Source: a virus. Taken from it: a stretch of 63,108 nucleotides of DNA. Under the pieces are notes generated by a model. That model saw only the letters and a program-made list of their open reading frames with translations. It searched no databases and was not told where the DNA came from. Every line of letters begins with the position of its first letter. The stretch's first letter is position 1. The stretch lies in IMG/VR virus record IMGVR_UViG_3300032322_001062, positions 1-63,108 of that record. One strand, written 5' to 3'. The position numbers were made by a program, and so were the translations under genes. Of this stretch, positions 1-63,108 are shown piece after piece.

Positions 1-123
1 CGCGAGGGTCGGGTGGTCAGTCGCAAACAGCGGCTTGCCGTCGCCGCCAGCGTAGAGCGAGCTAGTGGAGAAGCCGTTGTTGTAGACGTTGGCGGCCTTG
101 ACCTGCTTGGCATTCGCCATCGC
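1..123. repeat. Terminal direct repeat, left copy
   Basis: Bases 1-123 are identical to 62986-63108. The repeat lies inside the major capsid gene and keeps its reading frame (123 = 41 codons). This is the usual signature of an assembler closing a circular or circularly permuted genome, rather than a biological terminal repeat. Confidence 0.95.
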
Positions 124-462
124 GCGGCCCATGGCATTCGCCTTCATCTTACCGGTCGTGCCGTAGAGGTTGTCCTCGATGGCCTCTTCCGTGATGGCAA
201 ACGCCATCGCCACGGTTTCGTGGGTGTAGCGGCTCGTCCAAGCTTCAGACGCGGTGTCGAAGAACACCTGATCGCCTTCAGACTTGACCGGGGCCGTACC
301 GAAGCCCGTCATCAGCACTTCTTCTTCGAACGAGCGGTCAGAACGCTCGACGTCGAACAGCGGAGTATGCTCATTGTCGATGCTCTTGTAGGCCGTGCCG
401 AAGATGGCGTTGAGGCCGGGGACAAGCTGCTTCGCAAATTGAGCGCGAGTCAGAATAGTCAT
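1..462 (-). CDS. Major capsid protein, N-terminal 154 codons (gene cut by window edge)
   Basis: This is the 5' part of the major capsid gene. ATG is at 462-460, preceded by a GGAGGAT ribosome-binding site 8-14 nt upstream. The frame stays open to base 1 and continues in phase at 62985 once the 123-bp terminal repeat is collapsed, giving a 304-residue protein ending at 62533. The sequence around the join (Asn-Asn-Gly-Phe, then Gly-Gly-Asp-Gly-Lys-Pro-Leu-Phe and an ATDHP motif) resembles Mu gpT-like HK97-fold capsid proteins. It would form the icosahedral shell on the scaffold encoded at 1582-2616. The neighbours (portal, scaffold, decoration protein) support the call. Confidence 0.9.
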   Translation of the reverse strand, partial: MTILTRAQFAKQLVPGLNAIFGTAYKSIDNEHTPLFDVERSDRSFEEEVLMTGFGTAPVKSEGDQVFFDTASEAWTSRYTHETVAMAFAITEEAIEDNLYGTTGKMKANAMGRAMANAKQVKAANVYNNGFSTSSLYAGGDGKPLFATDHPTLA

Positions 463-478
463 TGTCTATATCCTCCTA

Positions 479-1069
479 TTAGGCCGCCGAGACCTGCTGG
501 AGGAGCGGGCCGTTCAGCTTCACGACCAGCACCGGGAACGGATCGCCCCAAGCGTTGTCAGGAATGTTGGCCAGACCCACAAGCTTCACCGCCGTATTAA
601 CGGCAGAGGTGCGGGAAGACGCCTGAAGCGCGTAGCGCGAGACGCCGTACACGGCATCCACGTCACCGCCAGCAGCCGTCACGTTGAAGTTAAGGCCCAG
701 ATCGCCAGCCGTCACCGAGGCATTCGCCTGGATCAGGAACGTCGCAAACGGGTTGTCCACGACGTAGGCCGTCGGGCGGTTGGAACCGTCGAGCAGGCCA
801 GCCGAAGACGTATCAGCCGGAATGGAGTTGCGAAGCTGGGGGCCGTTAATGGCATCCACCCACGCAAAGCCAGCAGCAACGCCCAGCAGGGGGCCATCGC
901 CGCCCGTGCCAGCCGAAACAATAACGCCACCCGACAGCTTGACCGGCGAGCCCTTACCGAGGTCAGGGCAAGCCGCGCCGTTGGGAAGCGGATAAGCGCG
1001 GACTTCGTTGCCATGCGTGCCGAGAGCAGCAATGGCGCGAAGACCGAACGGTGCAAAAGAAACGGGCAC
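479..1069 (-). CDS. Putative capsid decoration/head structural protein
   Basis: A 196-residue protein read from a GTG at 1069 with a strong GGAGG site about 8 nt upstream. It sits directly before the major capsid gene (16-bp gap) and after the scaffold block, where many podoviruses carry a head-decoration protein. The composition is Gly/Ala/Val-rich with few charged residues and no signal peptide, as expected of a beta-rich structural protein. No specific domain was recognised; the role is inferred from position and composition. Confidence 0.65.
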   Translation of the reverse strand: MPVSFAPFGLRAIAALGTHGNEVRAYPLPNGAACPDLGKGSPVKLSGGVIVSAGTGGDGPLLGVAAGFAWVDAINGPQLRNSIPADTSSAGLLDGSNRPTAYVVDNPFATFLIQANASVTAGDLGLNFNVTAAGGDVDAVYGVSRYALQASSRTSAVNTAVKLVGLANIPDNAWGDPFPVLVVKLNGPLLQQVSAA

Positions 1070-1090
1070 CTTCTATCCTCCTTCTATCTG

Positions 1091-1582
1091 TTATCCAAAC
1101 GAGGGTCGTCGCCCCCGGGAAAAACGCTTGGAACCTTCGTTAGCAAACTGCACCTGCCGGCCGCCGTCCTCATAGCTGATCGTCTTCAGATCGAAAGCCT
1201 GCTCCGCTTTGATGGCCCGATCTTCGGCCCACTTTTGGATGGCTTCCGCTTTCCGTCGAGGTAGCTTTGCGAGGACGAGGTCCCCGTTGATGGCTGCACC
1301 CGCCAACGCAGAAATCTTGCTTTCGAGACCGGGGAAAACGTATCCGTCAGGAACTTCTTCCAGTGGAACGAATGCCCAACCCTCTCGAAGTCGCGCCGAG
1401 ACGTTGTTATAGTCTTCTTCCCTGCCTGCCCGAAACCGAATCCAGCGATAAACGTACTGGTCGGTATCCGACATGGGAGGGATTTCTAGCGCATTGGGAG
1501 GAGTATACTCGCTTTCCAGAGAAATTTCAAGTGGATCGTCAATAGAGTTGTCGGAGGCCGGCGCGGCCTTCATGCGGGGCAT
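1091..1582 (-). CDS. Conserved head-region hypothetical protein
   Basis: A 163-residue protein between scaffold and decoration genes. Its ATG overlaps the scaffold stop as TAATG, so the two are translationally coupled. A central segment (YRWIRFRAG...[13 protein letters not shown]) resembles a family commonly found beside scaffold genes in aquatic podoviruses (recollection, not searched). The C-terminus is basic and Arg-rich. It may be a minor capsid or assembly protein. Function unknown. Confidence 0.6.
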
Positions 1583-2616
1583 TACAGAATCTCCGTATAT
1601 TGATTTGCGGTGGACTGAGCCTTTTCAGTCTTGGCCTTCTCGCGGGCATACTGTTCGACAGTAATACCAAGTTGACGGGCCATCTGACGGTCAGCCTCAG
1701 TAAGTACAACTCGAATCTTGCCGGAAGCGGGGGCCGGGGTCGACCGGTTCTGGATGGTCGGGTTGGATGGCTGACGGGCCGGAGTCGCAGGGGCTGCTGC
1801 CTGTTTGCCGCCCAACTTGGTCGGGAACTCCCGCTTCAGGCGCTGGTCGAGGACGTCGAAGTAGTCAGGGTCAGTAGGCAGGTAGCCTTCGCCCACCATC
1901 TGCTGGTCGATGACCTTGGCAGCGGCCGTCATAACGGCGTCCTTGTTGAACCAGTCCTTATTGCGGTCATACCACTCGGTCAGGCCGGGCGGCTGGGCAC
2001 GCTTCGCCGCCGGTTCAGGCGCGGTAGATCGTGTCTGCTGGGTCTGCTGCGGCGCTTCCTGTCCAGATTGGGGCGCCGTCTTGGTAGGGATGCTGCCCCT
2101 ATCCTTTTCAGCCTGCGCCTTCTTGGCTGCCAGAGAAGCTAGTTGCTGCTGGACCTCGAAGATGCGAGACCGGTCGCCGGACTCGAAGGCCGCATCGAAC
2201 TCGGCGCGCAGCGTCTTCATGCCTGCGTCGAGGTTCTGGATGTACAGGTCGAAGCCAATGGCTGCGCCCTCGTTGGCATCGTTCTCGTACCGCTTGGCGC
2301 GGGCTTCTGCCTCGTCTAGCCGAGCTTGCGTCTCGGCCAGTTGTTTGGCATAAGCATCTCGCTGGGCCTTCAGACGTCGGCTGCGGGTCAGCTTCTTGCG
2401 GTCGGCGGAACCGGCCTCGGTGGGACTGCCGTCATCGTCGGCATCGTCGTCGGCTGACTCGGCCTCTTGTGGGGGCGGGGGCGGCTCGGCAGCGACGACC
2501 GAGACGGCGGCTTCTTGTTCGGGCACGCCGTCCATGACAATTTCGATGTCGTCGACGGCGCCCGCTTGCCCAGACGGATTGTCTAGGTCAATCTCTTTGT
2601 AACCTGATTCGGACAT
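1582..2616 (-). CDS. Capsid scaffolding protein
   Basis: A 344-residue, highly charged protein: an acidic N-terminus with poly-Pro and Asp-rich stretches (residues 1-75), a long predicted coiled coil (about 75-185), a Gln/Pro/Ala-rich linker, and a basic helical C-terminus. Size, composition and position between the portal/GroES genes and the major capsid gene fit a scaffolding protein that templates procapsid assembly and is then lost. No protease motif was seen, so exit without proteolysis, as in T7 or P22, is likely. Confidence 0.8.
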
Positions 2617-2622
2617 AGGAAA

Positions 2623-3039
2623 TTATTCCTTGAAGTTGGCGTCGAGGTACTCGGGCTTTTCGACGACGAGTTCGATGTTGGAGGGCTTGATGAGAAGGAG
2701 CTTGACGCCCTTCCACCAGATCTTCTGGCCGACCAACTTGGCATAGACGATGAAGTCGCCGGGCTTGACCCACGCGCCAGTCTTGTAAATTTCCTCGTCC
2801 TTGAAGGCGAGTTCGCCAATGGCCAGAACGCGACCAACCGTGTTCAGGTACTCACGGTCCTCGCGGAAAGTATCCGGGAGCAGGATGCCTCCTGCCGACT
2901 TACGCCGAATGGGCACGGGCCGGACAAGAATCCCTACGCCAGGAATCCTAGGCAGCGGAGACGGGTCAGGAATTTCGTCCTGTGTCATCCACTGGTCGTT
3001 CGTGATTGCCCCGTCGAGGGGCACGCGGGCGGTAAGCAT
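2623..3039 (-). CDS. GroES-like co-chaperonin
   Basis: A 138-residue protein with the GroES (Cpn10) pattern: an RPVPIRRKSAGGILLPDT segment (residues about 40-57) corresponding to the start of Cpn10 and its mobile loop, then NTVGRVLAIG, then WVKPGDFIVY, and a terminal LLLIKPSNIELVVE strand. About 38 extra N-terminal residues precede the domain. By analogy with T4 gp31 it would cap host GroEL and adapt it to fold the phage capsid protein. It lies between portal and scaffold in the head operon, which fits that job. The stop is 6 bp before the scaffold start. Confidence 0.85.
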   Translation of the reverse strand: MLTARVPLDGAITNDQWMTQDEIPDPSPLPRIPGVGILVRPVPIRRKSAGGILLPDTFREDREYLNTVGRVLAIGELAFKDEEIYKTGAWVKPGDFIVYAKLVGQKIWWKGVKLLLIKPSNIELVVEKPEYLDANFKE

Positions 3040-3230
3040 TAGTTCCTTTCTTCTGCTGGCTTGGTCTCTACGAGATCGTAGAGCAGTTGCACGGCTTGGT
3101 TGAGGCCGGCAATAACGCCGCAGGCACGGGCATACTCTTCGTAGGTCTTGGCGCCGCCACGGGAAAGAAAGTCTCTTTCCCGCTCGACACGCTTCTGAAC
3201 CTCTGCTACATACTCAGATAGTAATCTCAT
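3039..3230 (-). CDS. Small conserved head-operon protein
   Basis: A 63-residue, mostly helical charged protein coupled by single-base overlaps to the portal stop (3230) and the GroES-like start (3039). It has heptad-like spacing (VAEVQKRVERERDFL) consistent with a short coiled coil. Similar short genes commonly follow podovirus portal genes. Function unknown. Confidence 0.6.
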   Translation of the reverse strand: MRLLSEYVAEVQKRVERERDFLSRGGAKTYEEYARACGVIAGLNQAVQLLYDLVETKPAEERN

Positions 3231-5560
3231 TAGATAGCCGCGTTTGCCCGTTCTGCAAGCTGTTTGGCTTGAATATCCGCCAGTTTGGCGGAGTTGTCAA
3301 GTATTTTCGAAGAAGCCGAAATCTGGGCCTGCTTCTGCTTGTTCTCCGCGTCGAGCAACATGCTGGTTTCCTTGAGGTCAAGCTCGCGGTTCTTGAGTGC
3401 GATCTTGGCTGCCTCGCGGACATCCTGCGACTGGATGCGTGCCGCCGAAAGCTGAAGCTCCTGCTGGTTGAGGGCAACCATCTGCTGCTCAACGGACGGA
3501 CCCGCGCCACCCATGCCGGACGCCGCCGAGATCATCAGCATCTGCGTGGCGACTTGGGCCTGCACGTTCGGGTCTTCGATGGGCATGCCCATCTGCTGGG
3601 CCAGCAGAGCGGCCTGTGCCACAAACATCAGCACCTTGTGTTCGGCGATGTTGGCATTCAGAAGCTGGAGGCCGATGGCGATGGTCGGGTCGTTGGCGCC
3701 CTGCATCTGCGGCGTCTTGAGGAACGCTTCCTTCACAGCAATGTGAGCCGCGTGGTTCTGGCCAAGCTGGGCCTTGATGGGCTTGCCGGCCATGGCGGCC
3801 TGCACCTCGGTCAGCGGGTCGGCGCTGATGGCTTGGGCCTCGGGGTTGACGAGGAGCTTGTCCACGTTCTCGGTACCCATGGCCGCGTAGAAGCGCCGCA
3901 GCGCCTCGCGCATGTCATGGAGTTGCGGGAACTGGGCCGCCATGTTGAGTTCGATCTGAGCCCGGGCCACCCGCTGCGACTCGGTGAGGGCATTGGGGTC
4001 GGATGCCGGGATGACGTCCACGGCCGCCGGATCGAAGTCGTTGCGCTGGACGTAGGCGTTCTCGGAGCCGACCACGAAGTTGACGAGGTCGGGCAGGTTC
4101 TCGAAGTTGAGTTCGCCGATGAGCTTGAGGAACTCGCCCTGCGACTGGTGAAGGCGCTTGTGGATCGAAGAATAGAACCGCTGCGACGCTTCGATCAGGG
4201 CCAGCGTGGTGCCGACCGGGCCGTAGTTGGTGGCGTTGGCAGCGACCTCGTCGGTGGCGTCAGCGAACTTCTGGCCGCTATCCACCATGAACTTGAGCAG
4301 GGTGAAGAGGGTCTGGTTCGGCTCCTTGGCCGGCAGCGGGAAGAACGCCTTGCTCAGTTCTTCAGGTGACAGATTGACGTCACGCCACTCGCCGAAGCCC
4401 AGTGGGGTGTCGCTGTCGGAGAACTTGGCATCTTGGGACTTGAAGCCCGCCTGCCAGTTGGCATACTGACCTGCGTCGACGAGGGCGCGCAGGGCCACGG
4501 TCGCGGAGGCCGCAAGGTCGCCGATCAGGTGGACGTAGCCAAGGGCGTAGAAGCCGAAGGCCGGGATGAACTGGTCGACGGTGTACCAGATGCGCTTGGT
4601 CTTGGCGACGTCGTCCTCGCGCCAGTTGCGCTTGATGGAGTAGACGTTGCCGGTCTTGACGTTGAAGTGGACGATGTAGGGCGCCATGCCGCCGCTAGGC
4701 AGACTGGGGTCGTCGCCGTTCAGGTCGAGATAGCAGTGGGCCTCGCCGACCGTGTAGCCCTTGCGTTCGAGCGACATGTCGAAGCCTTGGGCGTTGGCGA
4801 TGGCTTCGGTGATCTCGTTGGTGTCGAGGACTTCCTCGGCATCGTTCTCGGAGACTTCGAGGAAGGTGCCTGCCGCCACAAGATTCTCCATCTTGCGGGT
4901 GGAAAGCTCCATGACCTCGATATATTCCTCGGCATCTCGGAGGTGGGTTGCCGACGGGTCGATGTAGAAGTTCTCGACGTAGACGACGGTCGGGTCGGGC
5001 GCCGAGTTCACGCTGTTCCAGCCGGCCTTGCGGATGCCGGTGCCCATGAAGCCGACGCGGAACAGGTTGCGTTCGAGGTCGGTATAGAAACCCGGCACCT
5101 GCTCGGTAAGCTGGTAGTTCATGTAGGTGCGGACGCGGGCAGCGGCCTGTTCGCGGGGAATGTCGACGTAGCCACGGACCTTGGTGCGGACGGGACCCTT
5201 GGCAGGCCACAGTTCTTGGATGGCCTTAGCCTGGAACTTGACCACGTTCTCGATGAGGAGGGGGTGGACGGCCGAGCAGGCCCCGTCGACCTCGGTGTTG
5301 CCTTGGCCCTCGGTGTTCAGGCCCAGCCAGTGGATGCCCTGCTTGATCTTCTCTTCCCACTGCTGGCGGGCGTTCTTGAAGTTCTGAAGGGCATCTTGAC
5401 GTTGGGAGCCGATGTCACGAAGTATTACATCGTCCATGCCGGCTGCGAGGTTAGCACCGAACGACATGTCGATCTCGACAATCTCGTCGGCCGGAATAAC
5501 TTCGAGCGTCTCTTCAGAGAACTCAAATTCCATTTCTGGATTTTCGAGATTATCAGACAT
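3230..5560 (-). CDS. Portal protein (P22-like, podovirus type)
   Basis: A 776-residue protein directly downstream of the large terminase (8-bp overlap). The N-terminal half holds the conserved region of large podovirus portals: an acidic N-terminus, a GNTEVDGACSAVHPLLIENVV segment near residue 110, a PREQAAARVRTYMNYQL segment, and a YVENFYIDPSA motif. The C-terminal third is Gln/Ala-rich and helical and resembles a barrel or crown extension. The size exceeds P22 gp1 (about 725 residues). It would form the dodecameric DNA gate at one capsid vertex and dock the terminase. Confidence 0.92.
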   Translation of the reverse strand: MSDNLENPEMEFEFSEETLEVIPADEIVEIDMSFGANLAAGMDDVILRDIGSQRQDALQNFKNARQQWEEKIKQGIHWLGLNTEGQGNTEVDGACSAVHPLLIENVVKFQAKAIQELWPAKGPVRTKVRGYVDIPREQAAARVRTYMNYQLTEQVPGFYTDLERNLFRVGFMGTGIRKAGWNSVNSAPDPTVVYVENFYIDPSATHLRDAEEYIEVMELSTRKMENLVAAGTFLEVSENDAEEVLDTNEITEAIANAQGFDMSLERKGYTVGEAHCYLDLNGDDPSLPSGGMAPYIVHFNVKTGNVYSIKRNWREDDVAKTKRIWYTVDQFIPAFGFYALGYVHLIGDLAASATVALRALVDAGQYANWQAGFKSQDAKFSDSDTPLGFGEWRDVNLSPEELSKAFFPLPAKEPNQTLFTLLKFMVDSGQKFADATDEVAANATNYGPVGTTLALIEASQRFYSSIHKRLHQSQGEFLKLIGELNFENLPDLVNFVVGSENAYVQRNDFDPAAVDVIPASDPNALTESQRVARAQIELNMAAQFPQLHDMREALRRFYAAMGTENVDKLLVNPEAQAISADPLTEVQAAMAGKPIKAQLGQNHAAHIAVKEAFLKTPQMQGANDPTIAIGLQLLNANIAEHKVLMFVAQAALLAQQMGMPIEDPNVQAQVATQMLMISAASGMGGAGPSVEQQMVALNQQELQLSAARIQSQDVREAAKIALKNRELDLKETSMLLDAENKQKQAQISASSKILDNSAKLADIQAKQLAERANAAI

Positions 5561-7121
5561 GTGTTACTTGACTCCAATAGCTCTTGAAAGGGCGTCTACT
5601 TGAGGGCCGGTCATTGTTGCCAACCTTTTCTTGCGTCAATTCATAGCGGCGGCGCAAGTAGAGCAGGGCCATCACCATAGCATCGACGGCGTCGTCATGG
5701 GCGCCCTTTGGAAATTCGAGGGCCTCCTGCAAAAGCTCGGCCGCATATTTCCGCTTGAGGGGTAGCCAGACGCGCTGACGCTCAATAATGCCTGTCACCG
5801 CATGAGCCCTAGCCACTTTATCACGGTCGGGCTGAAAAGGCAACACAGGCAGCTTATTGAGCTTGAGGTCCTGAATTAGGGACTGACCCGAAGCTTTATT
5901 TTCGACGATTATGCGATCCGGCTTGAACGTACTGTATTGTTCTTTGGCCACCGCGCGAAGCTGCGGGTAGGACCACCGGCCCCTGACTTGGTTCAGCAGA
6001 ATGGCATTGGGCTCCTGATACTCGAAACCCTTCTCGTCGGTGAAGGTTAGGTGGAAGATGCCCCACGTCTGGATGACGGAGAAGTCGGCCTTGGCCTTGG
6101 TGGAGAAGGCGGTGTCGAGGGTCTGGATGATCTCGTCACACTCGGGCGGATCGTCCTCGTCCCAATCTTGGAAGTCGTCCTTGTTGAAGACGTTGCCGTC
6201 CTCGCCGGTCGGGGTCTGCATGTACAGGGCGCCCCAGTCGGCCCGCGACAGACCCTCGCGCGTAGCGATCAGGTCGTCCATCGTGATGTATTCGGGCCAG
6301 TAGGACTCGCTCTCGGGCAGCATCAGATATTCGGCTGCGGGCTTGTCGAGGATGGCCGGAATGGATATGACTTCCCACTGGTCGACGCGCGGGTTGCGGG
6401 CGGCCTTGTCGAGCAGGAAGCCTGAAAGGTCGCGCACATGCCACCGGGTGTTGACGAGGATGATGCGGGAGTCAGGCAGTTTACGGGAGCGGAAGCCGGG
6501 GCCGTACCAGTTGTTGACGCGCTCGCGCTCGGTGTCGGACTTAGCAGTCTGCTCGGACAGGGGGTCGTCCAAGATGCCCAGATTGAAGCGGTAACCAGCG
6601 ATGGACTTGCCCGCGCCCGCTGGCATGAAGGAGCCGCCCGTGATCAGCTTCCAACTGGTGACGCCCGACATGTCGTCGCGGATGCGAACGCCGTCGAAGA
6701 TCTCTTGGTATTCGGCAGAGCGAATGAGGTCGCGGATACGGCCGGAGCATTCGACCGCCTTGTCGGTGGTGTGCGAGATCCACATGAAGCGCCAAGTTGG
6801 GTGGCGGCCCATACACCACGCGACGAACAGCATGAGGAGGACTGACTTCATGGAGCCCGGCGGCAGCATGAGCATCAGGCGGTCGACGGACCCATCGTCA
6901 ACTTCGGCGAGGGTCGCCGCTATAGACTCGATGTGACGCCCGTCTCGGTAATCATTGCCGTCCAACATAAGGTGGGCGAGTAGTTTGACGAAGACGTAGA
7001 AGTCCTCTCGCGCCTCCATGATTGCTTTTTGATGGAGGGCGTCAGCTAGTTCCGCCTTTACTCGGAGGAGGCGTTCTTCAGTTGATTCGGAGTTTGCGCT
7101 CAATTTCCGGCTCGGCTTCAC
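5553..7121 (-). CDS. terL: Terminase large subunit
   Basis: A 522-residue packaging motor. The N-terminal ATPase has a Walker A-like PPGSMKS loop, atypical because it lacks the usual GK(S/T) triad, and a Walker B GILDDP. The C-terminal RNase H-like nuclease shows its acidic residues in TLDTAFSTK, IIVENKASGQ and GAHDDAVDA. It cuts and translocates DNA into the procapsid through the portal. It overlaps the small subunit gene by 44 bp and the portal gene by 8 bp. Packaging mode cannot be read directly; the circular assembly suits headful packaging or circular permutation. Confidence 0.95.
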   Translation of the reverse strand: MKPSRKLSANSESTEERLLRVKAELADALHQKAIMEAREDFYVFVKLLAHLMLDGNDYRDGRHIESIAATLAEVDDGSVDRLMLMLPPGSMKSVLLMLFVAWCMGRHPTWRFMWISHTTDKAVECSGRIRDLIRSAEYQEIFDGVRIRDDMSGVTSWKLITGGSFMPAGAGKSIAGYRFNLGILDDPLSEQTAKSDTERERVNNWYGPGFRSRKLPDSRIILVNTRWHVRDLSGFLLDKAARNPRVDQWEVISIPAILDKPAAEYLMLPESESYWPEYITMDDLIATREGLSRADWGALYMQTPTGEDGNVFNKDDFQDWDEDDPPECDEIIQTLDTAFSTKAKADFSVIQTWGIFHLTFTDEKGFEYQEPNAILLNQVRGRWSYPQLRAVAKEQYSTFKPDRIIVENKASGQSLIQDLKLNKLPVLPFQPDRDKVARAHAVTGIIERQRVWLPLKRKYAAELLQEALEFPKGAHDDAVDAMVMALLYLRRRYELTQEKVGNNDRPSSRRPFKSYWSQVTHV

Positions 7122-7794
7122 GCAGGATGGCAGTCAGTTCGCTGATCCGGGTATCCAGTTCCTCCTTGGAGTGGATGGTCCGGTGGACGATTTCCTTCTT
7201 CTCAACGAACATGCCAAGATACTTGGCAAGGTTTTCCATGGCGCGGTTGGCGTTGGTAAAGTCGCCAGAGGCCATAGCTTGTGTGGCAATGTCGTTGAAC
7301 CACTTGACGACATCCTCGATGTTGATTTTCATGCGTGCCTTCTCCTCAATCTCGAACGCGCTGATAAGGTCGTGGAACTCCGGGATGACCAGCATACGGT
7401 TGGCCATCTCCAACAGGACGACGGGGTTGCTGCTGTTGTAGCCCGCAAGACGCATGGCGCCGCATTTGTTGGAGCGGCCGTTCAGGGCGAACTGGCGAGC
7501 GAACTCAACCTGCTTGGGCGTCAGCTTCTTGATGGCTGTGATCTTGTCCCACTTAGCCTGCCACGTTTCGCGCAGGTGATCGCGCAGGTTGCGGATCGCG
7601 TCGACGTTTTCCTTGGTGACGGCGCGGGCAGGCTTGTGGATGTTCATGCGCCGCAGTTCACGTCGGTAGCCTTTTTGGCGATCCTTCTGCGACGGCGGGT
7701 ACTTGCGCTTACGCTTGGGCGCAGGCGCCTCCCCCTGTTCAGGAGAGGTCGCCTCCACCACTTCGTCGGCAAGATCGAAAGGTTCGTCCGTCAT
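7078..7794 (-). CDS. terS: Terminase small subunit
   Basis: A 238-residue protein with an acidic N-terminus, a basic linker (KRKRKYPPSQKDRQKGYRREL) and a helix-turn-helix-type region LTPKQVEFARQFALNGRSNK (about residues 90-110), then AMRLAGYNSSNP, the hallmark of Terminase_2/P27-like small subunits. The C-terminus is a charged helix for oligomerisation. It would recognise viral DNA and load TerL. It overlaps terL by 44 bp and the upstream ATPase by 4 bp. Confidence 0.88.
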   Translation of the reverse strand: MTDEPFDLADEVVEATSPEQGEAPAPKRKRKYPPSQKDRQKGYRRELRRMNIHKPARAVTKENVDAIRNLRDHLRETWQAKWDKITAIKKLTPKQVEFARQFALNGRSNKCGAMRLAGYNSSNPVVLLEMANRMLVIPEFHDLISAFEIEEKARMKINIEDVVKWFNDIATQAMASGDFTNANRAMENLAKYLGMFVEKKEIVHRTIHSKEELDTRISELTAILREAEPEIERKLRIN

Positions 7795-9260
7795 GCTACT
7801 CCGGCTTCGTCGTCTTCGCGGACAATCGAGATCCGAGAACGGCCCTTCTGCGAAAGACTGGTCGCCCGGCCCGCGCTAAAGAAGCGAATGCCCTGCCGTT
7901 CGAGGGCAGGACGGATACGCTTCAGTTCGGCGGCGAAGCTGTGCGAAGTCTGCGGCAGCTTCTCGCGGGGACCAATGTTCATCTCAAGCTGGCCAATCAG
8001 GTCCGAATACGTCCCCGAGAACTCCTTCTGCTTATCCATCATCCGCAGGATAGCCGAAGCCATCCCATGAAATTCGAGCATCTGGCTCTCTGCCGCAGAA
8101 CGGTTGCGCTTATAGACTTCCATAAGGCGCCCTTCCTGCCAGCCAAAAGCCTTCTCAGCCGCCACCGCCCAGACCGCAAACGCAGACATACGCGGCTTTT
8201 CAGCCAAGTGTACATTACCATAATTCTGCGTAGCAATCAACGCTGCATTCATAAGCGAGCCCAGCAGGCGGGCATGGCAGGCGTTGAAGGCTTCCCAAAA
8301 CTCGTAGTCATCGCGCCGCTTGCGAGGGTCGATGCGGGGCAGATGCACATGGATCGAGCGGTCAACAAGGTCGCCGCGCTCGACGACGTCAGGAATGCCG
8401 TTCATGGCGACGGGCCGGCAAACGCGGACTGCGGACTCCTCGGCGTTGGTGTAAAGGGCGCGGCCACCCTGTGCCCCGGTGCCGGTGCTGATGACGCAGA
8501 GAGCGTCCGACATCTTGTTGGAAATGAAGGACACGTTGTCGAAGGCGAGGACGAAGGAGTTGCGCACCATAGCCTGAAGGTCGCGCTGGTCCTCGGGCGG
8601 GGTACGCATGTCGAGGGCATGCGGGTCGATAATGCGGCGCAGCAGGCGCAGGACGGTGGACTTGCCAGAGCCCTGCTCGCCGGAGATAGTGAGGACGGGG
8701 TAAGGACCTTCGGGCCGGAGGCAGCCGAGCAGCCACGCGGTCAGGAGCATGAGGCTGTCTTCGTCGGCCGCGATGAAGTCCTTGAGGAGTTCGGGGAACT
8801 CAGAGGCGGGCGCCGAGAGGTCAGGGTCGACGAGGGGCAGCATGCCCGCGCCGCGCAGCATGCGGATATGGGTCGGGCCGCCGGGCAGCTTGGTAATGCC
8901 GGAGGTCGAAATGCACCACGCATCGTTGGCATCGTTGCCGATGTCGATGTAGAGTTCGCCGACCTTGCCGCCGATGCGGATGAAGTCCTTGACCTTGCGG
9001 CCCTGAGAGCGAACCCAGTGGGCAAAGTAGGTCTGGGCCGAGTTAAGGAGGTCGCCGCCGGGCACGATGTTGACCTGATCGACGCAGAAGGAGGTGAACC
9101 AGCCACGGAAGTCGCAGTGGCCGGCAGGCGTGATGGTCAACGTGCGCCGCACACCAGCTTCGGTGTAGTCGAGGAAGAGACGGCCATCTTCGGTGGTCCA
9201 CGGCGAAAGCTGAAGCTTCGCATCGTTGATAAGCTGGACGCGGTTGATCTTATCTGACAT
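7791..9260 (-). CDS. AAA+/helicase-like ATPase (primase-helicase C-terminal type)
   Basis: A 489-residue ATPase with Walker A GEQGSGKST at about residue 205, Walker B FVLAFDNVS at about 250, and a sensor-like NGIPDVVERGDLVDRS segment. The C-terminal 130 residues form a winged-helix-like tail. The arrangement resembles the ATPase module of phage/plasmid primase-helicases (D5/P4 alpha type), but no primase motifs precede it. It is the only replicative-helicase candidate seen here, yet it is first in the packaging operon, so a packaging or DNA-processing role is possible. Start ATG at 9260 follows a GGAG site. Confidence 0.72.
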   Translation of the reverse strand: MSDKINRVQLINDAKLQLSPWTTEDGRLFLDYTEAGVRRTLTITPAGHCDFRGWFTSFCVDQVNIVPGGDLLNSAQTYFAHWVRSQGRKVKDFIRIGGKVGELYIDIGNDANDAWCISTSGITKLPGGPTHIRMLRGAGMLPLVDPDLSAPASEFPELLKDFIAADEDSLMLLTAWLLGCLRPEGPYPVLTISGEQGSGKSTVLRLLRRIIDPHALDMRTPPEDQRDLQAMVRNSFVLAFDNVSFISNKMSDALCVISTGTGAQGGRALYTNAEESAVRVCRPVAMNGIPDVVERGDLVDRSIHVHLPRIDPRKRRDDYEFWEAFNACHARLLGSLMNAALIATQNYGNVHLAEKPRMSAFAVWAVAAEKAFGWQEGRLMEVYKRNRSAAESQMLEFHGMASAILRMMDKQKEFSGTYSDLIGQLEMNIGPREKLPQTSHSFAAELKRIRPALERQGIRFFSAGRATSLSQKGRSRISIVREDDEAGVA

Positions 9261-9284
9261 GCAGGGCTCCTTGATCAGAAGCGC

Positions 9285-9313
9285 ATCCTACATGAGGTGA
9301 GCGTCGTGTGCAA
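9285..9313 (-). promoter_or_regulatory. Sigma70-like promoter for the ATPase/terminase/head operon
   Basis: On the minus strand TTGCAC (9313-9308) and TAGGAT (9290-9285) are separated by exactly 17 bp. The predicted start is near 9278, giving an 18-nt leader with a GGAG site before the ATG at 9260. GTGAG half-sites overlap the spacer and flank the -35 box. Confidence 0.55.
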
Positions 9314-9333
9314 GAGGATTCTCACCCTCTCAC
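9297..9333. promoter_or_regulatory. GTGAG/CTCAC operator-like module, copy C
   Basis: GTGAG at 9297-9301 faces CTCAC at 9321-9325 and 9329-9333, the last two 8 bp apart. An outer inverted repeat GTCGTGT (9303-9309)/ACACGAC (9335-9341) is interlaced with them. The module overlaps the packaging-operon promoter and reaches the tail-fibre stop codon. It shares the pentamer and the 8-nt period with modules A (19.5 kb) and B (22.2 kb). Confidence 0.55.
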
Positions 9334-10700
9334 TACACGACGGTCCACGTCGACCCGGTCGGCACCTCGACGGTCACGCCCGTAGCAATGGTGACGGGGC
9401 CGAAGGTACCAGCATTCTTGCCAGACGGAATCAAATAGGATACCGACACGACCGTGTCGTTCAAGTAGAAGACTTGGTTGGCACCGCCGCCCGTGGCACC
9501 ACCGCCACCACCGATTGCACCCCACGTCGCCGATGTGTAGCCTTCGAAGGTATTGGAGCCACTGTTGAAGCGGATAAGGCCGGGTGTTACGGAAGTGGGC
9601 CGGGTAGCGGTAGTGCCCGAGTGGAGAAGAAGGGCGCTGTCGCCTGTGAAGTTGACGACGCTGGTGACGACGAGGCCACCGCTGACACTGACGCCGATAG
9701 TATTGGCTGCAACAGCGATGGCAAGCTGGCCGGTCATGGTGTCGCCGGCACGCAGGACGCGGAGGGAGGTTGCTGCCGAGACTGCGTTGATGGCTACGGT
9801 GTTGACGGAGACGGCAGCAGAGACTGTGCTGACCCGCACCTCAAGCGCCGAGACCACATTGTTAATGGACGTGATGGCTGCTGCATTGGTAACACCGGTA
9901 GCGGAGGCGGCACTAACGCGGATTTCGAGTGCCGACACCACGTTGTTGATAGAGGTGATTGCAGCCGCATTGGTTACGCCGGTTGCTGATGCAGCACTAA
10001 CCCTGATTTCGAGAGCAGAAACGACGTTGTTGATGGAGGTGATGGCGGCCGAGTTGGCAACGCCTGTAGCGGAAATTGCACTGACGCGGATTTCGAGGGC
10101 AGAGACTTCGGCGTCGAGGATGGCGACCGTGGACACAAGGGCCGCGATAGCCGACACGTCACCAATGGCCGAGAGCGCCGCTTCAACTAGGGAGACGCGC
10201 GTCGACAGTGCGGAAGTCACAGCATTGATAGAGGTGATCGCGGCGGTGTTGACCGACGTCAGGGCAGAGACCGCTGCCAATTGGATGTTGAGGCTAGACA
10301 CCGAAGCCGAGACTGCCGCAACACGATCAGCGAGAACAGAAACGACGTTGTTAGTAGAGGTGAGGGCCACGCCCAACGAAACGGCAGCCGCCGACACCGC
10401 ACTGACACGCACTTCAAGCGCCGAGACAACCGCATTGACGGACGTGATAGCGACCGCGTTGACAGAAGTGAGGGCCGAGACGACTGCGATCTGGGCAGCA
10501 TTGACGGAGACGGCAGCCGACACGACATCAAGGCGCGCGGAGACGGCGGCGAGGTCGTTGCTGACGGCGCTGGTAGCAAAGATGCCGATGGCCGACACAG
10601 TCGTCCGCAGTGTTCCGCTGTTCTGCACAATCGGAACAAGCTCAACCCCAGTAAGGGGGCCGGCTGGCGGAAGTTCAGAAATCTTTTTTGGATCGGCCAT
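9333..10700 (-). CDS. Tail fibre protein with repeated coiled/triple-helix shaft
   Basis: A 455-residue fibre protein. The N-terminus (about 1-30, MADPKKISELPPA, GVELVPIVQ) resembles phage fibre attachment segments. Residues about 35-320 are a degenerate SALxxRVSAxSA / AITSINxVVSAL repeat, probably a trimeric shaft. The C-terminal domain ends with GGANQVFYLND...IPSGKNAGTFGPVTI...GVTVEVPTGSTWTVV, a cap shared by many phage fibres. It probably contacts the host surface. Almost no charged or aromatic residues occur in the shaft. It is the last gene of the tail-fibre operon. Confidence 0.82.
   Translation of the reverse strand: MADPKKISELPPAGPLTGVELVPIVQNSGTLRTTVSAIGIFATSAVSNDLAAVSARLDVVSAAVSVNAAQIAVVSALTSVNAVAITSVNAVVSALEVRVSAVSAAAVSLGVALTSTNNVVSVLADRVAAVSASVSSLNIQLAAVSALTSVNTAAITSINAVTSALSTRVSLVEAALSAIGDVSAIAALVSTVAILDAEVSALEIRVSAISATGVANSAAITSINNVVSALEIRVSAASATGVTNAAAITSINNVVSALEIRVSAASATGVTNAAAITSINNVVSALEVRVSTVSAAVSVNTVAINAVSAATSLRVLRAGDTMTGQLAIAVAANTIGVSVSGGLVVTSVVNFTGDSALLLHSGTTATRPTSVTPGLIRFNSGSNTFEGYTSATWGAIGGGGGATGGGANQVFYLNDTVVSVSYLIPSGKNAGTFGPVTIATGVTVEVPTGSTWTVV
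9837..10172 (-). repeat. 84-bp tandem coding repeat in tail-fibre shaft
   Basis: The motif GATTTCGAG (with variants) recurs at 9837, 9921, 10005 and 10089, exactly 84 bp apart. This encodes four 28-residue units of the type ATGVxNxAAITSINNVVSALEIRVSA. Such in-frame units can expand or contract by recombination and so change fibre length. Confidence 0.8.
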
Positions 10701-10729
10701 CTTGGTTTCCCCTACGTCTCAGCTACTTG

Positions 10730-11230
10730 TTAGTTTACACCAAGTTGGTCATTATTTACAGGGGCCGCTGCCGGAGCCGGAGCGGAGGGTGCAGACCAGT
10801 TGAAAGTAAGGACAGCCAAGTCTTCTACGGTGGTGCAGGCGACGACGGCTGCTTCGTTGGCATCAGAGGCGGCACGGATGGCAGCGCGAGCAGCAAGCGT
10901 GTCGGGGTCGCAGGGCTTCGCGCCTTCGGCAGCCCGAACGACCTTCCAGTCAGTGGCAGCCAGCATGGAGCCGGCGATTGCCTTGACCTGCGCGATAGCG
11001 GCGGCCTTGAGCCCGTCGAGGTCCTTGGGCGTGGCTGTGAAGGTACCATCGCCGTTATCGGTCACCCAATAGTAGCGGTCGTCGGGGCGCGGCTGTTCCA
11101 CCACCTCCGTGATGCCAATGGCTTCGCGCTCTTCGGGGGAGGCTAGCCGCAGCCAGTTGGCCGGGTACTTGATGCCGTTCGATTCGAAGGGCATGTCAAT
11201 CGGCAGGGACACTCCATTAAGGAGAAACAT
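10730..11230 (-). CDS. Tail-fibre-associated protein (assembly chaperone-like)
   Basis: A 166-residue protein with a WVTDNGDGTF segment and a helical domain carrying AATDWKVVRAAEG and RAAIRAASDANEAA, the pattern of small proteins encoded beside tail fibres in many phages (DUF4376/fibre-assembly-like; assigned from memory). It overlaps the fibre gene upstream by one base. It may act as fibre-folding chaperone or minor tail component. Moderately sure of the family pattern, less of the role. Confidence 0.6.
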   Translation of the reverse strand: MFLLNGVSLPIDMPFESNGIKYPANWLRLASPEEREAIGITEVVEQPRPDDRYYWVTDNGDGTFTATPKDLDGLKAAAIAQVKAIAGSMLAATDWKVVRAAEGAKPCDPDTLAARAAIRAASDANEAAVVACTTVEDLAVLTFNWSAPSAPAPAAAPVNNDQLGVN

Positions 11231-13587
11231 CAGCGAGCCCTCGCTATCTTAAAAGGGTTTTCGGCAAAGGCCGCAAAAACATAGGTGCCGCCAGAGGCGT
11301 TTCGAGCCGCCCCCGTGCTACGCTGCTTAAATCCATTGGACAGGATGTCGATGGGGAAGCCGGCTGTACTGTTACCAATGCCGTCAGTCCGCTCCACCGT
11401 CGCAGCATTGGGAGTGAGGTTAAGATCCGTCGTATTCGCGGGCGCCCGCGCTGTATCGAAAACTACCCAGTCGCCCGTGGTATCGGTGCGCTTGAACATC
11501 ACCCAACGAGGGCGGAAGCCGCACCATATGAAGGGGCCGTCCGTCGAACCGTTGCCAGTGTAGGAGCCGAAACGGCTGAAACCTGGAACTTCTGACCAAA
11601 GGTAAGCAACATAGTTAAGGGTTGATCTGTTTACATCATTGTTAGCACCAACCGTAAATACGGAGGACGTAGGGCTGGTGCTATTCCACATGCTTGCCGT
11701 GGCGGCAGCATTTGTCAGGTTGAGGTACAGGTTCTGCGTGTTTGGCAAGGAGCCATGGTAGACACCCCAATGATCTGCAACGGTATTGTTCCGCGCCTTG
11801 ATAAGCATCAAGCGAGGCACAGCACCGAGATTGTGGGAAACATTCAGCGCACTGCCCGTGCCGGTGTATGTCACCACATCAAAGCCGGGCGTCACACCTT
11901 CATCCCATTGCCACGCGACATAAGTGGCAGTGTTGGTGTTGACCTGGGCGAGCGCGCCAATTGTGAAGCCGTCCGAGTTGAACGCGGTGAGGCCGGTCGT
12001 CTCGGTCGTCTCGGCGGTCGTGCTGTTGCTTTCAAGCTGAAGCTGAACGCCGCGCGTCGTGTCATATAGAGCGTGATCTGTGGCCGCAGACCGGGACTTG
12101 ATCCACACCAGATCGGGGGAGAACAACTCGCCCGTGATTGAACGCGAGGCGCCCGTGCCGGTGTAGGTGGCCACATCGAAATGCCGTGCGCCATTCTGGA
12201 TAATAGGCGTCGGCAGGTTCTGTGTATTCAACGCCAGAAAGCCGGTGGGCGGTGTGTAAGCGAAGGGACGCTGGCCGAAGTTTACCGCGTGCGTGGCCGC
12301 AGATGCAGAGTTATTTCCGTTCGCTGGGAACCACAAGCGTCCCGTCAAGTTGGTTGTGGCTGCTGGTCTTGTGTCGGTGGCCGGGTCCGAGCCGCCCTGC
12401 CATACGCCATTCTTGGAGAAGTATAGCCTACCGTTATCGAGATCAAGCGCGATACCAATGATGTCGTTTGTGGTGAAAGATGTATACGTCTGGATAATTG
12501 CGCCAGTACGGTATACAGTTCCGCCAAAGTTATAGCTAATACCATCTGCGCTTGTATAACCCGGATAATAGCTTTCTGCGGTACCGTGAACGAGAATGCC
12601 GGCAGCGCCAAGGCCGCCGCCCGTAATGGTGGTTTCCCAGTACCACTTGCCGCTACTAACGCCGGCAGTTGCCTTAACAATGCTGGTTGTCGCAAAAGGA
12701 ATGCTAACATCCAGATTTCCCGCCGAAATAGTGGAGCTACTGACGTCAAGCGGATTCCACGTTGCGTAGTTGCCCCGACCGTTAATGCGGTCGCCATAGT
12801 TGGTGGGGCTGTCAAACATGCTGTCAAAAGTGGTGCCTGCCGTCACGCTAATGTTCGTCGGCGTAAAGTTGTTACCGTTGCCCGAGAAGTCACGTCCGAT
12901 GGTTGTCGCAGTTGCGGCGCTGTTATTGGTGAACTTCAAGTAGGTGCCGTTAGTACCGTAAGTTCCGGTATAACGTCGAGGCATCCACACACCCGTAACC
13001 GGATCGGTCCGGCCAAAAGACGAAGCCGGCAGCGACTGCCCGTCAATAAAATGCACTTCGGCAAAGTACCCGTCGCAGGGAGATGCGCCGCCGTTGCCGA
13101 TGTATTGGACATTGGTGTTGCCCGCGTTGAACGCTTGGTTAAGTGAAGGATAACTCGCAGAGGAAAAAGAAGTAATCTGTGAACCGTTAACGAACAGCCT
13201 CACTCGATTGGAAGCGGTAGCCTGCGTGCTGTCATAGTTAAGAACAATATGATACCAAGCCGTGGGATCGCGGTAGAGAGCGGTCGTCTGAATGACCGTC
13301 GCAATGCCACCGTCGAAGAATGCCCGGATGGTATCGGAGGCAAACTCCAAAACGATCATGTTGCCGTTGCCGGCGGTGTTGCCGTTATAGGCAATATTGG
13401 CGCGAGATGCACCCAGCGCCCCACGCTTCACCCATGCACTCCAGGTACAGATGGTGCTGCTGGTAGAAGCCGTCGTTAGCGTGCGACTTAGCTGCGGACT
13501 CGCATTTGCGCGGAGTCGCAGCGACCGCTCGATGAGATAGTCACCGCTGCCCAGCAGAAGAGAGTTTACTTCGACCGGAAGTCCCAT
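11230..13587 (-). CDS. Large receptor-binding tail protein with LamG/ConA-like and SPRY-like domains
   Basis: A 785-residue protein. Residues about 35-200 look like a concanavalin/LamG lectin fold (WSAWVKRG, WYHIVLNYDS, RLFVNGSQI, GYFAEVHFIDGQ). Residues about 290-440 have SPRY-like features (SSGKWYWETTI, GIALDLDNGRLYFSKNGVW). The C-terminal 300 residues hold three repeats built on DVVTYTGTG...LGxxPxxMxIKxR, each ending in a YVAYxW-like strand (DUF7483-like; from memory). Such modular beta proteins bind cell-surface glycans. It is coupled to the next gene by a one-base overlap. The domain set suggests an adhesin rather than a depolymerase; no catalytic motif was seen. Confidence 0.8.
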   Translation of the reverse strand: MGLPVEVNSLLLGSGDYLIERSLRLRANASPQLSRTLTTASTSSTICTWSAWVKRGALGASRANIAYNGNTAGNGNMIVLEFASDTIRAFFDGGIATVIQTTALYRDPTAWYHIVLNYDSTQATASNRVRLFVNGSQITSFSSASYPSLNQAFNAGNTNVQYIGNGGASPCDGYFAEVHFIDGQSLPASSFGRTDPVTGVWMPRRYTGTYGTNGTYLKFTNNSAATATTIGRDFSGNGNNFTPTNISVTAGTTFDSMFDSPTNYGDRINGRGNYATWNPLDVSSSTISAGNLDVSIPFATTSIVKATAGVSSGKWYWETTITGGGLGAAGILVHGTAESYYPGYTSADGISYNFGGTVYRTGAIIQTYTSFTTNDIIGIALDLDNGRLYFSKNGVWQGGSDPATDTRPAATTNLTGRLWFPANGNNSASAATHAVNFGQRPFAYTPPTGFLALNTQNLPTPIIQNGARHFDVATYTGTGASRSITGELFSPDLVWIKSRSAATDHALYDTTRGVQLQLESNSTTAETTETTGLTAFNSDGFTIGALAQVNTNTATYVAWQWDEGVTPGFDVVTYTGTGSALNVSHNLGAVPRLMLIKARNNTVADHWGVYHGSLPNTQNLYLNLTNAAATASMWNSTSPTSSVFTVGANNDVNRSTLNYVAYLWSEVPGFSRFGSYTGNGSTDGPFIWCGFRPRWVMFKRTDTTGDWVVFDTARAPANTTDLNLTPNAATVERTDGIGNSTAGFPIDILSNGFKQRSTGAARNASGGTYVFAAFAENPFKIARAR

Positions 13588-13590
13588 GAC

Positions 13591-14037
13591 CTAGCCAATG
13601 TTAACAATAAGCTGGGCAGCAATGCTGGTCGAGGATCGCACCGAGTACACCAGCACATCAATCGCATTTGCGGTCGTCGTCAACGACGGGGCCGAGCCGC
13701 TCGGAAAGTCCCATGACGAACCATACGCAAGGGTACGGCCACCCGTCGCGTCCTGCGTGATGAAGATCACGCCCGACTGCCCCGGCTCCAAGTTGGTCGG
13801 ATTGGCAAGCGTGCGGTTGCCGCCGAGCGTCACGGAGAAGTTGTTGGCCGTGCCGAAGTTCGGCGTGATCGTCGCACCGTCAGTCAGAGCAGAGATGTTC
13901 ATGGCCGCATTGCCGCTAACATACAGCCTCTGCGCCTGCCCGCTCGTACCCACATTGACATTGCCGCTGGAGTCCAGCACGATGTTGTTGATCGCGGAGG
14001 CGTTGTGCTTGAGGTTCGTCGTGACTACAGTGCTCAT
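13591..14037 (-). CDS. Putative minor tail/fibre protein
   Basis: A 148-residue Thr/Ser/Asn-rich beta protein. It contains a LYVSGNAAMNIS strand and a VTLGGNRTLANPTNLEPGQSG segment followed by ITQDATGGRTLAYGSSW, a pattern common in phage fibre or virion proteins. It ends 4 bp before the large adhesin gene and starts 10 bp after 14048-14731. Likely a virion-surface protein; no enzymatic motif. Confidence 0.65.
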   Translation of the reverse strand: MSTVVTTNLKHNASAINNIVLDSSGNVNVGTSGQAQRLYVSGNAAMNISALTDGATITPNFGTANNFSVTLGGNRTLANPTNLEPGQSGVIFITQDATGGRTLAYGSSWDFPSGSAPSLTTTANAIDVLVYSVRSSTSIAAQLIVNIG

Positions 14038-14047
14038 GGTCGCAGTC

Positions 14048-14731
14048 TCATTCGTAAAGAATGTTGACGTTGCCGGCGTCGAACAGGTCGGTGCCGTTCA
14101 CCGTAGTAAGGCGCACTCGATCAAGTGTGCCGCCAAGCGTCTTTGCGCCCGAAGAAATGCCCAGCGCGCTCGCATTTGAAAGACTGATAATACCTTGCTC
14201 AGCCCATGTGTTGGACCCTACAAGCGACATAATAATGCTACCGCACCACAAATTGGTAGCACCGTTTGCTGGAGAAAGCATAAACCCCGTAGTCATCCCG
14301 GAGTATGTAGCACCCGGATAGAACGACGTTCCACGATAGTTAGTAAGTTCAAGGCCCGAAGACGTACCAAGCTGCACAATAAGATTACTGCTGCCATTGG
14401 TACTAACACCATCGAGCATCATGGTAATACGCCGCACCCACGATGGGATACCCGTGAAATCCACAAAGGTACCGCTGGTACTCGCCTTGATAGTATCCGA
14501 GACAAGAGAGTAGATATCGGATGCAACACCCGCCGACCTTATAGTGCCGGTGAAGACGGCGTTGCCGCTGCTGTTGAGCCGCAGGCTCTCGGTGCCGCCC
14601 TCAGAGAATGCAATGGTGTCAGCCGCAGGGAACCACATCCCCGTGTTGGTATCGGTGCCTTGGATCGCGGGCGTCCCGGTGGAACCGTCCGTGCCAGAGA
14701 TGCCGGTAGAGCCGTTGATGATGACGGGCAT
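14048..14731 (-). CDS. Tail fibre protein, paralogue 1 (shared C-terminal domain)
   Basis: A 227-residue protein. The N-terminal 70 residues have the fibre-type pattern PVIINGSTGISG...NTGMWFPAADTIAFSEGG and SLRLNSSGNAVFTGT. The C-terminal 150 residues (KASTSGTFVDFTGIPSWVRR...RVRLTTVNGTDLFDAGNVNILYE) are homologous to the next gene upstream. This suggests a duplicated receptor-binding module attached to different N-termini. There is a 3-bp gap to its paralogue. Confidence 0.72.
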   Translation of the reverse strand: MPVIINGSTGISGTDGSTGTPAIQGTDTNTGMWFPAADTIAFSEGGTESLRLNSSGNAVFTGTIRSAGVASDIYSLVSDTIKASTSGTFVDFTGIPSWVRRITMMLDGVSTNGSSNLIVQLGTSSGLELTNYRGTSFYPGATYSGMTTGFMLSPANGATNLWCGSIIMSLVGSNTWAEQGIISLSNASALGISSGAKTLGGTLDRVRLTTVNGTDLFDAGNVNILYE

Positions 14732-14734
14732 CTC

Positions 14735-15349
14735 TTAGCCCTCGTACAGGATGTTGATGGAACCAGCGTCGAAGAGGTCGGTGCCGTTCACCGTGGTGAT
14801 GCGAATCCGGTCTAGGGCACCCGAAAGATTCGGAGAAAACCCGGCAGCATGGTTCCCGCTTGTAGCATTGCTAAAAGTCGTCACAGAACTAAATATCCAA
14901 GTGTTGCTCGAAACATTAACTAGCGTAGCAAGACCGGACTGCCCTGTTGCTGCTGTTATTTGAAAAGTAACTAGAAGACCTATTGTAGACGCCGTGGCAA
15001 GGCTTGCCGAGCTTGCGGTACTATTATAACCCGTCGTCGTAAAAGAACCCGAACCAATCTGAATGAGTAGGTTGCTAGTCCCGTTTGTACTGACGTTGTT
15101 AAAAATTACCGTGATACGGCGTGCCCAAGACGGAATGCCCGTAAAATCTACAAAAGCACCACTGGTACTAGCCTTAGCGGTGTCCAAGGTCAGGGGCTGG
15201 GACAGCATTGCAGGCGTCACAACGGCCGTGCTGCCAGTGGTCACCAGCGTGCCAGTGTTGGCGGGGACAGTCGCAGAGAAATTGGCGCCCGTGCTAGGCA
15301 CGTCGAGGGTGACGCTGCCACCACCAGAGCTATTGAGCTTGAGCGGCAT
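14735..15349 (-). CDS. Tail fibre protein, paralogue 2 (shared C-terminal domain)
   Basis: A 204-residue protein. Its N-terminus (MPLKLNSSGGGSVTLDVPSTG, FSATVPANTGTLVTT) is a common fibre/collagen-like phage leader. The C-terminal domain (KASTSGAFVDFTGIPSWARR...RIRITTVNGTDLFDAGSINILYEG) matches the C-terminus of 14048-14731. First gene of the tail-fibre block, preceded by a possible extended -10 promoter near 15425. Confidence 0.72.
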   Translation of the reverse strand: MPLKLNSSGGGSVTLDVPSTGANFSATVPANTGTLVTTGSTAVVTPAMLSQPLTLDTAKASTSGAFVDFTGIPSWARRITVIFNNVSTNGTSNLLIQIGSGSFTTTGYNSTASSASLATASTIGLLVTFQITAATGQSGLATLVNVSSNTWIFSSVTTFSNATSGNHAAGFSPNLSGALDRIRITTVNGTDLFDAGSINILYEG

Positions 15350-15424
15350 CTAGATTAGTCTTTCCAGCCGCTTCCCGGCCGAAGCATCTGCGGACTCATT
15401 CTACCTATCCTTGATTAGCGGAAA

Positions 15425-15433
15425 AGTATAACA
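15425..15433 (-). promoter_or_regulatory. Possible extended -10 promoter for the tail-fibre block
   Basis: On the minus strand TGTTATACT contains an extended -10 (TGn) plus TATACT. The region 17 bp upstream (TGGAAT) is only a weak -35. The distance to the first fibre ATG at 15349 is about 70 nt. The 117-bp gap 15350-15466 holds nothing else recognisable. Confidence 0.35.
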
Positions 15434-15466
15434 TACGCAGGCAAAGTATTCCAGTGGAAGAGAAGC

Positions 15467-15748
15467 TTAGTGGTCATCGACCTCTTCACCTTCATCACCC
15501 GCCGGCCCAGAGCCGTCGCCCCAAAGCAACTCATACACAGCATCCGACATTCCCTTGGCCAGACACACCGAAAACGGTATGGTCGTCGCGCGAACCTCGC
15601 CATTCTCCTCCCACGCAATCAAAACCGCACTGGGAGACCGTGCCATCACCTTGGAAATCGCCAACGCCACCTTCTTATCGAGAGCCGCCATCTCAGCAAA
15701 CTCTTCGAGGGCGTCTAATGCCTCCTTGCTGGGCGCGGCCGGGGCCAC
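15467..15748 (-). CDS. Small hypothetical protein
   Basis: A 93-residue protein read from a GTG at 15748, two bases after the stop of the acidic protein upstream. It has an alanine-rich helical N-terminus, a SAVLIAWEENGEVRATTIPF strand pair and an acidic tail. No family recognised. It shares the RNR-to-fibre interval with 15751-15954 and is probably cotranscribed. Confidence 0.55.
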   Translation of the reverse strand: MAPAAPSKEALDALEEFAEMAALDKKVALAISKVMARSPSAVLIAWEENGEVRATTIPFSVCLAKGMSDAVYELLWGDGSGPAGDEGEEVDDH

Positions 15749-15750
15749 GA

Positions 15751-15954
15751 TCAGTCCTCCGTCCGACCAAACAGGTCCTCAACGTCGTCGTCGACCTCTT
15801 CAGCCTCCTGAATTTCCTCGATCAGGTCCTCGACCATGTCCTTGGCCTGCTCCGGGTCCTCGATCTCGAACTCTTCAAGGTAATTCGGGTCCGTCTCCGG
15901 CGCACTCACCGAGAAGAAGAACACCCCACCCCTATATTCCACGCTAAACTGCAT
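15751..15954 (-). CDS. Small highly acidic hypothetical protein
   Basis: A 67-residue protein from an ATG at 15954. The C-terminal half is strongly acidic (Glu/Asp-rich from residue 20), similar in charge to DNA-mimic proteins. No family recognised. It follows a hairpin that may end the RNR transcript. Confidence 0.55.
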   Translation of the reverse strand: MQFSVEYRGGVFFFSVSAPETDPNYLEEFEIEDPEQAKDMVEDLIEEIQEAEEVDDDVEDLFGRTED

Positions 15955-15973
15955 AACCTTGCCCTCAAAAGGT

Positions 15974-16005
15974 AGAAGCCGATAGGAATAGTACCCTACC
16001 GGCTT
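15974..16005 (-). terminator. Likely terminator after RNR/DUF1289 genes
   Basis: An inverted repeat (GAAGCCGATAGG ... CCTACCGGCTTC, one G-T pair) lies just past the stop at 16013. On the minus strand it is followed closely by a short CTTTTG run. Confidence 0.45.
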
Positions 16006-16012
16006 CCAGAAG

Positions 16013-16228
16013 TCAAGACTTACGGGCCCTTAGAGGCAGCACCTCCATGACGGCCCGCCGTTCTTCATCAGTAAATCCGCGCCATCCCGCCAACTCCTCA
16101 AGAGTACGGCGGCAGGAGGTACAGCAAGCAGGCTCAACAGCCCGATTAACACTACACTTTCCATTACACGGGCTCTCGATCTTAGCGGATCGGGCAAGCC
16201 CCGGTTGCGCACTCGCTCCCGGTGTCAA
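16013..16228 (-). CDS. DUF1289-type small Cys-rich protein
   Basis: About 71 residues with the DUF1289 pattern: SPCNGKCSVN, then a CCTSCRRTLEELAGW segment and FTDEERRAVMEVLP. The cysteines probably bind a metal. Only a TTG start at 16228, inside the end of the RNR gene, keeps the frame, so the true start is uncertain. DUF1289 proteins are common in proteobacterial genomes, so this may be a captured host gene. Confidence 0.6.
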   Translation of the reverse strand: MTPGASAQPGLARSAKIESPCNGKCSVNRAVEPACCTSCRRTLEELAGWRGFTDEERRAVMEVLPLRARKS

Positions 16229-18209
16229 TTTCGAACTCCTGCTCGTCCTTATCGCCCTCTTCAGCCCCCTTCTGACCGCCTTCCAGCGGCTTCAGGGTGT
16301 CCGCATAGGCCCGGAACGTCGCCTCGTCCACCACTTCCTGCGGCAGATACAGGTAACCAAGGTCCTTAGCGGTCTTCGTCGGGTCAGTCCGGTACAGGAA
16401 GCTCACGCCCACATAGTGATCCCAGTTCTGATGCAGCCATTCCGCCGAAGCAGCCGCCTCTTCCGGGCTGTAGCTGATCGTGACCGAGCAGTTATGGTCC
16501 ACATAATGGTCCATCAGCAGCTTATAACGGTCCAACTGCACCGTCGCCGGCTCCAGATTCACGAACTTGCCGTCCACTTCATCGAACTTGACGTTCTCAT
16601 AAGCGACGGGGAACGTGACCAGAACGGCATCCGGGCTGGACGGGTCCTGAAACACGCGGTAGTTCGCGGCAATCAGCTTCTCAACATACGGATCGTGCTT
16701 GCTGAACCGCACATTGTTGAAGATGAACTTGCCCAGCGGCTTATGAACACCCTCAGTCGTGTCCATAATCTTGCTCAGAGTGCCCGACGGCTTGACCGTC
16801 GTGACCGCCTTCGGCCGGGGAAGCCCGAGTTCGTCGGCCATCTTGTACGCAGCCGTCTTCGCCGTCAGCTTCAGCGTCTGCCAAGCCTTCGGATCGTCCG
16901 CATACTCCCACTCAGCAACGCCCGTAATGCCCACGCCGCACAGCCGCAGGAACTCATTGTTCTCATGCCACGCGCGCTGAAGCACACCATCCACCAGATT
17001 CACGCAGGTCTGGCGGTAGTTGGCACGCGCCAGCAGTTCAGCCGTGCGCCACAGGCGATTCACCGCCTCGCCATTATAAAGGCTCAGGTTGATTTCAACC
17101 AGATTGCAGAAGCCCTTATTCGGCAGCAGGATCTCGGCGCAGGGATTCACGCCCGAAATCCACGGGGCACGGCGCTTACCCTCCACCATATTGATGAAGC
17201 CCGGCTCCGAGCCCCCAGCTTCCTGCATCAGATCAAACAGTTCCGTGATGTCGGCCTGCGTAGGACGCGACTTGAACATCACCGAGTTGTTGGACTGCTG
17301 CCGGTGGAAGTTGTTATGAACCCAGAAGTCCTTCTTCGCCTTCGCAAACTCCACCCATTCCGGGTCGCCATGCGGAACCAGTGCAATCTCAGCCGAACGC
17401 CGGCTGGAAAGGGTGGTGCCAAGGTGGTTGAGCAGGTCGAGGATGTCAATCCGGCTCAGAAGCTGGCCCGCCCGCTTGTTGAGAACTTCCGCGATCCGCT
17501 CCATCGCGGGCGCGAAAGTCTCATCGCCGCTCGAAATCCAGCCATACCCGCGCAGGCGCTGACCAGCCGGACGAATCTGGCTGAAGTCGAGACGAAGCAC
17601 ATCAGCCTTCCGCTTGCCAGCCAGCACCTTGCCAACCGACTTGGCCCACGCTTCGGCGCTGTCACCCACGCTAATAGTCCAGACGGTCTTGCCATCCTCC
17701 TGCGTGTAGGTCTCGACGTTGGTCTCGCGGCCCTTCTTCTGCTCCAGCAGATGACGCTCGCTGCGCACCAACTGAATGTCCATCGGCGTCGTGAACCCGT
17801 TCAGCGTCCCAACCACCGGCTCGAAGCCGACGCCACAACCCTGCAACAGCAGCCAGAACGCATCCACCACATCATGCACGGTCTCGATCTTCGTGAACGC
17901 GCAGTTGAACATGCTGGCCTCACGGCGCTTTGCAACTTCCGTGCCACCGAGCCACAGCGTCCGGCCGCTCACGGACCCAGCCCGGGTCAGCAGCACCTCA
18001 CGCAGTTCCTCAAGCTCGTCCTCCTGCATGATGTCCAGCGGCTTGTCGCCCAGAGCCCGCTGCCACAGCCAACGCTGGTGGCTGATCACGCGGCCCACAA
18101 TATCTTCCCACGACTCAAACCCACCGCCTTCGGTCGGGCGGGCATAGGTACGACGAATGATCGTGGCAGCGCGCGCGGACGGCATGCGCGGCTCATCGAA
18201 GTTACGCAT
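16182..18209 (-). CDS. nrdJ: Class II (adenosylcobalamin-dependent) ribonucleoside-triphosphate reductase
   Basis: A 675-residue reductase that makes deoxynucleotides for phage DNA synthesis. Seen: FNCAF (active-site Cys), the NPCAEILLPN loop characteristic of the radical enzyme, a VKPSGTLSKIMDTTEG segment, and a C-terminal CATGACPIR tail with the redox Cys pair. Single-gene organisation and lack of small-subunit or NrdG partners fit B12-dependent class II, as does the length (RTPR-like, about 700). The start chosen is ATG 18209 with AGGGAG upstream. It shares a leftward operon with thyX. Confidence 0.9.
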   Translation of the reverse strand: MRNFDEPRMPSARAATIIRRTYARPTEGGGFESWEDIVGRVISHQRWLWQRALGDKPLDIMQEDELEELREVLLTRAGSVSGRTLWLGGTEVAKRREASMFNCAFTKIETVHDVVDAFWLLLQGCGVGFEPVVGTLNGFTTPMDIQLVRSERHLLEQKKGRETNVETYTQEDGKTVWTISVGDSAEAWAKSVGKVLAGKRKADVLRLDFSQIRPAGQRLRGYGWISSGDETFAPAMERIAEVLNKRAGQLLSRIDILDLLNHLGTTLSSRRSAEIALVPHGDPEWVEFAKAKKDFWVHNNFHRQQSNNSVMFKSRPTQADITELFDLMQEAGGSEPGFINMVEGKRRAPWISGVNPCAEILLPNKGFCNLVEINLSLYNGEAVNRLWRTAELLARANYRQTCVNLVDGVLQRAWHENNEFLRLCGVGITGVAEWEYADDPKAWQTLKLTAKTAAYKMADELGLPRPKAVTTVKPSGTLSKIMDTTEGVHKPLGKFIFNNVRFSKHDPYVEKLIAANYRVFQDPSSPDAVLVTFPVAYENVKFDEVDGKFVNLEPATVQLDRYKLLMDHYVDHNCSVTISYSPEEAAASAEWLHQNWDHYVGVSFLYRTDPTKTAKDLGYLYLPQEVVDEATFRAYADTLKPLEGGQKGAEEGDKDEQEFEIDTGSECATGACPIR

Positions 18210-18264
18210 CAACAACTCCCTATATCAGGTGAACAACCACTATACCAAAAACCAGCCCACTTTA

Positions 18265-18903
18265 CTACCGCGCTGCGGTCAGGGCTGCCCACGAAAACGG
18301 GAAAAGCTCTGCCATCTTAGGCCCAATCTTCTCCACAACCTCGCGGGTTTCACGCTGCGCATCAGGCTTGACCCGAAGGCCCCACACCCGCGCCCAGCCC
18401 AGCAAACTACCAGTCCAGTGCCACTCCGTATACATGTTCTGCGGCAGGATCATCCGCGCCTGCTCGGCACAGCAACCCTCCGCAACCATGCGCTTGTAAT
18501 CCCACACCAGCGACCGGGCCGCAATATCCACCCGCTCCGTCACACCATACTTGTCCTGCCACTGTTCGTCGGTGCTACCCTGCTTGATATCCTCAGAACC
18601 CCGACGCCACTCGCGCGGCCAGTACAGTTCCGGCGTATCCTTCACATAGCGGCGGCTGATCTCGCTCCACACGAAGCCGATCTGGTGCTTGGCCAACTGC
18701 CTCGCAACAAAGATCGGTGCCTTGAAGTGGAAGCTCACATGCGGGTGCGCGAACGGCAACTCATGCTTATGCCGCGCCAGATAGCTCAGAAGCCGGCCAT
18801 CCTTCTCAGGCCGGAACTCCTGCACCCGCTTCCCAAACGACACGCGGGCCGCGTTGACAACCGTCAGGTCGTCCCCGTAGTGGCCCAGATAGGTCACATC
18901 CAC
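18265..18903 (-). CDS. thyX: Flavin-dependent thymidylate synthase
   Basis: A 212-residue FAD-dependent enzyme converting dUMP to dTMP with methylene-tetrahydrofolate. The ThyX signature appears as RQLAKHQIGFVWSEISRRY (about residues 68-86), a variant of RHRx7S. The usual N-terminal VNAARVSFGKR is present, as is a late EQARMILPQNMYTEW segment. A GAGGAG site precedes ATG 18903. First gene of the leftward operon from the 18.95-kb promoter, with RNR next. It complements the dUTPase at 39.2 kb, which supplies dUMP. Confidence 0.93.
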   Translation of the reverse strand: MDVTYLGHYGDDLTVVNAARVSFGKRVQEFRPEKDGRLLSYLARHKHELPFAHPHVSFHFKAPIFVARQLAKHQIGFVWSEISRRYVKDTPELYWPREWRRGSEDIKQGSTDEQWQDKYGVTERVDIAARSLVWDYKRMVAEGCCAEQARMILPQNMYTEWHWTGSLLGWARVWGLRVKPDAQRETREVVEKIGPKMAELFPFSWAALTAAR

Positions 18904-18932
18904 CGATAGCTCTCCTCGTTGATGGGAGACGC

Positions 18933-18961
18933 AATCTAGTCCCGAACTCTCAGCTTGTCAA
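18933..18961 (-). promoter_or_regulatory. Strong sigma70-like promoter for thyX-RNR
   Basis: Minus strand: TTGACA (18961-18956), 17-bp spacer, TAGATT (18938-18933). The predicted start is about 25 bp before ATG 18903. Confidence 0.65.
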
Positions 18962-19251
18962 GGAAGGGGCAGACCCTCACGCTTTGGGTCCGCGACGTCC
19001 TGGCATCACGACGGCCGAGCATTCCCAACCGTATCCAGATCGTAGACCCCGCCAGCTATACTAACGGGGGTGCCGCCGCCTATGCCACAAAGGCGGGGGC
19101 GACGGCGTCGGAAAAGGTGGGCGGGCCCGCCGGCAGTTAGGCTGCGACCCGCCCTAGTTAAGCAGAGGCTACTCTGCACACACGAACACACAACCAAAGC
19201 AATACAGTCTACTAAAGTGCGCCAGCATACTGCAACACGCTGACAAGGAGC

Positions 19252-19280
19252 AATATAGCGCAACCGACCCCATTTGTCAA
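19252..19280 (-). promoter_or_regulatory. Strong leftward sigma70-like promoter
   Basis: Minus strand: TTGACA (19280-19275), 17-bp spacer, TATATT (19257-19252). A second, upstream promoter for the leftward operon with a long (about 340 nt) leader. No gene was recognised in that leader. Confidence 0.6.
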
Positions 19281-19316
19281 GCATCGCTACGCGAGGGACC
19301 CGCCGGGCCCTCCCAC

Positions 19317-19345
19317 TTGATTTCCCCCTTGACCTATGCTATATA
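19317..19345 (+). promoter_or_regulatory. Possible rightward promoter
   Basis: TTGATT (19317-19322), 17 bp, TATATA (19340-19345), divergent from the promoter at 19280. The first credible rightward ATG is at 19879, so the leader would run through module A. Confidence 0.4.
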
Positions 19346-19385
19346 GGACTCTACCCTGCCGAAATGCACCCTTTTGCCAGAGTAG

Positions 19386-19648
19386 GTGAGAAGCCCCGCG
19401 CAGTGAGAAAGTCCAAAAGCCTTCCTCCCTCCCCGGGCCCAGCTAAGTCATTGAAATCATTGAAGAAGTGAGAAGGTGAGCGAGTGAGCGCGTTTTTCCA
19501 ACCTTTTCTATATAATACTCTTACTTCTTCTCTCATAAAAAGGGTACGCTCACCATTCTCACTTCCTCACCTTCAGGGCTTACGCCCTTGATATATAAGC
19601 CTTTTTGCGGTGAGAATCCCCGGTGAGCGTTACGCTCCCGTAACTCAC
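19386..19648. promoter_or_regulatory. GTGAG/CTCAC inverted-repeat module A
   Basis: GTGAG occurs at 19386, 19403, 19468, 19476, 19484, 19610 and 19623. CTCAC occurs at 19549, 19558, 19566 and 19644. The central copies have 8-9 bp spacing and form an imperfect inverted repeat (19465-19482 against 19548-19566) around CCAACCTTTTCTATATAAT (19498-19516). The surrounding gap 18904-19878 contains promoters but no gene. Confidence 0.6.
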
Positions 19649-19682
19649 CTGGCCCCGTTGGACGGCGACCGGCGCCCCGCGC

Positions 19683-19745
19683 CCTTATGTAAGCGTAGGC
19701 ACGGTTTCTTTAACACGTCGCGGCCTTATGTAAACGAACGTGCCT
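19683..19745. repeat. Interlaced direct and inverted short repeats
   Basis: CCTTATGTAA occurs at 19683-19692 and 19724-19733. AGGCACG (19697-19703) and CGTGCCT (19739-19745) form an inverted pair. The repeats sit between module A and the early promoter at 19825; they may be protein-binding sites. Confidence 0.45.
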
Positions 19746-19824
19746 AGTGGTGACATTTGCCCCGGCCGAATGTCGGCGAATCGGGTTACACGCGATCGTT
19801 ACGAGTGCGGAATAATTATTTGAG

Positions 19825-19853
19825 TTGACGTTGGGCGGCGACCGGGCTAGAGT
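19825..19853 (+). promoter_or_regulatory. Rightward early promoter
   Basis: TTGACG (19825-19830), 17-bp spacer, TAGAGT (19848-19853). The predicted start is near 19860, followed by AGGAGG and ATG 19879. Confidence 0.6.
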
Positions 19854-19878
19854 GGTGGCGTTGTATAGGAGGTTCTGC

Positions 19879-20088
19879 ATGCTGAAGTGGTTCAAGCCGG
19901 AGTACCGGATCATACGGAATAGGTTCGGGTCGTATGAGGCGCAGGCCCGGCGCGGGTGGTGGCCCTTTTGGACCCACGTTCCCAGCACGCGCAGTTTGTC
20001 CGTGGAGCACGCCGAAGCCTATCTAATTGAGTATTTGGAGGTTAAGCGGGGCCGCGAAGAGGAAGTGCTGTATTTGGGGAGGATGTGA
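19879..20088 (+). CDS. Small early hypothetical protein
   Basis: A 69-residue basic, aromatic-rich protein from ATG 19879 with AGGAGG 7 nt upstream. No family recognised. The stop overlaps the next ATG by one base (TGATG). It is the first gene behind the 19825 promoter, a typical place for host-takeover proteins. Confidence 0.65.
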   Translation: MLKWFKPEYRIIRNRFGSYEAQARRGWWPFWTHVPSTRSLSVEHAEAYLIEYLEVKRGREEEVLYLGRM

Positions 20089-20255
20089 TGGCGATTCCGT
20101 TGCCGGCGATTCCGTTGCGCGTGGCTCAGCGTTATAAGCTGGACGAGCAGGACGAGATGGTTTATACGGGGTATAAGCTCCAGGTGAAGATGGCAGAGGG
20201 CTGGGTGAACGTGCCGATTGTGTTCGTGCGCGAAGGGGAGCCGGAACCGGAATGA
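20088..20255 (+). CDS. Small early hypothetical protein
   Basis: A 55-residue protein (MAIPLPAIPLRVAQRYKL start, EGEPEPE end) coupled to the preceding gene through TGATG. The N-terminus repeats AIPL twice, from a 14-bp direct DNA repeat. No function inferred. Confidence 0.55.
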   Translation: MAIPLPAIPLRVAQRYKLDEQDEMVYTGYKLQVKMAEGWVNVPIVFVREGEPEPE

Positions 20256-20353
20256 GGATGGGGTTTAAGGAGGCGCTGCTGGTGACGGTGTCGCACCGGG
20301 GGTGGGCTTTTGAGTGGGTTGAGTGGCGCCAGGCATGGGAGATTGTGGCGTAA
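20252..20353 (+). CDS. Very small Trp-rich early ORF
   Basis: A 33-residue ORF whose ATG overlaps the previous stop (ATGA). Four tryptophans in its last 16 residues. Coupling supports translation, but no family is recognisable. Confidence 0.4.
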   Translation: MRMGFKEALLVTVSHRGWAFEWVEWRQAWEIVA

Positions 20354-20466
20354 ATGGGGCAAAGTCTAAAAAATTGCGCGAATGTGGTAGGGGTATCCTG
20401 ACAAAAAACACGGCCGGCTAGATTTTTCCTGCCCCCACCACGCCTACCCCTGAAATCCAGGAAAAA

Positions 20467-20544
20467 ATGCCTAGGACGGGATTCTGGTTCGGGGCCGGAA
20501 CGGCGCTGGCCGGAGCACGGCTGTTGCGGGGCCGGAAGGAATAA
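20467..20544 (+). CDS. Possible 25-residue peptide
   Basis: ATG 20467 follows CCAGGAAAA. The peptide has a Gly/Ala-rich hydrophobic core (FWFGAGTALAGARLL) and a basic tail, like a minimal membrane peptide. The gap 20354-20687 otherwise holds only the terminator at 20.6 kb. Weakly supported. Confidence 0.25.
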   Translation: MPRTGFWFGAGTALAGARLLRGRKE

Positions 20545-20583
20545 ATGCCTGGGAAAACATTCCTACGGGGGGCACGGCAAAAA

Positions 20584-20612
20584 CCCCTAGGCCGGTTGAC
20601 CTAGGGGCCTTT
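20584..20612 (-). terminator. Strong leftward terminator, possibly bidirectional
   Basis: A perfect 8-bp inverted repeat CCCCTAGG (20584-20591)/CCTAGGGG (20600-20607). On the minus strand it is followed by GTTTTTGCC-like sequence (five T). On the plus strand the run is GCCTTTG. It ends the leftward unit 20688-21200 and may also stop the rightward early transcript. Confidence 0.75.
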
Positions 20613-20687
20613 GTTCTGGGGCCGCCCCGTTGCGCTTGGGGCCGGGGAGGAAAGGGGCCGGGCCGCGCTGGCCTAGCCCCTAGCCTA

Positions 20688-21200
20688 TCAGGCTGCGCGC
20701 TTCCCCTTCCGCGTGATCGTCACACCATGCGAGGCGCCAAGCCGGGCCGCCACGCTATAGGGGCCGGGCGCCGCCTTAGCCTTGGGCGCCACGGGGGCCG
20801 CCTTCACAACGGGGGCCGGGGGCGCCTTGGCCTTGGGGGCCGGGGGAGCGGGCGGCGCCTTGGGGGCTGGGGCCGCCTTAGACGCGGCAATCATGCGCGC
20901 CACCATCTTCTGCATGCCGGGCCATGCCGCCAATTCATCAAGCGTTCCGGCGCCGCTCAGAATGGCCAGCGCCCAAGCCTCGGCATTGGCCACTTCACTG
21001 TCATCTTCAACGTTGCCAGCCGCGAAACGCGCCGCGTCAAACCCAAGCTCCCCCTTCAAGATCTTGCCGGTGGAAATCGGCCCCATGTCGCCACGGCCGC
21101 CGGCCGCCTTGAAGGCGCCTTCAATGATGGCGCGCACCGCCGCCACTTCCTTCTCCGTCAGCGTGATGTTGTGCCACGCTTCAATCTTGTTCCGGGCCAT
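20688..21200 (-). CDS. Hypothetical protein with Ala/Pro/Lys-rich tail
   Basis: A 170-residue protein from ATG 21200 with an AGAGAGG site upstream. Residues 1-105 are a compact mixed helical domain (LTEKEVAAVRAIIEG...). Residues 105-160 are a histone H1-like PAPKAPPAPKAK tail, and the end is basic (ITRKGKRAA). The tail suggests nucleic-acid binding. It lies in the leftward island with the HNH gene, opposite to its rightward surroundings, and may be a later insertion. Confidence 0.65.
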   Translation of the reverse strand: MARNKIEAWHNITLTEKEVAAVRAIIEGAFKAAGGRGDMGPISTGKILKGELGFDAARFAAGNVEDDSEVANAEAWALAILSGAGTLDELAAWPGMQKMVARMIAASKAAPAPKAPPAPPAPKAKAPPAPVVKAAPVAPKAKAAPGPYSVAARLGASHGVTITRKGKRAA

Positions 21201-21444
21201 CTGATTAATCCTCTCTGCGCCCCTTGGCCGGGGCTCGGCGCCTTCGCTCCATTGCGTCGGCGGCCCCAAGCTCGGCACCGGGCGCAACCTTGTCAATAGG
21301 CTCCCGCCAAAAATAACGCATTTGTAATCCCGTGTTCCCGTCCCGTTCCCCTGTTGTTCACGTTCCGTTGCTTTCTGTCACACGTTGCGGGGCCGGGCCG
21401 ATCGGAACCTTTCCGCCTTCGCACCAATCCAGCGCGCCGCGCCC

Positions 21445-22084
<640 letters not shown>

Positions 22085-22092
<8 letters not shown>

Positions 22093-22102
22093 GCCTGTGT
22101 GA
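22085..22102. promoter_or_regulatory. Palindrome at the HNH gene start
   Basis: TCACACA (22085-22091) and TGTGTGA (22096-22102) are perfect 7-bp arms with a 4-bp centre. The palindrome overlaps the candidate ATG at 22092. It could be an operator or an mRNA hairpin that limits translation. Confidence 0.45.
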
Positions 22103-22141
22103 TTCAAGGTGACGCCGCGTCGGGGCATTGTCACTTGGACG

Positions 22142-22332
22142 CTCACCTAGTTAAGCCGTTAAAAACATTGAGGATTTTGCCAAAGGTGAGGGAGTGAGCG
22201 GAGCGCGGCCAACCTTTTATATATGTTCTTTCTTTTCCTATAAGGAAAGCGGTCCCTCACCACGCTCACCTTCTCACTTTCGCGCGGAGAGCCTAGAGAT
22301 ACCTAGGTTTTTTAGGTGAGAGTGTAGGTGAG
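22142..22332. promoter_or_regulatory. GTGAG/CTCAC inverted-repeat module B
   Basis: GTGAG at 22186, 22194, 22316 and 22328; CTCAC at 22142, 22256, 22265 and 22273 (9- then 8-bp steps, as in module A). CGCTCACCTTCTCACTT (22263-22279) is the exact reverse complement of 19466-19482. CCAACCTTTTATATAT lies between the arms. The rest of the gap 22333-22558 holds no gene. Confidence 0.6.
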
Positions 22333-22558
22333 AATCCTAGACGCGCGTGCCCCCTTGCCATGAGGATGGAAGGAGGGTGCAGGAAGGGTATCTTATCAGG
22401 AGACTACATATTAGCCAGGCTTAGGTAGGAAATCAAGTATCTTATTCGGACCCCGGCCCAGCCCGTTGCGAGGCCGGATCAATCGGCAACCCCGTAACGT
22501 TCCGGCAGCGCCTTGATCCCCTGCTAGACCGCTGAAATCGCAGCGAAAATTTTTCCGC

Positions 22559-22587
22559 TTGACAGCCCCGGCGGCCCGGGGTAGGGT
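22559..22587 (+). promoter_or_regulatory. Rightward early promoter
   Basis: TTGACA (22559-22564), 17-bp GC-only spacer, TAGGGT (22582-22587). It reads into the small-gene cluster starting at 22661. Confidence 0.6.
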
Positions 22588-22660
22588 CCGATCCGTCGCC
22601 GCGAACAACGCCGAGCGATAATCCCCAATATATTTACCTGGTTTTATAGGAGATAGTCCT

Positions 22661-22846
22661 ATGACCGACGAGCAGAAGGCTTGCGTCGCAGCAGCCGTTG
22701 CTATTGCGTTCGAGTATCTCAAGGATGGGGGTCGCCTTGATGGGCAATCCGATATCGAGGCTGCGATTTTCAATGAACGTCTTGAGAAGTTCATTGAGAT
22801 GACCATGCCCGGTCAAATCCTCGACGCTTCCATTGTGGAGGAATAA
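22661..22846 (+). CDS. Small early hypothetical protein
   Basis: A 61-residue acidic helical protein from ATG 22661 with a TAGGAGA site. First gene after the 22559 promoter. It shares an early operon with the next four small genes. No family recognised. Confidence 0.65.
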   Translation: MTDEQKACVAAAVAIAFEYLKDGGRLDGQSDIEAAIFNERLEKFIEMTMPGQILDASIVEE

Positions 22847-22847
22847 A

Positions 22848-23063
22848 ATGCTTTCCTTCGATGAGTGCTGCGCCGCCATCATGCGAAACCGGAATGAGAA
22901 GGCGCTCAACTATGCAGTTGGGTATGCTTCTGCTGGGATGGGTATGCGGGGCCATGATGCCAAGGTGCAGGCCCTTTACATCCTGAACAATATGGGCCGC
23001 TGGCGTGGTGATATCGCCAAGCAGGTTCGTGAGTCCCTCAAGGCCATCAGCAAGGGAGCCTAA
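22848..23063 (+). CDS. Small early hypothetical protein
   Basis: A 71-residue protein from ATG 22848 with GGAGGA directly upstream, one base after the previous stop. It contains a Gly/Met-rich GYASAGMGMRGHD segment between helices. No function inferred. Confidence 0.6.
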   Translation: MLSFDECCAAIMRNRNEKALNYAVGYASAGMGMRGHDAKVQALYILNNMGRWRGDIAKQVRESLKAISKGA

Positions 23064-23066
23064 GCC

Positions 23067-23234
23067 ATGTTTGATTACTTTTACTCTTACGCTAAAGGTT
23101 ATATGCAGGGTCTTACGCAAGGGGTAATGGATATTCCAGAAACCTTGTCTGAGACTGACCGCTATTTGTGGCGGGCCGGTTATGACCGGGGCGTTTCTGA
23201 CTACTGCGAAACCATCGACAACGGGGAAGCCTAA
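23067..23234 (+). CDS. Small early hypothetical protein
   Basis: A 55-residue Tyr/Asp-rich protein from ATG 23067, 3 bp after the previous stop. The N-terminus (MFDYFYSYAKGYMQG) is unusually aromatic. No family recognised. Confidence 0.55.
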   Translation: MFDYFYSYAKGYMQGLTQGVMDIPETLSETDRYLWRAGYDRGVSDYCETIDNGEA

Positions 23235-23238
23235 TCCT

Positions 23239-23544
23239 ATGCGATTCTATCACTTCAGCCAGAACAATTCAGGCGGGGGGTATGACACTCCCGCCAAGGA
23301 GGTATTCATTGAAGCTGCCAATGCTGTCGAGGCCAATGAAATTGCCTTGCAGAATGGCATCTACTTCAATGGTGTCGCCAAGGATATCGACTGCGATTGC
23401 TGCGGCGACCGTTGGTATCCGGTTGACGACTATGAATTTGTTACTAACGACGGGGAAATCATGGAGCGTTGCATCGAGTCGTCCAGCCGTTTCAGCCGTG
23501 ATGATGGCGTGCCACACTCCCTTATCATCCGAAAGGAGACGTAA
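23239..23544 (+). CDS. Small early protein with CDCC motif
   Basis: A 101-residue protein from ATG 23239. A central DCDCCGDRW motif may bind metal. The N-terminal half has an AANAVEANEIALQNGIYF segment like domains seen in small phage/plasmid accessory proteins. Cotranscribed with its neighbours. Function unknown. Confidence 0.6.
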   Translation: MRFYHFSQNNSGGGYDTPAKEVFIEAANAVEANEIALQNGIYFNGVAKDIDCDCCGDRWYPVDDYEFVTNDGEIMERCIESSSRFSRDDGVPHSLIIRKET

Positions 23545-23547
23545 GCT

Positions 23548-23961
23548 ATGAACGCGCAGGAAATCTTTGATACCGCCGTTAAGCATATGGCCGAGCAGGG
23601 CCAGCCCGGCGGGCACCTCAATGAATACAATGATTTCGTTTGTGAGTATCGGGGCAACGGCAACAGCCGTTGTGCTGTTGGGGTTTTTATTCCCGATAGC
23701 GTTTATGAAGCGGGTATGGAGGGTAACGACGCCCAGTATTTGCTTGAAACTTATGGCGATTTACTCCCTTCTTGGATGTCCCATAACCTTAGTCTTCTTC
23801 GGGACTTGCAATCGGCTCACGACAGCATGAGCAACTGGTATCGGCCCGCGTCAATGAGGGCGGCGCTGTTGAAAATCGCTGACCAACATGACCTCACCCC
23901 GGATGTAGTTTATGAGGTTGAGTTTCCCGCAATCGTTAAGAAGACCACGGAGGAAGTGTGA
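23548..23961 (+). CDS. Early hypothetical protein
   Basis: A 137-residue protein, 3 bp after its neighbour. Features: HMAEQGQPGGHLNEYNDFVCEYRG near the N-terminus, a CAVGVFIPDSVY strand, and a helical C-terminus. The pattern is reminiscent of small proteins recurring in large phages, but no family name can be assigned. The stop overlaps the next ATG by one base. Confidence 0.6.
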   Translation: MNAQEIFDTAVKHMAEQGQPGGHLNEYNDFVCEYRGNGNSRCAVGVFIPDSVYEAGMEGNDAQYLLETYGDLLPSWMSHNLSLLRDLQSAHDSMSNWYRPASMRAALLKIADQHDLTPDVVYEVEFPAIVKKTTEEV

Positions 23962-24149
23962 TGAAGCAGTATGTCATGAGCTACTACCTCGCCAATCGGT
24001 GGGGTAGCATGGTCGAACAGCAGAAGGTTGTTCGCAAAGTCGAGAGTATCCATGAGGCGCGAATGACGGCGGAACGGATGCTCGACCGCATGAAGTCCAA
24101 GGGTATGCCAGTCTATCCGCAGTATGATCTGCGGGAGGAGGCGCTCTGA
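23961..24149 (+). CDS. Small early hypothetical protein
   Basis: A 62-residue basic, Met-rich helical protein coupled through TGATG to the previous gene. Followed by a hairpin at 24160-24185. No family recognised. Confidence 0.55.
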   Translation: MKQYVMSYYLANRWGSMVEQQKVVRKVESIHEARMTAERMLDRMKSKGMPVYPQYDLREEAL

Positions 24150-24159
24150 CCCTCGCATC

Positions 24160-24185
24160 CACCAGCTTCAGCAATGGGGCTGGTG
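24160..24185. other. Intergenic hairpin
   Basis: CACCAGC (24160-24166) and GCTGGTG (24179-24185) form a 7-bp stem with a 12-nt loop and no T-run. It could be an RNA-processing site between two early gene groups. Confidence 0.4.
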
Positions 24186-24227
24186 TAGCGAAGGCCAGTT
24201 CCGGCTTTCGGTTAGGAGAACAAATCC

Positions 24228-24638
24228 ATGAATGACCTGGTTTTTACTGTGCCCGCCAAGGAGTGGACCGTCGAGGAGTTCGACCGGCAAGTGCGTGGCT
24301 TCAAGGCCAAGCTGGTCGCCTTCGGCGATGTGTTTGTTGGGCAGCAGCCCGAGAAGCCGGTCGTCCCGGGCACCAAGAGTTCACAGGTTGAAGCGGCCGA
24401 GGTGAATGGTATGCCGTGGCGGGGTTCAAGCTTTAGCGCAGAGATTGTGCAGCGCGTGCTGAAGATGAAGCCGACCGAGACTATCTTCCTTGAGTATAAC
24501 TCGCCTCGCCTCGCTCAGAAGCGGGCGCTCAACGCCGTGAATTATTTCCGGCAGATCACCAACGAGCATGTTTATATTCGCACGTCGATGGTGACGAAGG
24601 GTGAGAAGCGTGGCGTTCAGATCAGGAGGGTTGCGTGA
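24228..24638 (+). CDS. Early hypothetical protein
   Basis: A 136-residue protein from ATG 24228 (AGGAGAAC site). The C-terminal half (ETIFLEYNSPRLAQKRALNAVNYFRQI...VQIRRV) looks like a small alpha/beta domain. It is coupled to the next ORF through TGATG. Function unknown. Confidence 0.6.
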   Translation: MNDLVFTVPAKEWTVEEFDRQVRGFKAKLVAFGDVFVGQQPEKPVVPGTKSSQVEAAEVNGMPWRGSSFSAEIVQRVLKMKPTETIFLEYNSPRLAQKRALNAVNYFRQITNEHVYIRTSMVTKGEKRGVQIRRVA

Positions 24639-24736
24639 TGGAGAAGCGTCCGTTCTTCTGGTTTCCGCGCGTCTCTCGGGGCGCGCTGGGCTGGGTTTAC
24701 ATTCGTTGGGGGCGCAAGCTGTGGCTAATCGGGTAG
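24638..24736 (+). CDS. Very small basic Trp-rich ORF
   Basis: A 32-residue ORF coupled by TGATG to the previous gene. It is basic with three Trp and three Arg-flanked aromatics. The next gene may start at GTG 24736 inside its stop or at ATG 24742. Translation is plausible but unproven. Confidence 0.4.
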   Translation: MEKRPFFWFPRVSRGALGWVYIRWGRKLWLIG

Positions 24737-24741
24737 TGAAG

Positions 24742-24993
24742 ATGCCGTTGCGGCGTAAGATCCTGCCGAGCCAGAAGGAGCTTCTGGAATGGGAGTATGA
24801 TCCTTACCGGACGTTGAAGCCGCAGATCAGGCGGCTGCTCGACGAGATCGTCGCTGACTATGAAAACCTGGTTAAGAGTGGCACGTCGCTTGACTATAGG
24901 TTGGCGGCGGCCCGCTATGCGGCGGAGGCCAAGGGCATCTTGCATGTTGCTCAGGCATCCGACGCCGTATTCCATAGGAGGGACATCCTGTGA
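24742..24993 (+). CDS. Small early hypothetical protein
   Basis: A 83-residue protein, basic at the start (PLRRKILPSQKEL), then a long amphipathic helix (YRLAAARYAAEAKGILHVAQ). An alternative start is GTG 24736. Its stop overlaps the GTG start of the next gene. Confidence 0.55.
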   Translation: MPLRRKILPSQKELLEWEYDPYRTLKPQIRRLLDEIVADYENLVKSGTSLDYRLAAARYAAEAKGILHVAQASDAVFHRRDIL

Positions 24994-25208
24994 ACGAGCT
25001 TGCCGAAATGGAAGCTGCCGCTATCGGCCACGACATGCATGTCATGGCTGACGAGTTGAAGGATCGGTTGAAGCGGACGGCCCTCGAATGGGGGCTTTTC
25101 GCTGACAGGCTGGATGAATTGGAGATGCTGCACTATGAGCTTTATGTCCTTTGTCAGCGGTTTTTTGCCCTCGAAGCCGGTCGAGGGGCCGGTGATCGTG
25201 GGGAATGA
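24990..25208 (+). CDS. Small hypothetical protein (overlaps next gene)
   Basis: A 72-residue acidic helical protein from GTG 24990 with AGGAGGG upstream. Its last 74 bp overlap the next gene in another frame, an unusually long overlap in this compact cluster. No family recognised. Confidence 0.5.
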   Translation: MNELAEMEAAAIGHDMHVMADELKDRLKRTALEWGLFADRLDELEMLHYELYVLCQRFFALEAGRGAGDRGE

Positions 25209-25491
25209 CAGCATCAGTCGGCAGTTCTGCCAGTTCATGAAGGCGTCCTTCAAGATTGATGAGAAGGATATCCTCGCCGACATGGTGGTGTTCTGGCGTG
25301 AGGTCACAACGGAGGACGAAACTGACGTAGAATTGCAGCAGATTGCGCTGACCCGCGTCGAGGTGGATGGCTACAAGCTCACGGATGATGAGCTTCTGGA
25401 CTTCGCCTCGGCATACGAAGATGAATACATGGAGACGCTCGAATGGATCGCTCTCTCATCAATCGACTCAGCCGTAACATCACCCTGCTGA
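25135..25491 (+). CDS. Hypothetical acidic protein
   Basis: A 118-residue protein from ATG 25135 inside the previous gene. The C-terminal half is acidic (TDVELQQ..., LTDDELLDFASAYEDEYMETLEW). It overlaps the GP88-like gene by 49 bp. No function inferred. Confidence 0.5.
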   Translation: MSFMSFVSGFLPSKPVEGPVIVGNDSISRQFCQFMKASFKIDEKDILADMVVFWREVTTEDETDVELQQIALTRVEVDGYKLTDDELLDFASAYEDEYMETLEWIALSSIDSAVTSPC

Positions 25492-26153
25492 CGGTCGGCA
25501 ATCCTAAGATTGTCAAGTCTATCGGCGAGGGCTACGCAACGGCGGGCCTTTCGTTGGCCCCGGCATGGGAATCCGGGCACAACACCTGCCCGAACCACAG
25601 CACGGCTTGCTCTGCTGCCTGCTTGAATAAGGCGGGCCGTGGTGCCATGCGGAATGTGCAGGAAGCGCGCGTCCGTAAGACCAAGATGTTCTTTGAGGCG
25701 CGCGACCACTTCGTCGATCACCTCAACGCCGACATCTACCAGTTCTGCAAGAATGCCCGCGAGTTGGGCATGAAGGTGGCGCTTCGCCTCAACATCCTGT
25801 CGGATATCCGGTGGGAGCGTGAAGGCATCATGAAGCGTTGGCCCGACATCCAGTTCTATGACTACACCAAGATTCCTAACCGGAAGAACCTGCCGTCCAA
25901 CTACAAGTTGACGTTCTCATTCTCCGGCAACAATCTTGATGCTTGCAGGAAGGCGCTCGCCAATGGTATGGGCGTGGCGGTTCCCTTCCTCGATGCCTTG
26001 CCTGAGACTTGGCTTGGGCATAAAGTCATTGACGGCGACGCCAATGACCTGCGTTTCCTTGACCCCACCCCTTGCATCGTGGGCCTTCGTGCGAAGGGTC
26101 CGCTCCGCAAGCTCCCGCAGTCTCCTTTTCTGGGTAACAACCATGCAGTCTAA
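25443..26153 (+). CDS. GP88-like phage protein
   Basis: A 236-residue protein with the layout of the mycobacteriophage gene-product-88 family: GYATAGLSLAPAWESG, then CPNHSTACSAACLNKAGRG with clustered Cys (about residues 50-65), an ALRLNILSDIRWE segment, and FYDYTKIPNR. The Cys-rich segment may bind metal. Biochemical function of the family is not known to me. The frame runs over the start of 26143-26388. Confidence 0.75.
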   Translation: MDRSLINRLSRNITLLTVGNPKIVKSIGEGYATAGLSLAPAWESGHNTCPNHSTACSAACLNKAGRGAMRNVQEARVRKTKMFFEARDHFVDHLNADIYQFCKNARELGMKVALRLNILSDIRWEREGIMKRWPDIQFYDYTKIPNRKNLPSNYKLTFSFSGNNLDACRKALANGMGVAVPFLDALPETWLGHKVIDGDANDLRFLDPTPCIVGLRAKGPLRKLPQSPFLGNNHAV

Positions 26154-26388
26154 GTCTTCCGCGCAGGCTCCGGCCTTCGACCTCTCCGTCCGCATTGACG
26201 GGCGCGTTAACGTTTGGGCGTGGCTGCCGTGGCCCGACGCCGACCTCGACAATAACTCGGGGCGCCTTGCGCTGTTCATGAGGAACACGCTGGGCTGGCG
26301 TTCCTACGGCTGGCAGATTGTGCATGTCGCTGCTTCTGAGGCCGACGCCCAGAAGTGGCTCGTCAAGAACCCGATGAAGAAGGGCTGA
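26143..26388 (+). CDS. Hypothetical protein upstream of rIIA-like gene
   Basis: A 81-residue protein from ATG 26143, overlapping the GP88 end by 11 bp. It reads like a small beta-alpha domain (FDLSVRIDGRVNVWAWLPW...AQKWLVKNP). It ends 4 bp before the rIIA-like start, so it is probably in the same mRNA. Confidence 0.55.
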   Translation: MQSKSSAQAPAFDLSVRIDGRVNVWAWLPWPDADLDNNSGRLALFMRNTLGWRSYGWQIVHVAASEADAQKWLVKNPMKKG

Positions 26389-26392
26389 CCCC

Positions 26393-28483
26393 ATGTTGCT
26401 CGCAACCAAGGACGAAACCATCGAGTCCGCTGGCCTCGGCGAAGGCGGCGCCTTCACGATTGCGGCCTCGGCCAAGGCGTTCGAGGTGCTGTCCTCGAAC
26501 CTCTACCAGAACAAGATCCTGGCGGTTATCCGCGAGATCACCTGCAATGCGGCTGACGCCCACCGGCTGACGGATCGCCCGCTCTCCGACATTGAGGTGC
26601 ATCTGCCCTCCGTCGCCGAGCCTTACTTCAGCGTGCGTGACTACGGCCCCGGCCTGTCCAACGCCGATTGCATCAGCCTTTACACCACCTACTTCCGCTC
26701 GACCAAGGACCACGACAACTCGGCGATTGGCGGCTTCGGCCTTGGTTCCAAGTCGCCGTTCGCCGTGACCGACCAGTTCACTATCGTGTCGCATCACGGC
26801 GGCTGGAAGCGCACCTACATTTGCTTCAAGTCGAACGGCCAGCCGTCCATCTATCTGGCTGGGCAGGAAATCCTTGAGGACTCCGACGACACTGGCCTCA
26901 TGGTCAAGGTCGCCTCGAAGGACTGGTATGCATGGGACCGCGAGGCTAAGAACTTCTTCCAGTGGTGGCCCGAACTGCCCAAGATCACCGGCTCATGGGC
27001 CTTCAAGGTCGATCCCGTTTGGGATGGCATTGGCGATACTGGCATGGTGTCGCCGACCAAGGTGGACGGCCAGCCCGAATGGGCTTTCCTTCCCTTTGGC
27101 AATGGCAATCAGGTGTTCATGGGGCTGGTCACCTACCCGCTGAACCTTGACGCCATTCCTAATATGCCTGACGAACTGCGCTCCTTCTTCACCAACACGT
27201 CTATCTTCCTGCGCTTTGCGGTCGGCGACCTGTCGATCAGCCCGTCCCGCGAAGCCCTGTCCTACGATCCTGCCACCTGCAACGCGATCATTGACAAGCT
27301 CAAGGCTGTGATCCGCGATGCAACGGCGGCTTTCCGCACCGGCCTTGCTGCCCAGCCCGACCTCTACCATGCCCGTCGCCATGTCTACGGCAGCGAGAAC
27401 AAGGGTGTCCTCACCCTCATGGAGAAGCTGGCCACGGCCAACAAGCTGTTGTGGAAGGGCAGGCCGGTGCCCCGCAACGTCAGCAGCAACATCGACAACT
27501 TCGGTGAGGGCGTTCATGCTGACCTGATCGGCAAGAAGTCCTATCACAAGAAGGCGCAGCGTCACGTCCAGAACGCTGTGATGTATGACCACTCGGCGAC
27601 CAGTAAGGACAAGTTGTTCTGGTCTAAGACGCCGCCCCGCAACTACGTCGCTGTGCTGACTGACTATTTCGGCGGCGCCCCTGCTTGGCGTGGTCTTATC
27701 CTGCGTGGCGGTGACTACGACGACATCTGCAAGTTCTGTGAAACGATGGGCCTGCCGCAGCCCATTGACTATGCTTCACTTCCTGTGCCCGTCAAGGTTC
27801 CGACGGCACGCGGCACCGTCAGCCGCACCACTGGCTACACCTTCGATACCAATGCGCTTTCCTACAATCGTTCGACTGTTCCGCTCGACCTCAACGGCGG
27901 CGGTCTCTACCTCGACTTCACCGACGGCAAGCCTCACTACTCGCAGCAGCGTGCGCTCACTGTCCTCTTTTCTGGCGGCTTCTTCGCTGGCAATGAGCCG
28001 CGCGTCATTGGTCTGCCCAACCCGGCCAAGCGCCCCGCCAATCTCAAGCTGGCGCTTGCCCTCAACGAATGGGCCGCGTTTGACACTACGTGGTTTCAGG
28101 AAAACGTCAGCGAGGAATGGCTTGAACGTGCTGTGTGTGCCAACAACATTCGCAACTGGCTGATGCGTAACTTCTACGGCTGCGCCAAGGTTCTGCGCAC
28201 CGCCCACGCCAACAATTCTTGGCGGGGTGCCGACGACTTCTTCAATCTTGTGGCGCCTTACTTTAATGGTTCGGGCGATGTTTTTCAGCCCGGCCACCTC
28301 AACTACGATGCCTTCGCTGCTCATGCTTCCGGGGAGCAGTCCGATGCTATCCAGCGGGGCATCGACGCTGCCCAACAGGCGGAGGTCAAGTGGCATAAGT
28401 TCCTTGATGCCAACCCGATGATGCGCTACACTCCGCTGAACAACGTCCCGACCGACATCCTCAACGCTTACATCAACCGCTGA
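26393..28483 (+). CDS. rIIA: rIIA-like protein (GHKL ATPase)
   Basis: A 696-residue protein resembling T4 RIIA. GHKL/Hsp90-type ATPase motifs: REITCNAADAH (E48, N52, D55), DYGPG (D83-G87) and GGFGLGSKSPF (G114-G118). The C-terminal part is large and without recognisable domain. In T4, RIIA and RIIB together overcome Rex exclusion of lambda lysogens and affect membrane events in infection. The pairing with an rIIB-like gene 17 bp downstream strongly supports the call. Confidence 0.88.
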   Translation: MLLATKDETIESAGLGEGGAFTIAASAKAFEVLSSNLYQNKILAVIREITCNAADAHRLTDRPLSDIEVHLPSVAEPYFSVRDYGPGLSNADCISLYTTYFRSTKDHDNSAIGGFGLGSKSPFAVTDQFTIVSHHGGWKRTYICFKSNGQPSIYLAGQEILEDSDDTGLMVKVASKDWYAWDREAKNFFQWWPELPKITGSWAFKVDPVWDGIGDTGMVSPTKVDGQPEWAFLPFGNGNQVFMGLVTYPLNLDAIPNMPDELRSFFTNTSIFLRFAVGDLSISPSREALSYDPATCNAIIDKLKAVIRDATAAFRTGLAAQPDLYHARRHVYGSENKGVLTLMEKLATANKLLWKGRPVPRNVSSNIDNFGEGVHADLIGKKSYHKKAQRHVQNAVMYDHSATSKDKLFWSKTPPRNYVAVLTDYFGGAPAWRGLILRGGDYDDICKFCETMGLPQPIDYASLPVPVKVPTARGTVSRTTGYTFDTNALSYNRSTVPLDLNGGGLYLDFTDGKPHYSQQRALTVLFSGGFFAGNEPRVIGLPNPAKRPANLKLALALNEWAAFDTTWFQENVSEEWLERAVCANNIRNWLMRNFYGCAKVLRTAHANNSWRGADDFFNLVAPYFNGSGDVFQPGHLNYDAFAAHASGEQSDAIQRGIDAAQQAEVKWHKFLDANPMMRYTPLNNVPTDILNAYINR

Positions 28484-28500
28484 AACAGGAGACACATCCT

Positions 28501-29316
28501 ATGATCCCCTTCATCCTCAAGAGCGACTCCGTTGCCCTGTTCCCCGCTGGTAAGGACCCGATCCTTATCGACGTGGACCACTTCAACTTCGACATGGTTG
28601 TCGAGGCCATCCGCGCTGGCAAGTTCGAGGAGGCTGTCGAACTGGCCTCCGTTAAGAACTTCCTCGCCAAGGTGACCGGCGGCGCCGTCTCCATCACCGA
28701 GCAGGGCGTCGTCTATGGCGGCGAACCCCTGACCAACTACCTTGCCGACAAGATGATGATCTTCTTCAAGCAGGGGCTGCCCGTCGAACACTACTGCCAC
28801 TTCCTCTCGAACCTCATGGCCAACCCGTCCATGACGGCGCGCAAGGAACTCTACCTGTTCCTCGAGGCTGCCAACCTGCCGGTCACTGAGGACGGCTGCT
28901 TCCTCGCCTACAAGGCGGTGCGCTCCGACTACAAGGACATCCACTCGGGCAAGTTCGACAACTCGCCGGGCACCGTTCATCTGATGGCGCGCCATGACGT
29001 TGACGACAACCGCAACGTGACGTGCAGCTACGGCTTCCATGCTGCCGCCTACGAATACGCCAAGAACTTCATGCAGTCCGACGGCAAGATGGTCGCGGTT
29101 AAGATCAACCCGGCCCACGTGGTGTCGGTGCCCGCTGACTACGGCAACCAGAAGCTGCGCTGCTGCTCCTACACCGTCATGTTCGAGGTGCCGGGCGCCG
29201 CTGACATCTTCAAGAACAAGTCCTATATGGAGTCGGCCGGTGAGCCGCTGCCCGATGCCGAGGAGCGTTCCTACTTCTGGGGCGACGTCTTCGACGAGGA
29301 CGACGGCGACATCTAA
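28501..29316 (+). CDS. rIIB: rIIB-like protein
   Basis: A 271-residue protein resembling T4 RIIB: an N-terminal region (residues 1-85), then LEAANLPVTEDGCFLAYKAVRSDYKDIHSG (about 120-150) and a CSYGFHAAAYEYAKNFM segment, typical of the RIIB C-terminal domain. It follows rIIA in the same operon with a CAGGAGAC site. A terminator hairpin follows directly. Confidence 0.85.
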   Translation: MIPFILKSDSVALFPAGKDPILIDVDHFNFDMVVEAIRAGKFEEAVELASVKNFLAKVTGGAVSITEQGVVYGGEPLTNYLADKMMIFFKQGLPVEHYCHFLSNLMANPSMTARKELYLFLEAANLPVTEDGCFLAYKAVRSDYKDIHSGKFDNSPGTVHLMARHDVDDNRNVTCSYGFHAAAYEYAKNFMQSDGKMVAVKINPAHVVSVPADYGNQKLRCCSYTVMFEVPGAADIFKNKSYMESAGEPLPDAEERSYFWGDVFDEDDGDI

Positions 29317-29328
29317 CGTCGCCTAGGT

Positions 29329-29355
29329 GGGGGAGGGCTTCGGCTCTCCCCCTTT
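29329..29355 (+). terminator. Terminator after rIIB-like gene
   Basis: GGGGGAGGGC-TTCG-GCTCTCCCCC with a TTCG loop, followed by TTTACT. A stable GC stem with a short T-run suggests partial or full termination. Confidence 0.65.
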
Positions 29356-29377
29356 ACTGCTTCAATGGAGTTTGGAT

Positions 29378-29668
29378 ATGGCTGATGAACTTAGTGCATG
29401 TGATGCTGCTGCTCCTGCTGCTGCTTCTCCTTTAGAAAAGCTTACGCGCGCCCAGGTTTTTGCCCGTGATCCCGAGGCGCTGTCCGATACCGACCTCGCC
29501 TTCGCCATCGAGGAGCTTAAGAAGATCAACCTGCGGAACCGCAAGGCCCGTGCCGACGACGCCTTCCTTGCCGAAACCGCAACCAAGATGAAGAAGGCGA
29601 ACACCGCAACCCGCAAGAAGAAGGGAGCCGCCGTCATGGCCGCCGACATTTTGGACGTAAAGCTGTGA
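29378..29668 (+). CDS. Small Ala/Lys-rich hypothetical protein
   Basis: A 96-residue protein from ATG 29378 (preceded by GGAG). N-terminal Ala-rich stretch, central acidic helix and a basic run (KMKKANTATRKKKG). It overlaps the next GTG start. No family recognised. Confidence 0.55.
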   Translation: MADELSACDAAAPAAASPLEKLTRAQVFARDPEALSDTDLAFAIEELKKINLRNRKARADDAFLAETATKMKKANTATRKKKGAAVMAADILDVKL

Positions 29669-30132
29669 CCGACACCAGCGACGAAGCCATCAATGCCATG
29701 AAGAAGTTTCTGACTGGCACGGGCGTCATCTATGCACAGGGCAATCTTTGGGCGTGGGATATTTCTTCCATGCTTTCCGCTCTGCGGGATGAGCGCAACG
29801 CCTTGCGGACTAAGGTCGCATGGTGGGAAGCGCAGAGCCGCGAAATGCTTGAGGCTGTCGAGAAGGCCGACTGGAACGAGGCGGCATTGCTAGACCGCAT
29901 CATCGTGTGGGATCGGTGGATCGAGAAGGGCATCGCACCAGAGGGGACTAAGGAAGCGCGCGACGCTGCGATGCAGATCATTATCGAGAGGGTTAATCGG
30001 CTGCGGGAGGCGCTGCGGGATATTGTCGAGGCTTGGGATTGGTGGCAGCGGGACACTGTCGACCGTTGTCAGTCTGTCCCCGGCGAGGCCATCGCACATG
30101 CCCGCGCAGCACTTGGGGAGGACCGCGAATGA
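29665..30132 (+). CDS. Hypothetical coiled-coil protein
   Basis: A 155-residue protein from GTG 29665 (CTGTGA overlap). Mostly helical with heptads and many Trp (WAWDISSML, VAWWEAQSREML). The stop overlaps the nuclease ATG at 30129. No function inferred. Confidence 0.55.
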   Translation: MTDTSDEAINAMKKFLTGTGVIYAQGNLWAWDISSMLSALRDERNALRTKVAWWEAQSREMLEAVEKADWNEAALLDRIIVWDRWIEKGIAPEGTKEARDAAMQIIIERVNRLREALRDIVEAWDWWQRDTVDRCQSVPGEAIAHARAALGEDRE

Positions 30133-31016
30133 AGCTGACGAATAAGAATGGGATGCCCGAGCCGCTGGTCGTGGCAGTGGGTAATGATTCCTATACGAAG
30201 GGCGATGCGGATATCTCGGTCACCGAGTTGCTGACGCCGCCTCAGTTGCGACAGCTTCGCATCAAGCATGACCATGAGCTTGAGGAGGATGTGACGGATA
30301 GGATGTGGTCCCTGCTTGGGCAGGGCGTCCATCATATCATCGAGCGGGCTGGCTTGGGTTTGCCTGCCTCGCTGAACGAGGCGACCGTCTACTCCGTCTA
30401 TGATGGGTGGAAGGTGAAGGGCCAGATCGATCACGTTGCCCTCGACAACGGCACGCTGTTCGACTTCAAGGTCACCTCAGTTGCCAAGGTGCGGGGCGGT
30501 ATCCCGGCCCGTGAGTGGGTGCAGCAGACCAACATCTACCGGCGCCTGCTGTCCCGTGAGAAGGGCTTGGAGATCGGGGGCATCGCAGTCATCGCCATCC
30601 TGCGTGACTGGTCCCGCAACCAGCTTGCCAGCAGCACTAACTATCCGCCTGCTCCTGCCATGCGTTTCGACATTCCGTTGTGGGATGCGGACGAAGCCGA
30701 TGCTTTCATTGCTAGGCGCATTGGTATGCATCAGACGGAGGTGCCCGATCCCTGCACCGAGGAAGAAGTTTGGGCGCGGCCCGAACGCTTCGCGGTGATG
30801 AAGGGCACCAACAAGCGTGCCATCCGCGTCTACGATAACGAGGAGGAAGCGCAGATGCTTGCCTCCGTTACCAAGGATGCGTATGTAGAAGTGCGCCCCG
30901 GCATGGCGGTTCGCTGCCAGTCGTGGTGCCCGGTGGCTAGGTTCTGCCCGCAGTGGCAGGCCGATCCCCGTCGCAAGATCAGCGAAGACATCATGGAGAC
31001 CATGTTCAATGCCTAA
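30129..31016 (+). CDS. RecB/Cas4-like PD-(D/E)XK exonuclease
   Basis: A 295-residue protein. The nuclease core shows GQGVHHIIERAG (about 63-74), GQIDHVALDNGTLFDFKVTS with the D...DxK catalytic pattern (about 98-117), and a QTNIYRRLL motif. A C-terminal CQSWCPVARFC cluster, with an earlier lone Cys, could hold an iron-sulfur centre as in Cas4/AddB. It probably resects DNA ends for recombination or replication with the adjacent Sak4-like ATPase (8-bp overlap). Confidence 0.82.
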   Translation: MKLTNKNGMPEPLVVAVGNDSYTKGDADISVTELLTPPQLRQLRIKHDHELEEDVTDRMWSLLGQGVHHIIERAGLGLPASLNEATVYSVYDGWKVKGQIDHVALDNGTLFDFKVTSVAKVRGGIPAREWVQQTNIYRRLLSREKGLEIGGIAVIAILRDWSRNQLASSTNYPPAPAMRFDIPLWDADEADAFIARRIGMHQTEVPDPCTEEEVWARPERFAVMKGTNKRAIRVYDNEEEAQMLASVTKDAYVEVRPGMAVRCQSWCPVARFCPQWQADPRRKISEDIMETMFNA

Positions 31017-31815
31017 GATCACCGCAACCACCCCGCCTCCCCGCATCCTCATCTGTGGCGAGCCTGCCTCCGGCAAGACCGGTGCGCTGGCCCAGCTTGC
31101 GAACGCCGGCTACCGGCTGATGATCCACGACTTCGACCAGAACACGCGGGTCATTTCGTCCTACCTCAACAGCAATGCGGCTGACGTTTACGTCTCGACC
31201 TACGCCGCAGCCAAGATCACCAGCACCAACCTGTTCTCCGGTGCGACGGGGCAGGCATCGAAGCAGGCGCTCGAAGAACTGCGGCGCTTCTGCAAGATGC
31301 TCGAACACTGGAAGGTGCCGGGCGGCGAGGACCTTGGCCCGTCGTCGGGCTGGACCGCAAAGGATGTGGTCATCATCGACAGCGGCACCTTCCTTGGCGA
31401 TCTGCTGCTGCTTGCCGCGCATGAGGACCCGGAGACGAAGCGTGATCTGCGCTCGCTCTACAACGTGGCTGGCCGCTACTACAGCGCCATCCTCGACCAC
31501 CTCACCGGCAACAAGATGGGAGCGTCCGTCATTGTGCTGACGCACATCATGCAGATCGGCGACAAGGACGATCAGGGCAAGATCATCAGCAACGCCCGTG
31601 ACATCCCGGTCGGCGTCGGCGAGAAGTTCTCGAAGAAGATGCAGACCTACTTCTCCGACATCTGGCACCTCGAAGTGGGGCGCGACGGCAAGCGCACCTT
31701 CAAGACGTCGGCCACCAACAAGGCCGCGCTGCGTTCCTCTGCGCCCAACGTCATCAAGGGTGTCGAGGAGTTCGACCTCGCCTCGATGATGAACCGTCTC
31801 ACCGGGAGCAAGTGA
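31009..31815 (+). CDS. Sak4-like RecA-fold recombinase ATPase
   Basis: A 268-residue ATPase with Walker A CGEPASGKT (about 16-24) and Walker B VVIIDSG (about 121-127). A SVIVLTHIM segment follows, as in RecA/DnaB-type folds, with RTFKTSATNKAALRSSAP near the C-terminus. This matches phage Sak4-type single-strand annealing/recombination ATPases. With the nuclease upstream and SSB-like protein downstream it makes a recombination module. Confidence 0.82.
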   Translation: MPKITATTPPPRILICGEPASGKTGALAQLANAGYRLMIHDFDQNTRVISSYLNSNAADVYVSTYAAAKITSTNLFSGATGQASKQALEELRRFCKMLEHWKVPGGEDLGPSSGWTAKDVVIIDSGTFLGDLLLLAAHEDPETKRDLRSLYNVAGRYYSAILDHLTGNKMGASVIVLTHIMQIGDKDDQGKIISNARDIPVGVGEKFSKKMQTYFSDIWHLEVGRDGKRTFKTSATNKAALRSSAPNVIKGVEEFDLASMMNRLTGSK

Positions 31816-31816
31816 C

Positions 31817-32044
31817 ATGCCGCACCTGATTCGCTTCAAGCGTAGGAAGAACATCGCTCGTGAGTATGCCTACATCTACGTCAATGTAGCAGTCATCCAT
31901 TCAGTCTTGCCCCATGAGGATGGGTCCTTGGTTTGTTATGGCAATACCGAGGAGGTTTATGTCGAACATAAGCCGGGCGATATCGTCCTTGCTATCGAAA
32001 GCGACGACGTTTCCGTCACTGATGGGCTGTCCGTCGGGGACTGA
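31817..32044 (+). CDS. Small hypothetical protein
   Basis: A 75-residue beta-rich protein from ATG 31817, one base after the Sak4 gene. The N-terminus is basic, the C-terminus acidic. Likely cotranscribed with the recombination module. No family recognised. Confidence 0.55.
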   Translation: MPHLIRFKRRKNIAREYAYIYVNVAVIHSVLPHEDGSLVCYGNTEEVYVEHKPGDIVLAIESDDVSVTDGLSVGD

Positions 32045-32065
32045 AAAAAAATTTCCGGGCAGGAC

Positions 32066-32094
32066 TTGACGGGGTGGCAGCCCGGATGTATATG
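32066..32094 (+). promoter_or_regulatory. Sigma70-like promoter for the SSB-like gene
   Basis: TTGACG (32066-32071), 17-bp spacer, TATATG (32089-32094). It follows a poly-A patch (32044-32050) and reads into ATG 32135, which has a GGAG site. Confidence 0.6.
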
Positions 32095-32134
32095 CCGCCT
32101 CGTCCTTAGCGGACACAACCTGTGGAGAACAGCT

Positions 32135-32593
32135 ATGGCTGACCTTTTTGATACCGTGATCGAGAACACCGCCTCTGAGCGCCCCGCCTTCCGTCAGGCG
32201 CCGGCCGGTGACTACATTGCCACTGTGCGTGCGGCCAAGATTGTGAAGGCCAACTCCGGCACGCAGGGCATCGAGCTTGAGTTCACGCTGCTCGACGCCA
32301 TGCACGATGGCGACATGACGGGCGTTGACCTGTCGAAGTGCCGCCTGCGTGATACGCAGTGGGTGTCTGAGAAGACGCTGCCGTATGTGCAGGAGCGCCT
32401 GTCTCGCATCGCCCCGGAAACGGTGGGCAACAGCATCCGCGATGCCCTCGACATCCTCCCGGGTAACGAGGTCGTCGTGAACCTGTCGCATGAGACTGCC
32501 AACCGTGATGGCACGCCGCTCAACACGCCGCGCCTCAAGGTCGACCGCTACTACTCGGTCGAGTGGTACATGGCCAACAAGAAGGCCGCCTAA
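32135..32593 (+). CDS. Putative ssDNA-binding protein
   Basis: A 152-residue protein from ATG 32135 with its own promoter and terminator, suggesting high expression. The central part (AGDYIATVRAAKIVKANSGT, GIELEFTLLDAMHDGDMTG) is consistent with an OB-like beta barrel. It resembles phage SSB-like proteins that follow Sak4 and nuclease genes. The call rests on context and fold impression; no acidic C-terminal tip typical of host SSB is present. Confidence 0.6.
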   Translation: MADLFDTVIENTASERPAFRQAPAGDYIATVRAAKIVKANSGTQGIELEFTLLDAMHDGDMTGVDLSKCRLRDTQWVSEKTLPYVQERLSRIAPETVGNSIRDALDILPGNEVVVNLSHETANRDGTPLNTPRLKVDRYYSVEWYMANKKAA

Positions 32594-32631
32594 TCTAGCG
32601 GCGACTATGTTTCCTGTGGCATGAAACTCAA

Positions 32632-32664
32632 GGGGAGTGGGCAGCAGCCTGCTCCCCTCTTTTC
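32632..32664 (+). terminator. Terminator after SSB-like gene
   Basis: GGGGAG (32632-32637) pairs with CTCCCC (32652-32657) with an inner GGC/GCC stem, followed by TCTTTTC. Confidence 0.65.
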
Positions 32665-32677
32665 ATTGGAGACAACG

Positions 32678-32926
32678 ATGCTTCCCCGCAAAACCCGCGA
32701 ACACCTCGAACCCGCGCTCCAATACCTCAAACAAGAAAACGTTCCTTACGATGTAATCCACGCCGGCAAGCACGGCTGCCTGACCACCCAGATCGGCGAC
32801 CGCACCGTCAAGTGGTTCTTCTCCATGTCGCCGTCCGACACGCGCTCTGCGCTCAACTTCAAGGCCAAGATCAAGCGCGCTGTTCAGCGTCACCGTGAAA
32901 ACATCAGCAGCAAGGAGACCGTATGA
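32678..32926 (+). CDS. Small hypothetical protein
   Basis: A 82-residue basic protein from ATG 32678 (GGAGAC site). Contains a HAGKHGCLTTQIGDRTVKWFFSMSPSD strand-rich centre and a basic helical end, resembling small phage nucleic-acid-associated proteins. The stop overlaps the next start. Confidence 0.55.
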   Translation: MLPRKTREHLEPALQYLKQENVPYDVIHAGKHGCLTTQIGDRTVKWFFSMSPSDTRSALNFKAKIKRAVQRHRENISSKETV

Positions 32927-33492
32927 TGCGCGTCCTCGTCGCCTGCGAATACAGCGGCACCGTCCGCGATGCCTTCCGTGCCCTAGGACATGATGCCTGG
33001 TCTTGTGATCTTCTTCCTACTGAGAGCGCCGACACCGAGCATCACTATCAGGGCAACGTCCTCGACGTCATCGCCGAGGAAGAGTGGGATCTGATGATCG
33101 CCCATCCGCCCTGCACCCACCTCGCCGTCTCCGGCGCCCGCTGGTTCAAGGACAAGCTGTTCGAGCAGGGCGAGGCCCTCGACTTCGTTCGCGCTCTGAT
33201 GGCTGCGCCGATCCCTTGCATCGCCATCGAGAATCCGATCAGCATCATCAGCAGCCGCATCCGCAAGCCCGATCAGATCATCCAGCCTTGGCAGTTTGGT
33301 CACGGCGAAACCAAGGCAACGTGTCTGTGGCTGAAGAACCTGCCGCTGCTCAAGCCCACCAACATTGTCGAAGGGCGTGAGGCTCGCATCCACAAGATGC
33401 CGCCCTCGAAGGATCGGTGGAAGCTGCGTAGCACCACCTACACCGGCATCGCAGCGGCGATGGCAGAGCAGTGGGGCGGTCATGCAGATTGA
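32923..33492 (+). CDS. DNA (cytosine) methyltransferase-like protein
   Basis: A 189-residue Rossmann-type protein. Seen: RVLVACEYSGTVRDAF (SAM-binding strand and loop), WDLMIAHPPCTHLAVSGARWF (a PPC motif like the C5-methylase catalytic loop) and AIENPISIIS (ENP motif). It is far shorter than full C5 methylases, and the usual target-recognition domain is absent. It belongs to the small phage methylase-like family and could modify phage DNA or be degenerate. Confidence 0.7.
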   Translation: MMRVLVACEYSGTVRDAFRALGHDAWSCDLLPTESADTEHHYQGNVLDVIAEEEWDLMIAHPPCTHLAVSGARWFKDKLFEQGEALDFVRALMAAPIPCIAIENPISIISSRIRKPDQIIQPWQFGHGETKATCLWLKNLPLLKPTNIVEGREARIHKMPPSKDRWKLRSTTYTGIAAAMAEQWGGHAD

Positions 33493-33706
33493 TGTCTATG
33501 CCACTGACACGGTGCCGGCGCACGACCTCCGTCGCCGCATCACCAACGAACTGGCGGCGGCTGGCGAACTCACCACTGAGATCATCGCGCGTGGCGGCTG
33601 GTGGTATGTAGTCAACGGGGTGGGCGGGGCATGTCACGGCGTGCCCTACCGCACCGCTTCCGCTGCATCGACCGCTTATGAAGCGGCACTCAAGGAGCGC
33701 AGCTAG
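33482..33706 (+). CDS. Small hypothetical protein
   Basis: A 74-residue protein from ATG 33482 overlapping the methylase end by 11 bp. It has a small alpha/beta pattern with WWYVVNGVGGACHGVPYRT. No family recognised. Confidence 0.5.
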   Translation: MQIDVYATDTVPAHDLRRRITNELAAAGELTTEIIARGGWWYVVNGVGGACHGVPYRTASAASTAYEAALKERS

Positions 33707-33958
33707 ATGTATGTCCTGCTGATCCTGCTGGCAGGCAACGTGGCCGGGGTGTTGCCGCAAGTAACGTGGCACCTCGATCTTCAGTCCTGTCAGAACGCCT
33801 CCATGTTGGAGCATCGCCGCATCTTGGCACGCGGCGCCCGCGTCGAGCATATGTCTTGCTCGCGTGCAGAATTGCCTCGCCTTCCCGCACTCGGCGCTGA
33901 ATTTGTAGATTGCACTGGGCGCGGCGAAGCGTTACAATGTCCCGTCTTTCCTCGCTAG
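33707..33958 (+). CDS. Small exported-type protein
   Basis: A 83-residue protein from ATG 33707. The first 17 residues are a hydrophobic segment (MYVLLILLAGNVAGVLP), like a signal peptide or anchor. The remainder has four cysteines, which could pair in the periplasm. It follows the previous stop directly. Possible envelope or superinfection factor (speculative). Confidence 0.5.
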   Translation: MYVLLILLAGNVAGVLPQVTWHLDLQSCQNASMLEHRRILARGARVEHMSCSRAELPRLPALGAEFVDCTGRGEALQCPVFPR

Positions 33959-33966
33959 GAACTGTC

Positions 33967-34116
33967 ATGGACAATCATTGCTTTTGTGATCCGCACGGCG
34001 ACAACGCCACCTGCGACCGGCCTTGTGCCCGCACCGCAGAAGAACGCCGGTTAGAAGCCAAGGCCATCGTGGCTGCGGCCCGCCGTGCCCGCCTCGAAAA
34101 GGAAAGCAAGGAATGA
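33967..34116 (+). CDS. Small Cys/His-rich protein
   Basis: A 49-residue protein. The first 20 residues hold four Cys and two His (NHCFCDPHGDNATCDRPC), a likely zinc site. The rest is a basic Ala/Arg/Glu helix. Its stop overlaps the next ATG. Confidence 0.5.
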   Translation: MDNHCFCDPHGDNATCDRPCARTAEERRLEAKAIVAAARRARLEKESKE

Positions 34117-34400
34117 CCACTGAGGAATGGGCCGATGAAATCTACGAGGCCACTGGCATGGTCCTGAGTGACAATCAGATCGCTGACTTTGTTGCGCTGA
34201 TCAACGAGCATGCAGCAGTGGCGCGTGATGCAGCGTTCAACAGGGCGGCAGAGGCGCTTGACCTCATGTCCAAGGGTCTGCGCAACGAGCTTGACCATGC
34301 CCCGACTTTCGACGTGGAAAACTATCTCGCGGCTGCGATCTTGGCAGTAAACAGGTGCGCTGTCCTTGTGCGTGAACTGAAGGACGAGCGCCATGACTGA
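34113..34400 (+). CDS. Hypothetical helical protein
   Basis: A 95-residue acidic helical protein from ATG 34113 (ATGA overlap). It overlaps the next gene by 8 bp. The pattern of short, mostly helical Glu/Arg proteins is shared with its neighbours. Function unknown. Confidence 0.55.
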   Translation: MTTEEWADEIYEATGMVLSDNQIADFVALINEHAAVARDAAFNRAAEALDLMSKGLRNELDHAPTFDVENYLAAAILAVNRCAVLVRELKDERHD

Positions 34401-34740
34401 TATCGTTGAGCGGCTGCGCAATCGTGGACAGGCGGTTCACGGTGAGAGGAAGCCTGACTCAATTTATGAAGTCGTCGCTGACGAGATTGAGTGGCTGCGC
34501 GGTGAGAGGCAGCGCCTTGCTGACGAGCTTGGCAAGGCGCACCTCGATATCCTGCCGTGGATTGAGCAGGTGGGTTACCTGAACGGCGAGTGGAACCTGC
34601 TTGTGGCTGCCTTGAAGCAGGCGGCTGACGGGCTGCGTGAGGTCGGTGCGATCCACGCGGCAGATGGTATTGACGCAATGTTGAAGGAGCGCGAACTGTG
34701 GAGCAAGGCCGTCTTCTTACCGGCTACGAAGCCGACCTGA
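34393..34740 (+). CDS. Hypothetical helical protein
   Basis: A 115-residue protein. The N-terminus MTDIVERLRNRG and EVVADEIEWLRGERQRLADEL are a pattern recurring in small phage genes of this class. Probably a coiled-coil protein. Function unknown. Confidence 0.6.
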   Translation: MTDIVERLRNRGQAVHGERKPDSIYEVVADEIEWLRGERQRLADELGKAHLDILPWIEQVGYLNGEWNLLVAALKQAADGLREVGAIHAADGIDAMLKERELWSKAVFLPATKPT

Positions 34741-34763
34741 GTGTTAGGCAGCGGAGGCACACC

Positions 34764-34982
34764 ATGAGCGACTACGATCCGGTGAACAAGCCGGTCCACT
34801 ACAATTCGCACCCGTCGGGTATCGAGTGCATCCAGATCACCGAGTATATGTCGTTTTGTCTGGGCAACGCCATCAAGTATGTGTGGCGCGCAGATCTCAA
34901 GGGAGGCATCGAGGATTTGGAGAAGGCGCGCTGGTACATCGACCGTGAAATCCAGCGCCGCAAGGTGAACAGCAATGGCTAA
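34764..34982 (+). CDS. DUF3310 (SaV-like) protein
   Basis: A 72-residue protein matching the DUF3310 pattern from memory: VNKPVHYNSHPSGIECIQI, MSFCLGNAIKYVWRADLKGG and EDLEKARWYIDREI. Widely found in phage nucleotide/replication regions, sometimes called nucleotide-kinase-like. Its biochemical role is not known to me. Confidence 0.85.
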   Translation: MSDYDPVNKPVHYNSHPSGIECIQITEYMSFCLGNAIKYVWRADLKGGIEDLEKARWYIDREIQRRKVNSNG

Positions 34983-35268
34983 CAACACTGCGACCGTCTT
35001 GTCAGTTGACGAGGACTTCATCAAGATCTCACTTGATGACGAGACTGCCGACATGATCTTGTGTCAGTTGCTTCGGCATCAGGCGCAGGTTATCTTCAAG
35101 TGCATGCAACAGTCGGTGACTGAGATCTACGAGGACTATAGCCAGACGTATCTGTGGGAGGATTTGCAGCGCGCTATGAAGCATATCGAGGCGATCAACG
35201 TGCTGCTCGATTATTATGGCCAGCCGATGATTGACCTTCCCGCTGAAATGGAGAGGCGCTCAAAGTGA
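34975..35268 (+). CDS. Small hypothetical protein
   Basis: A 97-residue acidic helical protein from ATG 34975, overlapping DUF3310 by 8 bp and the exonuclease gene by 4 bp. It is directly upstream of the split polymerase and may be part of the replication operon. No family recognised. Confidence 0.55.
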   Translation: MANNTATVLSVDEDFIKISLDDETADMILCQLLRHQAQVIFKCMQQSVTEIYEDYSQTYLWEDLQRAMKHIEAINVLLDYYGQPMIDLPAEMERRSK

Positions 35269-36209
35269 AGCTGGCGCTGGTTGTTGACTGGCCTGCGATT
35301 GACGCAGCGCCGGGCCAGCCCTTCTCCGAGTGGGAGTGGCAGGTCATCAAGGAGTTGATGGAGGCGGCCGGCTTCAAGCCGACCGTCATCCACACTGCCT
35401 TCCGCGCTTACGTCGCCAAGTGGCACACCCTCTTTGCGGGTAGCAAGCCGGGCGGTGAGTTGGCGTCTACGGCTAAGGAAGATCAGGCCAAGCTGGTCGA
35501 GAAGCTGAAGGGCTTCGACATCGCGTTGACGATGGGGCAGCACGCCATGTTCTGCCTGACTGGCGAGACCAAGATCGACACCTTCCGGGGCACCCACATC
35601 GACAGTCCCTTCGTCGAGGGGTTGCAGGTGGTGCCGACCTACGCACCCAACATCTTCGCCCGCATGGCGTGGAACGAGCGGCCCGTTGTGGTGTCGGCGA
35701 TGCGTAAGGCGCGCAAGCGTTTCGAGGACAGGCCGCGCACGGTCTACATCCCCGAGACGGTCGCCGACCTCTACGAGTTCTCGACCAAGCACATTGGTAA
35801 CGAGATCGTGTTCGACGTCGAAACCAACAAGTCGTGCCGCATCACTGAGTTCTCGGCGGCAACCTCGTCAGGCTGCTGCCTCTACGTCCACCTTGAAGAT
35901 CGCAACTACAGGTCGGTGTGGTCGGAGGCTGACGAGTTGGACATCTGGTTGTGGCTGCGGTTCTTGGCCAGCCGCCACGATCTGGCGTGGGGTTTTCATA
36001 ACGCCACCTATGACTTGACTTACCTCGATGCCTACGGTATACGACCGCGTGGCCCGATCTTCGACACGATGCTTCGTCACCACGCATGGCAGCCGGAATG
36101 GGAAAAGAGCTTGGGCTTCCTCGCTTCCCTCCACATTCCGACCCGTGCATGGAAGCATCTGCGGACCAAGGCCAAGAAGGACTTCAACAAGGGCGGCTCA
36201 GTCGACTGA
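35265..36209 (+). CDS. DNA polymerase A, part 1: UDG-like domain plus incomplete 3'-5' exonuclease
   Basis: A 314-residue protein from GTG 35265. Residues about 1-150 resemble the uracil-DNA-glycosylase-like domain that precedes some phage PolA exonucleases (ALTMGQHAM, RGTHIDSP, VVPTYAPNIFARMAW). Residues 180-290 are the DnaQ-like proofreading domain: Exo I FDVET (D184, E186), Exo II HNATYD (N246, D250) and a downstream D267. The domain stops at KKDFNKGGSVD, before Exo III. The missing Exo III is at the start of 36780-38228. Two small genes separate the parts. Confidence 0.85.
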   Translation: MKLALVVDWPAIDAAPGQPFSEWEWQVIKELMEAAGFKPTVIHTAFRAYVAKWHTLFAGSKPGGELASTAKEDQAKLVEKLKGFDIALTMGQHAMFCLTGETKIDTFRGTHIDSPFVEGLQVVPTYAPNIFARMAWNERPVVVSAMRKARKRFEDRPRTVYIPETVADLYEFSTKHIGNEIVFDVETNKSCRITEFSAATSSGCCLYVHLEDRNYRSVWSEADELDIWLWLRFLASRHDLAWGFHNATYDLTYLDAYGIRPRGPIFDTMLRHHAWQPEWEKSLGFLASLHIPTRAWKHLRTKAKKDFNKGGSVD

Positions 36210-36231
36210 CGCCCCAACGCAGGAGAGAGTA

Positions 36232-36489
36232 ATGGCTGAAGTTGCGGTTTCATTCCGCGTCGATTTCGAGGCTGACGGCCTTACGGTCAAGGCCCGCCAC
36301 AAGATGCATGAGGTTCTGATGGAGTGGCTGCGCGAAACTACGCGCAACGGCAACACTGGTAAGCTGCACAAGGACCTTGAAGCAGCAGCCGGCATGCCTG
36401 TGCCGGAGTTCCGTCTGTTCGTCATCGACGATCTGACTACCTCGCGTGACGATTATCGCTACGAGCGGGTGTTGGAAGCGGCGCGCTAA
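36232..36489 (+). CDS. Small hypothetical protein between the polymerase halves
   Basis: A 85-residue protein from ATG 36232 (AGGAGAG site). A VDFEADGLTVKARHKMHEVLMEWLRE N-terminus and a beta-strand C-terminal half. It may be a partner bridging the two polymerase parts; no homology is recognised. It is independently translated, so this is not a spliced insertion. Confidence 0.6.
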   Translation: MAEVAVSFRVDFEADGLTVKARHKMHEVLMEWLRETTRNGNTGKLHKDLEAAAGMPVPEFRLFVIDDLTTSRDDYRYERVLEAAR

Positions 36490-36490
36490 C

Positions 36491-36823
36491 ATGAATGACG
36501 ACGATGCTGCGATCCGCCGGCTTTGGGCCAGCGTAATTATTCAGGCCCTGATCGACGCCACGTCTGAGCCGAAGACCCCGCAGGGGGTTGTGCATAAGAA
36601 GCAGGCACAGGCGTGGATCACGGCGGAGTTTGGCACGACTGCCCAGAACTTTGAGGGCATCTGCCTTGCTGCCAGCATCGAGCCTGTCAGGGTGCGGACC
36701 TTCATCAAGAACTATGATGGGCCGCCCTTGACGCTTCACATCATGTCCCGTATGCGGGATTCGTTTCTCAAGGGGGACAGTGGTGAAGACTCTTCAGTTG
36801 CAGAACCTGACGATCACGCCTGA
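36491..36823 (+). CDS. Small hypothetical protein overlapping polymerase part 2
   Basis: A 110-residue protein from ATG 36491. Helical with KKQAQAWITAEFG and an acidic C-terminus. Its last 44 bp overlap the beginning of the polymerase gene in another frame. No homing-endonuclease motif was seen. Function unknown. Confidence 0.6.
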   Translation: MNDDDAAIRRLWASVIIQALIDATSEPKTPQGVVHKKQAQAWITAEFGTTAQNFEGICLAASIEPVRVRTFIKNYDGPPLTLHIMSRMRDSFLKGDSGEDSSVAEPDDHA

Positions 36824-38228
36824 AAACCAGGAGATCGTATACAACGCGCTCGACACCATGCAGACGATGGCCCTCAAGGAAATCTTTGACGGGGGCCTGC
36901 TGCCTGCATGGGCGTCGACGACCTACCGCTACAGCGAACTGATGCTGGGTCCCATCATGACCATGATGCGGCGCGGTGTGCAGATCGACACCGAGCGGCG
37001 GGACATGCTGGTGCGTGGCCTGCGTGAACGGGCCGACAAGGTGCAGGCGCGGTTCGACTTCCTGTGCGAGTCGCTGTTCAACACGACCGTCAACCACAAC
37101 TCGACGCCCCAGCTTCAGACTTTGTTCTATGAGTTTCTGGCGATCCCCGAGCAGACCAAGTCCAAGAAGGGTGAGGTCAAGGTCGGGGCCGACCGGGAAA
37201 TCCTCGAACGCATTGCCCGCGACTATCCGCGTGGCGCCCTCTTTGCCAACCACATTCTGCGTATCCGGGACCTCGAAAAGCAGATCGAGTTCCTGTCGAA
37301 GAAGCTGTCGCCCAGCAACCGCTTCCACGCTGCGTTCAATGTGGCTGGCACCGAGACGTTCCGCCTGTCGTCCAGCGAACATCCGTTCCGCATTGGCTCG
37401 AACTTGCAGAACATCCCGAAGGAGGCGCGCACTTGCTTCGTCGCCGACCCCGGCTACATGCTGTTCTACTCGGACCAGCAGGGTGCCGAGGCCCGCATTG
37501 TCGCCTACCTGTCAGGTGACGAGAACTACATCGCGGCTGTCGAGGGCGGCGACTCGCACACTATGGTGGCCAGCATGGTGTTCGGCTTCCCGACTGACCG
37601 CGAACTCGCAGAGCGCGAGTACTACCGGGGCTACTCCTACCGGGACATCACGAAGCGCGGCGCCCACGGCTCCAACTACTATGGCAAGCCGTTCACTTTG
37701 GCGCAGCAGATGAAGGTCGAGACGGCCGTGGCCGAAGCCTTCCAGATGCAGTACTTCCGGCGCTTCCCCGGTATCTCTAACTGGCATGCGTGGGTGGCCA
37801 ACCAGTTGCAGAAGAAGGGCTACCTGATTAGTCCGTTCGGTATCCGCCGCAACTTCTGGAACCGGCGCTGGGATGATGCCACCCTGCGTGAAGCGATTGC
37901 CTTCGTACCCCAGCACTGCGTTGGCGTGCTGATGAACGTGGGCATCTATCAGATTTGGGAGCGGTTCGAGGGCAAGCCCGGAGCCGATGTCCAGATCCTG
38001 CTGAACCTCCATGACGCGGTTCTCGGTCAGGTCCGTATCGACAAGGCCGCCGAGTTGTTGCCGCAGGTCTTGGAGTGCTTGCACTTTCCTTTCCCCGTGA
38101 CTGACATTAATGGGATTACCCGTGAAATAGTTATTCCCTTTGATGTCGAGGTCGGTTACAATTGGGGCAAGGCCAGTGACAAGAACCCGTCTGGCCTCAA
38201 GAAGTGGAGGCCCGATGGCAAGGCATGA
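36780..38228 (+). CDS. polA: DNA polymerase A, part 2: Exo III motif plus polymerase domain
   Basis: About 482 residues from GTG 36780 (or GTG 36783), after GGGGGA. The N-terminus carries the Exo III pattern Y21-NAL-D25. Then the polymerase domain: TETFRLSSSEHP, motif A YSDQQGAEAR (D232), motif B KRGAHGSNYYGKPF (about 292-304), and motif C NLHDAVLG (H411-D412). It replicates phage DNA. The exonuclease active site must be shared with the upstream polypeptide. T7-like length for the polymerase module. Confidence 0.92.
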   Translation: MVKTLQLQNLTITPENQEIVYNALDTMQTMALKEIFDGGLLPAWASTTYRYSELMLGPIMTMMRRGVQIDTERRDMLVRGLRERADKVQARFDFLCESLFNTTVNHNSTPQLQTLFYEFLAIPEQTKSKKGEVKVGADREILERIARDYPRGALFANHILRIRDLEKQIEFLSKKLSPSNRFHAAFNVAGTETFRLSSSEHPFRIGSNLQNIPKEARTCFVADPGYMLFYSDQQGAEARIVAYLSGDENYIAAVEGGDSHTMVASMVFGFPTDRELAEREYYRGYSYRDITKRGAHGSNYYGKPFTLAQQMKVETAVAEAFQMQYFRRFPGISNWHAWVANQLQKKGYLISPFGIRRNFWNRRWDDATLREAIAFVPQHCVGVLMNVGIYQIWERFEGKPGADVQILLNLHDAVLGQVRIDKAAELLPQVLECLHFPFPVTDINGITREIVIPFDVEVGYNWGKASDKNPSGLKKWRPDGKA

Positions 38229-38421
38229 CTATTTGAGTGACCGCGCTGCCAACTACAAGCTGATGTCTGACATCAAAAGCTGGTGGCGCAAGCGCGGTTA
38301 CGTCGTGCGGGTCTGGCTCGAAAAGGCCGTTGACCCTATGAGCGGTTCGCAGATTCATGTGATCCGCACCAACATCGTGCAGTCTGTCACCACCGCAAGG
38401 AGCAACTACTATGTCGAATGA
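38215..38421 (+). CDS. Small basic hypothetical protein
   Basis: A 68-residue basic protein starting in the end of the polymerase gene (ATG 38215). Tyr/Arg/Lys-rich helical start (KSWWRKRGYVVRVWLEK), then a strand pair; probably nucleic-acid-binding. The family is not recognised. Confidence 0.5.
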   Translation: MARHDYLSDRAANYKLMSDIKSWWRKRGYVVRVWLEKAVDPMSGSQIHVIRTNIVQSVTTARSNYYVE

Positions 38422-38737
38422 CAACGTGATCGCTTTCCCGGGTTCCGCTGCCACCACCAAGCAGGACGACGATCTTGACGGGATGATCAAGGTCGATCTG
38501 GGCATCAACCCCGACGAGGAAATGGAAGAGGTCATCCTCCAGCTTATTGACCTGCTGCGCGAGCGGAAGGCTTCCATCCGTAGCTTCATCTGCGCCATTG
38601 CCATCGACGAGAGCGAGGAAGCGGGTACGGCCTGCCACACCCTGACCTCGCCGATTGAGCCGAGCGAGTATGCGCTGCTGCTCAAGATGCTTGAAGGTTC
38701 CTTCCAGCGCCGCCTTAGCGGGATGCGCGATTCGTGA
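38411..38737 (+). CDS. Hypothetical acidic protein
   Basis: A 108-residue protein from ATG 38411. Acidic and helical, with the N-terminus MSNDNVIAFPGSAA recalling DUF-type proteins with a short peptide N-tail. It overlaps the GTG of the next gene. Function unknown. Confidence 0.55.
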   Translation: MSNDNVIAFPGSAATTKQDDDLDGMIKVDLGINPDEEMEEVILQLIDLLRERKASIRSFICAIAIDESEEAGTACHTLTSPIEPSEYALLLKMLEGSFQRRLSGMRDS

Positions 38738-39189
38738 AACTGCGCCCGCCCCTCGTCGCCAAGTACGCTGACTATGTGCCGGTCTTCCCGGTGCAGCAGC
38801 GGACGGCGGCGCAGCGGGCGGGCATCTCCTTTGAGAAGGCTGTGCAGAAGCGCCTCCAACTTCTGCATAAGCGGGTCGAGGTAGGGCCGTGGCTCTACTA
38901 CAAGGCGGCCCGTAAAGGTGGCGTCTGCCAGCCGGACGCCCTGTTGTGGCTGGCAGACGACCATATCTGCATCGTCGAGATCAAGTTGTCGTGGATGCGT
39001 CCAGTCCGCAAGAAACTCCTAGAGTTCTACGGACCTATCGTCCAAGCTATCTACCCAGAGGCCAGGCTTTCCTTCCTACAAATCTACAAGAACGCCAAGC
39101 CTCAGTCGCACAAGAAGCCGATCAGCATCTACGCGCTGGGCGGTCTACCCATCAACAAGTACAAGGAATGCCAATGGCTGGGCCTGTAG
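38734..39189 (+). CDS. PD-(D/E)XK endonuclease-like protein
   Basis: A 151-residue protein from GTG 38734. GGVCQPDALLWL (D about 72) and CIVEIKLSW (E and K about 85-88) form a PD-ExK catalytic core. Basic overall. Could be a Holliday-junction resolvase or single-strand nuclease, comparable in position to T7 endonuclease I. No substrate can be read from the sequence. Confidence 0.7.
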   Translation: MKLRPPLVAKYADYVPVFPVQQRTAAQRAGISFEKAVQKRLQLLHKRVEVGPWLYYKAARKGGVCQPDALLWLADDHICIVEIKLSWMRPVRKKLLEFYGPIVQAIYPEARLSFLQIYKNAKPQSHKKPISIYALGGLPINKYKECQWLGL

Positions 39190-39638
39190 CAATCAAGTTC
39201 AAGCGCCTTACCTCGACGGCCATTCTGCCGACCCGGGCCACCGAAGGCGCTGCCTGCTTCGACCTGTATGCCGACGAGCTTCATGCTCTCGATGACATGA
39301 GGACGCGGCGCACGGTGGGCACCGGCATCGCTGTCGAGTTGCCGCCCGGCTACGTCGGCCTGATCTGTTCGCGCTCCGGTCTTTCGGCGAAGGAAGGAAT
39401 TTTTGTCATCAATTCGCCGGGAGTTATTGACGAGGACTACCGGGGTGAGTTAAAGGTGATCCTCGGGCGGCTCCCGTATACGCCGCAATGGCCCCATCCT
39501 GACCTGTTCATGGTCGAGAAGGGGATGCGGGTCGCCCAGCTTATGGTCCAGCAACTGCCGCAGCTTGAAGTTGTGGAAGTTGAAGACCTTTCAACCACGG
39601 CTCGGGGCGCAGGTGGCCTCGGCTCAACGGGAGTCTGA
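39168..39638 (+). CDS. dut: dUTPase
   Basis: A 156-residue dUTP pyrophosphatase from ATG 39168 (or 39174), overlapping the nuclease end. Motifs: motif 1 AACFDLYAD, motif 2 CSRSGLS, motif 3 GVIDEDYRGELKV, motif 4 RVAQLMVQQ, motif 5 RGAGGLGSTG. It hydrolyses dUTP to dUMP, feeding ThyX and keeping uracil out of phage DNA, relevant beside a polymerase with a UDG-like N-terminus. Confidence 0.92.
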   Translation: MPMAGPVAIKFKRLTSTAILPTRATEGAACFDLYADELHALDDMRTRRTVGTGIAVELPPGYVGLICSRSGLSAKEGIFVINSPGVIDEDYRGELKVILGRLPYTPQWPHPDLFMVEKGMRVAQLMVQQLPQLEVVEVEDLSTTARGAGGLGSTGV

Positions 39639-39639
39639 C

Positions 39640-39849
39640 ATGATTATCACGCAGATCGGTGCAACCGCTGCCATCATTGGCTTTGCGATTGCCATCTTCG
39701 CGTCGTTCTATCTGGACACGGCTGGCACCTACGGCGAACCGGACCGCGAAAACAAGTTGAACATCGTTGACCGCACGGTTATCGGCGGCTTCGCCATGTT
39801 CTTCATTGGCATCCTCGTCGGCCTCATTGGGCTGGTGTGGGGCATCTGA
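39640..39849 (+). CDS. Small two-TM membrane protein
   Basis: A 69-residue protein from ATG 39640. Two hydrophobic segments (residues about 5-25 and 45-68) joined by a polar loop. Placed upstream of the lysis genes; it could be a holin/antiholin or a superinfection factor. No specific family seen. Confidence 0.6.
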   Translation: MIITQIGATAAIIGFAIAIFASFYLDTAGTYGEPDRENKLNIVDRTVIGGFAMFFIGILVGLIGLVWGI

Positions 39850-39851
39850 GC

Positions 39852-40631
39852 GTGTCCTCCCGCGAGACCTACCCCAAGACGGTCCTGCTTATCCCCGACA
39901 CCCATGCGATGCCGGGCGACAAGCTGGACCGTTTCGCCAAGATGATGGCGTTCATGGAGAACCGCAACATCGTGCTGGACCGGGTGGTCCATATCGGTGA
40001 TCTGTGGGACTTCGCCTCCCTCTGCACCCACGACATGGAAGACCCGAAGTGGGCGCACCGCTCCTTGCAGGAGGACGTCGAGGCTGGCTTCAACGCCCTT
40101 GACTGGATCGCCTCTATCGCTGCGTCCTACGGGGGCGCGCCCATCGACTTCATCGAGGGCAACCATGAGGACCGCTACAACAAGTGGATGGCCTCCGACA
40201 ACCGGCTGCTGACGTCGGACTTCCCCAAGACGGTCAAGCAGTTGGTGGCCCAGCGGCGCCCGACCTTCAAGGTCCGCTACCACTCGTTCCTCAAGCCGGT
40301 CTCCATCTACGGCGCCGTCTTCCAGCACTACTTCGTAAGTGGGGTGATGGGTCGGCCGCAGGGTGGCGAGCATCATGCCAACAATCTGTTGCGGTCCCAG
40401 CACGTTTCGTGCATCTGCGGCCATTCGCACCTGCTGTCCACTTCTACTCGGACCAAGGGCGACGGCAGCAAGATTTACGGGTTGGTGGGAGGCTGCTTCG
40501 TGGACCCCGAAGGCGACTTTGCCTATGCCAAGGCGGCCAAGAAGCTGTGGTGGAACGGCTTTCACCTGTTGCATTTCTATGCACCGGGCGAGTTCGACGT
40601 CGAGTCCATCAGTCTTGAAAGGTTGGGGTAA
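39852..40631 (+). CDS. Calcineurin-like metallophosphoesterase
   Basis: About 259 residues from GTG 39852; an in-frame GTG at 39837 would add five residues. Metal-binding motifs in order: IPDTHAM, GDLWD, EGNHEDR and CGHSH. These are the two-metal residues of the family. It may cleave nucleotides, phosphodiesters or modified substrates; phage homologues are often near DNA-metabolism genes. The substrate cannot be inferred. Confidence 0.85.
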   Translation: MSSRETYPKTVLLIPDTHAMPGDKLDRFAKMMAFMENRNIVLDRVVHIGDLWDFASLCTHDMEDPKWAHRSLQEDVEAGFNALDWIASIAASYGGAPIDFIEGNHEDRYNKWMASDNRLLTSDFPKTVKQLVAQRRPTFKVRYHSFLKPVSIYGAVFQHYFVSGVMGRPQGGEHHANNLLRSQHVSCICGHSHLLSTSTRTKGDGSKIYGLVGGCFVDPEGDFAYAKAAKKLWWNGFHLLHFYAPGEFDVESISLERLG

Positions 40632-40643
40632 ACCTGCTATAAT
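40615..40643 (+). promoter_or_regulatory. Consensus-like promoter of leaderless type
   Basis: TTGAAA (40615-40620), 17-bp spacer, TATAAT (40638-40643). The next gene's ATG is at 40649, about where transcription would start, and no Shine-Dalgarno sequence precedes it. Confidence 0.65.
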
Positions 40644-40648
40644 ATAGC

Positions 40649-40903
40649 ATGGCCAAAACCCCTGCTTGGCAGCGTGCCGAAGGCAAGAACCCCGAAGGCG
40701 GGCTCAATGCCAAAGGCCGTGCCTCTTATAATCGTGCGAACCCCGGTAAGCCGGGCCTCAAAGCTCCTCAACCCGAGGGAGGCCCGCGCCGGGATTCGTT
40801 CTGTGCCCGCATGAAGGGCATGAAGAAGAAGCTAACTTCCAAGAAGACGGCCAACGATCCTAACAGTCGGATCAACAAATCACTCAGGGCGTGGAACTGC
40901 TAA
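40649..40903 (+). CDS. Small basic conserved phage protein (DUF6321-like)
   Basis: A 84-residue, lysine-rich protein. A pattern remembered from aquatic phages as DUF6321: PAWQRAEGKNPEGGLNAKG, RDSFCARMKGMKKK and NDPNSRINKSLRAW. First gene of the basic-protein and lysis cluster, expressed from its own promoter at 40.6 kb. Confidence 0.75.
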   Translation: MAKTPAWQRAEGKNPEGGLNAKGRASYNRANPGKPGLKAPQPEGGPRRDSFCARMKGMKKKLTSKKTANDPNSRINKSLRAWNC

Positions 40904-40904
40904 G

Positions 40905-41081
40905 ATGCCACTCGTCAAAGGCAAGTCTGACAAGGCCGTCAGCAAGAACATCAGTACGTTGGTTGGCGACTTCGAGAAGCGGGGCCGGATCGGCACCTCC
41001 CGCCCAGCCAACAAGGCTGCCGCCGTGAAGCAGGCCACGGCCATCGCCCTCCAGAAAGCCGGGCGCCAGAAGGCCAAGTAA
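40905..41081 (+). CDS. Small basic protein
   Basis: A 58-residue protein from ATG 40905, right after the previous stop. Lys/Ala-rich with a VSKNISTLVGDFEKRGRIGTS segment found in aquatic phage small proteins. Probably nucleic-acid-binding. No function known. Confidence 0.6.
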   Translation: MPLVKGKSDKAVSKNISTLVGDFEKRGRIGTSRPANKAAAVKQATAIALQKAGRQKAK

Positions 41082-41495
41082 ATGGCAGGCTTCCTTGCCA
41101 TGCTGCCGACCTTGGTGCCAGCCCTGACTGAGGTGCTGGACCGGGTGATTCCTGATCAGGCTGCGGCAGCCAAGGCCAAGCTGGAAATGGAAGCCAAGCT
41201 GCTTGAGGCCGCCACCGCGCAGGCTTCGCAGCAGGCCGAAATCAATAAGACCGAAGCCCAGCATTCGTCCATTTTCGTGGCAGGCTGGCGCCCATACATT
41301 GGTTGGGTCTGCGGCATGGCGATTGCGTGGGCTTTCCTTGTGGCGCCGATGCTGTCGTGGCTGCTGCCGGTGCTGGGTGTGGTGCCAGTGGTGCCCCCGC
41401 TTCAGACGGAGTTCCTGCTGGAACTGGTGTTTGCGATGCTGGGTCTGGGCGGCCTGCGTACCTTCGAGAAGCTGAAGGGAGTGGCGTCCCGGTGA
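41082..41495 (+). CDS. GTA-type 3-TM holin
   Basis: A 137-residue protein. An amphipathic, charged N-terminal part is followed by AGWRPYIGWVCGMAIAWAF and two more hydrophobic segments, ending LGLGGLRTFEKLKG. This matches the GTA_holin_3TM pattern. It would form inner-membrane lesions that release the endolysin. The stop overlaps the endolysin GTG. Confidence 0.85.
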   Translation: MAGFLAMLPTLVPALTEVLDRVIPDQAAAAKAKLEMEAKLLEAATAQASQQAEINKTEAQHSSIFVAGWRPYIGWVCGMAIAWAFLVAPMLSWLLPVLGVVPVVPPLQTEFLLELVFAMLGLGGLRTFEKLKGVASR

Positions 41496-41866
41496 GCCTG
41501 AACGCTAGGAGCAGGGAGCGCCTCAAGGGCGTGCATCCCGACCTCGTTGCCGTCGTCGAGCGAGCCGCCGCGATTGGGCCTGCCTTCATCGTGACCGAGG
41601 GCCTGCGCACCGTCGAACGCCAGAAGCAGTTGGTTGCGGCCGGTGCTTCGCGGACCATGAACTCTCGCCACATTACAGGCCATGCCGTTGATCTGGCTGC
41701 GCTTGTGGACGGGAAGGTCCGTTGGGACTGGCCGCTGTATCATAAGCTGGCTGCTGCCATGAAGCAAGCGGCAGCCGAGCGAAACGTCGCTATTATCTGG
41801 GGTGGCGACTGGAAATCCTTCCCAGACGGACCCCACTTTGAACTGGCCCGCGTGGCCTATCCATAG
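41492..41866 (+). CDS. Endolysin (M15 L-alanyl-D-glutamate peptidase)
   Basis: About 124 residues from GTG 41492 (GTGA overlap with holin stop). Metal-site motifs: SRHITGHAVDL (HxxxxxxD) and a late PHFEL. Like T5/Ply500-type endopeptidases it would cleave the peptide stem of peptidoglycan. It lacks a signal peptide, so release requires the holin. Confidence 0.9.
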   Translation: MSLNARSRERLKGVHPDLVAVVERAAAIGPAFIVTEGLRTVERQKQLVAAGASRTMNSRHITGHAVDLAALVDGKVRWDWPLYHKLAAAMKQAAAERNVAIIWGGDWKSFPDGPHFELARVAYP

Positions 41867-41876
41867 GAGAAGTAAA

Positions 41877-42806
41877 ATGGCTGATGATATTCGTAGTCGC
41901 GCAGGACTTGATCCCCGCGCAGAGGCTGCCCGGCGCCGTCGTGAAGGTGAGGCCCGTCGTGCTGCTGCCCGTGAGGCCCTGACGCAGGAGCAGATGCGCG
42001 AGCGTACCATGCGTGAGATGGAGCAGCGCCGCGCTGCCCCTACCCGCTCCGCCGCCGCTCCGGCTGCCCCACCTGCGGGATCGGCCGCACCGGGTCAGAG
42101 CTTTTCGCAGCGCCTTCAGGCAGAGGCTATGCGCCCGCCCACGTCTGGTCCGGCAGGCCAAGCTTCACGCGCTCGCATGGGCGCCGGGGCGCTGGGCGCT
42201 GGTGCCGCTCTTGGCGTAGCGGGCTATGAGGCGTATCGCCGGGGCATGTTTGATCGCACCCGCCCGGAAGCACCGGCCACTGAAGCGCCTGCGCCTGCTC
42301 CGCGCATGCGAGACGAAGATATGCAGACGGCAGATATGCCGGGCAATCTTGCGGCGAACCGTGGCGGCGAACAGGCGGCAGCCCGTATGCGGGAAGTTGA
42401 CATGCAGCGCAGTGACGTTCCCGGCAATCGTGCGGCAAGCCCCCCGCCTCGCCCGCGTCCTCGCCCTGCTGCCCCGGCCCGCAATGAGATTTCGGCAGAG
42501 CGTCTGAACCAGTTGGCAGATGGTGCGGAGCCGACGGATCAGCGGGAGCGCGAGATTCAGGCGCGGCTGATGGGTCGTCGCCAAGAGCTTGAGGAGCGGG
42601 GCACTGCCTTCAAGAAGGGTGGCATGGTGAAGCAGAAGGCCAAGCCGGTTGCCAAGAAGGCGGGCGGCATGGTGGCTGCGAAGCCGGCGGCGAAGAAGAT
42701 GATGAAGGGCGGCATGGTTGCCAAGCCCAAGGCTGCTGTTAAGGCTAAGGCCAAGCCGATGCCCGCCTTCAAGAAGGGCGGCATGATTAAGAAGGGAAAG
42801 AAGTAA
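41877..42806 (+). CDS. Basic Ala/Arg-rich protein with KGGM-repeat tail
   Basis: A 309-residue protein from ATG 41877. N-terminal Arg/Glu-rich coiled coil (about 1-60). Near 100-115 is a short glycine-rich hydrophobic segment (MGAGALGAGAALGVAGYEAY) like a transmembrane or fusion helix. Two MRxxDMQ...DMPGN repeats occur at about 145-190, and the C-terminal 50 residues have four KKGGM/KGGM units in lysine-rich context. It may be a virion-associated protein that binds DNA or membrane. No family assigned. Confidence 0.65.
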   Translation: MADDIRSRAGLDPRAEAARRRREGEARRAAAREALTQEQMRERTMREMEQRRAAPTRSAAAPAAPPAGSAAPGQSFSQRLQAEAMRPPTSGPAGQASRARMGAGALGAGAALGVAGYEAYRRGMFDRTRPEAPATEAPAPAPRMRDEDMQTADMPGNLAANRGGEQAAARMREVDMQRSDVPGNRAASPPPRPRPRPAAPARNEISAERLNQLADGAEPTDQREREIQARLMGRRQELEERGTAFKKGGMVKQKAKPVAKKAGGMVAAKPAAKKMMKGGMVAKPKAAVKAKAKPMPAFKKGGMIKKGKK

Positions 42807-42940
42807 TGCCTGGCATGATGAAGAAGGGTATGATGTACCAGAAGGGCGGCAAGGTGATGGCCCCCGCCCCGGTTAAGAAGAAGGCCGGCGGCGTGGTGAA
42901 GAAGGCCAAGGGCGGCATGATCGGTAAGGGGTGCAAGTGA
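42806..42940 (+). CDS. Small polybasic KGGM-type protein
   Basis: A 44-residue protein starting in the previous stop (TAATG). Extremely lysine-rich with KGGK, KAGG and KGGM repeats and one Cys. Likely binds nucleic acid. Confidence 0.6.
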   Translation: MPGMMKKGMMYQKGGKVMAPAPVKKKAGGVVKKAKGGMIGKGCK

Positions 42941-43113
42941 TGATGCGTTCGAATATGGGCAAGCAGGTTACGCAAGGCCCGATGAAGAAGAAGGCCGGCG
43001 GCGCCGTGAAGGCGAAGGCGGTCAAGATGCAGAAGGGTGGCAAGGTGCCGTGTGCGCAGTGCCCGAACCCGGCGGCGTGCCGTAAGGCCGGTCGCTGTCT
43101 GATGGCTGGCTAA
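42940..43113 (+). CDS. Small polybasic protein with Cys motif
   Basis: A 57-residue protein from ATG 42940 (TGATG coupling). N-terminal KKKAGG and QKGGK units like its neighbour, C-terminal CAQCPNPAACRKAGRC with four Cys, a possible zinc site. Confidence 0.6.
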   Translation: MMRSNMGKQVTQGPMKKKAGGAVKAKAVKMQKGGKVPCAQCPNPAACRKAGRCLMAG

Positions 43114-43298
43114 TGGCCAAGAAACCCGAAAGTCGGGTGAACGAAGCGGGCGTCTACACGAAGCCCGGCATGCGCAAGTCCTTGTTCGAACGCATCAAAG
43201 CGGGGGACAAGGGCGGCAGGCCGGGTCAGTGGAGCGCCCGCAAAGCTCAGATGCTCGCCTCCGAATACAAGGCGAAGGGCGGGGGCTACAAGTCGTGA
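43113..43298 (+). CDS. Small basic conserved phage protein
   Basis: A 61-residue protein (ATG 43113). Pattern KPGMRKSLFERIKAGDKGGRPGQWSARKAQML and KGGGY at the end is a conserved aquatic-phage family (DUF5872-like, from memory). Function unknown. Confidence 0.7.
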   Translation: MAKKPESRVNEAGVYTKPGMRKSLFERIKAGDKGGRPGQWSARKAQMLASEYKAKGGGYKS

Positions 43299-43540
43299 AG
43301 GCACCGCAGAAGTCGCTGGTCGATTGGACCAAGCAGAAGTGGCGCACCAAGTCTGGCAAGCCCTCGACGCAGGGACCGAACGCTACAGGTGAACGGTATC
43401 TGCCCGAGGCTGCCATCAAGGCTATGCCGGCCTCCACTTATGCGGCGAGTAGTGCGGCGAAGCGGAAGGCGACGCGGGCTGGCAAGCAGTTTTCACAGCA
43501 GCCTGCCAGCGCCGCCAAGATTGCGAAGAAGTTCCGCTAG
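43295..43540 (+). CDS. Small basic conserved phage protein
   Basis: About 81 residues from GTG 43295. Pattern SLVDWTKQKWRTKSGKP, TGERYLPEAAIKAM, TRAGKQFSQQP and a Lys-rich end, found in many marine phage genomes (recollection). It ends in the TAG at 43538-43540, which shares CTAG with the opposite gene's stop. Confidence 0.7.
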   Translation: MKAPQKSLVDWTKQKWRTKSGKPSTQGPNATGERYLPEAAIKAMPASTYAASSAAKRKATRAGKQFSQQPASAAKIAKKFR

Positions 43541-45681
43541 AACGGATACTCCGTCGGCGCATTGTAGTTGTTGACGGTCTGTTCCCAGATCGCCGCACCG
43601 GCGCCCTCGCCGTGGAATGTGACGTTGATGCGGTTCTCGACCAGCCAGCGGTTCCACTGCCCCAGATCCTGCATCGCAGCCACCAGTTCGCCGGTCGTCA
43701 GGTAGGACTTCTGGTCGGCACCTAGGTTGACGCGCATCAGCGACTGCTTGATGTCGTCCTTGACGGTGTCTTCCGGGTAGAAGAAGTCGTAGCCGTAGAA
43801 CTCAAAGCGGCGGAACCCCATCACAAAAGCCAGCATAGGAATCCGGGTCGCCGAGCAGGTGCCGCCCGCCACAACCATGCCCGTATCGAAGGACGCCGGC
43901 TTGGCTGCGAGCGTGGCCTGCGTGTGGGCGTGCCACCCAAAGATTTGCACGCCCTTTTCTTCGAGGACCTTACGCACTGAAGGATGCGTCATGGTGGCGA
44001 AGAGGAACTTGTCCTCCGGCCCGACGTCCTTGAAGAGGTCGGTGCGGATCACACCATGCGTAGACTTGCCGTCGACCGGGCGCGGATCGAGAATGACGGT
44101 CCAGTCAGGCGTGATGCCGGCCTTCTTCAGGACAGGCAGCGCGTGCTTCACCGCAAAGATCACAGCACCGGCAGCCTGCTTGGTGCGGATTTCTTCGAGG
44201 AAGGACGGCAACGTGGGGCCGGCGCTGACCAGCAGAGCGGTCTTGGTGTGGGCCTGATAAGAGCCAATCCAAGTTGAGATGGCGGCAGCGTTATCCGCAA
44301 TATGCTGGATTTGCTCGCCCTTGTCAACTGAATCGACCGGCTTCACCTGAATGCGGGTCTTGAGTTCCGGCATCCTGTAGCCGTCGCGGACAACGAGACC
44401 GAAGGAGATAGTCTGCGTCAGGCCAGAGTAGCCGTCGCCGCTGGTGATGATGCGCTTCTGACCGCCGACTTCCTTCATCACCTTGCGCGGACCTTCCGGC
44501 GCACCTTCTTCCTCGTTGACGATCACGTCATCGAAGACGATGAAAGGCACGTGCTTCAGGCATTCGTAGTCCGACTTGGTCGTCTCGTAGCTATGGCCAC
44601 CGTCTATGTAGGCAAATGTAGAATCTGCTACAACGGCGGCCGAGGCGGGCAGGGTCTTGAGGGTGTTGCCCTTGATGAGCGAGAAGGCAAAGTTCAGGCC
44701 CTTGCGCGCCATCAACTGACTGTAGTTATTGAGGCGGTTGGTGACGATCCAAGAGTCGGCGTGAGGCTTGGTGTGGCCCTCATGCACCCGGTCGTTGCCA
44801 CCCTCGAAGGTGTCGAAGCCGACATAGGAGACGGACGTGACGCCCGTGGCGAAGGCTGCTTCTGCCATCTGGATTGCGCGGCTGCCGTTCCAAGTGCCGA
44901 CCTCGACGATGCGGGCCGCGCCGGTCTCGGCGATGGAAGTGGTCAGCAGTTCACACAGGGTTTCGTAACGGGCCGGCGCACCCAGTGCAGGGTTGGCGAT
45001 GGTCTGCTTGTCAGGGCCCTTGTAATGCACCATGTAGGCGGCGAGCGGCGACTGATGGAAGGCATCAAGGCCGAGGCAACCCGGCGACAGATTCTTGATT
45101 TGTAGGCCATGTGCCTGGTGCAGCAGGGCAATCCGGTCCAGAACTGCGTTGTCGTGGGCCTTCTTGTAGTGGAAGGCTTCGAGCGAATTGTAGAGGCCCC
45201 AGTAGTCGGCCAGCAGCGAGGCACCCTTGACGGTCGCCAGATTGAAGGCGAACCAAGAGCCTTCGCTCTCCTTGACGGAACGGCGATACAGATACGTCAG
45301 ATGGTAGTTGTCGTCAAAGAGTTCGGCCAGCAGGTCCTCATCGACCGGCCGCATGGTCTCGGTGTCCGCATCGACGAAGCCAATCCAGTCGAGGTCCGGC
45401 GTCACAGCGGAGGCGAGGGCCACCGCCTTGAAGCAGTATTCCAGAGAGGGGCCGTCCTTGGCCTTGGCACCGAGGTGCGCCTTCAGCTTCTGGAAGGAGG
45501 CAGTATCTTCAAGGGCGTGGAAGGTGACGTTCGGAAACTCAGGCACGTTACCTTCGAGGTCATGGTGCCAGATTTCGAGGGCGATATCGGCGGGCCAGAA
45601 CTTCGTGAAGGACTCGGCGAAACGCAGGCCATACCGTTCCCATGAGGTCGGCCCAATCGTGGTGATAATCTTAGCGCGCAT
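43537..45681 (-). CDS. Three-domain glycosyltransferase / methyltransferase / MAF (DUF115)-like fusion
   Basis: A 714-residue protein from ATG 45681, overlapping the upstream gene by 11 bp. Domain 1 (1-230): GT-A-type fold with the acidic GFVDADTE (D104, D106) motif. Domain 2 (250-390): class I methyltransferase with IVEVGTWNGS (258-267) and YIDGGHSYE (358-366). Domain 3 (480-714): Rossmann domain like the motility-accessory/MptE DUF115 family with LLVSAGPTL (483-491) and ITPDWTVILDP (523-533). It probably modifies a glycan or protein-linked sugar. No signal peptide or TM. Confidence 0.8.
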   Translation of the reverse strand: MRAKIITTIGPTSWERYGLRFAESFTKFWPADIALEIWHHDLEGNVPEFPNVTFHALEDTASFQKLKAHLGAKAKDGPSLEYCFKAVALASAVTPDLDWIGFVDADTETMRPVDEDLLAELFDDNYHLTYLYRRSVKESEGSWFAFNLATVKGASLLADYWGLYNSLEAFHYKKAHDNAVLDRIALLHQAHGLQIKNLSPGCLGLDAFHQSPLAAYMVHYKGPDKQTIANPALGAPARYETLCELLTTSIAETGAARIVEVGTWNGSRAIQMAEAAFATGVTSVSYVGFDTFEGGNDRVHEGHTKPHADSWIVTNRLNNYSQLMARKGLNFAFSLIKGNTLKTLPASAAVVADSTFAYIDGGHSYETTKSDYECLKHVPFIVFDDVIVNEEEGAPEGPRKVMKEVGGQKRIITSGDGYSGLTQTISFGLVVRDGYRMPELKTRIQVKPVDSVDKGEQIQHIADNAAAISTWIGSYQAHTKTALLVSAGPTLPSFLEEIRTKQAAGAVIFAVKHALPVLKKAGITPDWTVILDPRPVDGKSTHGVIRTDLFKDVGPEDKFLFATMTHPSVRKVLEEKGVQIFGWHAHTQATLAAKPASFDTGMVVAGGTCSATRIPMLAFVMGFRRFEFYGYDFFYPEDTVKDDIKQSLMRVNLGADQKSYLTTGELVAAMQDLGQWNRWLVENRINVTFHGEGAGAAIWEQTVNNYNAPTEYPF

Positions 45682-46441
45682 CTGTGTAGGCTCCGAGGAG
45701 TTCATTCGTCCAGAAGTCATCGAAGGCAGTAGTCTGCCGGTCAACCATGCCCGGCACGGGCGGTCCATAAGTAAAGTGGATGCCGTTGATAGGCAGCGGC
45801 CGGTTGTTTTCTTCGGCGTCCAAGCCCTTGGTGGTGGTCGGGCTGTAGTTTGGGACCCAGTGCCACGACTCAGAAAGGTAACCGATGTCGGAATCATCGA
45901 GCCACTCGAAGGTGTGGAGGCGGTTGCCGCTGGCCATGTTGACCATCTCGACGGTCGGCAGCTTGGTGGACTTGAGGTTCCACAGCATGAGGGCCGACCA
46001 CAGTTTCCTGTTGTAGCGGGACTGCACCTGCCCGTCCATCTTGGTGGTGCCGGTCGGCGAGAAGTTATGGGGCACGACCATCACCGTCTTGGACGGGTCG
46101 GCTTCCTTCAGCAACTTATGGATATCGTCGAGCCACAACCAATCACAGTCGGTGAACAGCGCCCAGTCGGTCACGCCATCCAGCTTGGCAACGATGGGGG
46201 TGAGGAAGCGGGAGTGCGAGAACTGCACGCTGAACGGGCGGCCATCCCGCTCGTCCATGTAGGAGCCGTCCTCATTGATGCGCCACGGCCGATCAAAAAG
46301 CTGGCGGCGCCGCAGGTCCAAATGCTCTAGATGCCGTATCTCTACTGGCTTGCTGGCATATGCCCTGACGGACGACTCGGTTACACGGAGAGCCTCTGGC
46401 TCGCGGTGATCAACACCAATGTAATAGGCGAATTTCGACAT
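45671..46441 (-). CDS. Glycosyltransferase-like protein
   Basis: A 256-residue protein. FTDCDWLWLDD (about residue 96) is the DxD metal-nucleotide-sugar motif of GT-A enzymes. A PHNFSPTGTTKMDGQ segment and HFTYGPPVPG near the end are typical of small glycosyltransferase folds. First gene of a two-gene cassette with its own promoter; its product may act on the same glycan as the fusion protein next to it. The acceptor is not known. Confidence 0.78.
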   Translation of the reverse strand: MSKFAYYIGVDHREPEALRVTESSVRAYASKPVEIRHLEHLDLRRRQLFDRPWRINEDGSYMDERDGRPFSVQFSHSRFLTPIVAKLDGVTDWALFTDCDWLWLDDIHKLLKEADPSKTVMVVPHNFSPTGTTKMDGQVQSRYNRKLWSALMLWNLKSTKLPTVEMVNMASGNRLHTFEWLDDSDIGYLSESWHWVPNYSPTTTKGLDAEENNRPLPINGIHFTYGPPVPGMVDRQTTAFDDFWTNELLGAYTDAR

Positions 46442-46447
46442 GCCCGC

Positions 46448-46476
46448 AGGATACTATTCCTGCCCAGACCTGTCAA
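46448..46476 (-). promoter_or_regulatory. Promoter for the glycosyltransferase cassette, leaderless type
   Basis: Minus strand: TTGACA (46476-46471), 17-bp spacer, TATCCT (46453-46448). The predicted start falls on the A of ATG 46441, and no Shine-Dalgarno sequence is seen. Confidence 0.6.
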
Positions 46477-46493
46477 GAATTTTGTCTGACGCT

Positions 46494-47591
46494 TTAGTCT
46501 TCGTCATCCAGTAAAGCAAGACCGCCTGCGGCATACCGACGCCGGATGTCGATGATCTCAGGATCAAATACGACGTAGTTCTGGATGCCACCTTGATCGG
46601 CACTGCCGGGCGCTGTATAGCGAACGCCGGGAACACCCGCTTCTCGGAGCGCACCAGAGGCTTCTTCGGGTGTCATGTTCAGGCTGCGTCGATAAATGTC
46701 GCGCCCCGTATAGCTTGGGTCAACGTCTAGGTTAAAGCGTTGCAAGGCCCCACGAACCTCGGGTGTCTGGCCGGCTAGTGTCTCGTCCCAATTAAGGAAC
46801 TCTTGAGGCCGGGCGCGAACGTCGACCTCATAGATGTGGCCGGTAGGAATGTCGGGCAAAGCAGACCGGGGAACACTCTGCAATGCTTCAAGTCTAAGCA
46901 CTGGACGCAAAGCCGCATCAATGTACATTTGCCGTTCTTCGGGTCTGTACCTAGGACTTGAATAAAGCTGTCGCGTTTGTTCTAAATACTCCCTAGCGCG
47001 CTGCAAGTCCCTATCCAAATATTCTGGGCTTTGCTTATATTCACGCAATTCAATGGGAGAATATTCATATTGACCAATGCGAATATCGTCTTTAAAAGGA
47101 GTCAGACGATCCCGATAACCACGGGCAAGGTTTTCGCTTTCCGAAAGATTAACCCCCTGCCCGTAGGTTTTCGCGCCAGTGCCCGTCCCAATCTTGCTAA
47201 GATCAAATCGCTCAAAGGCATAGGGCGAGCCATGATAGGCGCGGATGAAACGAAGCAGGCGGTTGGCTTCGGCTTCGCTGGGTTCGGCTGCTGCTAAAGC
47301 TGCTGCCGCCGGGAGGCGAACCAGTCGCCCGCCGGGACCAAGTGCGACCATCAATGCTGCGTCGAGCGGGCTCTGGGGCAGCAACACGTCAGCGGCCAGT
47401 TGCCCCGCTTCGCGGCCAGCAGTACGCAGGGCCTGCATCTGCTCGGCGCGGGTTGGCTCAGTCGTCCGGCCGGTGTCCCGCTTCATCCGAGACAGCAGCC
47501 GCGCATCATACTCTTCGTCGGAAATCTCGCCGCCCTCGGCAAACCGCCGCTCAACGAAATCCATGAAGCGGGAGCGAGCGTCATCCGGCAT
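46494..47591 (-). CDS. Virion-associated protein with ART-like YHGSP domain
   Basis: A 365-residue protein. N-terminal AEGGEISDEEYD segment, an Ala-rich hydrophobic patch (LAADVLLPQSPLDAALMVALG), then AYHGSPYAFERFDLSKIGTGTGAKTYGQGVNLSES (about 115-150). That sequence is the start of a domain common in phage polyvalent proteins and likened to ADP-ribosyltransferases. The C-terminus repeats an AAGGLALLDDED tail. It starts 1 bp from the giant ejection gene and may be ejected with it. Enzyme activity is not shown. Confidence 0.65.
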   Translation of the reverse strand: MPDDARSRFMDFVERRFAEGGEISDEEYDARLLSRMKRDTGRTTEPTRAEQMQALRTAGREAGQLAADVLLPQSPLDAALMVALGPGGRLVRLPAAAALAAAEPSEAEANRLLRFIRAYHGSPYAFERFDLSKIGTGTGAKTYGQGVNLSESENLARGYRDRLTPFKDDIRIGQYEYSPIELREYKQSPEYLDRDLQRAREYLEQTRQLYSSPRYRPEERQMYIDAALRPVLRLEALQSVPRSALPDIPTGHIYEVDVRARPQEFLNWDETLAGQTPEVRGALQRFNLDVDPSYTGRDIYRRSLNMTPEEASGALREAGVPGVRYTAPGSADQGGIQNYVVFDPEIIDIRRRYAAGGLALLDDED

Positions 47592-50500
47592 TAGAAGCCT
47601 CGCTCGTCAAGCATGCCACGGGTTTCGAGCATCTGGCGAATGGTTTCGCGGCTGCGCGGGGCGCCACGCTGGATGAGGCGTTCGGCTTCGGTGGTGCCTT
47701 CGAGACGGTCGCGCACGCGATCCATGATTGCACGCTGGGTAGCGGGCGTGCTTAGGTACACGGAGTCGTTGCGGCCACGGGCACGCAGGCGGTCATTGCG
47801 CGCACGGATATCGGCGCGCAGTTGATCAAGCTCCCGGTCGAACCGCAAAGCTGCTTCGTTGTCGCCGCGCTCTTGCGCCCGCACACTCTCTGCGATAAGA
47901 CGCGAAATAGAGTTGTTGGCCCACTCAGTGTAGGGGCGCGAAGCCTTAGAGTACTCTTCGGCGTAGCGGCGAGCCGTGCGCAGATCAAGGAACTCCGGCG
48001 GCGGCAGGCCCACCATCACGCGAATCCAAGTGGGTACGCCCTGCTCCTTGTCAAGCTCGGCGATCTGTTCGCGGGTGATGGTGGTGCGGCCTTCGGGAGT
48101 GCGCACTTCTCCGGTGCCATAGCCAAGGTTGATGCCGCGCACAAAGTTGCCTGCGAAGCGCGGCAGGATACTGGCGAGCGAGTTGAGGTAGTCGCCTTCC
48201 TTGGCGAACTTGTAAGCGTCAACGGCCATGCCGGGAAGCGACCCAACGGGACCGAGGAGAAGGGCAGGGCTTACAGCCATAAGGTCTTGGAACTGGAAGG
48301 GGTTCAGGCCAAGGCGCGTCGAACCGGTGAACATGCCCAGCGCATGCGGCAGGCCGCGCGTAACGAAGTCGGCCGTGAACTCGCCACCGATTAGAGGCAT
48401 GTTGAACGCATATTCGTAGAGGTCTTGGTCGAAGTTCTCAACGTCCTTCCAACCAAGCTTAATGACTTCTTCGAGAGCGTCGCGCAGAAGTTCTGCACCG
48501 GGGAAACCCCACACACCCGCAAGAACAACAAGCGGCACAGTATAGTATGCGAGGCCGAGGGCACCAACCTTGGCAAGTTCTGGGTTGCCTTCACGGACAC
48601 CGCGAAGAGCATTGGCGCCTTGGCGCAGAAATACTTCCGTCATCTTGAACGGATAGGACATAAACTGGAAGGCAACTTCGTTGACCGGCGTGGCGCGCAG
48701 AATCTTGGCGCGGTCTTCCGGGGTCATGATGAACTGACTGTCATCGACGCGGCTCATCGCGTATTCGAACGAGGCGTCAGGGCCCGTGAAGTTATAGCCG
48801 TCGATGCGGTTGGCACGCTCAATGACGGCCGGGTTTACTTCTGCGAGGCGGAACGCCGCAAGGAAGGCGGCGGCGCGGTTGATCTGTTCGGATGCCTGCT
48901 GCGGCTTACCAAACAGGTTGATCAGTGTGTTGAAGGCTTTGGCGACGGAAGCTGCCTTGGGAATGCCCGCGTTAATGAGGGTCTGGGTGCGGACACCTTC
49001 AGAGATGGCGCCCATGTCGACGGTCATGGCGGGAGGGAACGCACCAAGCTGGGCAGCCCGGCGAAGCGCCTCGCGTTCTTTGGGGGTACGGCCCGCATTG
49101 ACGACGGCGTTGTCGAATTGGCGCGTGTCGGTGCGAACCGCCTGACCAAGGTATTTGATGGCGTCGTTGAGGGCGCCCTGACCGATGCGCAGTGTCTGAC
49201 GAACATTACCGCTATCGCGCATGAGCAGAGGCATCGTGCTGTTGTACGTCGACGTGAAGTTCATCATCATCGAGTCCAGCGCCGGACCAATGAAGTAATG
49301 GAAGCCGAGGGTCTTCAGTCGCGCAACAAGCATAGACTCGACGGGGCGGCTGGCGTAGTCGCGCAGGTCGTTAAAGTATTCTTTGTTGGGCGCGTCAAGA
49401 TTTTCGATTGCCCTGTTGAACGCCTTGTTAGTGTAGGTGCGGGCCTGCAACTTGCCAAGGGCAGCCATGTGGCGGGGCACCACGTCCGTCAGGTAGGTGC
49501 CTGCGTCGAGCGCCGTGAACGGGATCATGATGCCTTGGTTGGGCCGCATGAAATCCTTGGCAGCAGCCTTGTCCAGCGAACTCATGAAGCTACGCAGGAG
49601 GTTCTGCGCCTCGCTGTCGTTGCGAATGCTGCGCACACTATCAAGCTGCTTCAAGAACTTAGCGAGGGCATCAGAGCCATCGCGGAGAGCAGAGGCTTCT
49701 TGGTCGCGGGTGAACTCGACAGGCGCAGGCGTGATATAGAACTTGTCAGGCGTGAAGCCACGGCGAGCAAGTTCTTCGCGCGCAAAGACTTCGGGGTCTG
49801 GGCGGCGACCACCCTTCTTGTTGAGGGGCAGCGGGTTGAAGGACACCATCTTGACCGGCTTGCCAACGCGCTGACCATCAGCGCCGCGCTTGTAGGCAGC
49901 GATGAAGTGCGTGCCCTGCGCCGTCATGGGCAGGTAGTAGGGGTTGCGGACGCGCTCGAACTCCTGCATGGTGCGGAAGCCTTCGGGCGATGCTTCGCGC
50001 AGTTCGGCTTGCGGGATTTCCCACAGGTCCTTGTTGCGGTTACGGCGCCAGAACTCATTGAGGCGAGCCTTGGCAACGGGGTCGGTCGTTGCCGTCGGAT
50101 CGAAATAGTTGATGGCGTTGGCAGCGGTCCAGTAGTCCCACGCACGATTGTTCGCGGCGACCTGGCTGTTAAAGAAGGCCCGCTCCGGCTCGGAGAGGGT
50201 GGCAACGCCGGGCGCTTCGCGGCCGAGAGTGGACGATTCTTCACGAAGGCGGGCCACGCGCTCCAACTGTTGCGACGTTAGGTTGCCGGCGCCCTCGGCA
50301 AGCAGCGGCTGGATTTCCGCATTGTATTGGTTGCCGCGCCGACGCATAGCGTTCATAACGCGGCCGACCGGACGCACAGCCGGGTTCAGCTTGGAGGCGG
50401 TGAGGATGGGCGAGTAGAACCAGCGGCCCATGAAGCCCATGCCCATCCGGGTGGCGCGCTTGACGGTCGCGTGAGCGGTGGCGGTGTCAGGCGGAAGCTG

Positions 50501-53020
50501 GCCAACGAGGGGCGAGTAGACGCCGTTGGCCGTCTGCGTCAAATCGACGTCGGCTTCGGGCGTGTTGTCCGACACAGGCGACCATTCCTGCGGCGGGTTC
50601 TGCTGTGTCATCTGCCCCGGCTGAGACTTCTCGGGGCTGCGCTCCGGGCCACGCGGGTTGGACGGCTCTTCGACCGTGGCCGGATCAATGCCGGGCACTT
50701 CCGCCAGTCTCGACTGCGTCGGGTTCGCCGCCGGGCGTCCAGCCCGAATATCATCTACAGTCTGCTGCAACCTTTCGGGCGTAGTCTCCCGCTGAACGCC
50801 GCCCACATTAACAGTCGTTCTCGCAGCCGGCTGCGCCGGTTCGGCTTTTCTCAGTGGACGGCGAGGACCAAACTGATCACCCTTGATTTCAATGTTTAAG
50901 GTAAAACCGTCCGTAACACCTTGGCCATATCCGTCAGGGTCTTGTTGCTGGTTCGCCCAAGATGCCGGTACGTCAACATACTGCAACTCAGTGTTCGGAC
51001 CACGATAATTTTCTGCGTATGTGCGCGACGAAGAAAACCAAGCGTCGCCCGTATACCTGCCGGGCGTAGCCGATCCATGATAAAGACGAACCATGCCGGG
51101 CGGAACAGGAGGTTCTACAGCAGGGGCGGCTTCGGGAGCAGCGGCCACGCGAACAAGTCGATCCGGCCGAGAACGAATATCATTCGAGCCGAAACTTGTG
51201 CGCTCACCGCGTTCACCGCGAACAGCCACACGCGGCCCTGCCGGCGTATCTATGGTATTTTCGACTGTCCACTCATTCACATTGCCGGTTTCACTTGTCG
51301 TGCGAACACGGTCACCCACGGCGATAGGCGCGCCCACACTGTCAACCACAGCGGGCGCGGCTTCGGGAGCGGGTTGCTGGCGGGGCAGGGTTTCGGCGCC
51401 GAAGCGGCGGGCCGTGAGCGGGTCGACCTGCCCGAGCGTGCCGGCTTCGATGGCTGCGTTGAGATCAGCGACTTCGCGCAGGGAGGCTTCCCGTTCGCGT
51501 TGCAGTGCTGCGGCTGTTGGGGCTGCTTCGGCGGCTTGCTGGCGGGGGCCGAACGAAACGCTGTAGCTGGTTGCGGTAGGCTTGGCTAGGATACCTTCTT
51601 CCGCCAGGCGGTTCAACTGCTCGGTAACGAATTGGCGTTCATCCTTCGTGAGGCGACGAGGCTCAATTCCGCTGGAGCGCAGCGCCGCGTTGGCCACGTC
51701 AATGGCCGAGAAGCGATTAAGGCTGGTGAGGTTGCCTTCTGCGGCTGCCTGCACCAGATTGCCGAGGAATGTGTCGGGCTGGGTAGCCGCAAAGTTGGAG
51801 ATGGCAGAGGTGCGGATGCGGCCGACTTCGCGCAGGTATTCGTTCTGGCGAGCGGAGTTGACCCACTGGGCGCGCGCTTCGGGCGTAGCCATGCCGGGAG
51901 GCGGCGCGAAGCTCGGGTTGGCAGCGACGGCGGCATCAACGTCTTCGGGCGTGCGCAGCAGTTCAGGCGACTGCGGAATGGGTGTCTGCGGAAAGAAGCC
52001 CTGTGCCGGGGCTGCCGGCTGCGGCTGCTGGGCGGCACGCTGTTCGTCGGCTTGGCGCTCAGTATCGGCCGCCGCCTGCTGCTGACGCTCGGCTTCGGAA
52101 GGACCCGCACGACCAATGGCACGAACGGCAGTGCCTGTGCCAGCACCACCAATGGTGCCGACGAGGCCCGCTTCCGCAACGCGCTCGGCGCGCTCGGCAA
52201 GGTTAGCTTCGCCAGTGGTAACGCCGATGGTGCCTTGGCGCAGAGTTTCGCCGAGGATTTCGCCTGCTGCACCGCCGGCTGCGGTCTGACGAATACCGCC
52301 TGCCCGACCACCAAGGATGCGCTGCGTCACGTTGCTGACGACACCGGGCGCGACTTGATTGCCGAGGGCACGGCTCAACGCCTGCTCGACATAACGGTTT
52401 TCGATGCGGCCAATGATCGGACCGAGGGTTACAGAGATGCGACCAGCGAGTTGCGGATCGACACCTTCTGCGGTAAGACCCTGATAGAGTTCGTCAATGC
52501 CGCCGGCAAGAAGGCTGCCGCTGACGCCAATGCGCGCGCCCGTTACAGCGCCCGGAACCGCGCCAGCACCAAGAGTTGGGACGCCGGCTGCGACAGCACC
52601 GATACCGGCGCCAGCAAGACCGCCTGCCAGAATGCCACCGATGGAGCCAGCAGCCTGGCCCGCGTAAGCTTTGAGCGCGTCGATGACGTTGAGGCTGGCA
52701 AGATCACGGAGTTCCGGGGCGCGCGTGCCTTGCTGGGTGTCGCCCTGCGTAGCCAAGCCTTCGCGGAAACGCTGAAGTGCAGCCCGTGTTTCGGGCGCGT
52801 CAATGGCAGCAGCGCCTGCTACGGCGGCGCCAACCGGCGAGGTGATCTGGCTACGGAACTGCTGACCGGCGCTCTCGAAGAAACCTTCGATGGGCATCTG
52901 GCGGCGCAGCGTCGGCCACCGATAGTCAACGTAAGCGAGTGCGTCTTCGCGGGAGGGCGCACCCTCAACAACGAAGATACGCCCGTCAGGAAGTTCGAAC
53001 TCGTAATTACCGACTGCCAT
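47591..53020 (-). CDS. Giant internal virion (DNA ejection) protein
   Basis: A 1,809-residue protein. Residues 1-60 are a conserved start (YEFELPDGRIFVVEG, ALAYVDYRWP). Residues about 120-320 are Gly/Ala-rich hydrophobic helices with many GxxxG (AGGLAGAGIGAVAAG), suited to a membrane channel. A Pro/Gln linker follows. An ART-like RLYHGS...DAWFSSSRTYAENY domain occurs near 643-735. The C-terminal half is long, helical and rich in arginine. Position after other internal proteins and size resemble T7 gp16. It would form the periplasm-spanning conduit during DNA entry. Confidence 0.78.
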   Translation of the reverse strand: MAVGNYEFELPDGRIFVVEGAPSREDALAYVDYRWPTLRRQMPIEGFFESAGQQFRSQITSPVGAAVAGAAAIDAPETRAALQRFREGLATQGDTQQGTRAPELRDLASLNVIDALKAYAGQAAGSIGGILAGGLAGAGIGAVAAGVPTLGAGAVPGAVTGARIGVSGSLLAGGIDELYQGLTAEGVDPQLAGRISVTLGPIIGRIENRYVEQALSRALGNQVAPGVVSNVTQRILGGRAGGIRQTAAGGAAGEILGETLRQGTIGVTTGEANLAERAERVAEAGLVGTIGGAGTGTAVRAIGRAGPSEAERQQQAAADTERQADEQRAAQQPQPAAPAQGFFPQTPIPQSPELLRTPEDVDAAVAANPSFAPPPGMATPEARAQWVNSARQNEYLREVGRIRTSAISNFAATQPDTFLGNLVQAAAEGNLTSLNRFSAIDVANAALRSSGIEPRRLTKDERQFVTEQLNRLAEEGILAKPTATSYSVSFGPRQQAAEAAPTAAALQREREASLREVADLNAAIEAGTLGQVDPLTARRFGAETLPRQQPAPEAAPAVVDSVGAPIAVGDRVRTTSETGNVNEWTVENTIDTPAGPRVAVRGERGERTSFGSNDIRSRPDRLVRVAAAPEAAPAVEPPVPPGMVRLYHGSATPGRYTGDAWFSSSRTYAENYRGPNTELQYVDVPASWANQQQDPDGYGQGVTDGFTLNIEIKGDQFGPRRPLRKAEPAQPAARTTVNVGGVQRETTPERLQQTVDDIRAGRPAANPTQSRLAEVPGIDPATVEEPSNPRGPERSPEKSQPGQMTQQNPPQEWSPVSDNTPEADVDLTQTANGVYSPLVGQLPPDTATAHATVKRATRMGMGFMGRWFYSPILTASKLNPAVRPVGRVMNAMRRRGNQYNAEIQPLLAEGAGNLTSQQLERVARLREESSTLGREAPGVATLSEPERAFFNSQVAANNRAWDYWTAANAINYFDPTATTDPVAKARLNEFWRRNRNKDLWEIPQAELREASPEGFRTMQEFERVRNPYYLPMTAQGTHFIAAYKRGADGQRVGKPVKMVSFNPLPLNKKGGRRPDPEVFAREELARRGFTPDKFYITPAPVEFTRDQEASALRDGSDALAKFLKQLDSVRSIRNDSEAQNLLRSFMSSLDKAAAKDFMRPNQGIMIPFTALDAGTYLTDVVPRHMAALGKLQARTYTNKAFNRAIENLDAPNKEYFNDLRDYASRPVESMLVARLKTLGFHYFIGPALDSMMMNFTSTYNSTMPLLMRDSGNVRQTLRIGQGALNDAIKYLGQAVRTDTRQFDNAVVNAGRTPKEREALRRAAQLGAFPPAMTVDMGAISEGVRTQTLINAGIPKAASVAKAFNTLINLFGKPQQASEQINRAAAFLAAFRLAEVNPAVIERANRIDGYNFTGPDASFEYAMSRVDDSQFIMTPEDRAKILRATPVNEVAFQFMSYPFKMTEVFLRQGANALRGVREGNPELAKVGALGLAYYTVPLVVLAGVWGFPGAELLRDALEEVIKLGWKDVENFDQDLYEYAFNMPLIGGEFTADFVTRGLPHALGMFTGSTRLGLNPFQFQDLMAVSPALLLGPVGSLPGMAVDAYKFAKEGDYLNSLASILPRFAGNFVRGINLGYGTGEVRTPEGRTTITREQIAELDKEQGVPTWIRVMVGLPPPEFLDLRTARRYAEEYSKASRPYTEWANNSISRLIAESVRAQERGDNEAALRFDRELDQLRADIRARNDRLRARGRNDSVYLSTPATQRAIMDRVRDRLEGTTEAERLIQRGAPRSRETIRQMLETRGMLDERGF

Positions 53021-53023
53021 CGT

Positions 53024-53911
53024 TTAGCGCCGCTGATCCGGCGGCACAAATCGTTCGCGCGTAACCGGCGGGTTACCTTGACCAGACTGCTGGCCGGTGC
53101 CGCCGGGTGTAGTGGCGGTGGCAGAGCCGGGCAACGGAAGCAGACCAAAGCTGGCAAGATTGTCGCGTTCGAGTTCACGCACACGAGCATTCCATTCCGC
53201 TTGGTCCATGATGCGGCTGGTCTGGGCGCGGGCGTTGCGTTCGTTGTCAGCCGCAGTACGGGCCTGCACCAGCGCGCGTTCGCGCAGGGCGTTTTCAGCT
53301 TGGGTGCTGAAGCGTGCAGTTTGGGTAGCTTGGACGCCGGGCAGCGTAATGCGCTGGTTGGGATCGCGGGAATTGATGTAGATGAGGTCGCCGGATGTGC
53401 GATCTTGGCCCGCGAGGGTCCAGTTTGCTGCGCCACCCCGACGGATTTCTTCGCGGATCTGGTCGATGCGGGCAGCAGTCAGCGGTTGTTCCTGTAGGCG
53501 GCGCGCACGGTCTTCTTCGAGACGGGCAGCCCGATCAGCAATTGTGCTTTCCTGTTCGACGACGCGGCGGAGTTCTTCTTGGCGAGCGCGTGCAGCCTGC
53601 TCACTGGATTGCAGACCTTCACCCAAAGCGGTAAAGAAGTTCGGGCTGCGCGAAGCCAGCAAGCCCATGCCGAGATCGCTGATCTGGCGGCTAGGTTCGT
53701 CGGCAACCTGCTGCTTGATGCGCTGACGCAGCGCGCCCAGAAGACCCTGCGGAGAGTTGGGGTCGGGCTCATTGCGGGTGACGGGCAGGCCGGCAGGAAT
53801 TTCTGCGGCCGGCGCCGTAACGAGGCTGCGCAGGCGTGCATTCAGATCGGGATTGGTAGTGTTCTCGTTGGGCGTGCCCAACGTAGAGAGCATTTCAAGG
53901 ACATTGGCCAT
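53024..53911 (-). CDS. Internal virion protein (coiled coil)
   Basis: A 295-residue protein with a long charged coiled coil (about 105-250, Glu/Arg/Ala-rich) and a Gly/Pro-rich C-terminus. An internal LLASRSPNFFTALGEGL segment is typical of podovirus internal proteins. It lies between the S74-tailed protein and the giant ejection gene and probably belongs to the ejectosome. Confidence 0.68.
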   Translation of the reverse strand: MANVLEMLSTLGTPNENTTNPDLNARLRSLVTAPAAEIPAGLPVTRNEPDPNSPQGLLGALRQRIKQQVADEPSRQISDLGMGLLASRSPNFFTALGEGLQSSEQAARARQEELRRVVEQESTIADRAARLEEDRARRLQEQPLTAARIDQIREEIRRGGAANWTLAGQDRTSGDLIYINSRDPNQRITLPGVQATQTARFSTQAENALRERALVQARTAADNERNARAQTSRIMDQAEWNARVRELERDNLASFGLLPLPGSATATTPGGTGQQSGQGNPPVTRERFVPPDQRR

Positions 53912-53937
53912 GGCAGGATTCCTGTCAGACGTATGGC

Positions 53938-55200
53938 TTAGGCAAAGGCGCCGGCTTGCATGGGAGCAAAGTCCGCACGCACAGCCTTGCGACCAGCAAT
54001 TTCAGTGACTTCTTCAGGATACATCTCTTCGACTTCTTGGGCAAGCGGGCCGATCACCTTCGGGTAGGTCTTGGGGTCACCCTCATATCGGAATGCGTAC
54101 ATCATCAGACCCGTCTCAGGATCTTCGCCCACCGGCTCGATGTCAGTCTTCATACGTTCGTCCGAAAGGAACGGCAGGTAACTAAGTGCTGCCGACCCGA
54201 TAGAACCCAGCGTCGAGCCAAGAGAACCGAGCCCCGACCCAATAGAAGAGCCAATCGCGGAAAGCCCGCTGCCGGCCGCTTGGGCACCAGAAAGAATTTT
54301 TGGAGCCTGAATGAGCGCGCCGAGACCTTGGGCAAGGATGTTGGAGCCTGGCTGCGTCGTAGTTTCATTCATGGACGAGCCGATGCCGAGAACTTGAGGC
54401 GACAGGCCAAGGCTGGAACGAAGAACCTCGATGCCACGAATTGGGAAGTCGCGCTCCTCCTCGAACTGCTGGCGAGCAAAGTCGAGTCGTGCCTGTTCAA
54501 GGCCGCGCTGCGCCTGCCCGGCCGTCGCAAGCGGGGCGACTTCAGTGCCGAGGCGGGCCGCCGTTTGGGTAATGCCTGTGCCGACTTGGCCGAGCGCACC
54601 GGAGTATAGCTGGGGGATGCGCTCTTGGTCGATACGGAACTGGGCGAGAGCTTGGTTGTAGGCGTTGGCGCGCTCGCGGGCAGACACGTCGCCGACGGCG
54701 CGCTGCGTGCGGCCAGTGAGTTCGCCTTCGGCAATGGCTTGACGGGAGCCGCCAAAGGCGCCAGTACGAGCAGCCTGTTGGCCGAGACGCAGGCGCTCCT
54801 TTTCAGCGGCTTCGCCAATGTCACGGAGGGCCGGCGCCAAAACGGCTTCGGTGTACGGCGACATGTAGCCGGTGAGATCGGTGTCCGGCAGGCGCGTAGC
54901 AAGACCACGCGAGGCAGCCACACCTTCGCGGACAAGCTCGGAGGTGAGAGGCGACAGTGCCCCACTGGTAGCCGCGACGTTGCGCGCAGCTTGGAAGCCA
55001 GCTAGTTCGTCAGGCGTAAAGTCCGCAATGCGTTGGGCGGTATACTCCTCGAAGGGCTGGGCAGCAAATGCACCAGCGCGGCTTAGGAGATCGCTACGCG
55101 CGGCCTGAACTTCGGCCGGCACGATTGGCATGGTAGTCGAAGACCTCTCAGTCTTCTGCGGGCCGAGACCGAGGGCGCGGCCGATAGCTTTGAAAACCAT
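53938..55200 (-). CDS. Internal virion protein with S74-type intramolecular chaperone tail
   Basis: A 420-residue protein. Residues 1-200 are helical with an AQPFEEYTAQRIADFTPDELAGF start and a TGAFGGSRQAIAEGEL motif common in internal virion proteins. Residues 270-345 are Gly/Ser-rich. The C-terminal 75 residues begin SDERMKTDIEPVG (S346) and continue YAFRYEGD and IGPLAQEVEEMYPEEV, the pattern of the peptidase S74 chaperone domain, which self-cleaves before the Ser. Cleavage would leave a 345-residue mature protein. The start overlaps the preceding stop. Confidence 0.78.
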   Translation of the reverse strand: MVFKAIGRALGLGPQKTERSSTTMPIVPAEVQAARSDLLSRAGAFAAQPFEEYTAQRIADFTPDELAGFQAARNVAATSGALSPLTSELVREGVAASRGLATRLPDTDLTGYMSPYTEAVLAPALRDIGEAAEKERLRLGQQAARTGAFGGSRQAIAEGELTGRTQRAVGDVSARERANAYNQALAQFRIDQERIPQLYSGALGQVGTGITQTAARLGTEVAPLATAGQAQRGLEQARLDFARQQFEEERDFPIRGIEVLRSSLGLSPQVLGIGSSMNETTTQPGSNILAQGLGALIQAPKILSGAQAAGSGLSAIGSSIGSGLGSLGSTLGSIGSAALSYLPFLSDERMKTDIEPVGEDPETGLMMYAFRYEGDPKTYPKVIGPLAQEVEEMYPEEVTEIAGRKAVRADFAPMQAGAFA

Positions 55201-56333
55201 TAGCTTAGGCTCCGCTTAAGGATTTCGCCAACGGGCAGCGGCCCTGCTTGGCGTTCGGTGCCGGTCTTTTCTTGGCGGACTTGGCGCACCAAGTCGTAGA
55301 GGCGGCGGGCACCAGCGTTAGAAGAACCGTCGCCCATCATGGAGACGACGTCGGCCGGGATGACGAACTCGCCATCCGACAGGGCAGCGGCGCGGCGACC
55401 GTTGATGGAGGTGGGGATCAGGTCGTCGAGGCCGCCACCGGGACCAATGGCCACCTTGCCGCCGCCTTCGAGCGGGACGAGGCCGCCGACCGCAAATTCT
55501 TCGGGCTCTTCATCGTCGACCATGCCACCTTCGGAGAAGGCAAAGGCAGAGGCTGGACCGGGGCCCCGGTTGCGGCCCATATTCGAAGGACGGATTCGTT
55601 CGCCGATGCTACCCGGTGCATATATGTCGCTGCGCAGCACCTGCGATTCGTTGGATAGGCGAGGCATGGCGCCGGACTCAATCCAGCCGATGATTTCACG
55701 GGGACCATAAACAATCTCCCGGCCTTCGGCGTCGCGGTCAACGACCCTGAAGTTCGGGTCGAAGCTCGGCAGGGCGTTGTTCATTTCGCCATATTCGACT
55801 AGATGGCGCAACTGCTGTAGCACCATGTTGCGGGCCCGGTCGTAGCGTTCCTCTTCCGGCACGTTGCGGAGGCGCTGGCCAAGCGCGTTGTTGGCCCGAT
55901 CCCACGTCGCTTGATTGTCGCCGACCATCGAGTTAAGCACGTCGCCACCAAGAAACTCGGTGGCAAAGACGCCTACGGGGCCTGTATAGGATGAACCGAT
56001 CATGTGGCGGATTGCATCGCGGGGACCGCCTGCTCCACCGGGAATACCTTCGGCCTTGGCCCTTTGGTCTGCGGCCATGCCCCGTTCGTTGGGCAGCACA
56101 AAGTTTTCATAGAGCGCCCGGCTAAAACGCTCACGCAGACCGGGGCGGCGTTCCGGTTCAGACACTTCCCCGCCTTCTGCAAAGGCTACCACATCCATAT
56201 CAGAAAAAGCGCCTTGCGGCTGTAATACCTCAGAGTCATCCAGCATACCAAGCTCCATGCGGTCGAGGGCTTCAATCGAGGGATTGAAACCTTGGTAGGC
56301 GGGATAAAAAGAGGCGGTCAGGGAATCGGACAT
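55200..56333 (-). CDS. Internal virion protein with AEGG motifs
   Basis: A 377-residue protein from ATG 56333. AFAEGGEVS (about 50), FSEGGMVDDEEPEEFAVGGLVPLEGGG (about 270-298) and a GDGSSNAGARRLYDLVRQVR C-terminal segment recur in aquatic podovirus structural proteins (recollection). A GGPRDAIRHMIGSSYTGP segment in the middle resembles small conserved phage domains. Probably packaged in the virion with the two following proteins; transcribed from its own promoter. Confidence 0.68.
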   Translation of the reverse strand: MSDSLTASFYPAYQGFNPSIEALDRMELGMLDDSEVLQPQGAFSDMDVVAFAEGGEVSEPERRPGLRERFSRALYENFVLPNERGMAADQRAKAEGIPGGAGGPRDAIRHMIGSSYTGPVGVFATEFLGGDVLNSMVGDNQATWDRANNALGQRLRNVPEEERYDRARNMVLQQLRHLVEYGEMNNALPSFDPNFRVVDRDAEGREIVYGPREIIGWIESGAMPRLSNESQVLRSDIYAPGSIGERIRPSNMGRNRGPGPASAFAFSEGGMVDDEEPEEFAVGGLVPLEGGGKVAIGPGGGLDDLIPTSINGRRAAALSDGEFVIPADVVSMMGDGSSNAGARRLYDLVRQVRQEKTGTERQAGPLPVGEILKRSLS

Positions 56334-56353
56334 GGGTCGGCCTTCTAGCAGGT

Positions 56354-56382
56354 ATTATAGCATGAGTGCCGAGGAAAGTAAA
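56354..56382 (-). promoter_or_regulatory. Promoter for internal virion protein genes
   Basis: Minus strand: TTTACT (56382-56377), 17-bp spacer, perfect TATAAT (56359-56354). Predicted start about 14 nt before ATG 56333. It overlaps the stop of 56384-56656 closely. Confidence 0.6.
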
Positions 56383-56383
56383 C

Positions 56384-56656
56384 CTAACGAACGTCGACGA
56401 AGTTGCTGGCTTGCAGGGCCAGAAGGAGCTTGCCAACGACGTTCGTGAGGACGGTGACCGAAGGGTTCAGCATGTCGACGGTCAGGGGCGCGGAGACGGT
56501 GCCTTGCACGATGAACTGGGGGCGGGTACGGCGGCCCGGGTCGAACAGGTCGCTTTGTTCGAGGACCTTGATGAGTTGGTTCCAGACTTCGCGGGAGGAA
56601 GCATCCCACTCGGCGGGGGCCGAAGGGAAGGACCGGGAAGAGATGCGGCGGGTCAT
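56384..56656 (-). CDS. Small tail-associated hypothetical protein
   Basis: A 90-residue protein from ATG 56656, coupled to the nozzle stop (4-bp overlap). Beta-strand-rich C-terminus with a WDASSREVWNQLIKVLEQ helix at the start. It lies between nozzle and internal proteins, so it may be a minor tail or closure protein. Confidence 0.55.
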   Translation of the reverse strand: MTRRISSRSFPSAPAEWDASSREVWNQLIKVLEQSDLFDPGRRTRPQFIVQGTVSAPLTVDMLNPSVTVLTNVVGKLLLALQASNFVDVR

Positions 56657-58509
56657 CGCAGGCCGTCAGGCTCGATTGCCATGCGGAACTGACCCATGCG
56701 CCACGGCACGTTGGAGGACGTGGAGGACTGGATTTGGATGGCCAGTTCCCGGCCCCGCAGACGGGTCGAGATTTTTTGGGTGTTGCCGGTCACGGCGAAG
56801 GGGCCCTTGGTGATGACCGGGCCGCCCGGATATTTGCGGGCTTGGAGGGAGATGTTGAGGGTCCCGGTGTAGGGCGTGTTGTCCGACAGGTTGGAGAAGT
56901 CGGGCACGAACTTGTTGACGAAGAGGATGGAGTTGCCGCCTTCTTGGTCGAAGTACGCGCCCTCAAGATTGGCCGCCAAGGCAGAGGTATCGGCAGCATA
57001 ACCAGCTTCCTGATAGTACAGGTTGGCGGGGTTGTCGTCAATAGCGAGCGGGTAGAGGAAGGTGTTGCTGTCCTCCCAGACCGTGCGCGGCATGGTGCCA
57101 ATGGTCCAGTGCTTCTCGCGCGTGTTGTAAATGACGTAGCGGTCGTTCTCGCCATTGGGCGAATCCTTCGACGGGTAGAACCACATGACTTCGTCGAAGG
57201 TCGCGTTGGTTGCGGCGTAGATTTTGTCTTCGTAAAGTGGGTCGATGTTGTCGTAGACGAAGCGCAGCACCGTGCATTCGATGGGGCGCAGGCGACCGTC
57301 GTACTGAAAGAACTGGCCGCTGGGTGACATCCAGTACAGGGTGCCGCTGTATTCGATGGCTGCGTTCCGGGCAATGACGCCGCACTGTTCGCCGACGGCG
57401 GTGAAGCCGAAGACGTCGTTGCCACCGATGTACGATTGGATGTACATATCGTTGTCGGTGAGGATAGCGGTCTTGTCGCTCCATCGAACGACCGAGCGGA
57501 TTTCGGAGCCACGGCTGGGCAGCGGGTAGTCGCCTGCGGTGTTGGTTGCGGAGGGCGTCCAGTCGGTGAAGTCTTCTTGGCTGCACCAGCGAACGAGCAG
57601 CGGGCTGTAAGTGCCCGAAATGTCGTGGGTGCCATAGACGAGGACGTGCCGAGCTTCGGAAGCAACACGCACGATCTGGTTGACGGAGGGTGCGGCCGTG
57701 ACGATAGTGACGCGAGTAGTGATGCCGCCGCCCGTATTCCAATACATGAGAGGGCCGTTGGAGGGCACGGCAAAAATGTCGGTACCCCACAGGTCTGCGG
57801 ACCAGAGGCGGATGGGATCGGAGACGGTGCCGAGGGCTGTGCCCCAACCGAAGTTGCCGCTCCACGGGCCCGTGCCCCAGCCCGAGCGCGGAATGGTCGA
57901 GATGTTGCCGGACTTGTAGCGGAGGCGGATGCTGGCCTGCCCACCGGTATTGGCGGAAGTTGCGGCGGCCGTGGTGCCCACGTTAATTCGGAAGCTGTTG
58001 TTGTCGACGACGCTGACCTCGAAGAGGACTTCGGTCGAGGTGTCAGCGTTGATGATGATGTTGCCGCCAATGGTCGTCGCAGCCGAGACGATGCCGACGA
58101 GGGACTGATCGGTCAGACCGTGCGTCGAGACGGAGACAAGAACTTCGGTCGAGCCGGCGCTGGTCGAAAAGACGTTGGTCGAGGAGACGGAAGTTACGAC
58201 CGGCGTGATTTCGTAGAAGGTCGAAAGCTCGCTGGAGAACAGGCCGTTGTTGGTGGCGATGAAGGCGGCAGCTTGGCTAAGGCGGTTGCGGACAGACGTA
58301 AGGTAGCGGGGGACGCCAAAGATTTTGGGGTCCTGCGAAGGGTCAATGGCACGCTGCCAGCCACCCATGAGTTCGGGGCGACCATAGCGGAAGCGCACCT
58401 TGTCGGCGTCAGTCCAGAAGCCGCCCGCGTCAAGCTGGGTCTTCTCCTTGACGACGCCGACTTTGAACTCCAGTTCTCGAAGCTGCTGGTCTTGGAGCGT
58501 GACCGACAT
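56653..58509 (-). CDS. Tail nozzle/tubular-type protein (large)
   Basis: A 618-residue mostly beta protein. N-terminal GGFWTDADKVRFRYGRPELMGGW (about 27-50) is the hallmark of large podovirus tail proteins comparable with T7 gp12 or P22 gp10. The middle has repeated beta strands with few charged residues (SVSSTNVFSTSAGSTEV), the end RLRGRELAIQIQSS. It likely forms the tail tube/nozzle below the adaptor. Coupled to the collar-fibre gene stop by a few bases. Confidence 0.82.
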   Translation of the reverse strand: MSVTLQDQQLRELEFKVGVVKEKTQLDAGGFWTDADKVRFRYGRPELMGGWQRAIDPSQDPKIFGVPRYLTSVRNRLSQAAAFIATNNGLFSSELSTFYEITPVVTSVSSTNVFSTSAGSTEVLVSVSTHGLTDQSLVGIVSAATTIGGNIIINADTSTEVLFEVSVVDNNSFRINVGTTAAATSANTGGQASIRLRYKSGNISTIPRSGWGTGPWSGNFGWGTALGTVSDPIRLWSADLWGTDIFAVPSNGPLMYWNTGGGITTRVTIVTAAPSVNQIVRVASEARHVLVYGTHDISGTYSPLLVRWCSQEDFTDWTPSATNTAGDYPLPSRGSEIRSVVRWSDKTAILTDNDMYIQSYIGGNDVFGFTAVGEQCGVIARNAAIEYSGTLYWMSPSGQFFQYDGRLRPIECTVLRFVYDNIDPLYEDKIYAATNATFDEVMWFYPSKDSPNGENDRYVIYNTREKHWTIGTMPRTVWEDSNTFLYPLAIDDNPANLYYQEAGYAADTSALAANLEGAYFDQEGGNSILFVNKFVPDFSNLSDNTPYTGTLNISLQARKYPGGPVITKGPFAVTGNTQKISTRLRGRELAIQIQSSTSSNVPWRMGQFRMAIEPDGLR

Positions 58510-58512
58510 GTA

Positions 58513-59535
58513 TTAGGTCTTGATGATGTAGTTGGACGCGACGTAGGGCGGCGTGACGGAGTGGGTGTGAACCGCCCCTTCGCCGGTAGCATTGGTGGTA
58601 AAGGTATGGGTGTGCGCGCCATTCAGCGTACTGAGGAGCGGGTCGGGCGTGGCGGCAATGGCGCCGATTGGCACGTTGTTCCACGCAGCGATGTTACCCG
58701 AGCCACCACGCAGCGGGGTGACGCCGTCAGAACCGGCGAGGGTGTGGCGGTGTTCGCCACTGGAACCGGTGGTGCCGGTGTGGGTGTGGCTGGGAAGCTG
58801 GGCGGTGGTAAGGGCTGTACCGCCAGAGGTGGTCGAGCCGCCCGTCGAACCGCGCGCAACGGTGCCGCTGGCGCCAATACCGAAACGGTCACGGCGATCA
58901 GGCAGGTTGAAGGTCGTAGAGTTGTCGCCCACGCCGTAGGCAGTGCCGATGATGGCGAAGAGGGCGGCGTAGGTGGTGCGGCTGACAGCAGCGCCGTCGC
59001 AGAGAAGCCAGCCGGACGGAGCAGAGGCGCCGCCGTATTCCATCATGGCGCCGGGCGGGATGATAGCACCAAGAACTGCTTGGGCGGCGGTCGCGCTGGT
59101 AGCGGCGAGGAAGGTTTTGGTGTAGGGCGTGGCGCCGATGGAGTCGACGCAGGTCGTGCTGGTGCAGACCGAGATGGTCGGGCCGGTCGTCGGGATGACA
59201 ACGCCGCTGCCGCCGGACTGCTTGAGCGTGACGGTGAAGGAGCCAGACGTCTGGTTGATGACGGTGTAGTTCTTGGGCGAAGACGGGACGATGATGTTGC
59301 GGTCGCCGGTCAGCGTGCCCGTGAGGATGAGGATGGCTTGGCGAGCCTGATCTTCGGCGCCGTTGGAGGTCGAAAGGGTGTAATCGCCGGAACCCGCGAC
59401 GTTGAGAGTGACCGCGCCCGCAATGGACTCTGCCAGCAGTTCGAGGTTGGTGTTGGTCTTGACGCCCCAAGTGGTGGCGTTCTCGCCGGTCGCCTGTAGT
59501 TCGAGGCGAAGCAGCGGATCATAAGTCGAGGGCAT
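58513..59535 (-). CDS. Tail fibre with collar domain
   Basis: A 340-residue protein. The N-terminus DPLLRLELQATGENATTWGVKTN is a frequent phage-fibre start. GGASAPSGWLLCDGAAVSRTTYAALFAIIG...TFNLPDRRDRFGIG (about 190-240) is the tail-collar domain, followed by a His-rich C-terminal beta region (HTHTGTTGSSGEHRHTL, HTHTFTTN) that may bind metal. It probably projects from the tail for adsorption. Confidence 0.88.
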   Translation of the reverse strand: MPSTYDPLLRLELQATGENATTWGVKTNTNLELLAESIAGAVTLNVAGSGDYTLSTSNGAEDQARQAILILTGTLTGDRNIIVPSSPKNYTVINQTSGSFTVTLKQSGGSGVVIPTTGPTISVCTSTTCVDSIGATPYTKTFLAATSATAAQAVLGAIIPPGAMMEYGGASAPSGWLLCDGAAVSRTTYAALFAIIGTAYGVGDNSTTFNLPDRRDRFGIGASGTVARGSTGGSTTSGGTALTTAQLPSHTHTGTTGSSGEHRHTLAGSDGVTPLRGGSGNIAAWNNVPIGAIAATPDPLLSTLNGAHTHTFTTNATGEGAVHTHSVTPPYVASNYIIKT

Positions 59536-59795
59536 TACTTGCGCTCCTCAAGGATGCGGGTTACTTTGTCGTCAATTCTATTTAGCACAGTTGTCAGCTT
59601 GTTTTCAAGATCGGAGACAACCTCTCGCGTGGCGAAGTCTTTGTTGACTTGGGCGACGTGGTTGTGATGAAGCTCCTGAATGTGTTCGGCTTTCTTTTGC
59701 ACGGCCGAAATCTCCCGATGCAGATAGGCGCCGTAAGCCAGCAGAAGTGGCCACAGGAAGGTTGCAACGAAATCGAAAACAAGCTTGACGTCCAT
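59535..59795 (-). CDS. Small protein with one TM and coiled coil
   Basis: A 86-residue protein. Hydrophobic segment at about 6-24 (VFDFVATFLWPLLLAYGAYL), then a long coiled coil. Could be an i-spanin or a membrane-anchored tail-assembly factor; no o-spanin partner (lipobox gene) was seen next to it. The single-base overlap with the collar fibre start suggests coexpression. Confidence 0.5.
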   Translation of the reverse strand: MDVKLVFDFVATFLWPLLLAYGAYLHREISAVQKKAEHIQELHHNHVAQVNKDFATREVVSDLENKLTTVLNRIDDKVTRILEERK

Positions 59796-59805
59796 GTGAG
59801 TGTCC

Positions 59806-60117
59806 TTATGCTGGACTGCTCATAGAGGGATTCCAGACCACCGTAGTGACCAGGATGTTTGCGCCATCTTCGGTGAGGAGATAGGCGTCGTTTTCTTGAG
59901 CAAGAAAGTTGTCGAGGTTCTGAAGCGGGCGGCCGTCAGGCACCTTCTTAGATTCGAAGCGCGGCCGGGGTGGCCGGTTCTGCGGATGCTTCTTAAGATC
60001 GTAGGCGCCGTCGTAGCAGGCAGTGCAGACGACGAGCTTAGTAGATTCCTTGTGTAGCTGCCGACGAAAGTACTTCTGGCCGCAGCGGTCACAGAGGGAC
60101 CAGACGTTCATCCTCAT
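59806..60117 (-). CDS. Zinc-ribbon protein, paralogue 1
   Basis: A 103-residue protein. CDRCGQKYFRRQL and CTACYDGAYDLKKHPQN give a CxxC...CxxC zinc ribbon. The C-terminus adds about 40 residues absent from the paralogue. Adjacent to 60120-60338, with 2 bp between stop and start. A virion or transcription role is possible; no evidence for either. Confidence 0.72.
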   Translation of the reverse strand: MRMNVWSLCDRCGQKYFRRQLHKESTKLVVCTACYDGAYDLKKHPQNRPPRPRFESKKVPDGRPLQNLDNFLAQENDAYLLTEDGANILVTTVVWNPSMSSPA

Positions 60118-60119
60118 GG

Positions 60120-60338
60120 CTAGGAACCATAGTTAGTCTGGTCAGGCCGCGCATCAGGAACTTGTTGGAGTTCGCGGCGGGGCTTGGCCGAATAGTTTTG
60201 GGGGTGGCTCTTCTTGTCGAAGCGACCATCGAAGCAGGCGTAGCAGACGACGAAGTTGGTAGTTTCCTTGCGGAGGTCGCGGCGCTTGTAGTCGAAACCA
60301 CAGCGGTCGCAGACCGACCACATGTCGAGGACCGACAT
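60120..60338 (-). CDS. Zinc-ribbon protein, paralogue 2
   Basis: A 72-residue protein from ATG 60338, overlapping the upstream stop (TAATG). CDRCGFDYKRRDLRKE and CYACFDGRFDKKSHPQN match the paralogue next to it almost residue for residue, showing a tandem duplication. Confidence 0.72.
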   Translation of the reverse strand: MSVLDMWSVCDRCGFDYKRRDLRKETTNFVVCYACFDGRFDKKSHPQNYSAKPRRELQQVPDARPDQTNYGS

Positions 60339-60991
60339 TACGGCGTCCCCGCGATGGTGTTCTCTGGCGATCCGTTGAAGCGGTTGGAGGTGTCGGAACG
60401 GCGAGCCCGCGTCGACTCGATGTTGAGGACGGCGAGTTCTTCGTCGAGAATAGTCTTCCACACCGTGACGGCGCCCGCGTTCTTGGTCCACGCATTGGCG
60501 TACAGCATGGTCGCCGCGAAGAGGGCCGTGTCGGTGTAGGTGGCGAAGTAGTTGGTTGGATGCGCCGAGCTAAGGACAGTGACGCGCGGGATGTATTCGA
60601 TGAGGGCCGTGGTGTTGGACGGCGGCGTAGGCGCCAGATAGATGGTGGCGTTGTCCTTGGGCGCATAGTACTTGGTGGGGGCGCAGGACGTGTAGTCCGG
60701 CCAGTACGCGGTCAGGTACTCGTTGTTCTGTTCGAGCAGGTTGTTCCAGCCGCCCGTCGCACACACCTGGATGGACTTGAGGACGAGGAGGTCGGAGGGT
60801 AGGGTCAGGGTGCGCGTCGAGGCGCTGACCGAGACTTCGGTGAAGGTGATGATGTTGACCGGATCGAGACGGCGCTGCAAGTGGGACTGGGCGCGCTCGA
60901 TGATGGAGGGCAGGGCCGAGACGAACTCAGCCGAGTCTTCCTCCATGTTGGCGATGACGTCGTTGGTCAGGGTGGTGTAGGTGTATGGCAT
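60338..60991 (-). CDS. Head-tail adaptor/tail tubular-type protein
   Basis: A 217-residue protein. FVSALPSIIERAQSHLQRRLD and strand-rich TRTLTLPSDLLVLKSIQVC followed by ALIEYIPRVT (about 140-150) match gp11-like (T7) or gp4-like adaptor folds of podoviruses. It would sit below the portal and connect to the nozzle. Overlaps the preceding gene by one base. Confidence 0.8.
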   Translation of the reverse strand: MPYTYTTLTNDVIANMEEDSAEFVSALPSIIERAQSHLQRRLDPVNIITFTEVSVSASTRTLTLPSDLLVLKSIQVCATGGWNNLLEQNNEYLTAYWPDYTSCAPTKYYAPKDNATIYLAPTPPSNTTALIEYIPRVTVLSSAHPTNYFATYTDTALFAATMLYANAWTKNAGAVTVWKTILDEELAVLNIESTRARRSDTSNRFNGSPENTIAGTP

Positions 60992-61653
60992 TAGCGGCCG
61001 ATCCTGATCAGGATTTTGCCGCGCTCACGGTCTTCACGCATGGCGCCCTTGAGGGCACGCTCGTATTCGGCGCGAATGAAGTTGAGGCGGTCGGTCGAAA
61101 CGGTGTTGCCGCGACGGAGGCCGATCCAGTAGGCGAGGCCGTAGACGAGGGCAGGCATGAAGCGCCGGGGGACGTCCACGTTGTCGAAGGCACGCAACGT
61201 GTTTTCGGCGTTCTTCTGGATGGTGAGGACGACCGTGTAGGTTTGGTCGGGGACTGGCCAGAAGTTCATGACGTTGGTAGTGCGACGGCGATCCCACCAA
61301 TAGCGGGTCGGGCGGCCAGACTGGGACTTGGTAGGGACTTCCGCCCAACGCTCATAGCCGTCGCGGTCAATGAGGATGTCGGTGGTGGAAGTGCGGATGC
61401 TGGCGACGAGGACGTCCGAGATGGTCTGGTCGAAGGTCAGCGAGGAGACCGACGCCGAGACGGGGACGATGGTGGTTTCGATCTTGTGGAGAAGGACGTT
61501 CCTGTTCTGGAGGTCCGTCAGCATGTAGTCGAGGCCGCGCCGCGCGCTGATTAGTTCGTCAGCAAGGACGGGCCCGCCGCCAACCATCGCGGCAGCATCC
61601 TGCAAAAGATCATCGAACGTGGGGTCGAAGTTGGATGTGCCGCTGGTTGCCAC
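60991..61653 (-). CDS. Head-tail connector protein (adaptor type)
   Basis: A 220-residue protein. LLQDAAAMVGGGPVLADELISARRGLDYMLTDLQNRN and a WYWDRR-like segment (RYWWDRRRTTNVMNFWPVP) are typical of the podovirus adaptor families. Its position and size make it a partner of 60338-60991 in the neck. Single-base overlap with it. Confidence 0.8.
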   Translation of the reverse strand: MATSGTSNFDPTFDDLLQDAAAMVGGGPVLADELISARRGLDYMLTDLQNRNVLLHKIETTIVPVSASVSSLTFDQTISDVLVASIRTSTTDILIDRDGYERWAEVPTKSQSGRPTRYWWDRRRTTNVMNFWPVPDQTYTVVLTIQKNAENTLRAFDNVDVPRRFMPALVYGLAYWIGLRRGNTVSTDRLNFIRAEYERALKGAMREDRERGKILIRIGR

Positions 61654-61668
61654 GGTCGTTACTTTCCG

Positions 61669-61983
61669 TTACACCACCCCGTAGATGGTGACAAGCGGGC
61701 CACCGCCAGCGTAGGAGGAGCGAACAAAGGGAACGTCAAGGCTGAAGGGGACGACCGTGCTGGCCGCGTTAGCGGACACTTCAGCGAAGGCGATCCATGG
61801 GCCGGCAGTGGTTGGTGCGGCTTCGAGGAAGATGGTCGGGCCGGCAGCGGCGCTCTTCTGGACGAAGAAGGTGCGGACTGGCGTGCCGTCGAAACGGTAA
61901 TCGAGATCGATGGCGGGGCTGGTGGTGGCCGCCGAAGTCGACACTTGGAAAGGGACGAGGCGAATAGCCTTAATGGCGGGCAT
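61669..61983 (-). CDS. Small structural-region hypothetical protein
   Basis: A 104-residue protein from ATG 61983. Beta-rich, with a conserved-looking IRLVPFQVSTSAATTSPAIDLDYRFDG start. Probably a virion protein between the capsid and neck genes. No family assigned. Confidence 0.55.
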   Translation of the reverse strand: MPAIKAIRLVPFQVSTSAATTSPAIDLDYRFDGTPVRTFFVQKSAAAGPTIFLEAAPTTAGPWIAFAEVSANAASTVVPFSLDVPFVRSSYAGGGPLVTIYGVV

Positions 61984-62004
61984 CCGGGGCTCCTATGTAG
62001 GAAA

Positions 62005-62032
62005 GGCAGGACCCGCCGAAGCAAGCCCTGCC
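62005..62032 (-). terminator. Possible terminator after 62041-62484
   Basis: GGCAGG (62005-62010) and CCTGCC (62027-62032) with GC pairing in the loop; on the minus strand followed by TTTCC. Likely partial termination. Confidence 0.5.
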
Positions 62033-62040
62033 AAACCCTG

Positions 62041-62484
62041 TTAGATAATCTGAACGTGAACGATGACCGAACCGGTAGTCACCGCAGACGTATCAATAGA
62101 CACAACCGCCTGGATCGTGGTATCCACCGCGAAGGGGATGGCGTTTACCGAGATCTGGGCGGCAGTCGGCGCGTAGTTCTGGCGCCGGGCAGTATTGACG
62201 CTGGTGGCCGCCTTGATGCGAGTAGGGGCAGCCGCCGTACCAATGTTGAAGTTGGTCGTCGTGTTGTCGTAGCCGGTCGTGATGTCGAGGGTAGCCTCAT
62301 AAACGCGAGAACCCTCGGGCGCCACAAACAGCGGGATGGTAGTCACGCCCGCAGCCGTACCGGTCTGGGCGGTGCCGACAGTAATGGACCAGCGGCCAGA
62401 AACGCGGCCTTCTCGCATGCTGACGACGTCGGGACCAAGCGGTTCGTGGCCACGGATGTTGACAGGATAGCTAAACGTAGTCAT
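62041..62484 (-). CDS. Capsid-region structural hypothetical protein
   Basis: A 147-residue beta-rich protein downstream of the major capsid gene. GTAQTGTAAGVTTIPLFVAPEGSRVY and VSIDTSAVTTGSVIVHVQII suggest an immunoglobulin-like or decoration fold. It starts 27 bp past the post-capsid terminator, so it may be expressed at a lower level than the capsid protein. No specific family seen. Confidence 0.6.
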   Translation of the reverse strand: MTTFSYPVNIRGHEPLGPDVVSMREGRVSGRWSITVGTAQTGTAAGVTTIPLFVAPEGSRVYEATLDITTGYDNTTTNFNIGTAAAPTRIKAATSVNTARRQNYAPTAAQISVNAIPFAVDTTIQAVVSIDTSAVTTGSVIVHVQII

Positions 62485-62510
62485 CTGATTCTCCTTTGCG
62501 ATGGAGGAAA

Positions 62511-62526
62511 GGGGGCCGAAGCCCCC
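62511..62526 (-). terminator. Terminator after major capsid gene
   Basis: GGGGGC (minus) with a TTCG loop and GCCCCC followed by TTTCC. It lies 7 bp beyond the capsid stop and would set the capsid/downstream ratio. Confidence 0.7.
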
Positions 62527-62532
62527 AATCCA

Positions 62533-63108
62533 TTAGGTCGAACCAGACGAACCAAACCACTGACGCCAGTCAGACCAGCCGAAGCTGTAACGCTCGCGGG
62601 CCTTGTAGCGCATGTTGCCGGTCAGGAAGTCCACATCGTCCTTCGTGGCCAGCGGCGCGCGGATGAACATCTTGGTGCCGTTCGGAACGTCCGTGCGGAT
62701 AAACCAAGCGTTCGGGTCCGTGAACCGATGGTTGACGGTGTAGCCCTTCGAGAACAGGCCCATGTCCTTCATGGCGTTCGTGTCGTTGTCCGCAGTGCCG
62801 ACCCGGAGATCCGAGAACAGAATGCGGTGGGCAACGAACTGAAGCTGCGGAGGAATGTGCAGGCTCACGGCGCGGGCGCCGATCAGCAGGCCACGGTCGT
62901 CCTTGGTCAGCGAGATCGTGATCAGCGCGGACTCAAGGGCGGTCTCGGACAGGTCCGAGCTAACGCGGTTGGACTGGGTGCCGGCCGCGAGGGTCGGGTG
63001 GTCAGTCGCAAACAGCGGCTTGCCGTCGCCGCCAGCGTAGAGCGAGCTAGTGGAGAAGCCGTTGTTGTAGACGTTGGCGGCCTTGACCTGCTTGGCATTC
63101 GCCATCGC
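62533..63108 (-). CDS. Major capsid protein, C-terminal part (gene cut by window edge)
   Basis: The stop is TAA at 62535-62533. The frame is open to 63108 and continues at position 123 and upward through the terminal repeat; see 1-462. The region includes GTQSNRVSSDLSETALESAL, LTKDDRGLLIGARAVSLHIPPQL and a final FGWSDWRQWFG, conserved in Mu-type/gpT-like capsid proteins. Full length 304 residues. Confidence 0.92.
   Translation of the reverse strand, partial: AMANAKQVKAANVYNNGFSTSSLYAGGDGKPLFATDHPTLAAGTQSNRVSSDLSETALESALITISLTKDDRGLLIGARAVSLHIPPQLQFVAHRILFSDLRVGTADNDTNAMKDMGLFSKGYTVNHRFTDPNAWFIRTDVPNGTKMFIRAPLATKDDVDFLTGNMRYKARERYSFGWSDWRQWFGSSGST
62986..63108. repeat. Terminal direct repeat, right copy
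   Basis: Identical to bases 1-123; see the left copy. Removing one copy gives a 62,985-bp circle. Confidence 0.95.

Follow-up and report, generated by a model that had tools for sequence, protein, structure and literature searches.

GTGAG iterons shared by the promoter of a helicase–packaging operon and two candidate replication origins of an uncultured tailed phage

Organization of the helicase–packaging operon

The window, that is, the whole 63,108-nucleotide stretch of viral DNA that was analysed, carries a leftward operon headed by a promoter in which three GTGAG pentamers are embedded. The following features make up the operon and its upstream region.

3230–5560 (−): portal protein (phrog_1216, 2.8e-24)
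5553–7121 (−): terminase large subunit, TerL (phrog_38, 7.5e-99)
7078–7794 (−): terminase small subunit, TerS, overlapping the helicase stop (phrog_51, 1.6e-11)
7791–9260 (−): 489-aa SF3/D5-type helicase, candidate iteron-binding initiator and first gene of the operon (motifs, primase fusions, AF2 fold, winged helix)
9267–9272 (−): Shine-Dalgarno-like AAGGAG (direct reading)
9285–9290 (−): −10 hexamer TAGGAT, 24 nt ahead of the ATG at 9260 (sequence; relatives)
9297–9301 (−): inverted iteron, CTCAC on the transcribed strand, within the −35/−10 spacer (sequence; 59/59 distinct upstream regions)
9308–9313 (−): −35 hexamer TTGCAC (sequence; 17-bp spacing in 59/59)
9321–9333 (−): direct pair of pentamer iterons, GTGAG-AGG-GTGAG, adjoining the −35 hexamer upstream (sequence; 59/59 distinct upstream regions)
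9302–9342 (no strand): inverted repeat, non-conserved

The original prediction placed GTGAG at 9297–9301 (+) and CTCAC at 9321–9325 and 9329–9333, 8 bp apart from start to start, within and next to a TTGCAC-17-TAGGAT promoter. Direct reading of the sequence bears out both sites and promoter, with TTGCAC (9313–9308), a 17-bp spacer and TAGGAT (9290–9285) on the minus strand. The promoter is directed leftwards, into the ATG at 9260, and lies in a 72-bp intergenic region flanked by two leftward genes. The order on the minus strand is GTGAG-AGG-GTGAG-AATCCTC-TTGCAC-ACGACG-CTCAC-CTCATG-TAGGAT, followed by 24 nt containing AAGGAG up to the ATG. What had been called a packaging operon does contain the terminase subunits and the portal protein in overlapping reading frames, but its first gene encodes a replication helicase of SF3/D5 type rather than a packaging protein.

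GTGAG by itself is not enriched in the window, and an apparent depletion elsewhere in the genome vanished once expected counts came from a third-order Markov model (74.6 copies expected, 68 found). Pairs of the form GTGAG-N3..5-GTGAG number 8 in the window, versus a mean of 0.51 and a maximum of 3 in 200 dinucleotide shuffles, and the triple GTGAG-N3..5-GTGAG-N10..25-CTCAC occurs once, at the helicase promoter, versus 0.005 in shuffles. Of the GTGAG/CTCAC sites, 3 lie at this promoter and 19 in two hubs at 19–22 kb, described below.

Conservation of the promoter module in relatives

Searches of IMG/VR with the terminase and the helicase yielded loci at 82–100% protein identity, providing 81 regions upstream of the helicase gene (including that of the window), of which 59 are distinct. 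The GTGAG pair is kept in all 59, sometimes with GTGAA as the second copy, across a gap of 3, 4 or 5 bp and with a period that varies from 8 to 10 bp. CTCAC (54/59) or TTCAC (5/59) always lies wholly within the promoter spacer, and a sigma-70 promoter (TTGCAN or TTGACA-like, 17 bp, TAnnnT) is present in 59/59. Absence of the sites from relatives had been named beforehand as a possible refutation; pair, inverted pentamer and promoter were instead found together throughout. The DNA farther upstream consists of the ends of different genes and is strongly divergent among relatives, and because the layout is kept while this DNA differs so strongly, we consider the operator–promoter module to be under selection. 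In the window, the gene directly upstream of the invariant operator (9333–10700, −) encodes a 455-aa, coiled-coil-repeat, fibre-like protein that is very variable among relatives.

In whole records of well-covered relatives, the pair pattern is essentially confined to the helicase promoter and the two hubs, and reversed-pattern controls gave 0–1 matches. Pattern matches in L087, L088, L091, L096 and others proved to be unrelated repeats and were left out of the evidence. No near-identical DNA was found in the phage collection.

This conservation bears directly on two alternative accounts. Clustering of a common pentamer by chance, with which the unenriched total of GTGAG would agree, is contradicted by the excess of pairs over shuffles (8 versus 0.51 expected) and was already refuted by their retention in 59/59 upstream regions, so that its probability is negligible. 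The second account concerns the GTCGTGT/ACACGAC repeat described earlier as interlaced with the GTGAG sites. The repeat is indeed present at that place (CGTCGTGT, 9302–9309; ACACGACG, 9335–9342), but its occurrence is restricted to the window and to the L066 group, which is nearly identical to it; the repeat is probably incidental. It could alternatively serve as an RNA hairpin, a terminator or attenuator ending the upstream fibre gene, and folding of the window RNA is unusually strong (−40.8 kcal/mol, z −4.98); a U-tract is absent, however, and relatives fold differently or not at all. As the structure is not conserved whereas the GTGAG sites are, a hairpin function was rejected and seems to us highly improbable.

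Two mirrored iteron hubs at 19–22 kb

GTGAG sites also form two hubs, each with pentamers in opposite orientations on either side of an AT-rich core.

19386–19648 (no strand): hub 1 with outer GTGAG sites, 11 GTGAG/CTCAC in total
19468–19570 (no strand): hub 1 core, candidate origin, with three GTGAG (+), a 60-bp AT-rich core and three CTCAC
22142–22332 (no strand): hub 2 with outer GTGAG sites, 8 in total
22186–22277 (no strand): hub 2 core, second candidate origin, with two GTGAG, a 57-bp AT-rich core and three CTCAC

The cores rank among the most AT-rich DNA of the window: of its 16 most AT-rich 40-mers, 12 lie in the hub 1 core and 3 in the hub 2 core (15/16 together). Reading by eye revealed no sigma-70-like hexamer pair within a hub core. 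Hub 1 separates leftward ThyX-like/RNR genes from rightward ones; plus-strand ORFs at 16–18.9 kb were rejected as genes, the coding strand there being minus (RNR, ThyX-like). The sign of the GC skew changes near 19 kb, yet it also tracks gene direction and was not taken as an origin mark.

Related hub cores take the form CCAACCTTTTTCTATATATTCTT, and the two hubs of relatives are 1.5–4.5 kb apart and 9–11 kb from the helicase gene. The IHF consensus WATCARNNNNTTR is matched at fixed positions, on one or both sides, in 19/23 hubs of relatives, where the background rate is 0.036 per kb; in the window itself, both hubs have degenerate matches only. A helicase search of 20 hub-bearing contigs gave no match, a result that carries no weight: in the six contigs checked (L101, L109, L114, L115, L120 and L124) the hub coordinates place the expected helicase beyond or at the contig end, and the others are short or unrelated pattern matches.

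The region had been predicted to be a hub of transcriptional control sharing its motif with the 9.3-kb promoter. The shared motif stands, but the mirrored iterons, the AT-rich core and the missing hexamer pair make the hubs look like two iteron replication origins rather than a transcription hub.

Several further features accompany the hubs. Outer GTGAG pairs with 7–8-bp gaps lie to their right (19610–19648 and 22316–22332 in the window; also L111, L117, L118, L101 and L113), and in several relatives are followed by TTGACA, which suggests a further regulated promoter. Between the hubs is a (GA)19.5 dinucleotide repeat (21511–21549), unusual in phage DNA, and long (GA)n or (CA)n tracts occur near a hub in the relatives L110, L089 and L108. 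The frame of an HNH/endonuclease VII-like gene between the candidate origins (21445–22146, −), possibly a homing endonuclease, crosses the GA repeat.

The helicase and iteron arrays at homologous loci

The 489-aa helicase has the Walker A motif GEQGSGKS and the invariant columns of the sequence alignment, and matches none of the PHROG families. In distant homologues, Prim-Pol (best 6e-38) or Toprim/zinc-ribbon primase parts precede the helicase within one fused protein, and one plasmid homologue sits after a bifunctional primase/polymerase gene. The window's protein begins past the primase part; primase is neither fused nor adjacent to it (the upstream gene is fibre-like and the downstream gene is TerS), and none was recognised among the window genes scanned. 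Its AF2 model (47 sequences, pLDDT 86.8) is closest to the SaPI5 primase-helicase, SaPI5 Rep (Z 19.1, rmsd 5.2, 372 residues), followed by poxvirus D5 (Z about 17) and NrS-1 (12.6), with PriRep1 and Cch also listed. Modelled alone, C-terminal residues 396–486 adopt a winged helix whose top matches are RepE–iteron, pi–iteron and RepE–operator complexes, with weak Z scores of 6.3–7.1, too low to imply more than a shared arrangement. As an SF3/D5 helicase, the protein was not assigned to the Rep_3/pi family of initiators. Elsewhere in this 63-kb phage, DNA polymerase A is seemingly split (35265–38228, +) into an exonuclease ORF (35265–36209) and a polymerase ORF (36780–38228) with another ORF between them, and RIIA- and RIIB-like genes lie at 26393–29316 (+).

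If GTGAG is the site of the helicase, its homologues should have comparable arrays. Loci of 86 distant homologues (about 23–40% identity) were therefore searched for mirrored pentamers with 3–5-bp gaps and at least five copies, and such arrays were found at 24/86, versus 0/172 shuffled loci; the other 62/86 had no array under this strict definition. Among 80 phage terminase loci used as a control, the only array was at L060, itself a hub of the window's phage family. Nearly all arrays are at the 3′ end of the helicase gene, either just past its stop (L200, L202–L205, L214, L226, L257) or inside its tail-coding part (L216, L220, L253, L270, L273). Their words include GTCAG, GTCCG, GTCAC, GTCCC and CGTCA, and L133 has GTGAC in a looser array. 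Because these arrays match those of the window, pentamer iterons of the same geometry appear to travel with the helicase family, with GTGAG as these phages' version; at the sequence level this association is a correlation. Mirrored iterons past or within the 3′ end of primase-helicase genes are seen at L202:2306–2376, L203:4186–4258, L226:4186–4247, L216:4419–4515 and others, and such arrays in bacterial genomes are candidate origins of uncharacterised mobile elements.

A candidate autoregulatory operator

GTGAG sites are present and conserved at both promoter and hubs, which makes it very probable that a single factor recognises the two, as had been proposed. We think it probable that GTGAG is the iteron of the helicase, that the hubs are origins and that the helicase regulates its own operon from an operator at 9.3 kb. 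The pentamer would be recognised by the 489-aa origin-binding helicase, probably through its predicted C-terminal winged helix. At the putative origins (19.4–19.65 and 22.1–22.3 kb), helicase bound to the mirrored iterons would open the AT-rich DNA-unwinding core and load itself, as their anatomy suggests. At the putative operator (9297–9333), two iterons abut the −35 hexamer and the third sits in the −35/−10 spacer; a helicase occupying them would keep host RNA polymerase off the promoter and thereby repress transcription of helicase, TerS, TerL and portal. The iteron between the promoter elements therefore predicts repression, that is, initiator autoregulation, and not activation. Overlap of GTGAG sites with the helicase promoter in 59/59 distinct upstream regions is the arrangement of an autoregulated replicon, with the helicase as the presumed binder. 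Direct binding, origin activity and repression are what we infer from the sequence; the 9.3-kb site, which is real and conserved, is better explained as an autoregulatory operator of the initiator than as a late-gene switch.

The sites could instead belong to a separate phage transcription factor, which would act on divergent early promoters through operators in the hubs and on the helicase–packaging operon through the 9.3-kb operator, together forming an early/late switch. The position of hub 1 between divergent genes, the outer GTGAG pairs preceding TTGACA in several relatives and the overlap of operator and promoter are all consistent with such a factor. We nevertheless consider it unlikely: no member of an HTH, RHH or other regulator family turned up among the ORFs scanned, the AT-rich hub cores have no promoter-like hexamer pair, and a private repressor would not explain why mirrored pentamer arrays occur alongside this helicase family across unrelated hosts. 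Far less probable is a partition or genome-organising site of an autoregulating centromere-binding protein of ParB or ribbon-helix-helix type. Centromere-binding proteins are known to use short direct repeats with a period of about 8 bp, but neither the AT-rich core nor the link to the helicase would be expected, and no ParA, ParB or RHH family match was found in the ORFs scanned.

An autoregulatory operator could also produce an early/late effect indirectly, through titration of the initiator. In this speculative extension, the helicase would repress its operon until replication had multiplied the origins, whose copies would titrate it off the operator (3 operator iterons versus 11 + 8 origin iterons per genome), and terminase and portal expression would rise in proportion to genome copies, forming a replication-coupled packaging switch. 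We put this forward tentatively, as a rather unlikely possibility; if true, packaging genes would be timed by origin count and not by a dedicated late regulator.

Comparison with known replicons

SaPI Rep binds its iterons through a C-terminal domain (PMC7581432), and the origins of Gram-negative PICIs consist of an AT-rich region between two iteron sets (PMC6092414). The window's candidate initiator has the same SF3/D5-type helicase fold in its model (SaPI5 Rep, Z 19.1) and a predicted C-terminal winged helix where Rep has its iteron-recognising domain (PMC7581432), and the hubs likewise have two iteron sets around an AT-rich core (PMC6092414). In SaPIs the origin adjoins rep, and the arrays of the distant homologues nearly all lie at the helicase gene, whereas the hubs are 9–11 kb from it. 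The window is, moreover, a whole tailed-phage genome with two candidate origins, 1.5–4.5 kb apart in these phages, and a different iteron, its helicase has no fused primase, and iterons also lie inside the promoter of the initiator gene. Because terminase, portal, virion proteins and DNA polymerase are all encoded in the window itself, the lifestyle of a helper-parasitising island does not apply, and membership of the SaPI/PICI replicon class was rejected for want of origin adjacency, a linked primase and a satellite lifestyle.

SCCmec Cch2 also combines a D5-family helicase with pentanucleotide iterons at a putative origin, and requires these short direct repeats of 5 nt (PMC7581432); it has three direct iterons downstream of its gene, whereas the window has mirrored arrays and a promoter operator. 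The autorepression of R6K pi, as represented in work cited in PMC4980987, resembles the window's self-operator. For both pi and F RepE, initiator sites lie at the origin and overlap the initiator's promoter, and RepE and pi on iteron or operator DNA are the structures most like the predicted winged helix, with weak Z scores. Unlike the window's candidate initiator, pi and RepE are not helicases, and the operon under the operator here includes terminase and portal genes. In satellite phage P4, one helicase initiator, the alpha protein, has two separated iteron cis sites, ori1 and crr; alpha carries a fused primase, and its iterons differ from those of the window in sequence and arrangement.

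For an uncultured phage group to which the phage database searched offered no close relative, the analysis names a probable initiator, a 5-bp recognition word, two candidate origins and a self-operator. The results also suggest that a helicase family spread across many bacterial phyla keeps legible pentamer iterons next to the gene that encodes it, so that origins could be predicted from sequence. With the terminase operon tied to an origin-binding helicase, replication would have a simple and testable path to packaging.

Follow-up and report, generated by a model that had tools for sequence, protein, structure and literature searches.

A phage fusion protein joining predicted glycosyltransferase, methyltransferase and Maf-like DUF115 domains forms a conserved two-gene module with a second glycosyltransferase

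P0001 is a 714 aa protein in which a predicted GT-A glycosyltransferase domain, a class I methyltransferase and a DUF115 (Maf-like) domain are joined in one polypeptide. Together with its neighbour P0002, a 256 aa DxD glycosyltransferase, it forms a module that is near-restricted to viruses in the samples searched. As the pair recurs nearly unchanged in hundreds of aquatic phages and not in sampled cells, it probably serves, late in infection, to decorate a component of either the phage or the host surface.

The P0002-P0001 gene pair

The window, i.e. the whole stretch of DNA analysed, is a viral record of 63,108 bases. It is tailed-phage sequence with homologs of terminase, portal, ejection-protein, tail and RIIA. 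The pair and the domains of P0001 are located as follows.

45671..46441, minus strand: P0002, the leading gene of the pair, a DxD glycosyltransferase of 256 aa (phrog_28018, E 1.3e-50; D98/D100; WbbM profile match, E 0.0044; present in 49/50 loci)
43537..45681, minus strand: P0001, 714 aa fusion, GT-A (predicted)/class I methyltransferase/DUF115-Maf-like (open frame, Pfam, AlphaFold2 model, 49 further non-redundant homologs)
44998..45681, minus strand: P0001 domain 1, predicted GT-A glycosyltransferase, residues 1-228, DADT at 104-107 (fold matches to alpha-1,3-GalT and LARGE1)
44377..44976, minus strand: P0001 domain 2, class I SAM methyltransferase, residues 236-435, E260-x-G-T-x-N-G and DGGHS (PF13578, fold matches)
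43540..44376, minus strand: P0001 domain 3, DUF115/MptE-like (Maf-like), residues 436-714, SAGP, VKH, LDPRP, STHG, GGT, TTGE and QD (PF01973, model)

The P0001 start codon, ATG at 45681, is preceded by GGAG and is the sole upstream ATG in several homologs. The stop codon occupies 43537-43539. P0002 lies directly upstream and overlaps P0001 by 11 nt. A start at the first ATG of a longer, mechanically called open reading frame (786 aa) was rejected: the extension lies inside P0002 and is absent from homologs. The preliminary description had assigned the cassette to 43537-46476; the gene pair stands, but the end at 46476 is 35 nt past the P0002 start codon.

All 65 homologous frames that are not cut by a contig end (among the best 79 loci of at least 591 matches) contain the same three domains in fusion. 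This excludes a frameshift or mis-joined genes and agrees with the initial view of P0001 as one product instead of separately encoded domains. Purifying selection acts on all three domains (dN/dS 0.04-0.17; the value for L075 was disregarded as an artefact of ungapped codons and unaligned indels), and both the fusion and nearly invariant catalytic residues are kept down to 30-36% identity. Therefore, the frame is not a chance product. Pfam, fold matches and conserved motifs likewise support the proposed composition of glycosyltransferase, methyltransferase and DUF115/Maf-like domain next to a DxD transferase.

The DUF115 domain of P0001

P0001 is a member of the DUF115 family. PF01973 matches residues 468-637 with an E-value of 3.3e-18 and 66.5 bits (curated cut-off 34.6) and is found in 49/49 aligned homologs (E <= 0.01). 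LDPR, GGT, TTGE and STHG are kept in 50/50 homologs, STHG with one G-to-D exchange. Modelled alone with 50 sequences, the 279 aa domain yielded pLDDT 90 and pTM 0.90, and its solved matches are Maf (5MU5, E 5e-8), MptE/HPPK from M. jannaschii (E 3e-5) and human ST8SiaIII (E 1e-3). 5MU5, which is the Maf of Magnetospirillum, is also the best solved match (E 3e-9) of the full-length AlphaFold2 model (11 sequences, pLDDT 77.5), whose inter-domain arrangement is uncertain (pTM 0.48). Thus, the C-terminal domain matches DUF115 by profile and by fold, as had been proposed.

Profiles were needed to obtain matches among PDB sequences since phmmer with P0001 as single sequence gave nothing significant there. 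The profile search ranked Maf (E 0.0017) before HPPK (E 0.14). MptE/HPPK has a TM score by target length of 0.68, above that of Maf, though Maf is better by fold E-value. With Maf ahead by both profile and fold E-values, MptE was rejected as closest relative of domain 3.

Maf enzymes are known from flagella. In a profile alignment, P0001 and Maf/PseD share the local motifs G-x-GPS, '.L...GI.P' and 'GFR..LFG.D' in addition to the DUF115 fold. Unlike Maf, P0001 carries GT-A and methyltransferase domains before DUF115 and nothing after it. PMC11339370 describes Maf with a degenerate Rossmann-like domain on the N-terminal side of the central DUF115 and a helical one on the C-terminal side, and reports that Maf enzymes O-glycosylate Ser/Thr of flagellin. 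In NCBIfam, P0001 has only a domain-level match to the flagellin modification protein PseD (NF050051), with 35.3 bits versus a cut-off of 670. P0001 is thus no orthologue of Maf/PseD, as its architecture differs and its score lies far below the curated PseD cut-off. The window contains no member of the NeuB or CTP_transf_3 families (NulO synthesis/activation); supply by the host is conceivable. The previously suggested Maf link therefore holds at the level of the fold and not at that of orthology. By inference, P0001 would work like a Maf-type glycosyltransferase.

The methyltransferase and the two putative GT-A domains

PF13578 (Methyltransf_24) matches P0001 residues 259-377 (E 1.9e-8, 35.6 bits, cut-off 26.3) and 48/49 aligned homologs. 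In the full-length model, the fold neighbours of this domain are MeT1, Rv0187 and CalS11, mainly small-molecule or sugar O-methyltransferases. Of 50 homologs, 49 retain the SAM motif E-x-G-T-x-N-G (48 with its T), and the one without it, L211, is a natural 540 aa form that lacks the methyltransferase; this domain is therefore dispensable in at least one lineage.

Domain 1 is predicted to be a GT6/GT8-like GT-A enzyme. This assignment is based on the full-length model, which matches alpha-1,3-galactosyltransferase and LARGE1 with E about 1e-7, whereas the DUF115-only model yields no GT-A match. D104-x-D106 is kept in 49/50 homologs. A Pfam search with domain 1 found no confident named glycosyltransferase family, the best being Glycos_transf_2 at E 0.26. 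The designation of the adjacent gene as a DxD transferase was correct: P0002 belongs to phrog_28018, and D98-x-D100 is invariant in 11 aligned relatives. A P0002 profile search detected a weak, distant match to WbbM around the DxD segment.

Distribution of the module

With P0001 as the only query, 49 loci were recovered; the P0001 alignment yielded at least 573 related viral stretches and the DUF115 domain by itself at least 591. Homologs share 30-95% identity, and their contigs range from 33 to 61% GC. In all but one of 50 non-redundant loci, a P0002 homolog immediately precedes the P0001 homolog, and most of these gene pairs overlap or are no more than 60 nt apart. Both proteins co-diverge, with a distance correlation of 0.91 overall and of 0.83 and 0.80 within clades.

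PHROGs contains no family for the P0001 fusion, and tblastn against 50,697 phage records did not detect it, including in Pelagibacter phage HTVC023P, which is closest by terminase (37%). A scan of 84,980 species genomes revealed three loci only, all in MAGs. Two of them, L210 and L211, have phage-like neighbours (P0002 homolog, holin). The third, L212, has bacterial surroundings and encodes GT and MT domains in a protein that lacks DUF115. Among 385 genomes of one class and 198 of another, no triple fusion was present outside phage-like contigs. Based on these results, a cellular origin visible in databases was rejected. Since the cellular scans used either short patterns or a permissive first filter, which could overlook distant forms, 'essentially virus-restricted' is a fair wording.

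The preliminary description knew of no phage protein of this build. This is true for the open-access papers on phage DUF115, PF01973, MptE or Maf that were searched: none describes the GT-MT-DUF115 architecture or its UniProt members. However, UniProt holds A0A6J7X5Q0 from an uncultured Caudovirales phage, also 714 aa long, whose DUF115 domain is 87% identical to that of P0001. The 'MptE-like' phage proteins A0A6J5PVH5, A0A6J7XC21 and A0A6J5L5C1 (540-700 aa) have the DUF115 domain in common with P0001 by fold. The UniProt relatives carry only the annotations 'methyltransferase domain' or 'MptE-like', and this would be why a viral function of the module has been overlooked.

Genomic context

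The pair is the last in a minus-strand operon of the window that also contains genes for tail, ejection and other virion proteins; holin and endolysin genes run towards it from the opposite strand. The following neighbours are relevant.

47591..53020, minus strand: 1809 aa giant late protein, upstream in the operon (phrog_11358; diverged phages have homologous giant open reading frames directly before the module)
46494..47591, minus strand: 365 aa protein with a weak ADP-ribosyltransferase-like region (PF18760 ART-PolyVal, E 0.005, below cut-off)
41303..41866, plus strand: endolysin (phrog_465, E 1e-58)
41082..41495, plus strand: 3-TM holin-like protein, transcribed towards the module (phmmer link to module-adjacent open reading frames of other phages)

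The 1809 aa giant is a probable internal virion/ejection protein; the genes next to it include one for a DNA-ejection protein. A giant gene lies directly upstream of the module in 10/10 loci of the window clade and in L211 and L039. Six further diverged contigs (L296-L301) have a giant open reading frame homologous to the 1809 aa protein directly before the pair. The L176 homolog of the holin-like protein matches PF11351 (GTA_holin_3TM) with E 3.6e-14. The largest group, which is low in GC, has the pair between ribonucleotide reductase/nuclease/HSP20 genes and holin/TerS and not beside virion genes, which counts against an action on virions. The common theme of all positions is the late/lysis region.

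Separate-gene versions of the module also exist. The prophage locus L079 has, after genes for a lambda-like decoration protein D and a major capsid protein E, a small DUF115-like open reading frame, a P0002-like glycosyltransferase and a standalone domain 1 (hhalign 99.7%). The small protein comprises 201 aa with the motifs ASGPS and GASRIVLLGVD and matches DUF115 with an hhalign probability of 66% (E 5e-5; Pfam E 0.006, below cut-off). In CcrColossus, a putative tail gene precedes DUF115-like gp126 ('alpha-2,3-sialyltransferase-like'; PF01973 E 1.5e-7, below the Pfam cut-off) and the P0002 homolog gp129. In contrast to the module, the genes are separate here and no methyltransferase is fused. 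That the fused parts are also neighbours as separate genes supports one shared pathway. The two small DUF115-like proteins fall below the Pfam cut-off, and this, too, counts against the virion as site of action.

Proposed function

Among the functions first offered – alteration of host glycans, modification of virion proteins, block of superinfection – the genomic context favours a late or virion-linked action. Virion-protein glycosylation is preferred because the Maf relatives glycosylate protein, membrane segments are absent and both fused and split versions are often found beside virion genes. A hydrophobic segment (19-residue Kyte-Doolittle > 1.9) was found in none of 50 P0001 homologs, which is consistent with cytosolic action, and P0002 has no membrane segment either. 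It is quite possible, if short of probable, that the module works in the cytoplasm late in infection and builds an O-methylated glycan onto a protein of the virion.

In detail, the two proteins would be made with the late genes and constitute a cytoplasmic glycan-assembly module. The Maf-like DUF115 domain may start the sugar chain on a Ser/Thr residue of some virion protein or, alternatively, cap it; both acceptor and reaction order are presumed. The two putative GT-A domains, one per protein, would lengthen the chain with sugars, presumably hexoses, from host nucleotide-sugars, and the methyltransferase would O-methylate a sugar. This would yield a short glycan with a methyl cap, carried by a protein that is assumed to belong to the virion (capsid, tail or internal). 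More tentatively, many aquatic tailed-phage lineages might possess a self-contained, phage-specific protein O-glycosylation system composed of a Maf-type enzyme, two GT-A domains and an O-methyltransferase in only two polypeptides, which places methyl-capped glycans on virion proteins.

The main rival, a close second, is remodelling of the host surface. Here, a terminal sugar would be added to host LPS, O-antigen or capsule and methylated, so that progeny avoid debris and superinfecting phages cannot adsorb. This is a serious though somewhat doubtful possibility. In its favour, sugar O-methyltransferases often cap O-antigen chains, and Pelagibacter phage Mosig EXVC030M places homologs of domain 1 (21% identity) and of P0002 side by side, alongside two genes annotated as methyltransferases. 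These are separate genes, and the DUF115 profile finds no homolog there. The likeness of P0002 to the O-antigen glycosyltransferase WbbM (6U4B) near the DxD motif (E only 0.0044, and WbbM is a large bacterial LPS enzyme) and the published reading of pelagimyophage clusters with GT8-type enzymes as LPS-directed (PMC7029224) both point to LPS and count against virion glycosylation. However, P0001 homologs and P0002 lack membrane segments, the module sits late, next to genes for internal virion proteins and lysis, so that the time for altering a surface is short, and the separate-gene versions adjoin capsid and tail genes.

It is improbable that DUF115 acts as an MptE-like pyrophosphokinase or another non-sugar enzyme and that the module makes a small molecule instead of a glycoconjugate. 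PF01973 takes its name from MptE, and among solved structures M. jannaschii HPPK ranks second, but Maf is ahead by sequence and fold E-value, DUF115 is fused to a glycosyltransferase and a methyltransferase in every uncut frame of the best 79 loci, and pterin pathway genes were not found among the window open reading frames scanned. Attachment of a sugar to a hypermodified base of the phage DNA is the least probable reading: many phage glycosyltransferases act on DNA and one group has the module near nucleotide-metabolism genes, but the window lacks a thymidylate synthase/hydroxymethylase family member, domain 3 has a Maf/sialyltransferase-like fold, and the fold neighbours of the methyltransferase are mainly small-molecule O-methyltransferases.

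Significance

The acceptor question is directly testable, since the proteins are small, devoid of membrane segments and probably expressible. A triple fusion with a near-obligate second transferase that is found in hundreds of phage contigs and is essentially absent from sampled cells indicates a common viral function. Should virions prove to be the target of the module, glycosylation of proteins would belong to the normal course of virion maturation in abundant aquatic phages.

Genes outside the glycosyltransferase module

Further genes of the window are:
25443-26153, +, GP88 family protein (PF17338, E = 1e-38)
26393-28483, +, RIIA lysis-inhibitor homolog (phrog_612, E = 2e-95)
35265-36209, +, family A DNA polymerase, exonuclease-like part
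36780-38228, +, family A DNA polymerase, polymerase part (separate ORF)
41802-42806, +, 334-aa protein with a repetitive Lys/Ala/Gly-rich C-terminus (FKKGGM-type repeats)
46494-47591, -, 365-aa protein with an ADP-ribosyltransferase-like region (PF18760, E = 0.005, weak and below the cut-off)

The RIIA homolog is located in a genome of podovirus-like type. In the diverged contigs L296 and L301, homologs of both polymerase ORFs were found close to the module. The FKKGGM-repeat protein is common to nine related loci, where it is encoded close to the module. An HGSA stretch of similar appearance to the region of the 365-aa protein is present in its 1809-aa neighbour, reminiscent of virion-borne ADP-ribosyltransferases.

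Related proteins with two of the three domains

Two loci encode shorter proteins:
L212:7983-9302, GT-methyltransferase protein without DUF115 (Thalassobaculaceae MAG)
L211:7528-9150, GT-DUF115 natural variant of 540 aa without the methyltransferase domain

The surroundings of the former gene are apparently chromosomal, and the gene may encode a cellular protein related to the N-terminal two thirds of the fusion protein. The 540-aa variant is suited to testing the contribution of the methyltransferase domain.
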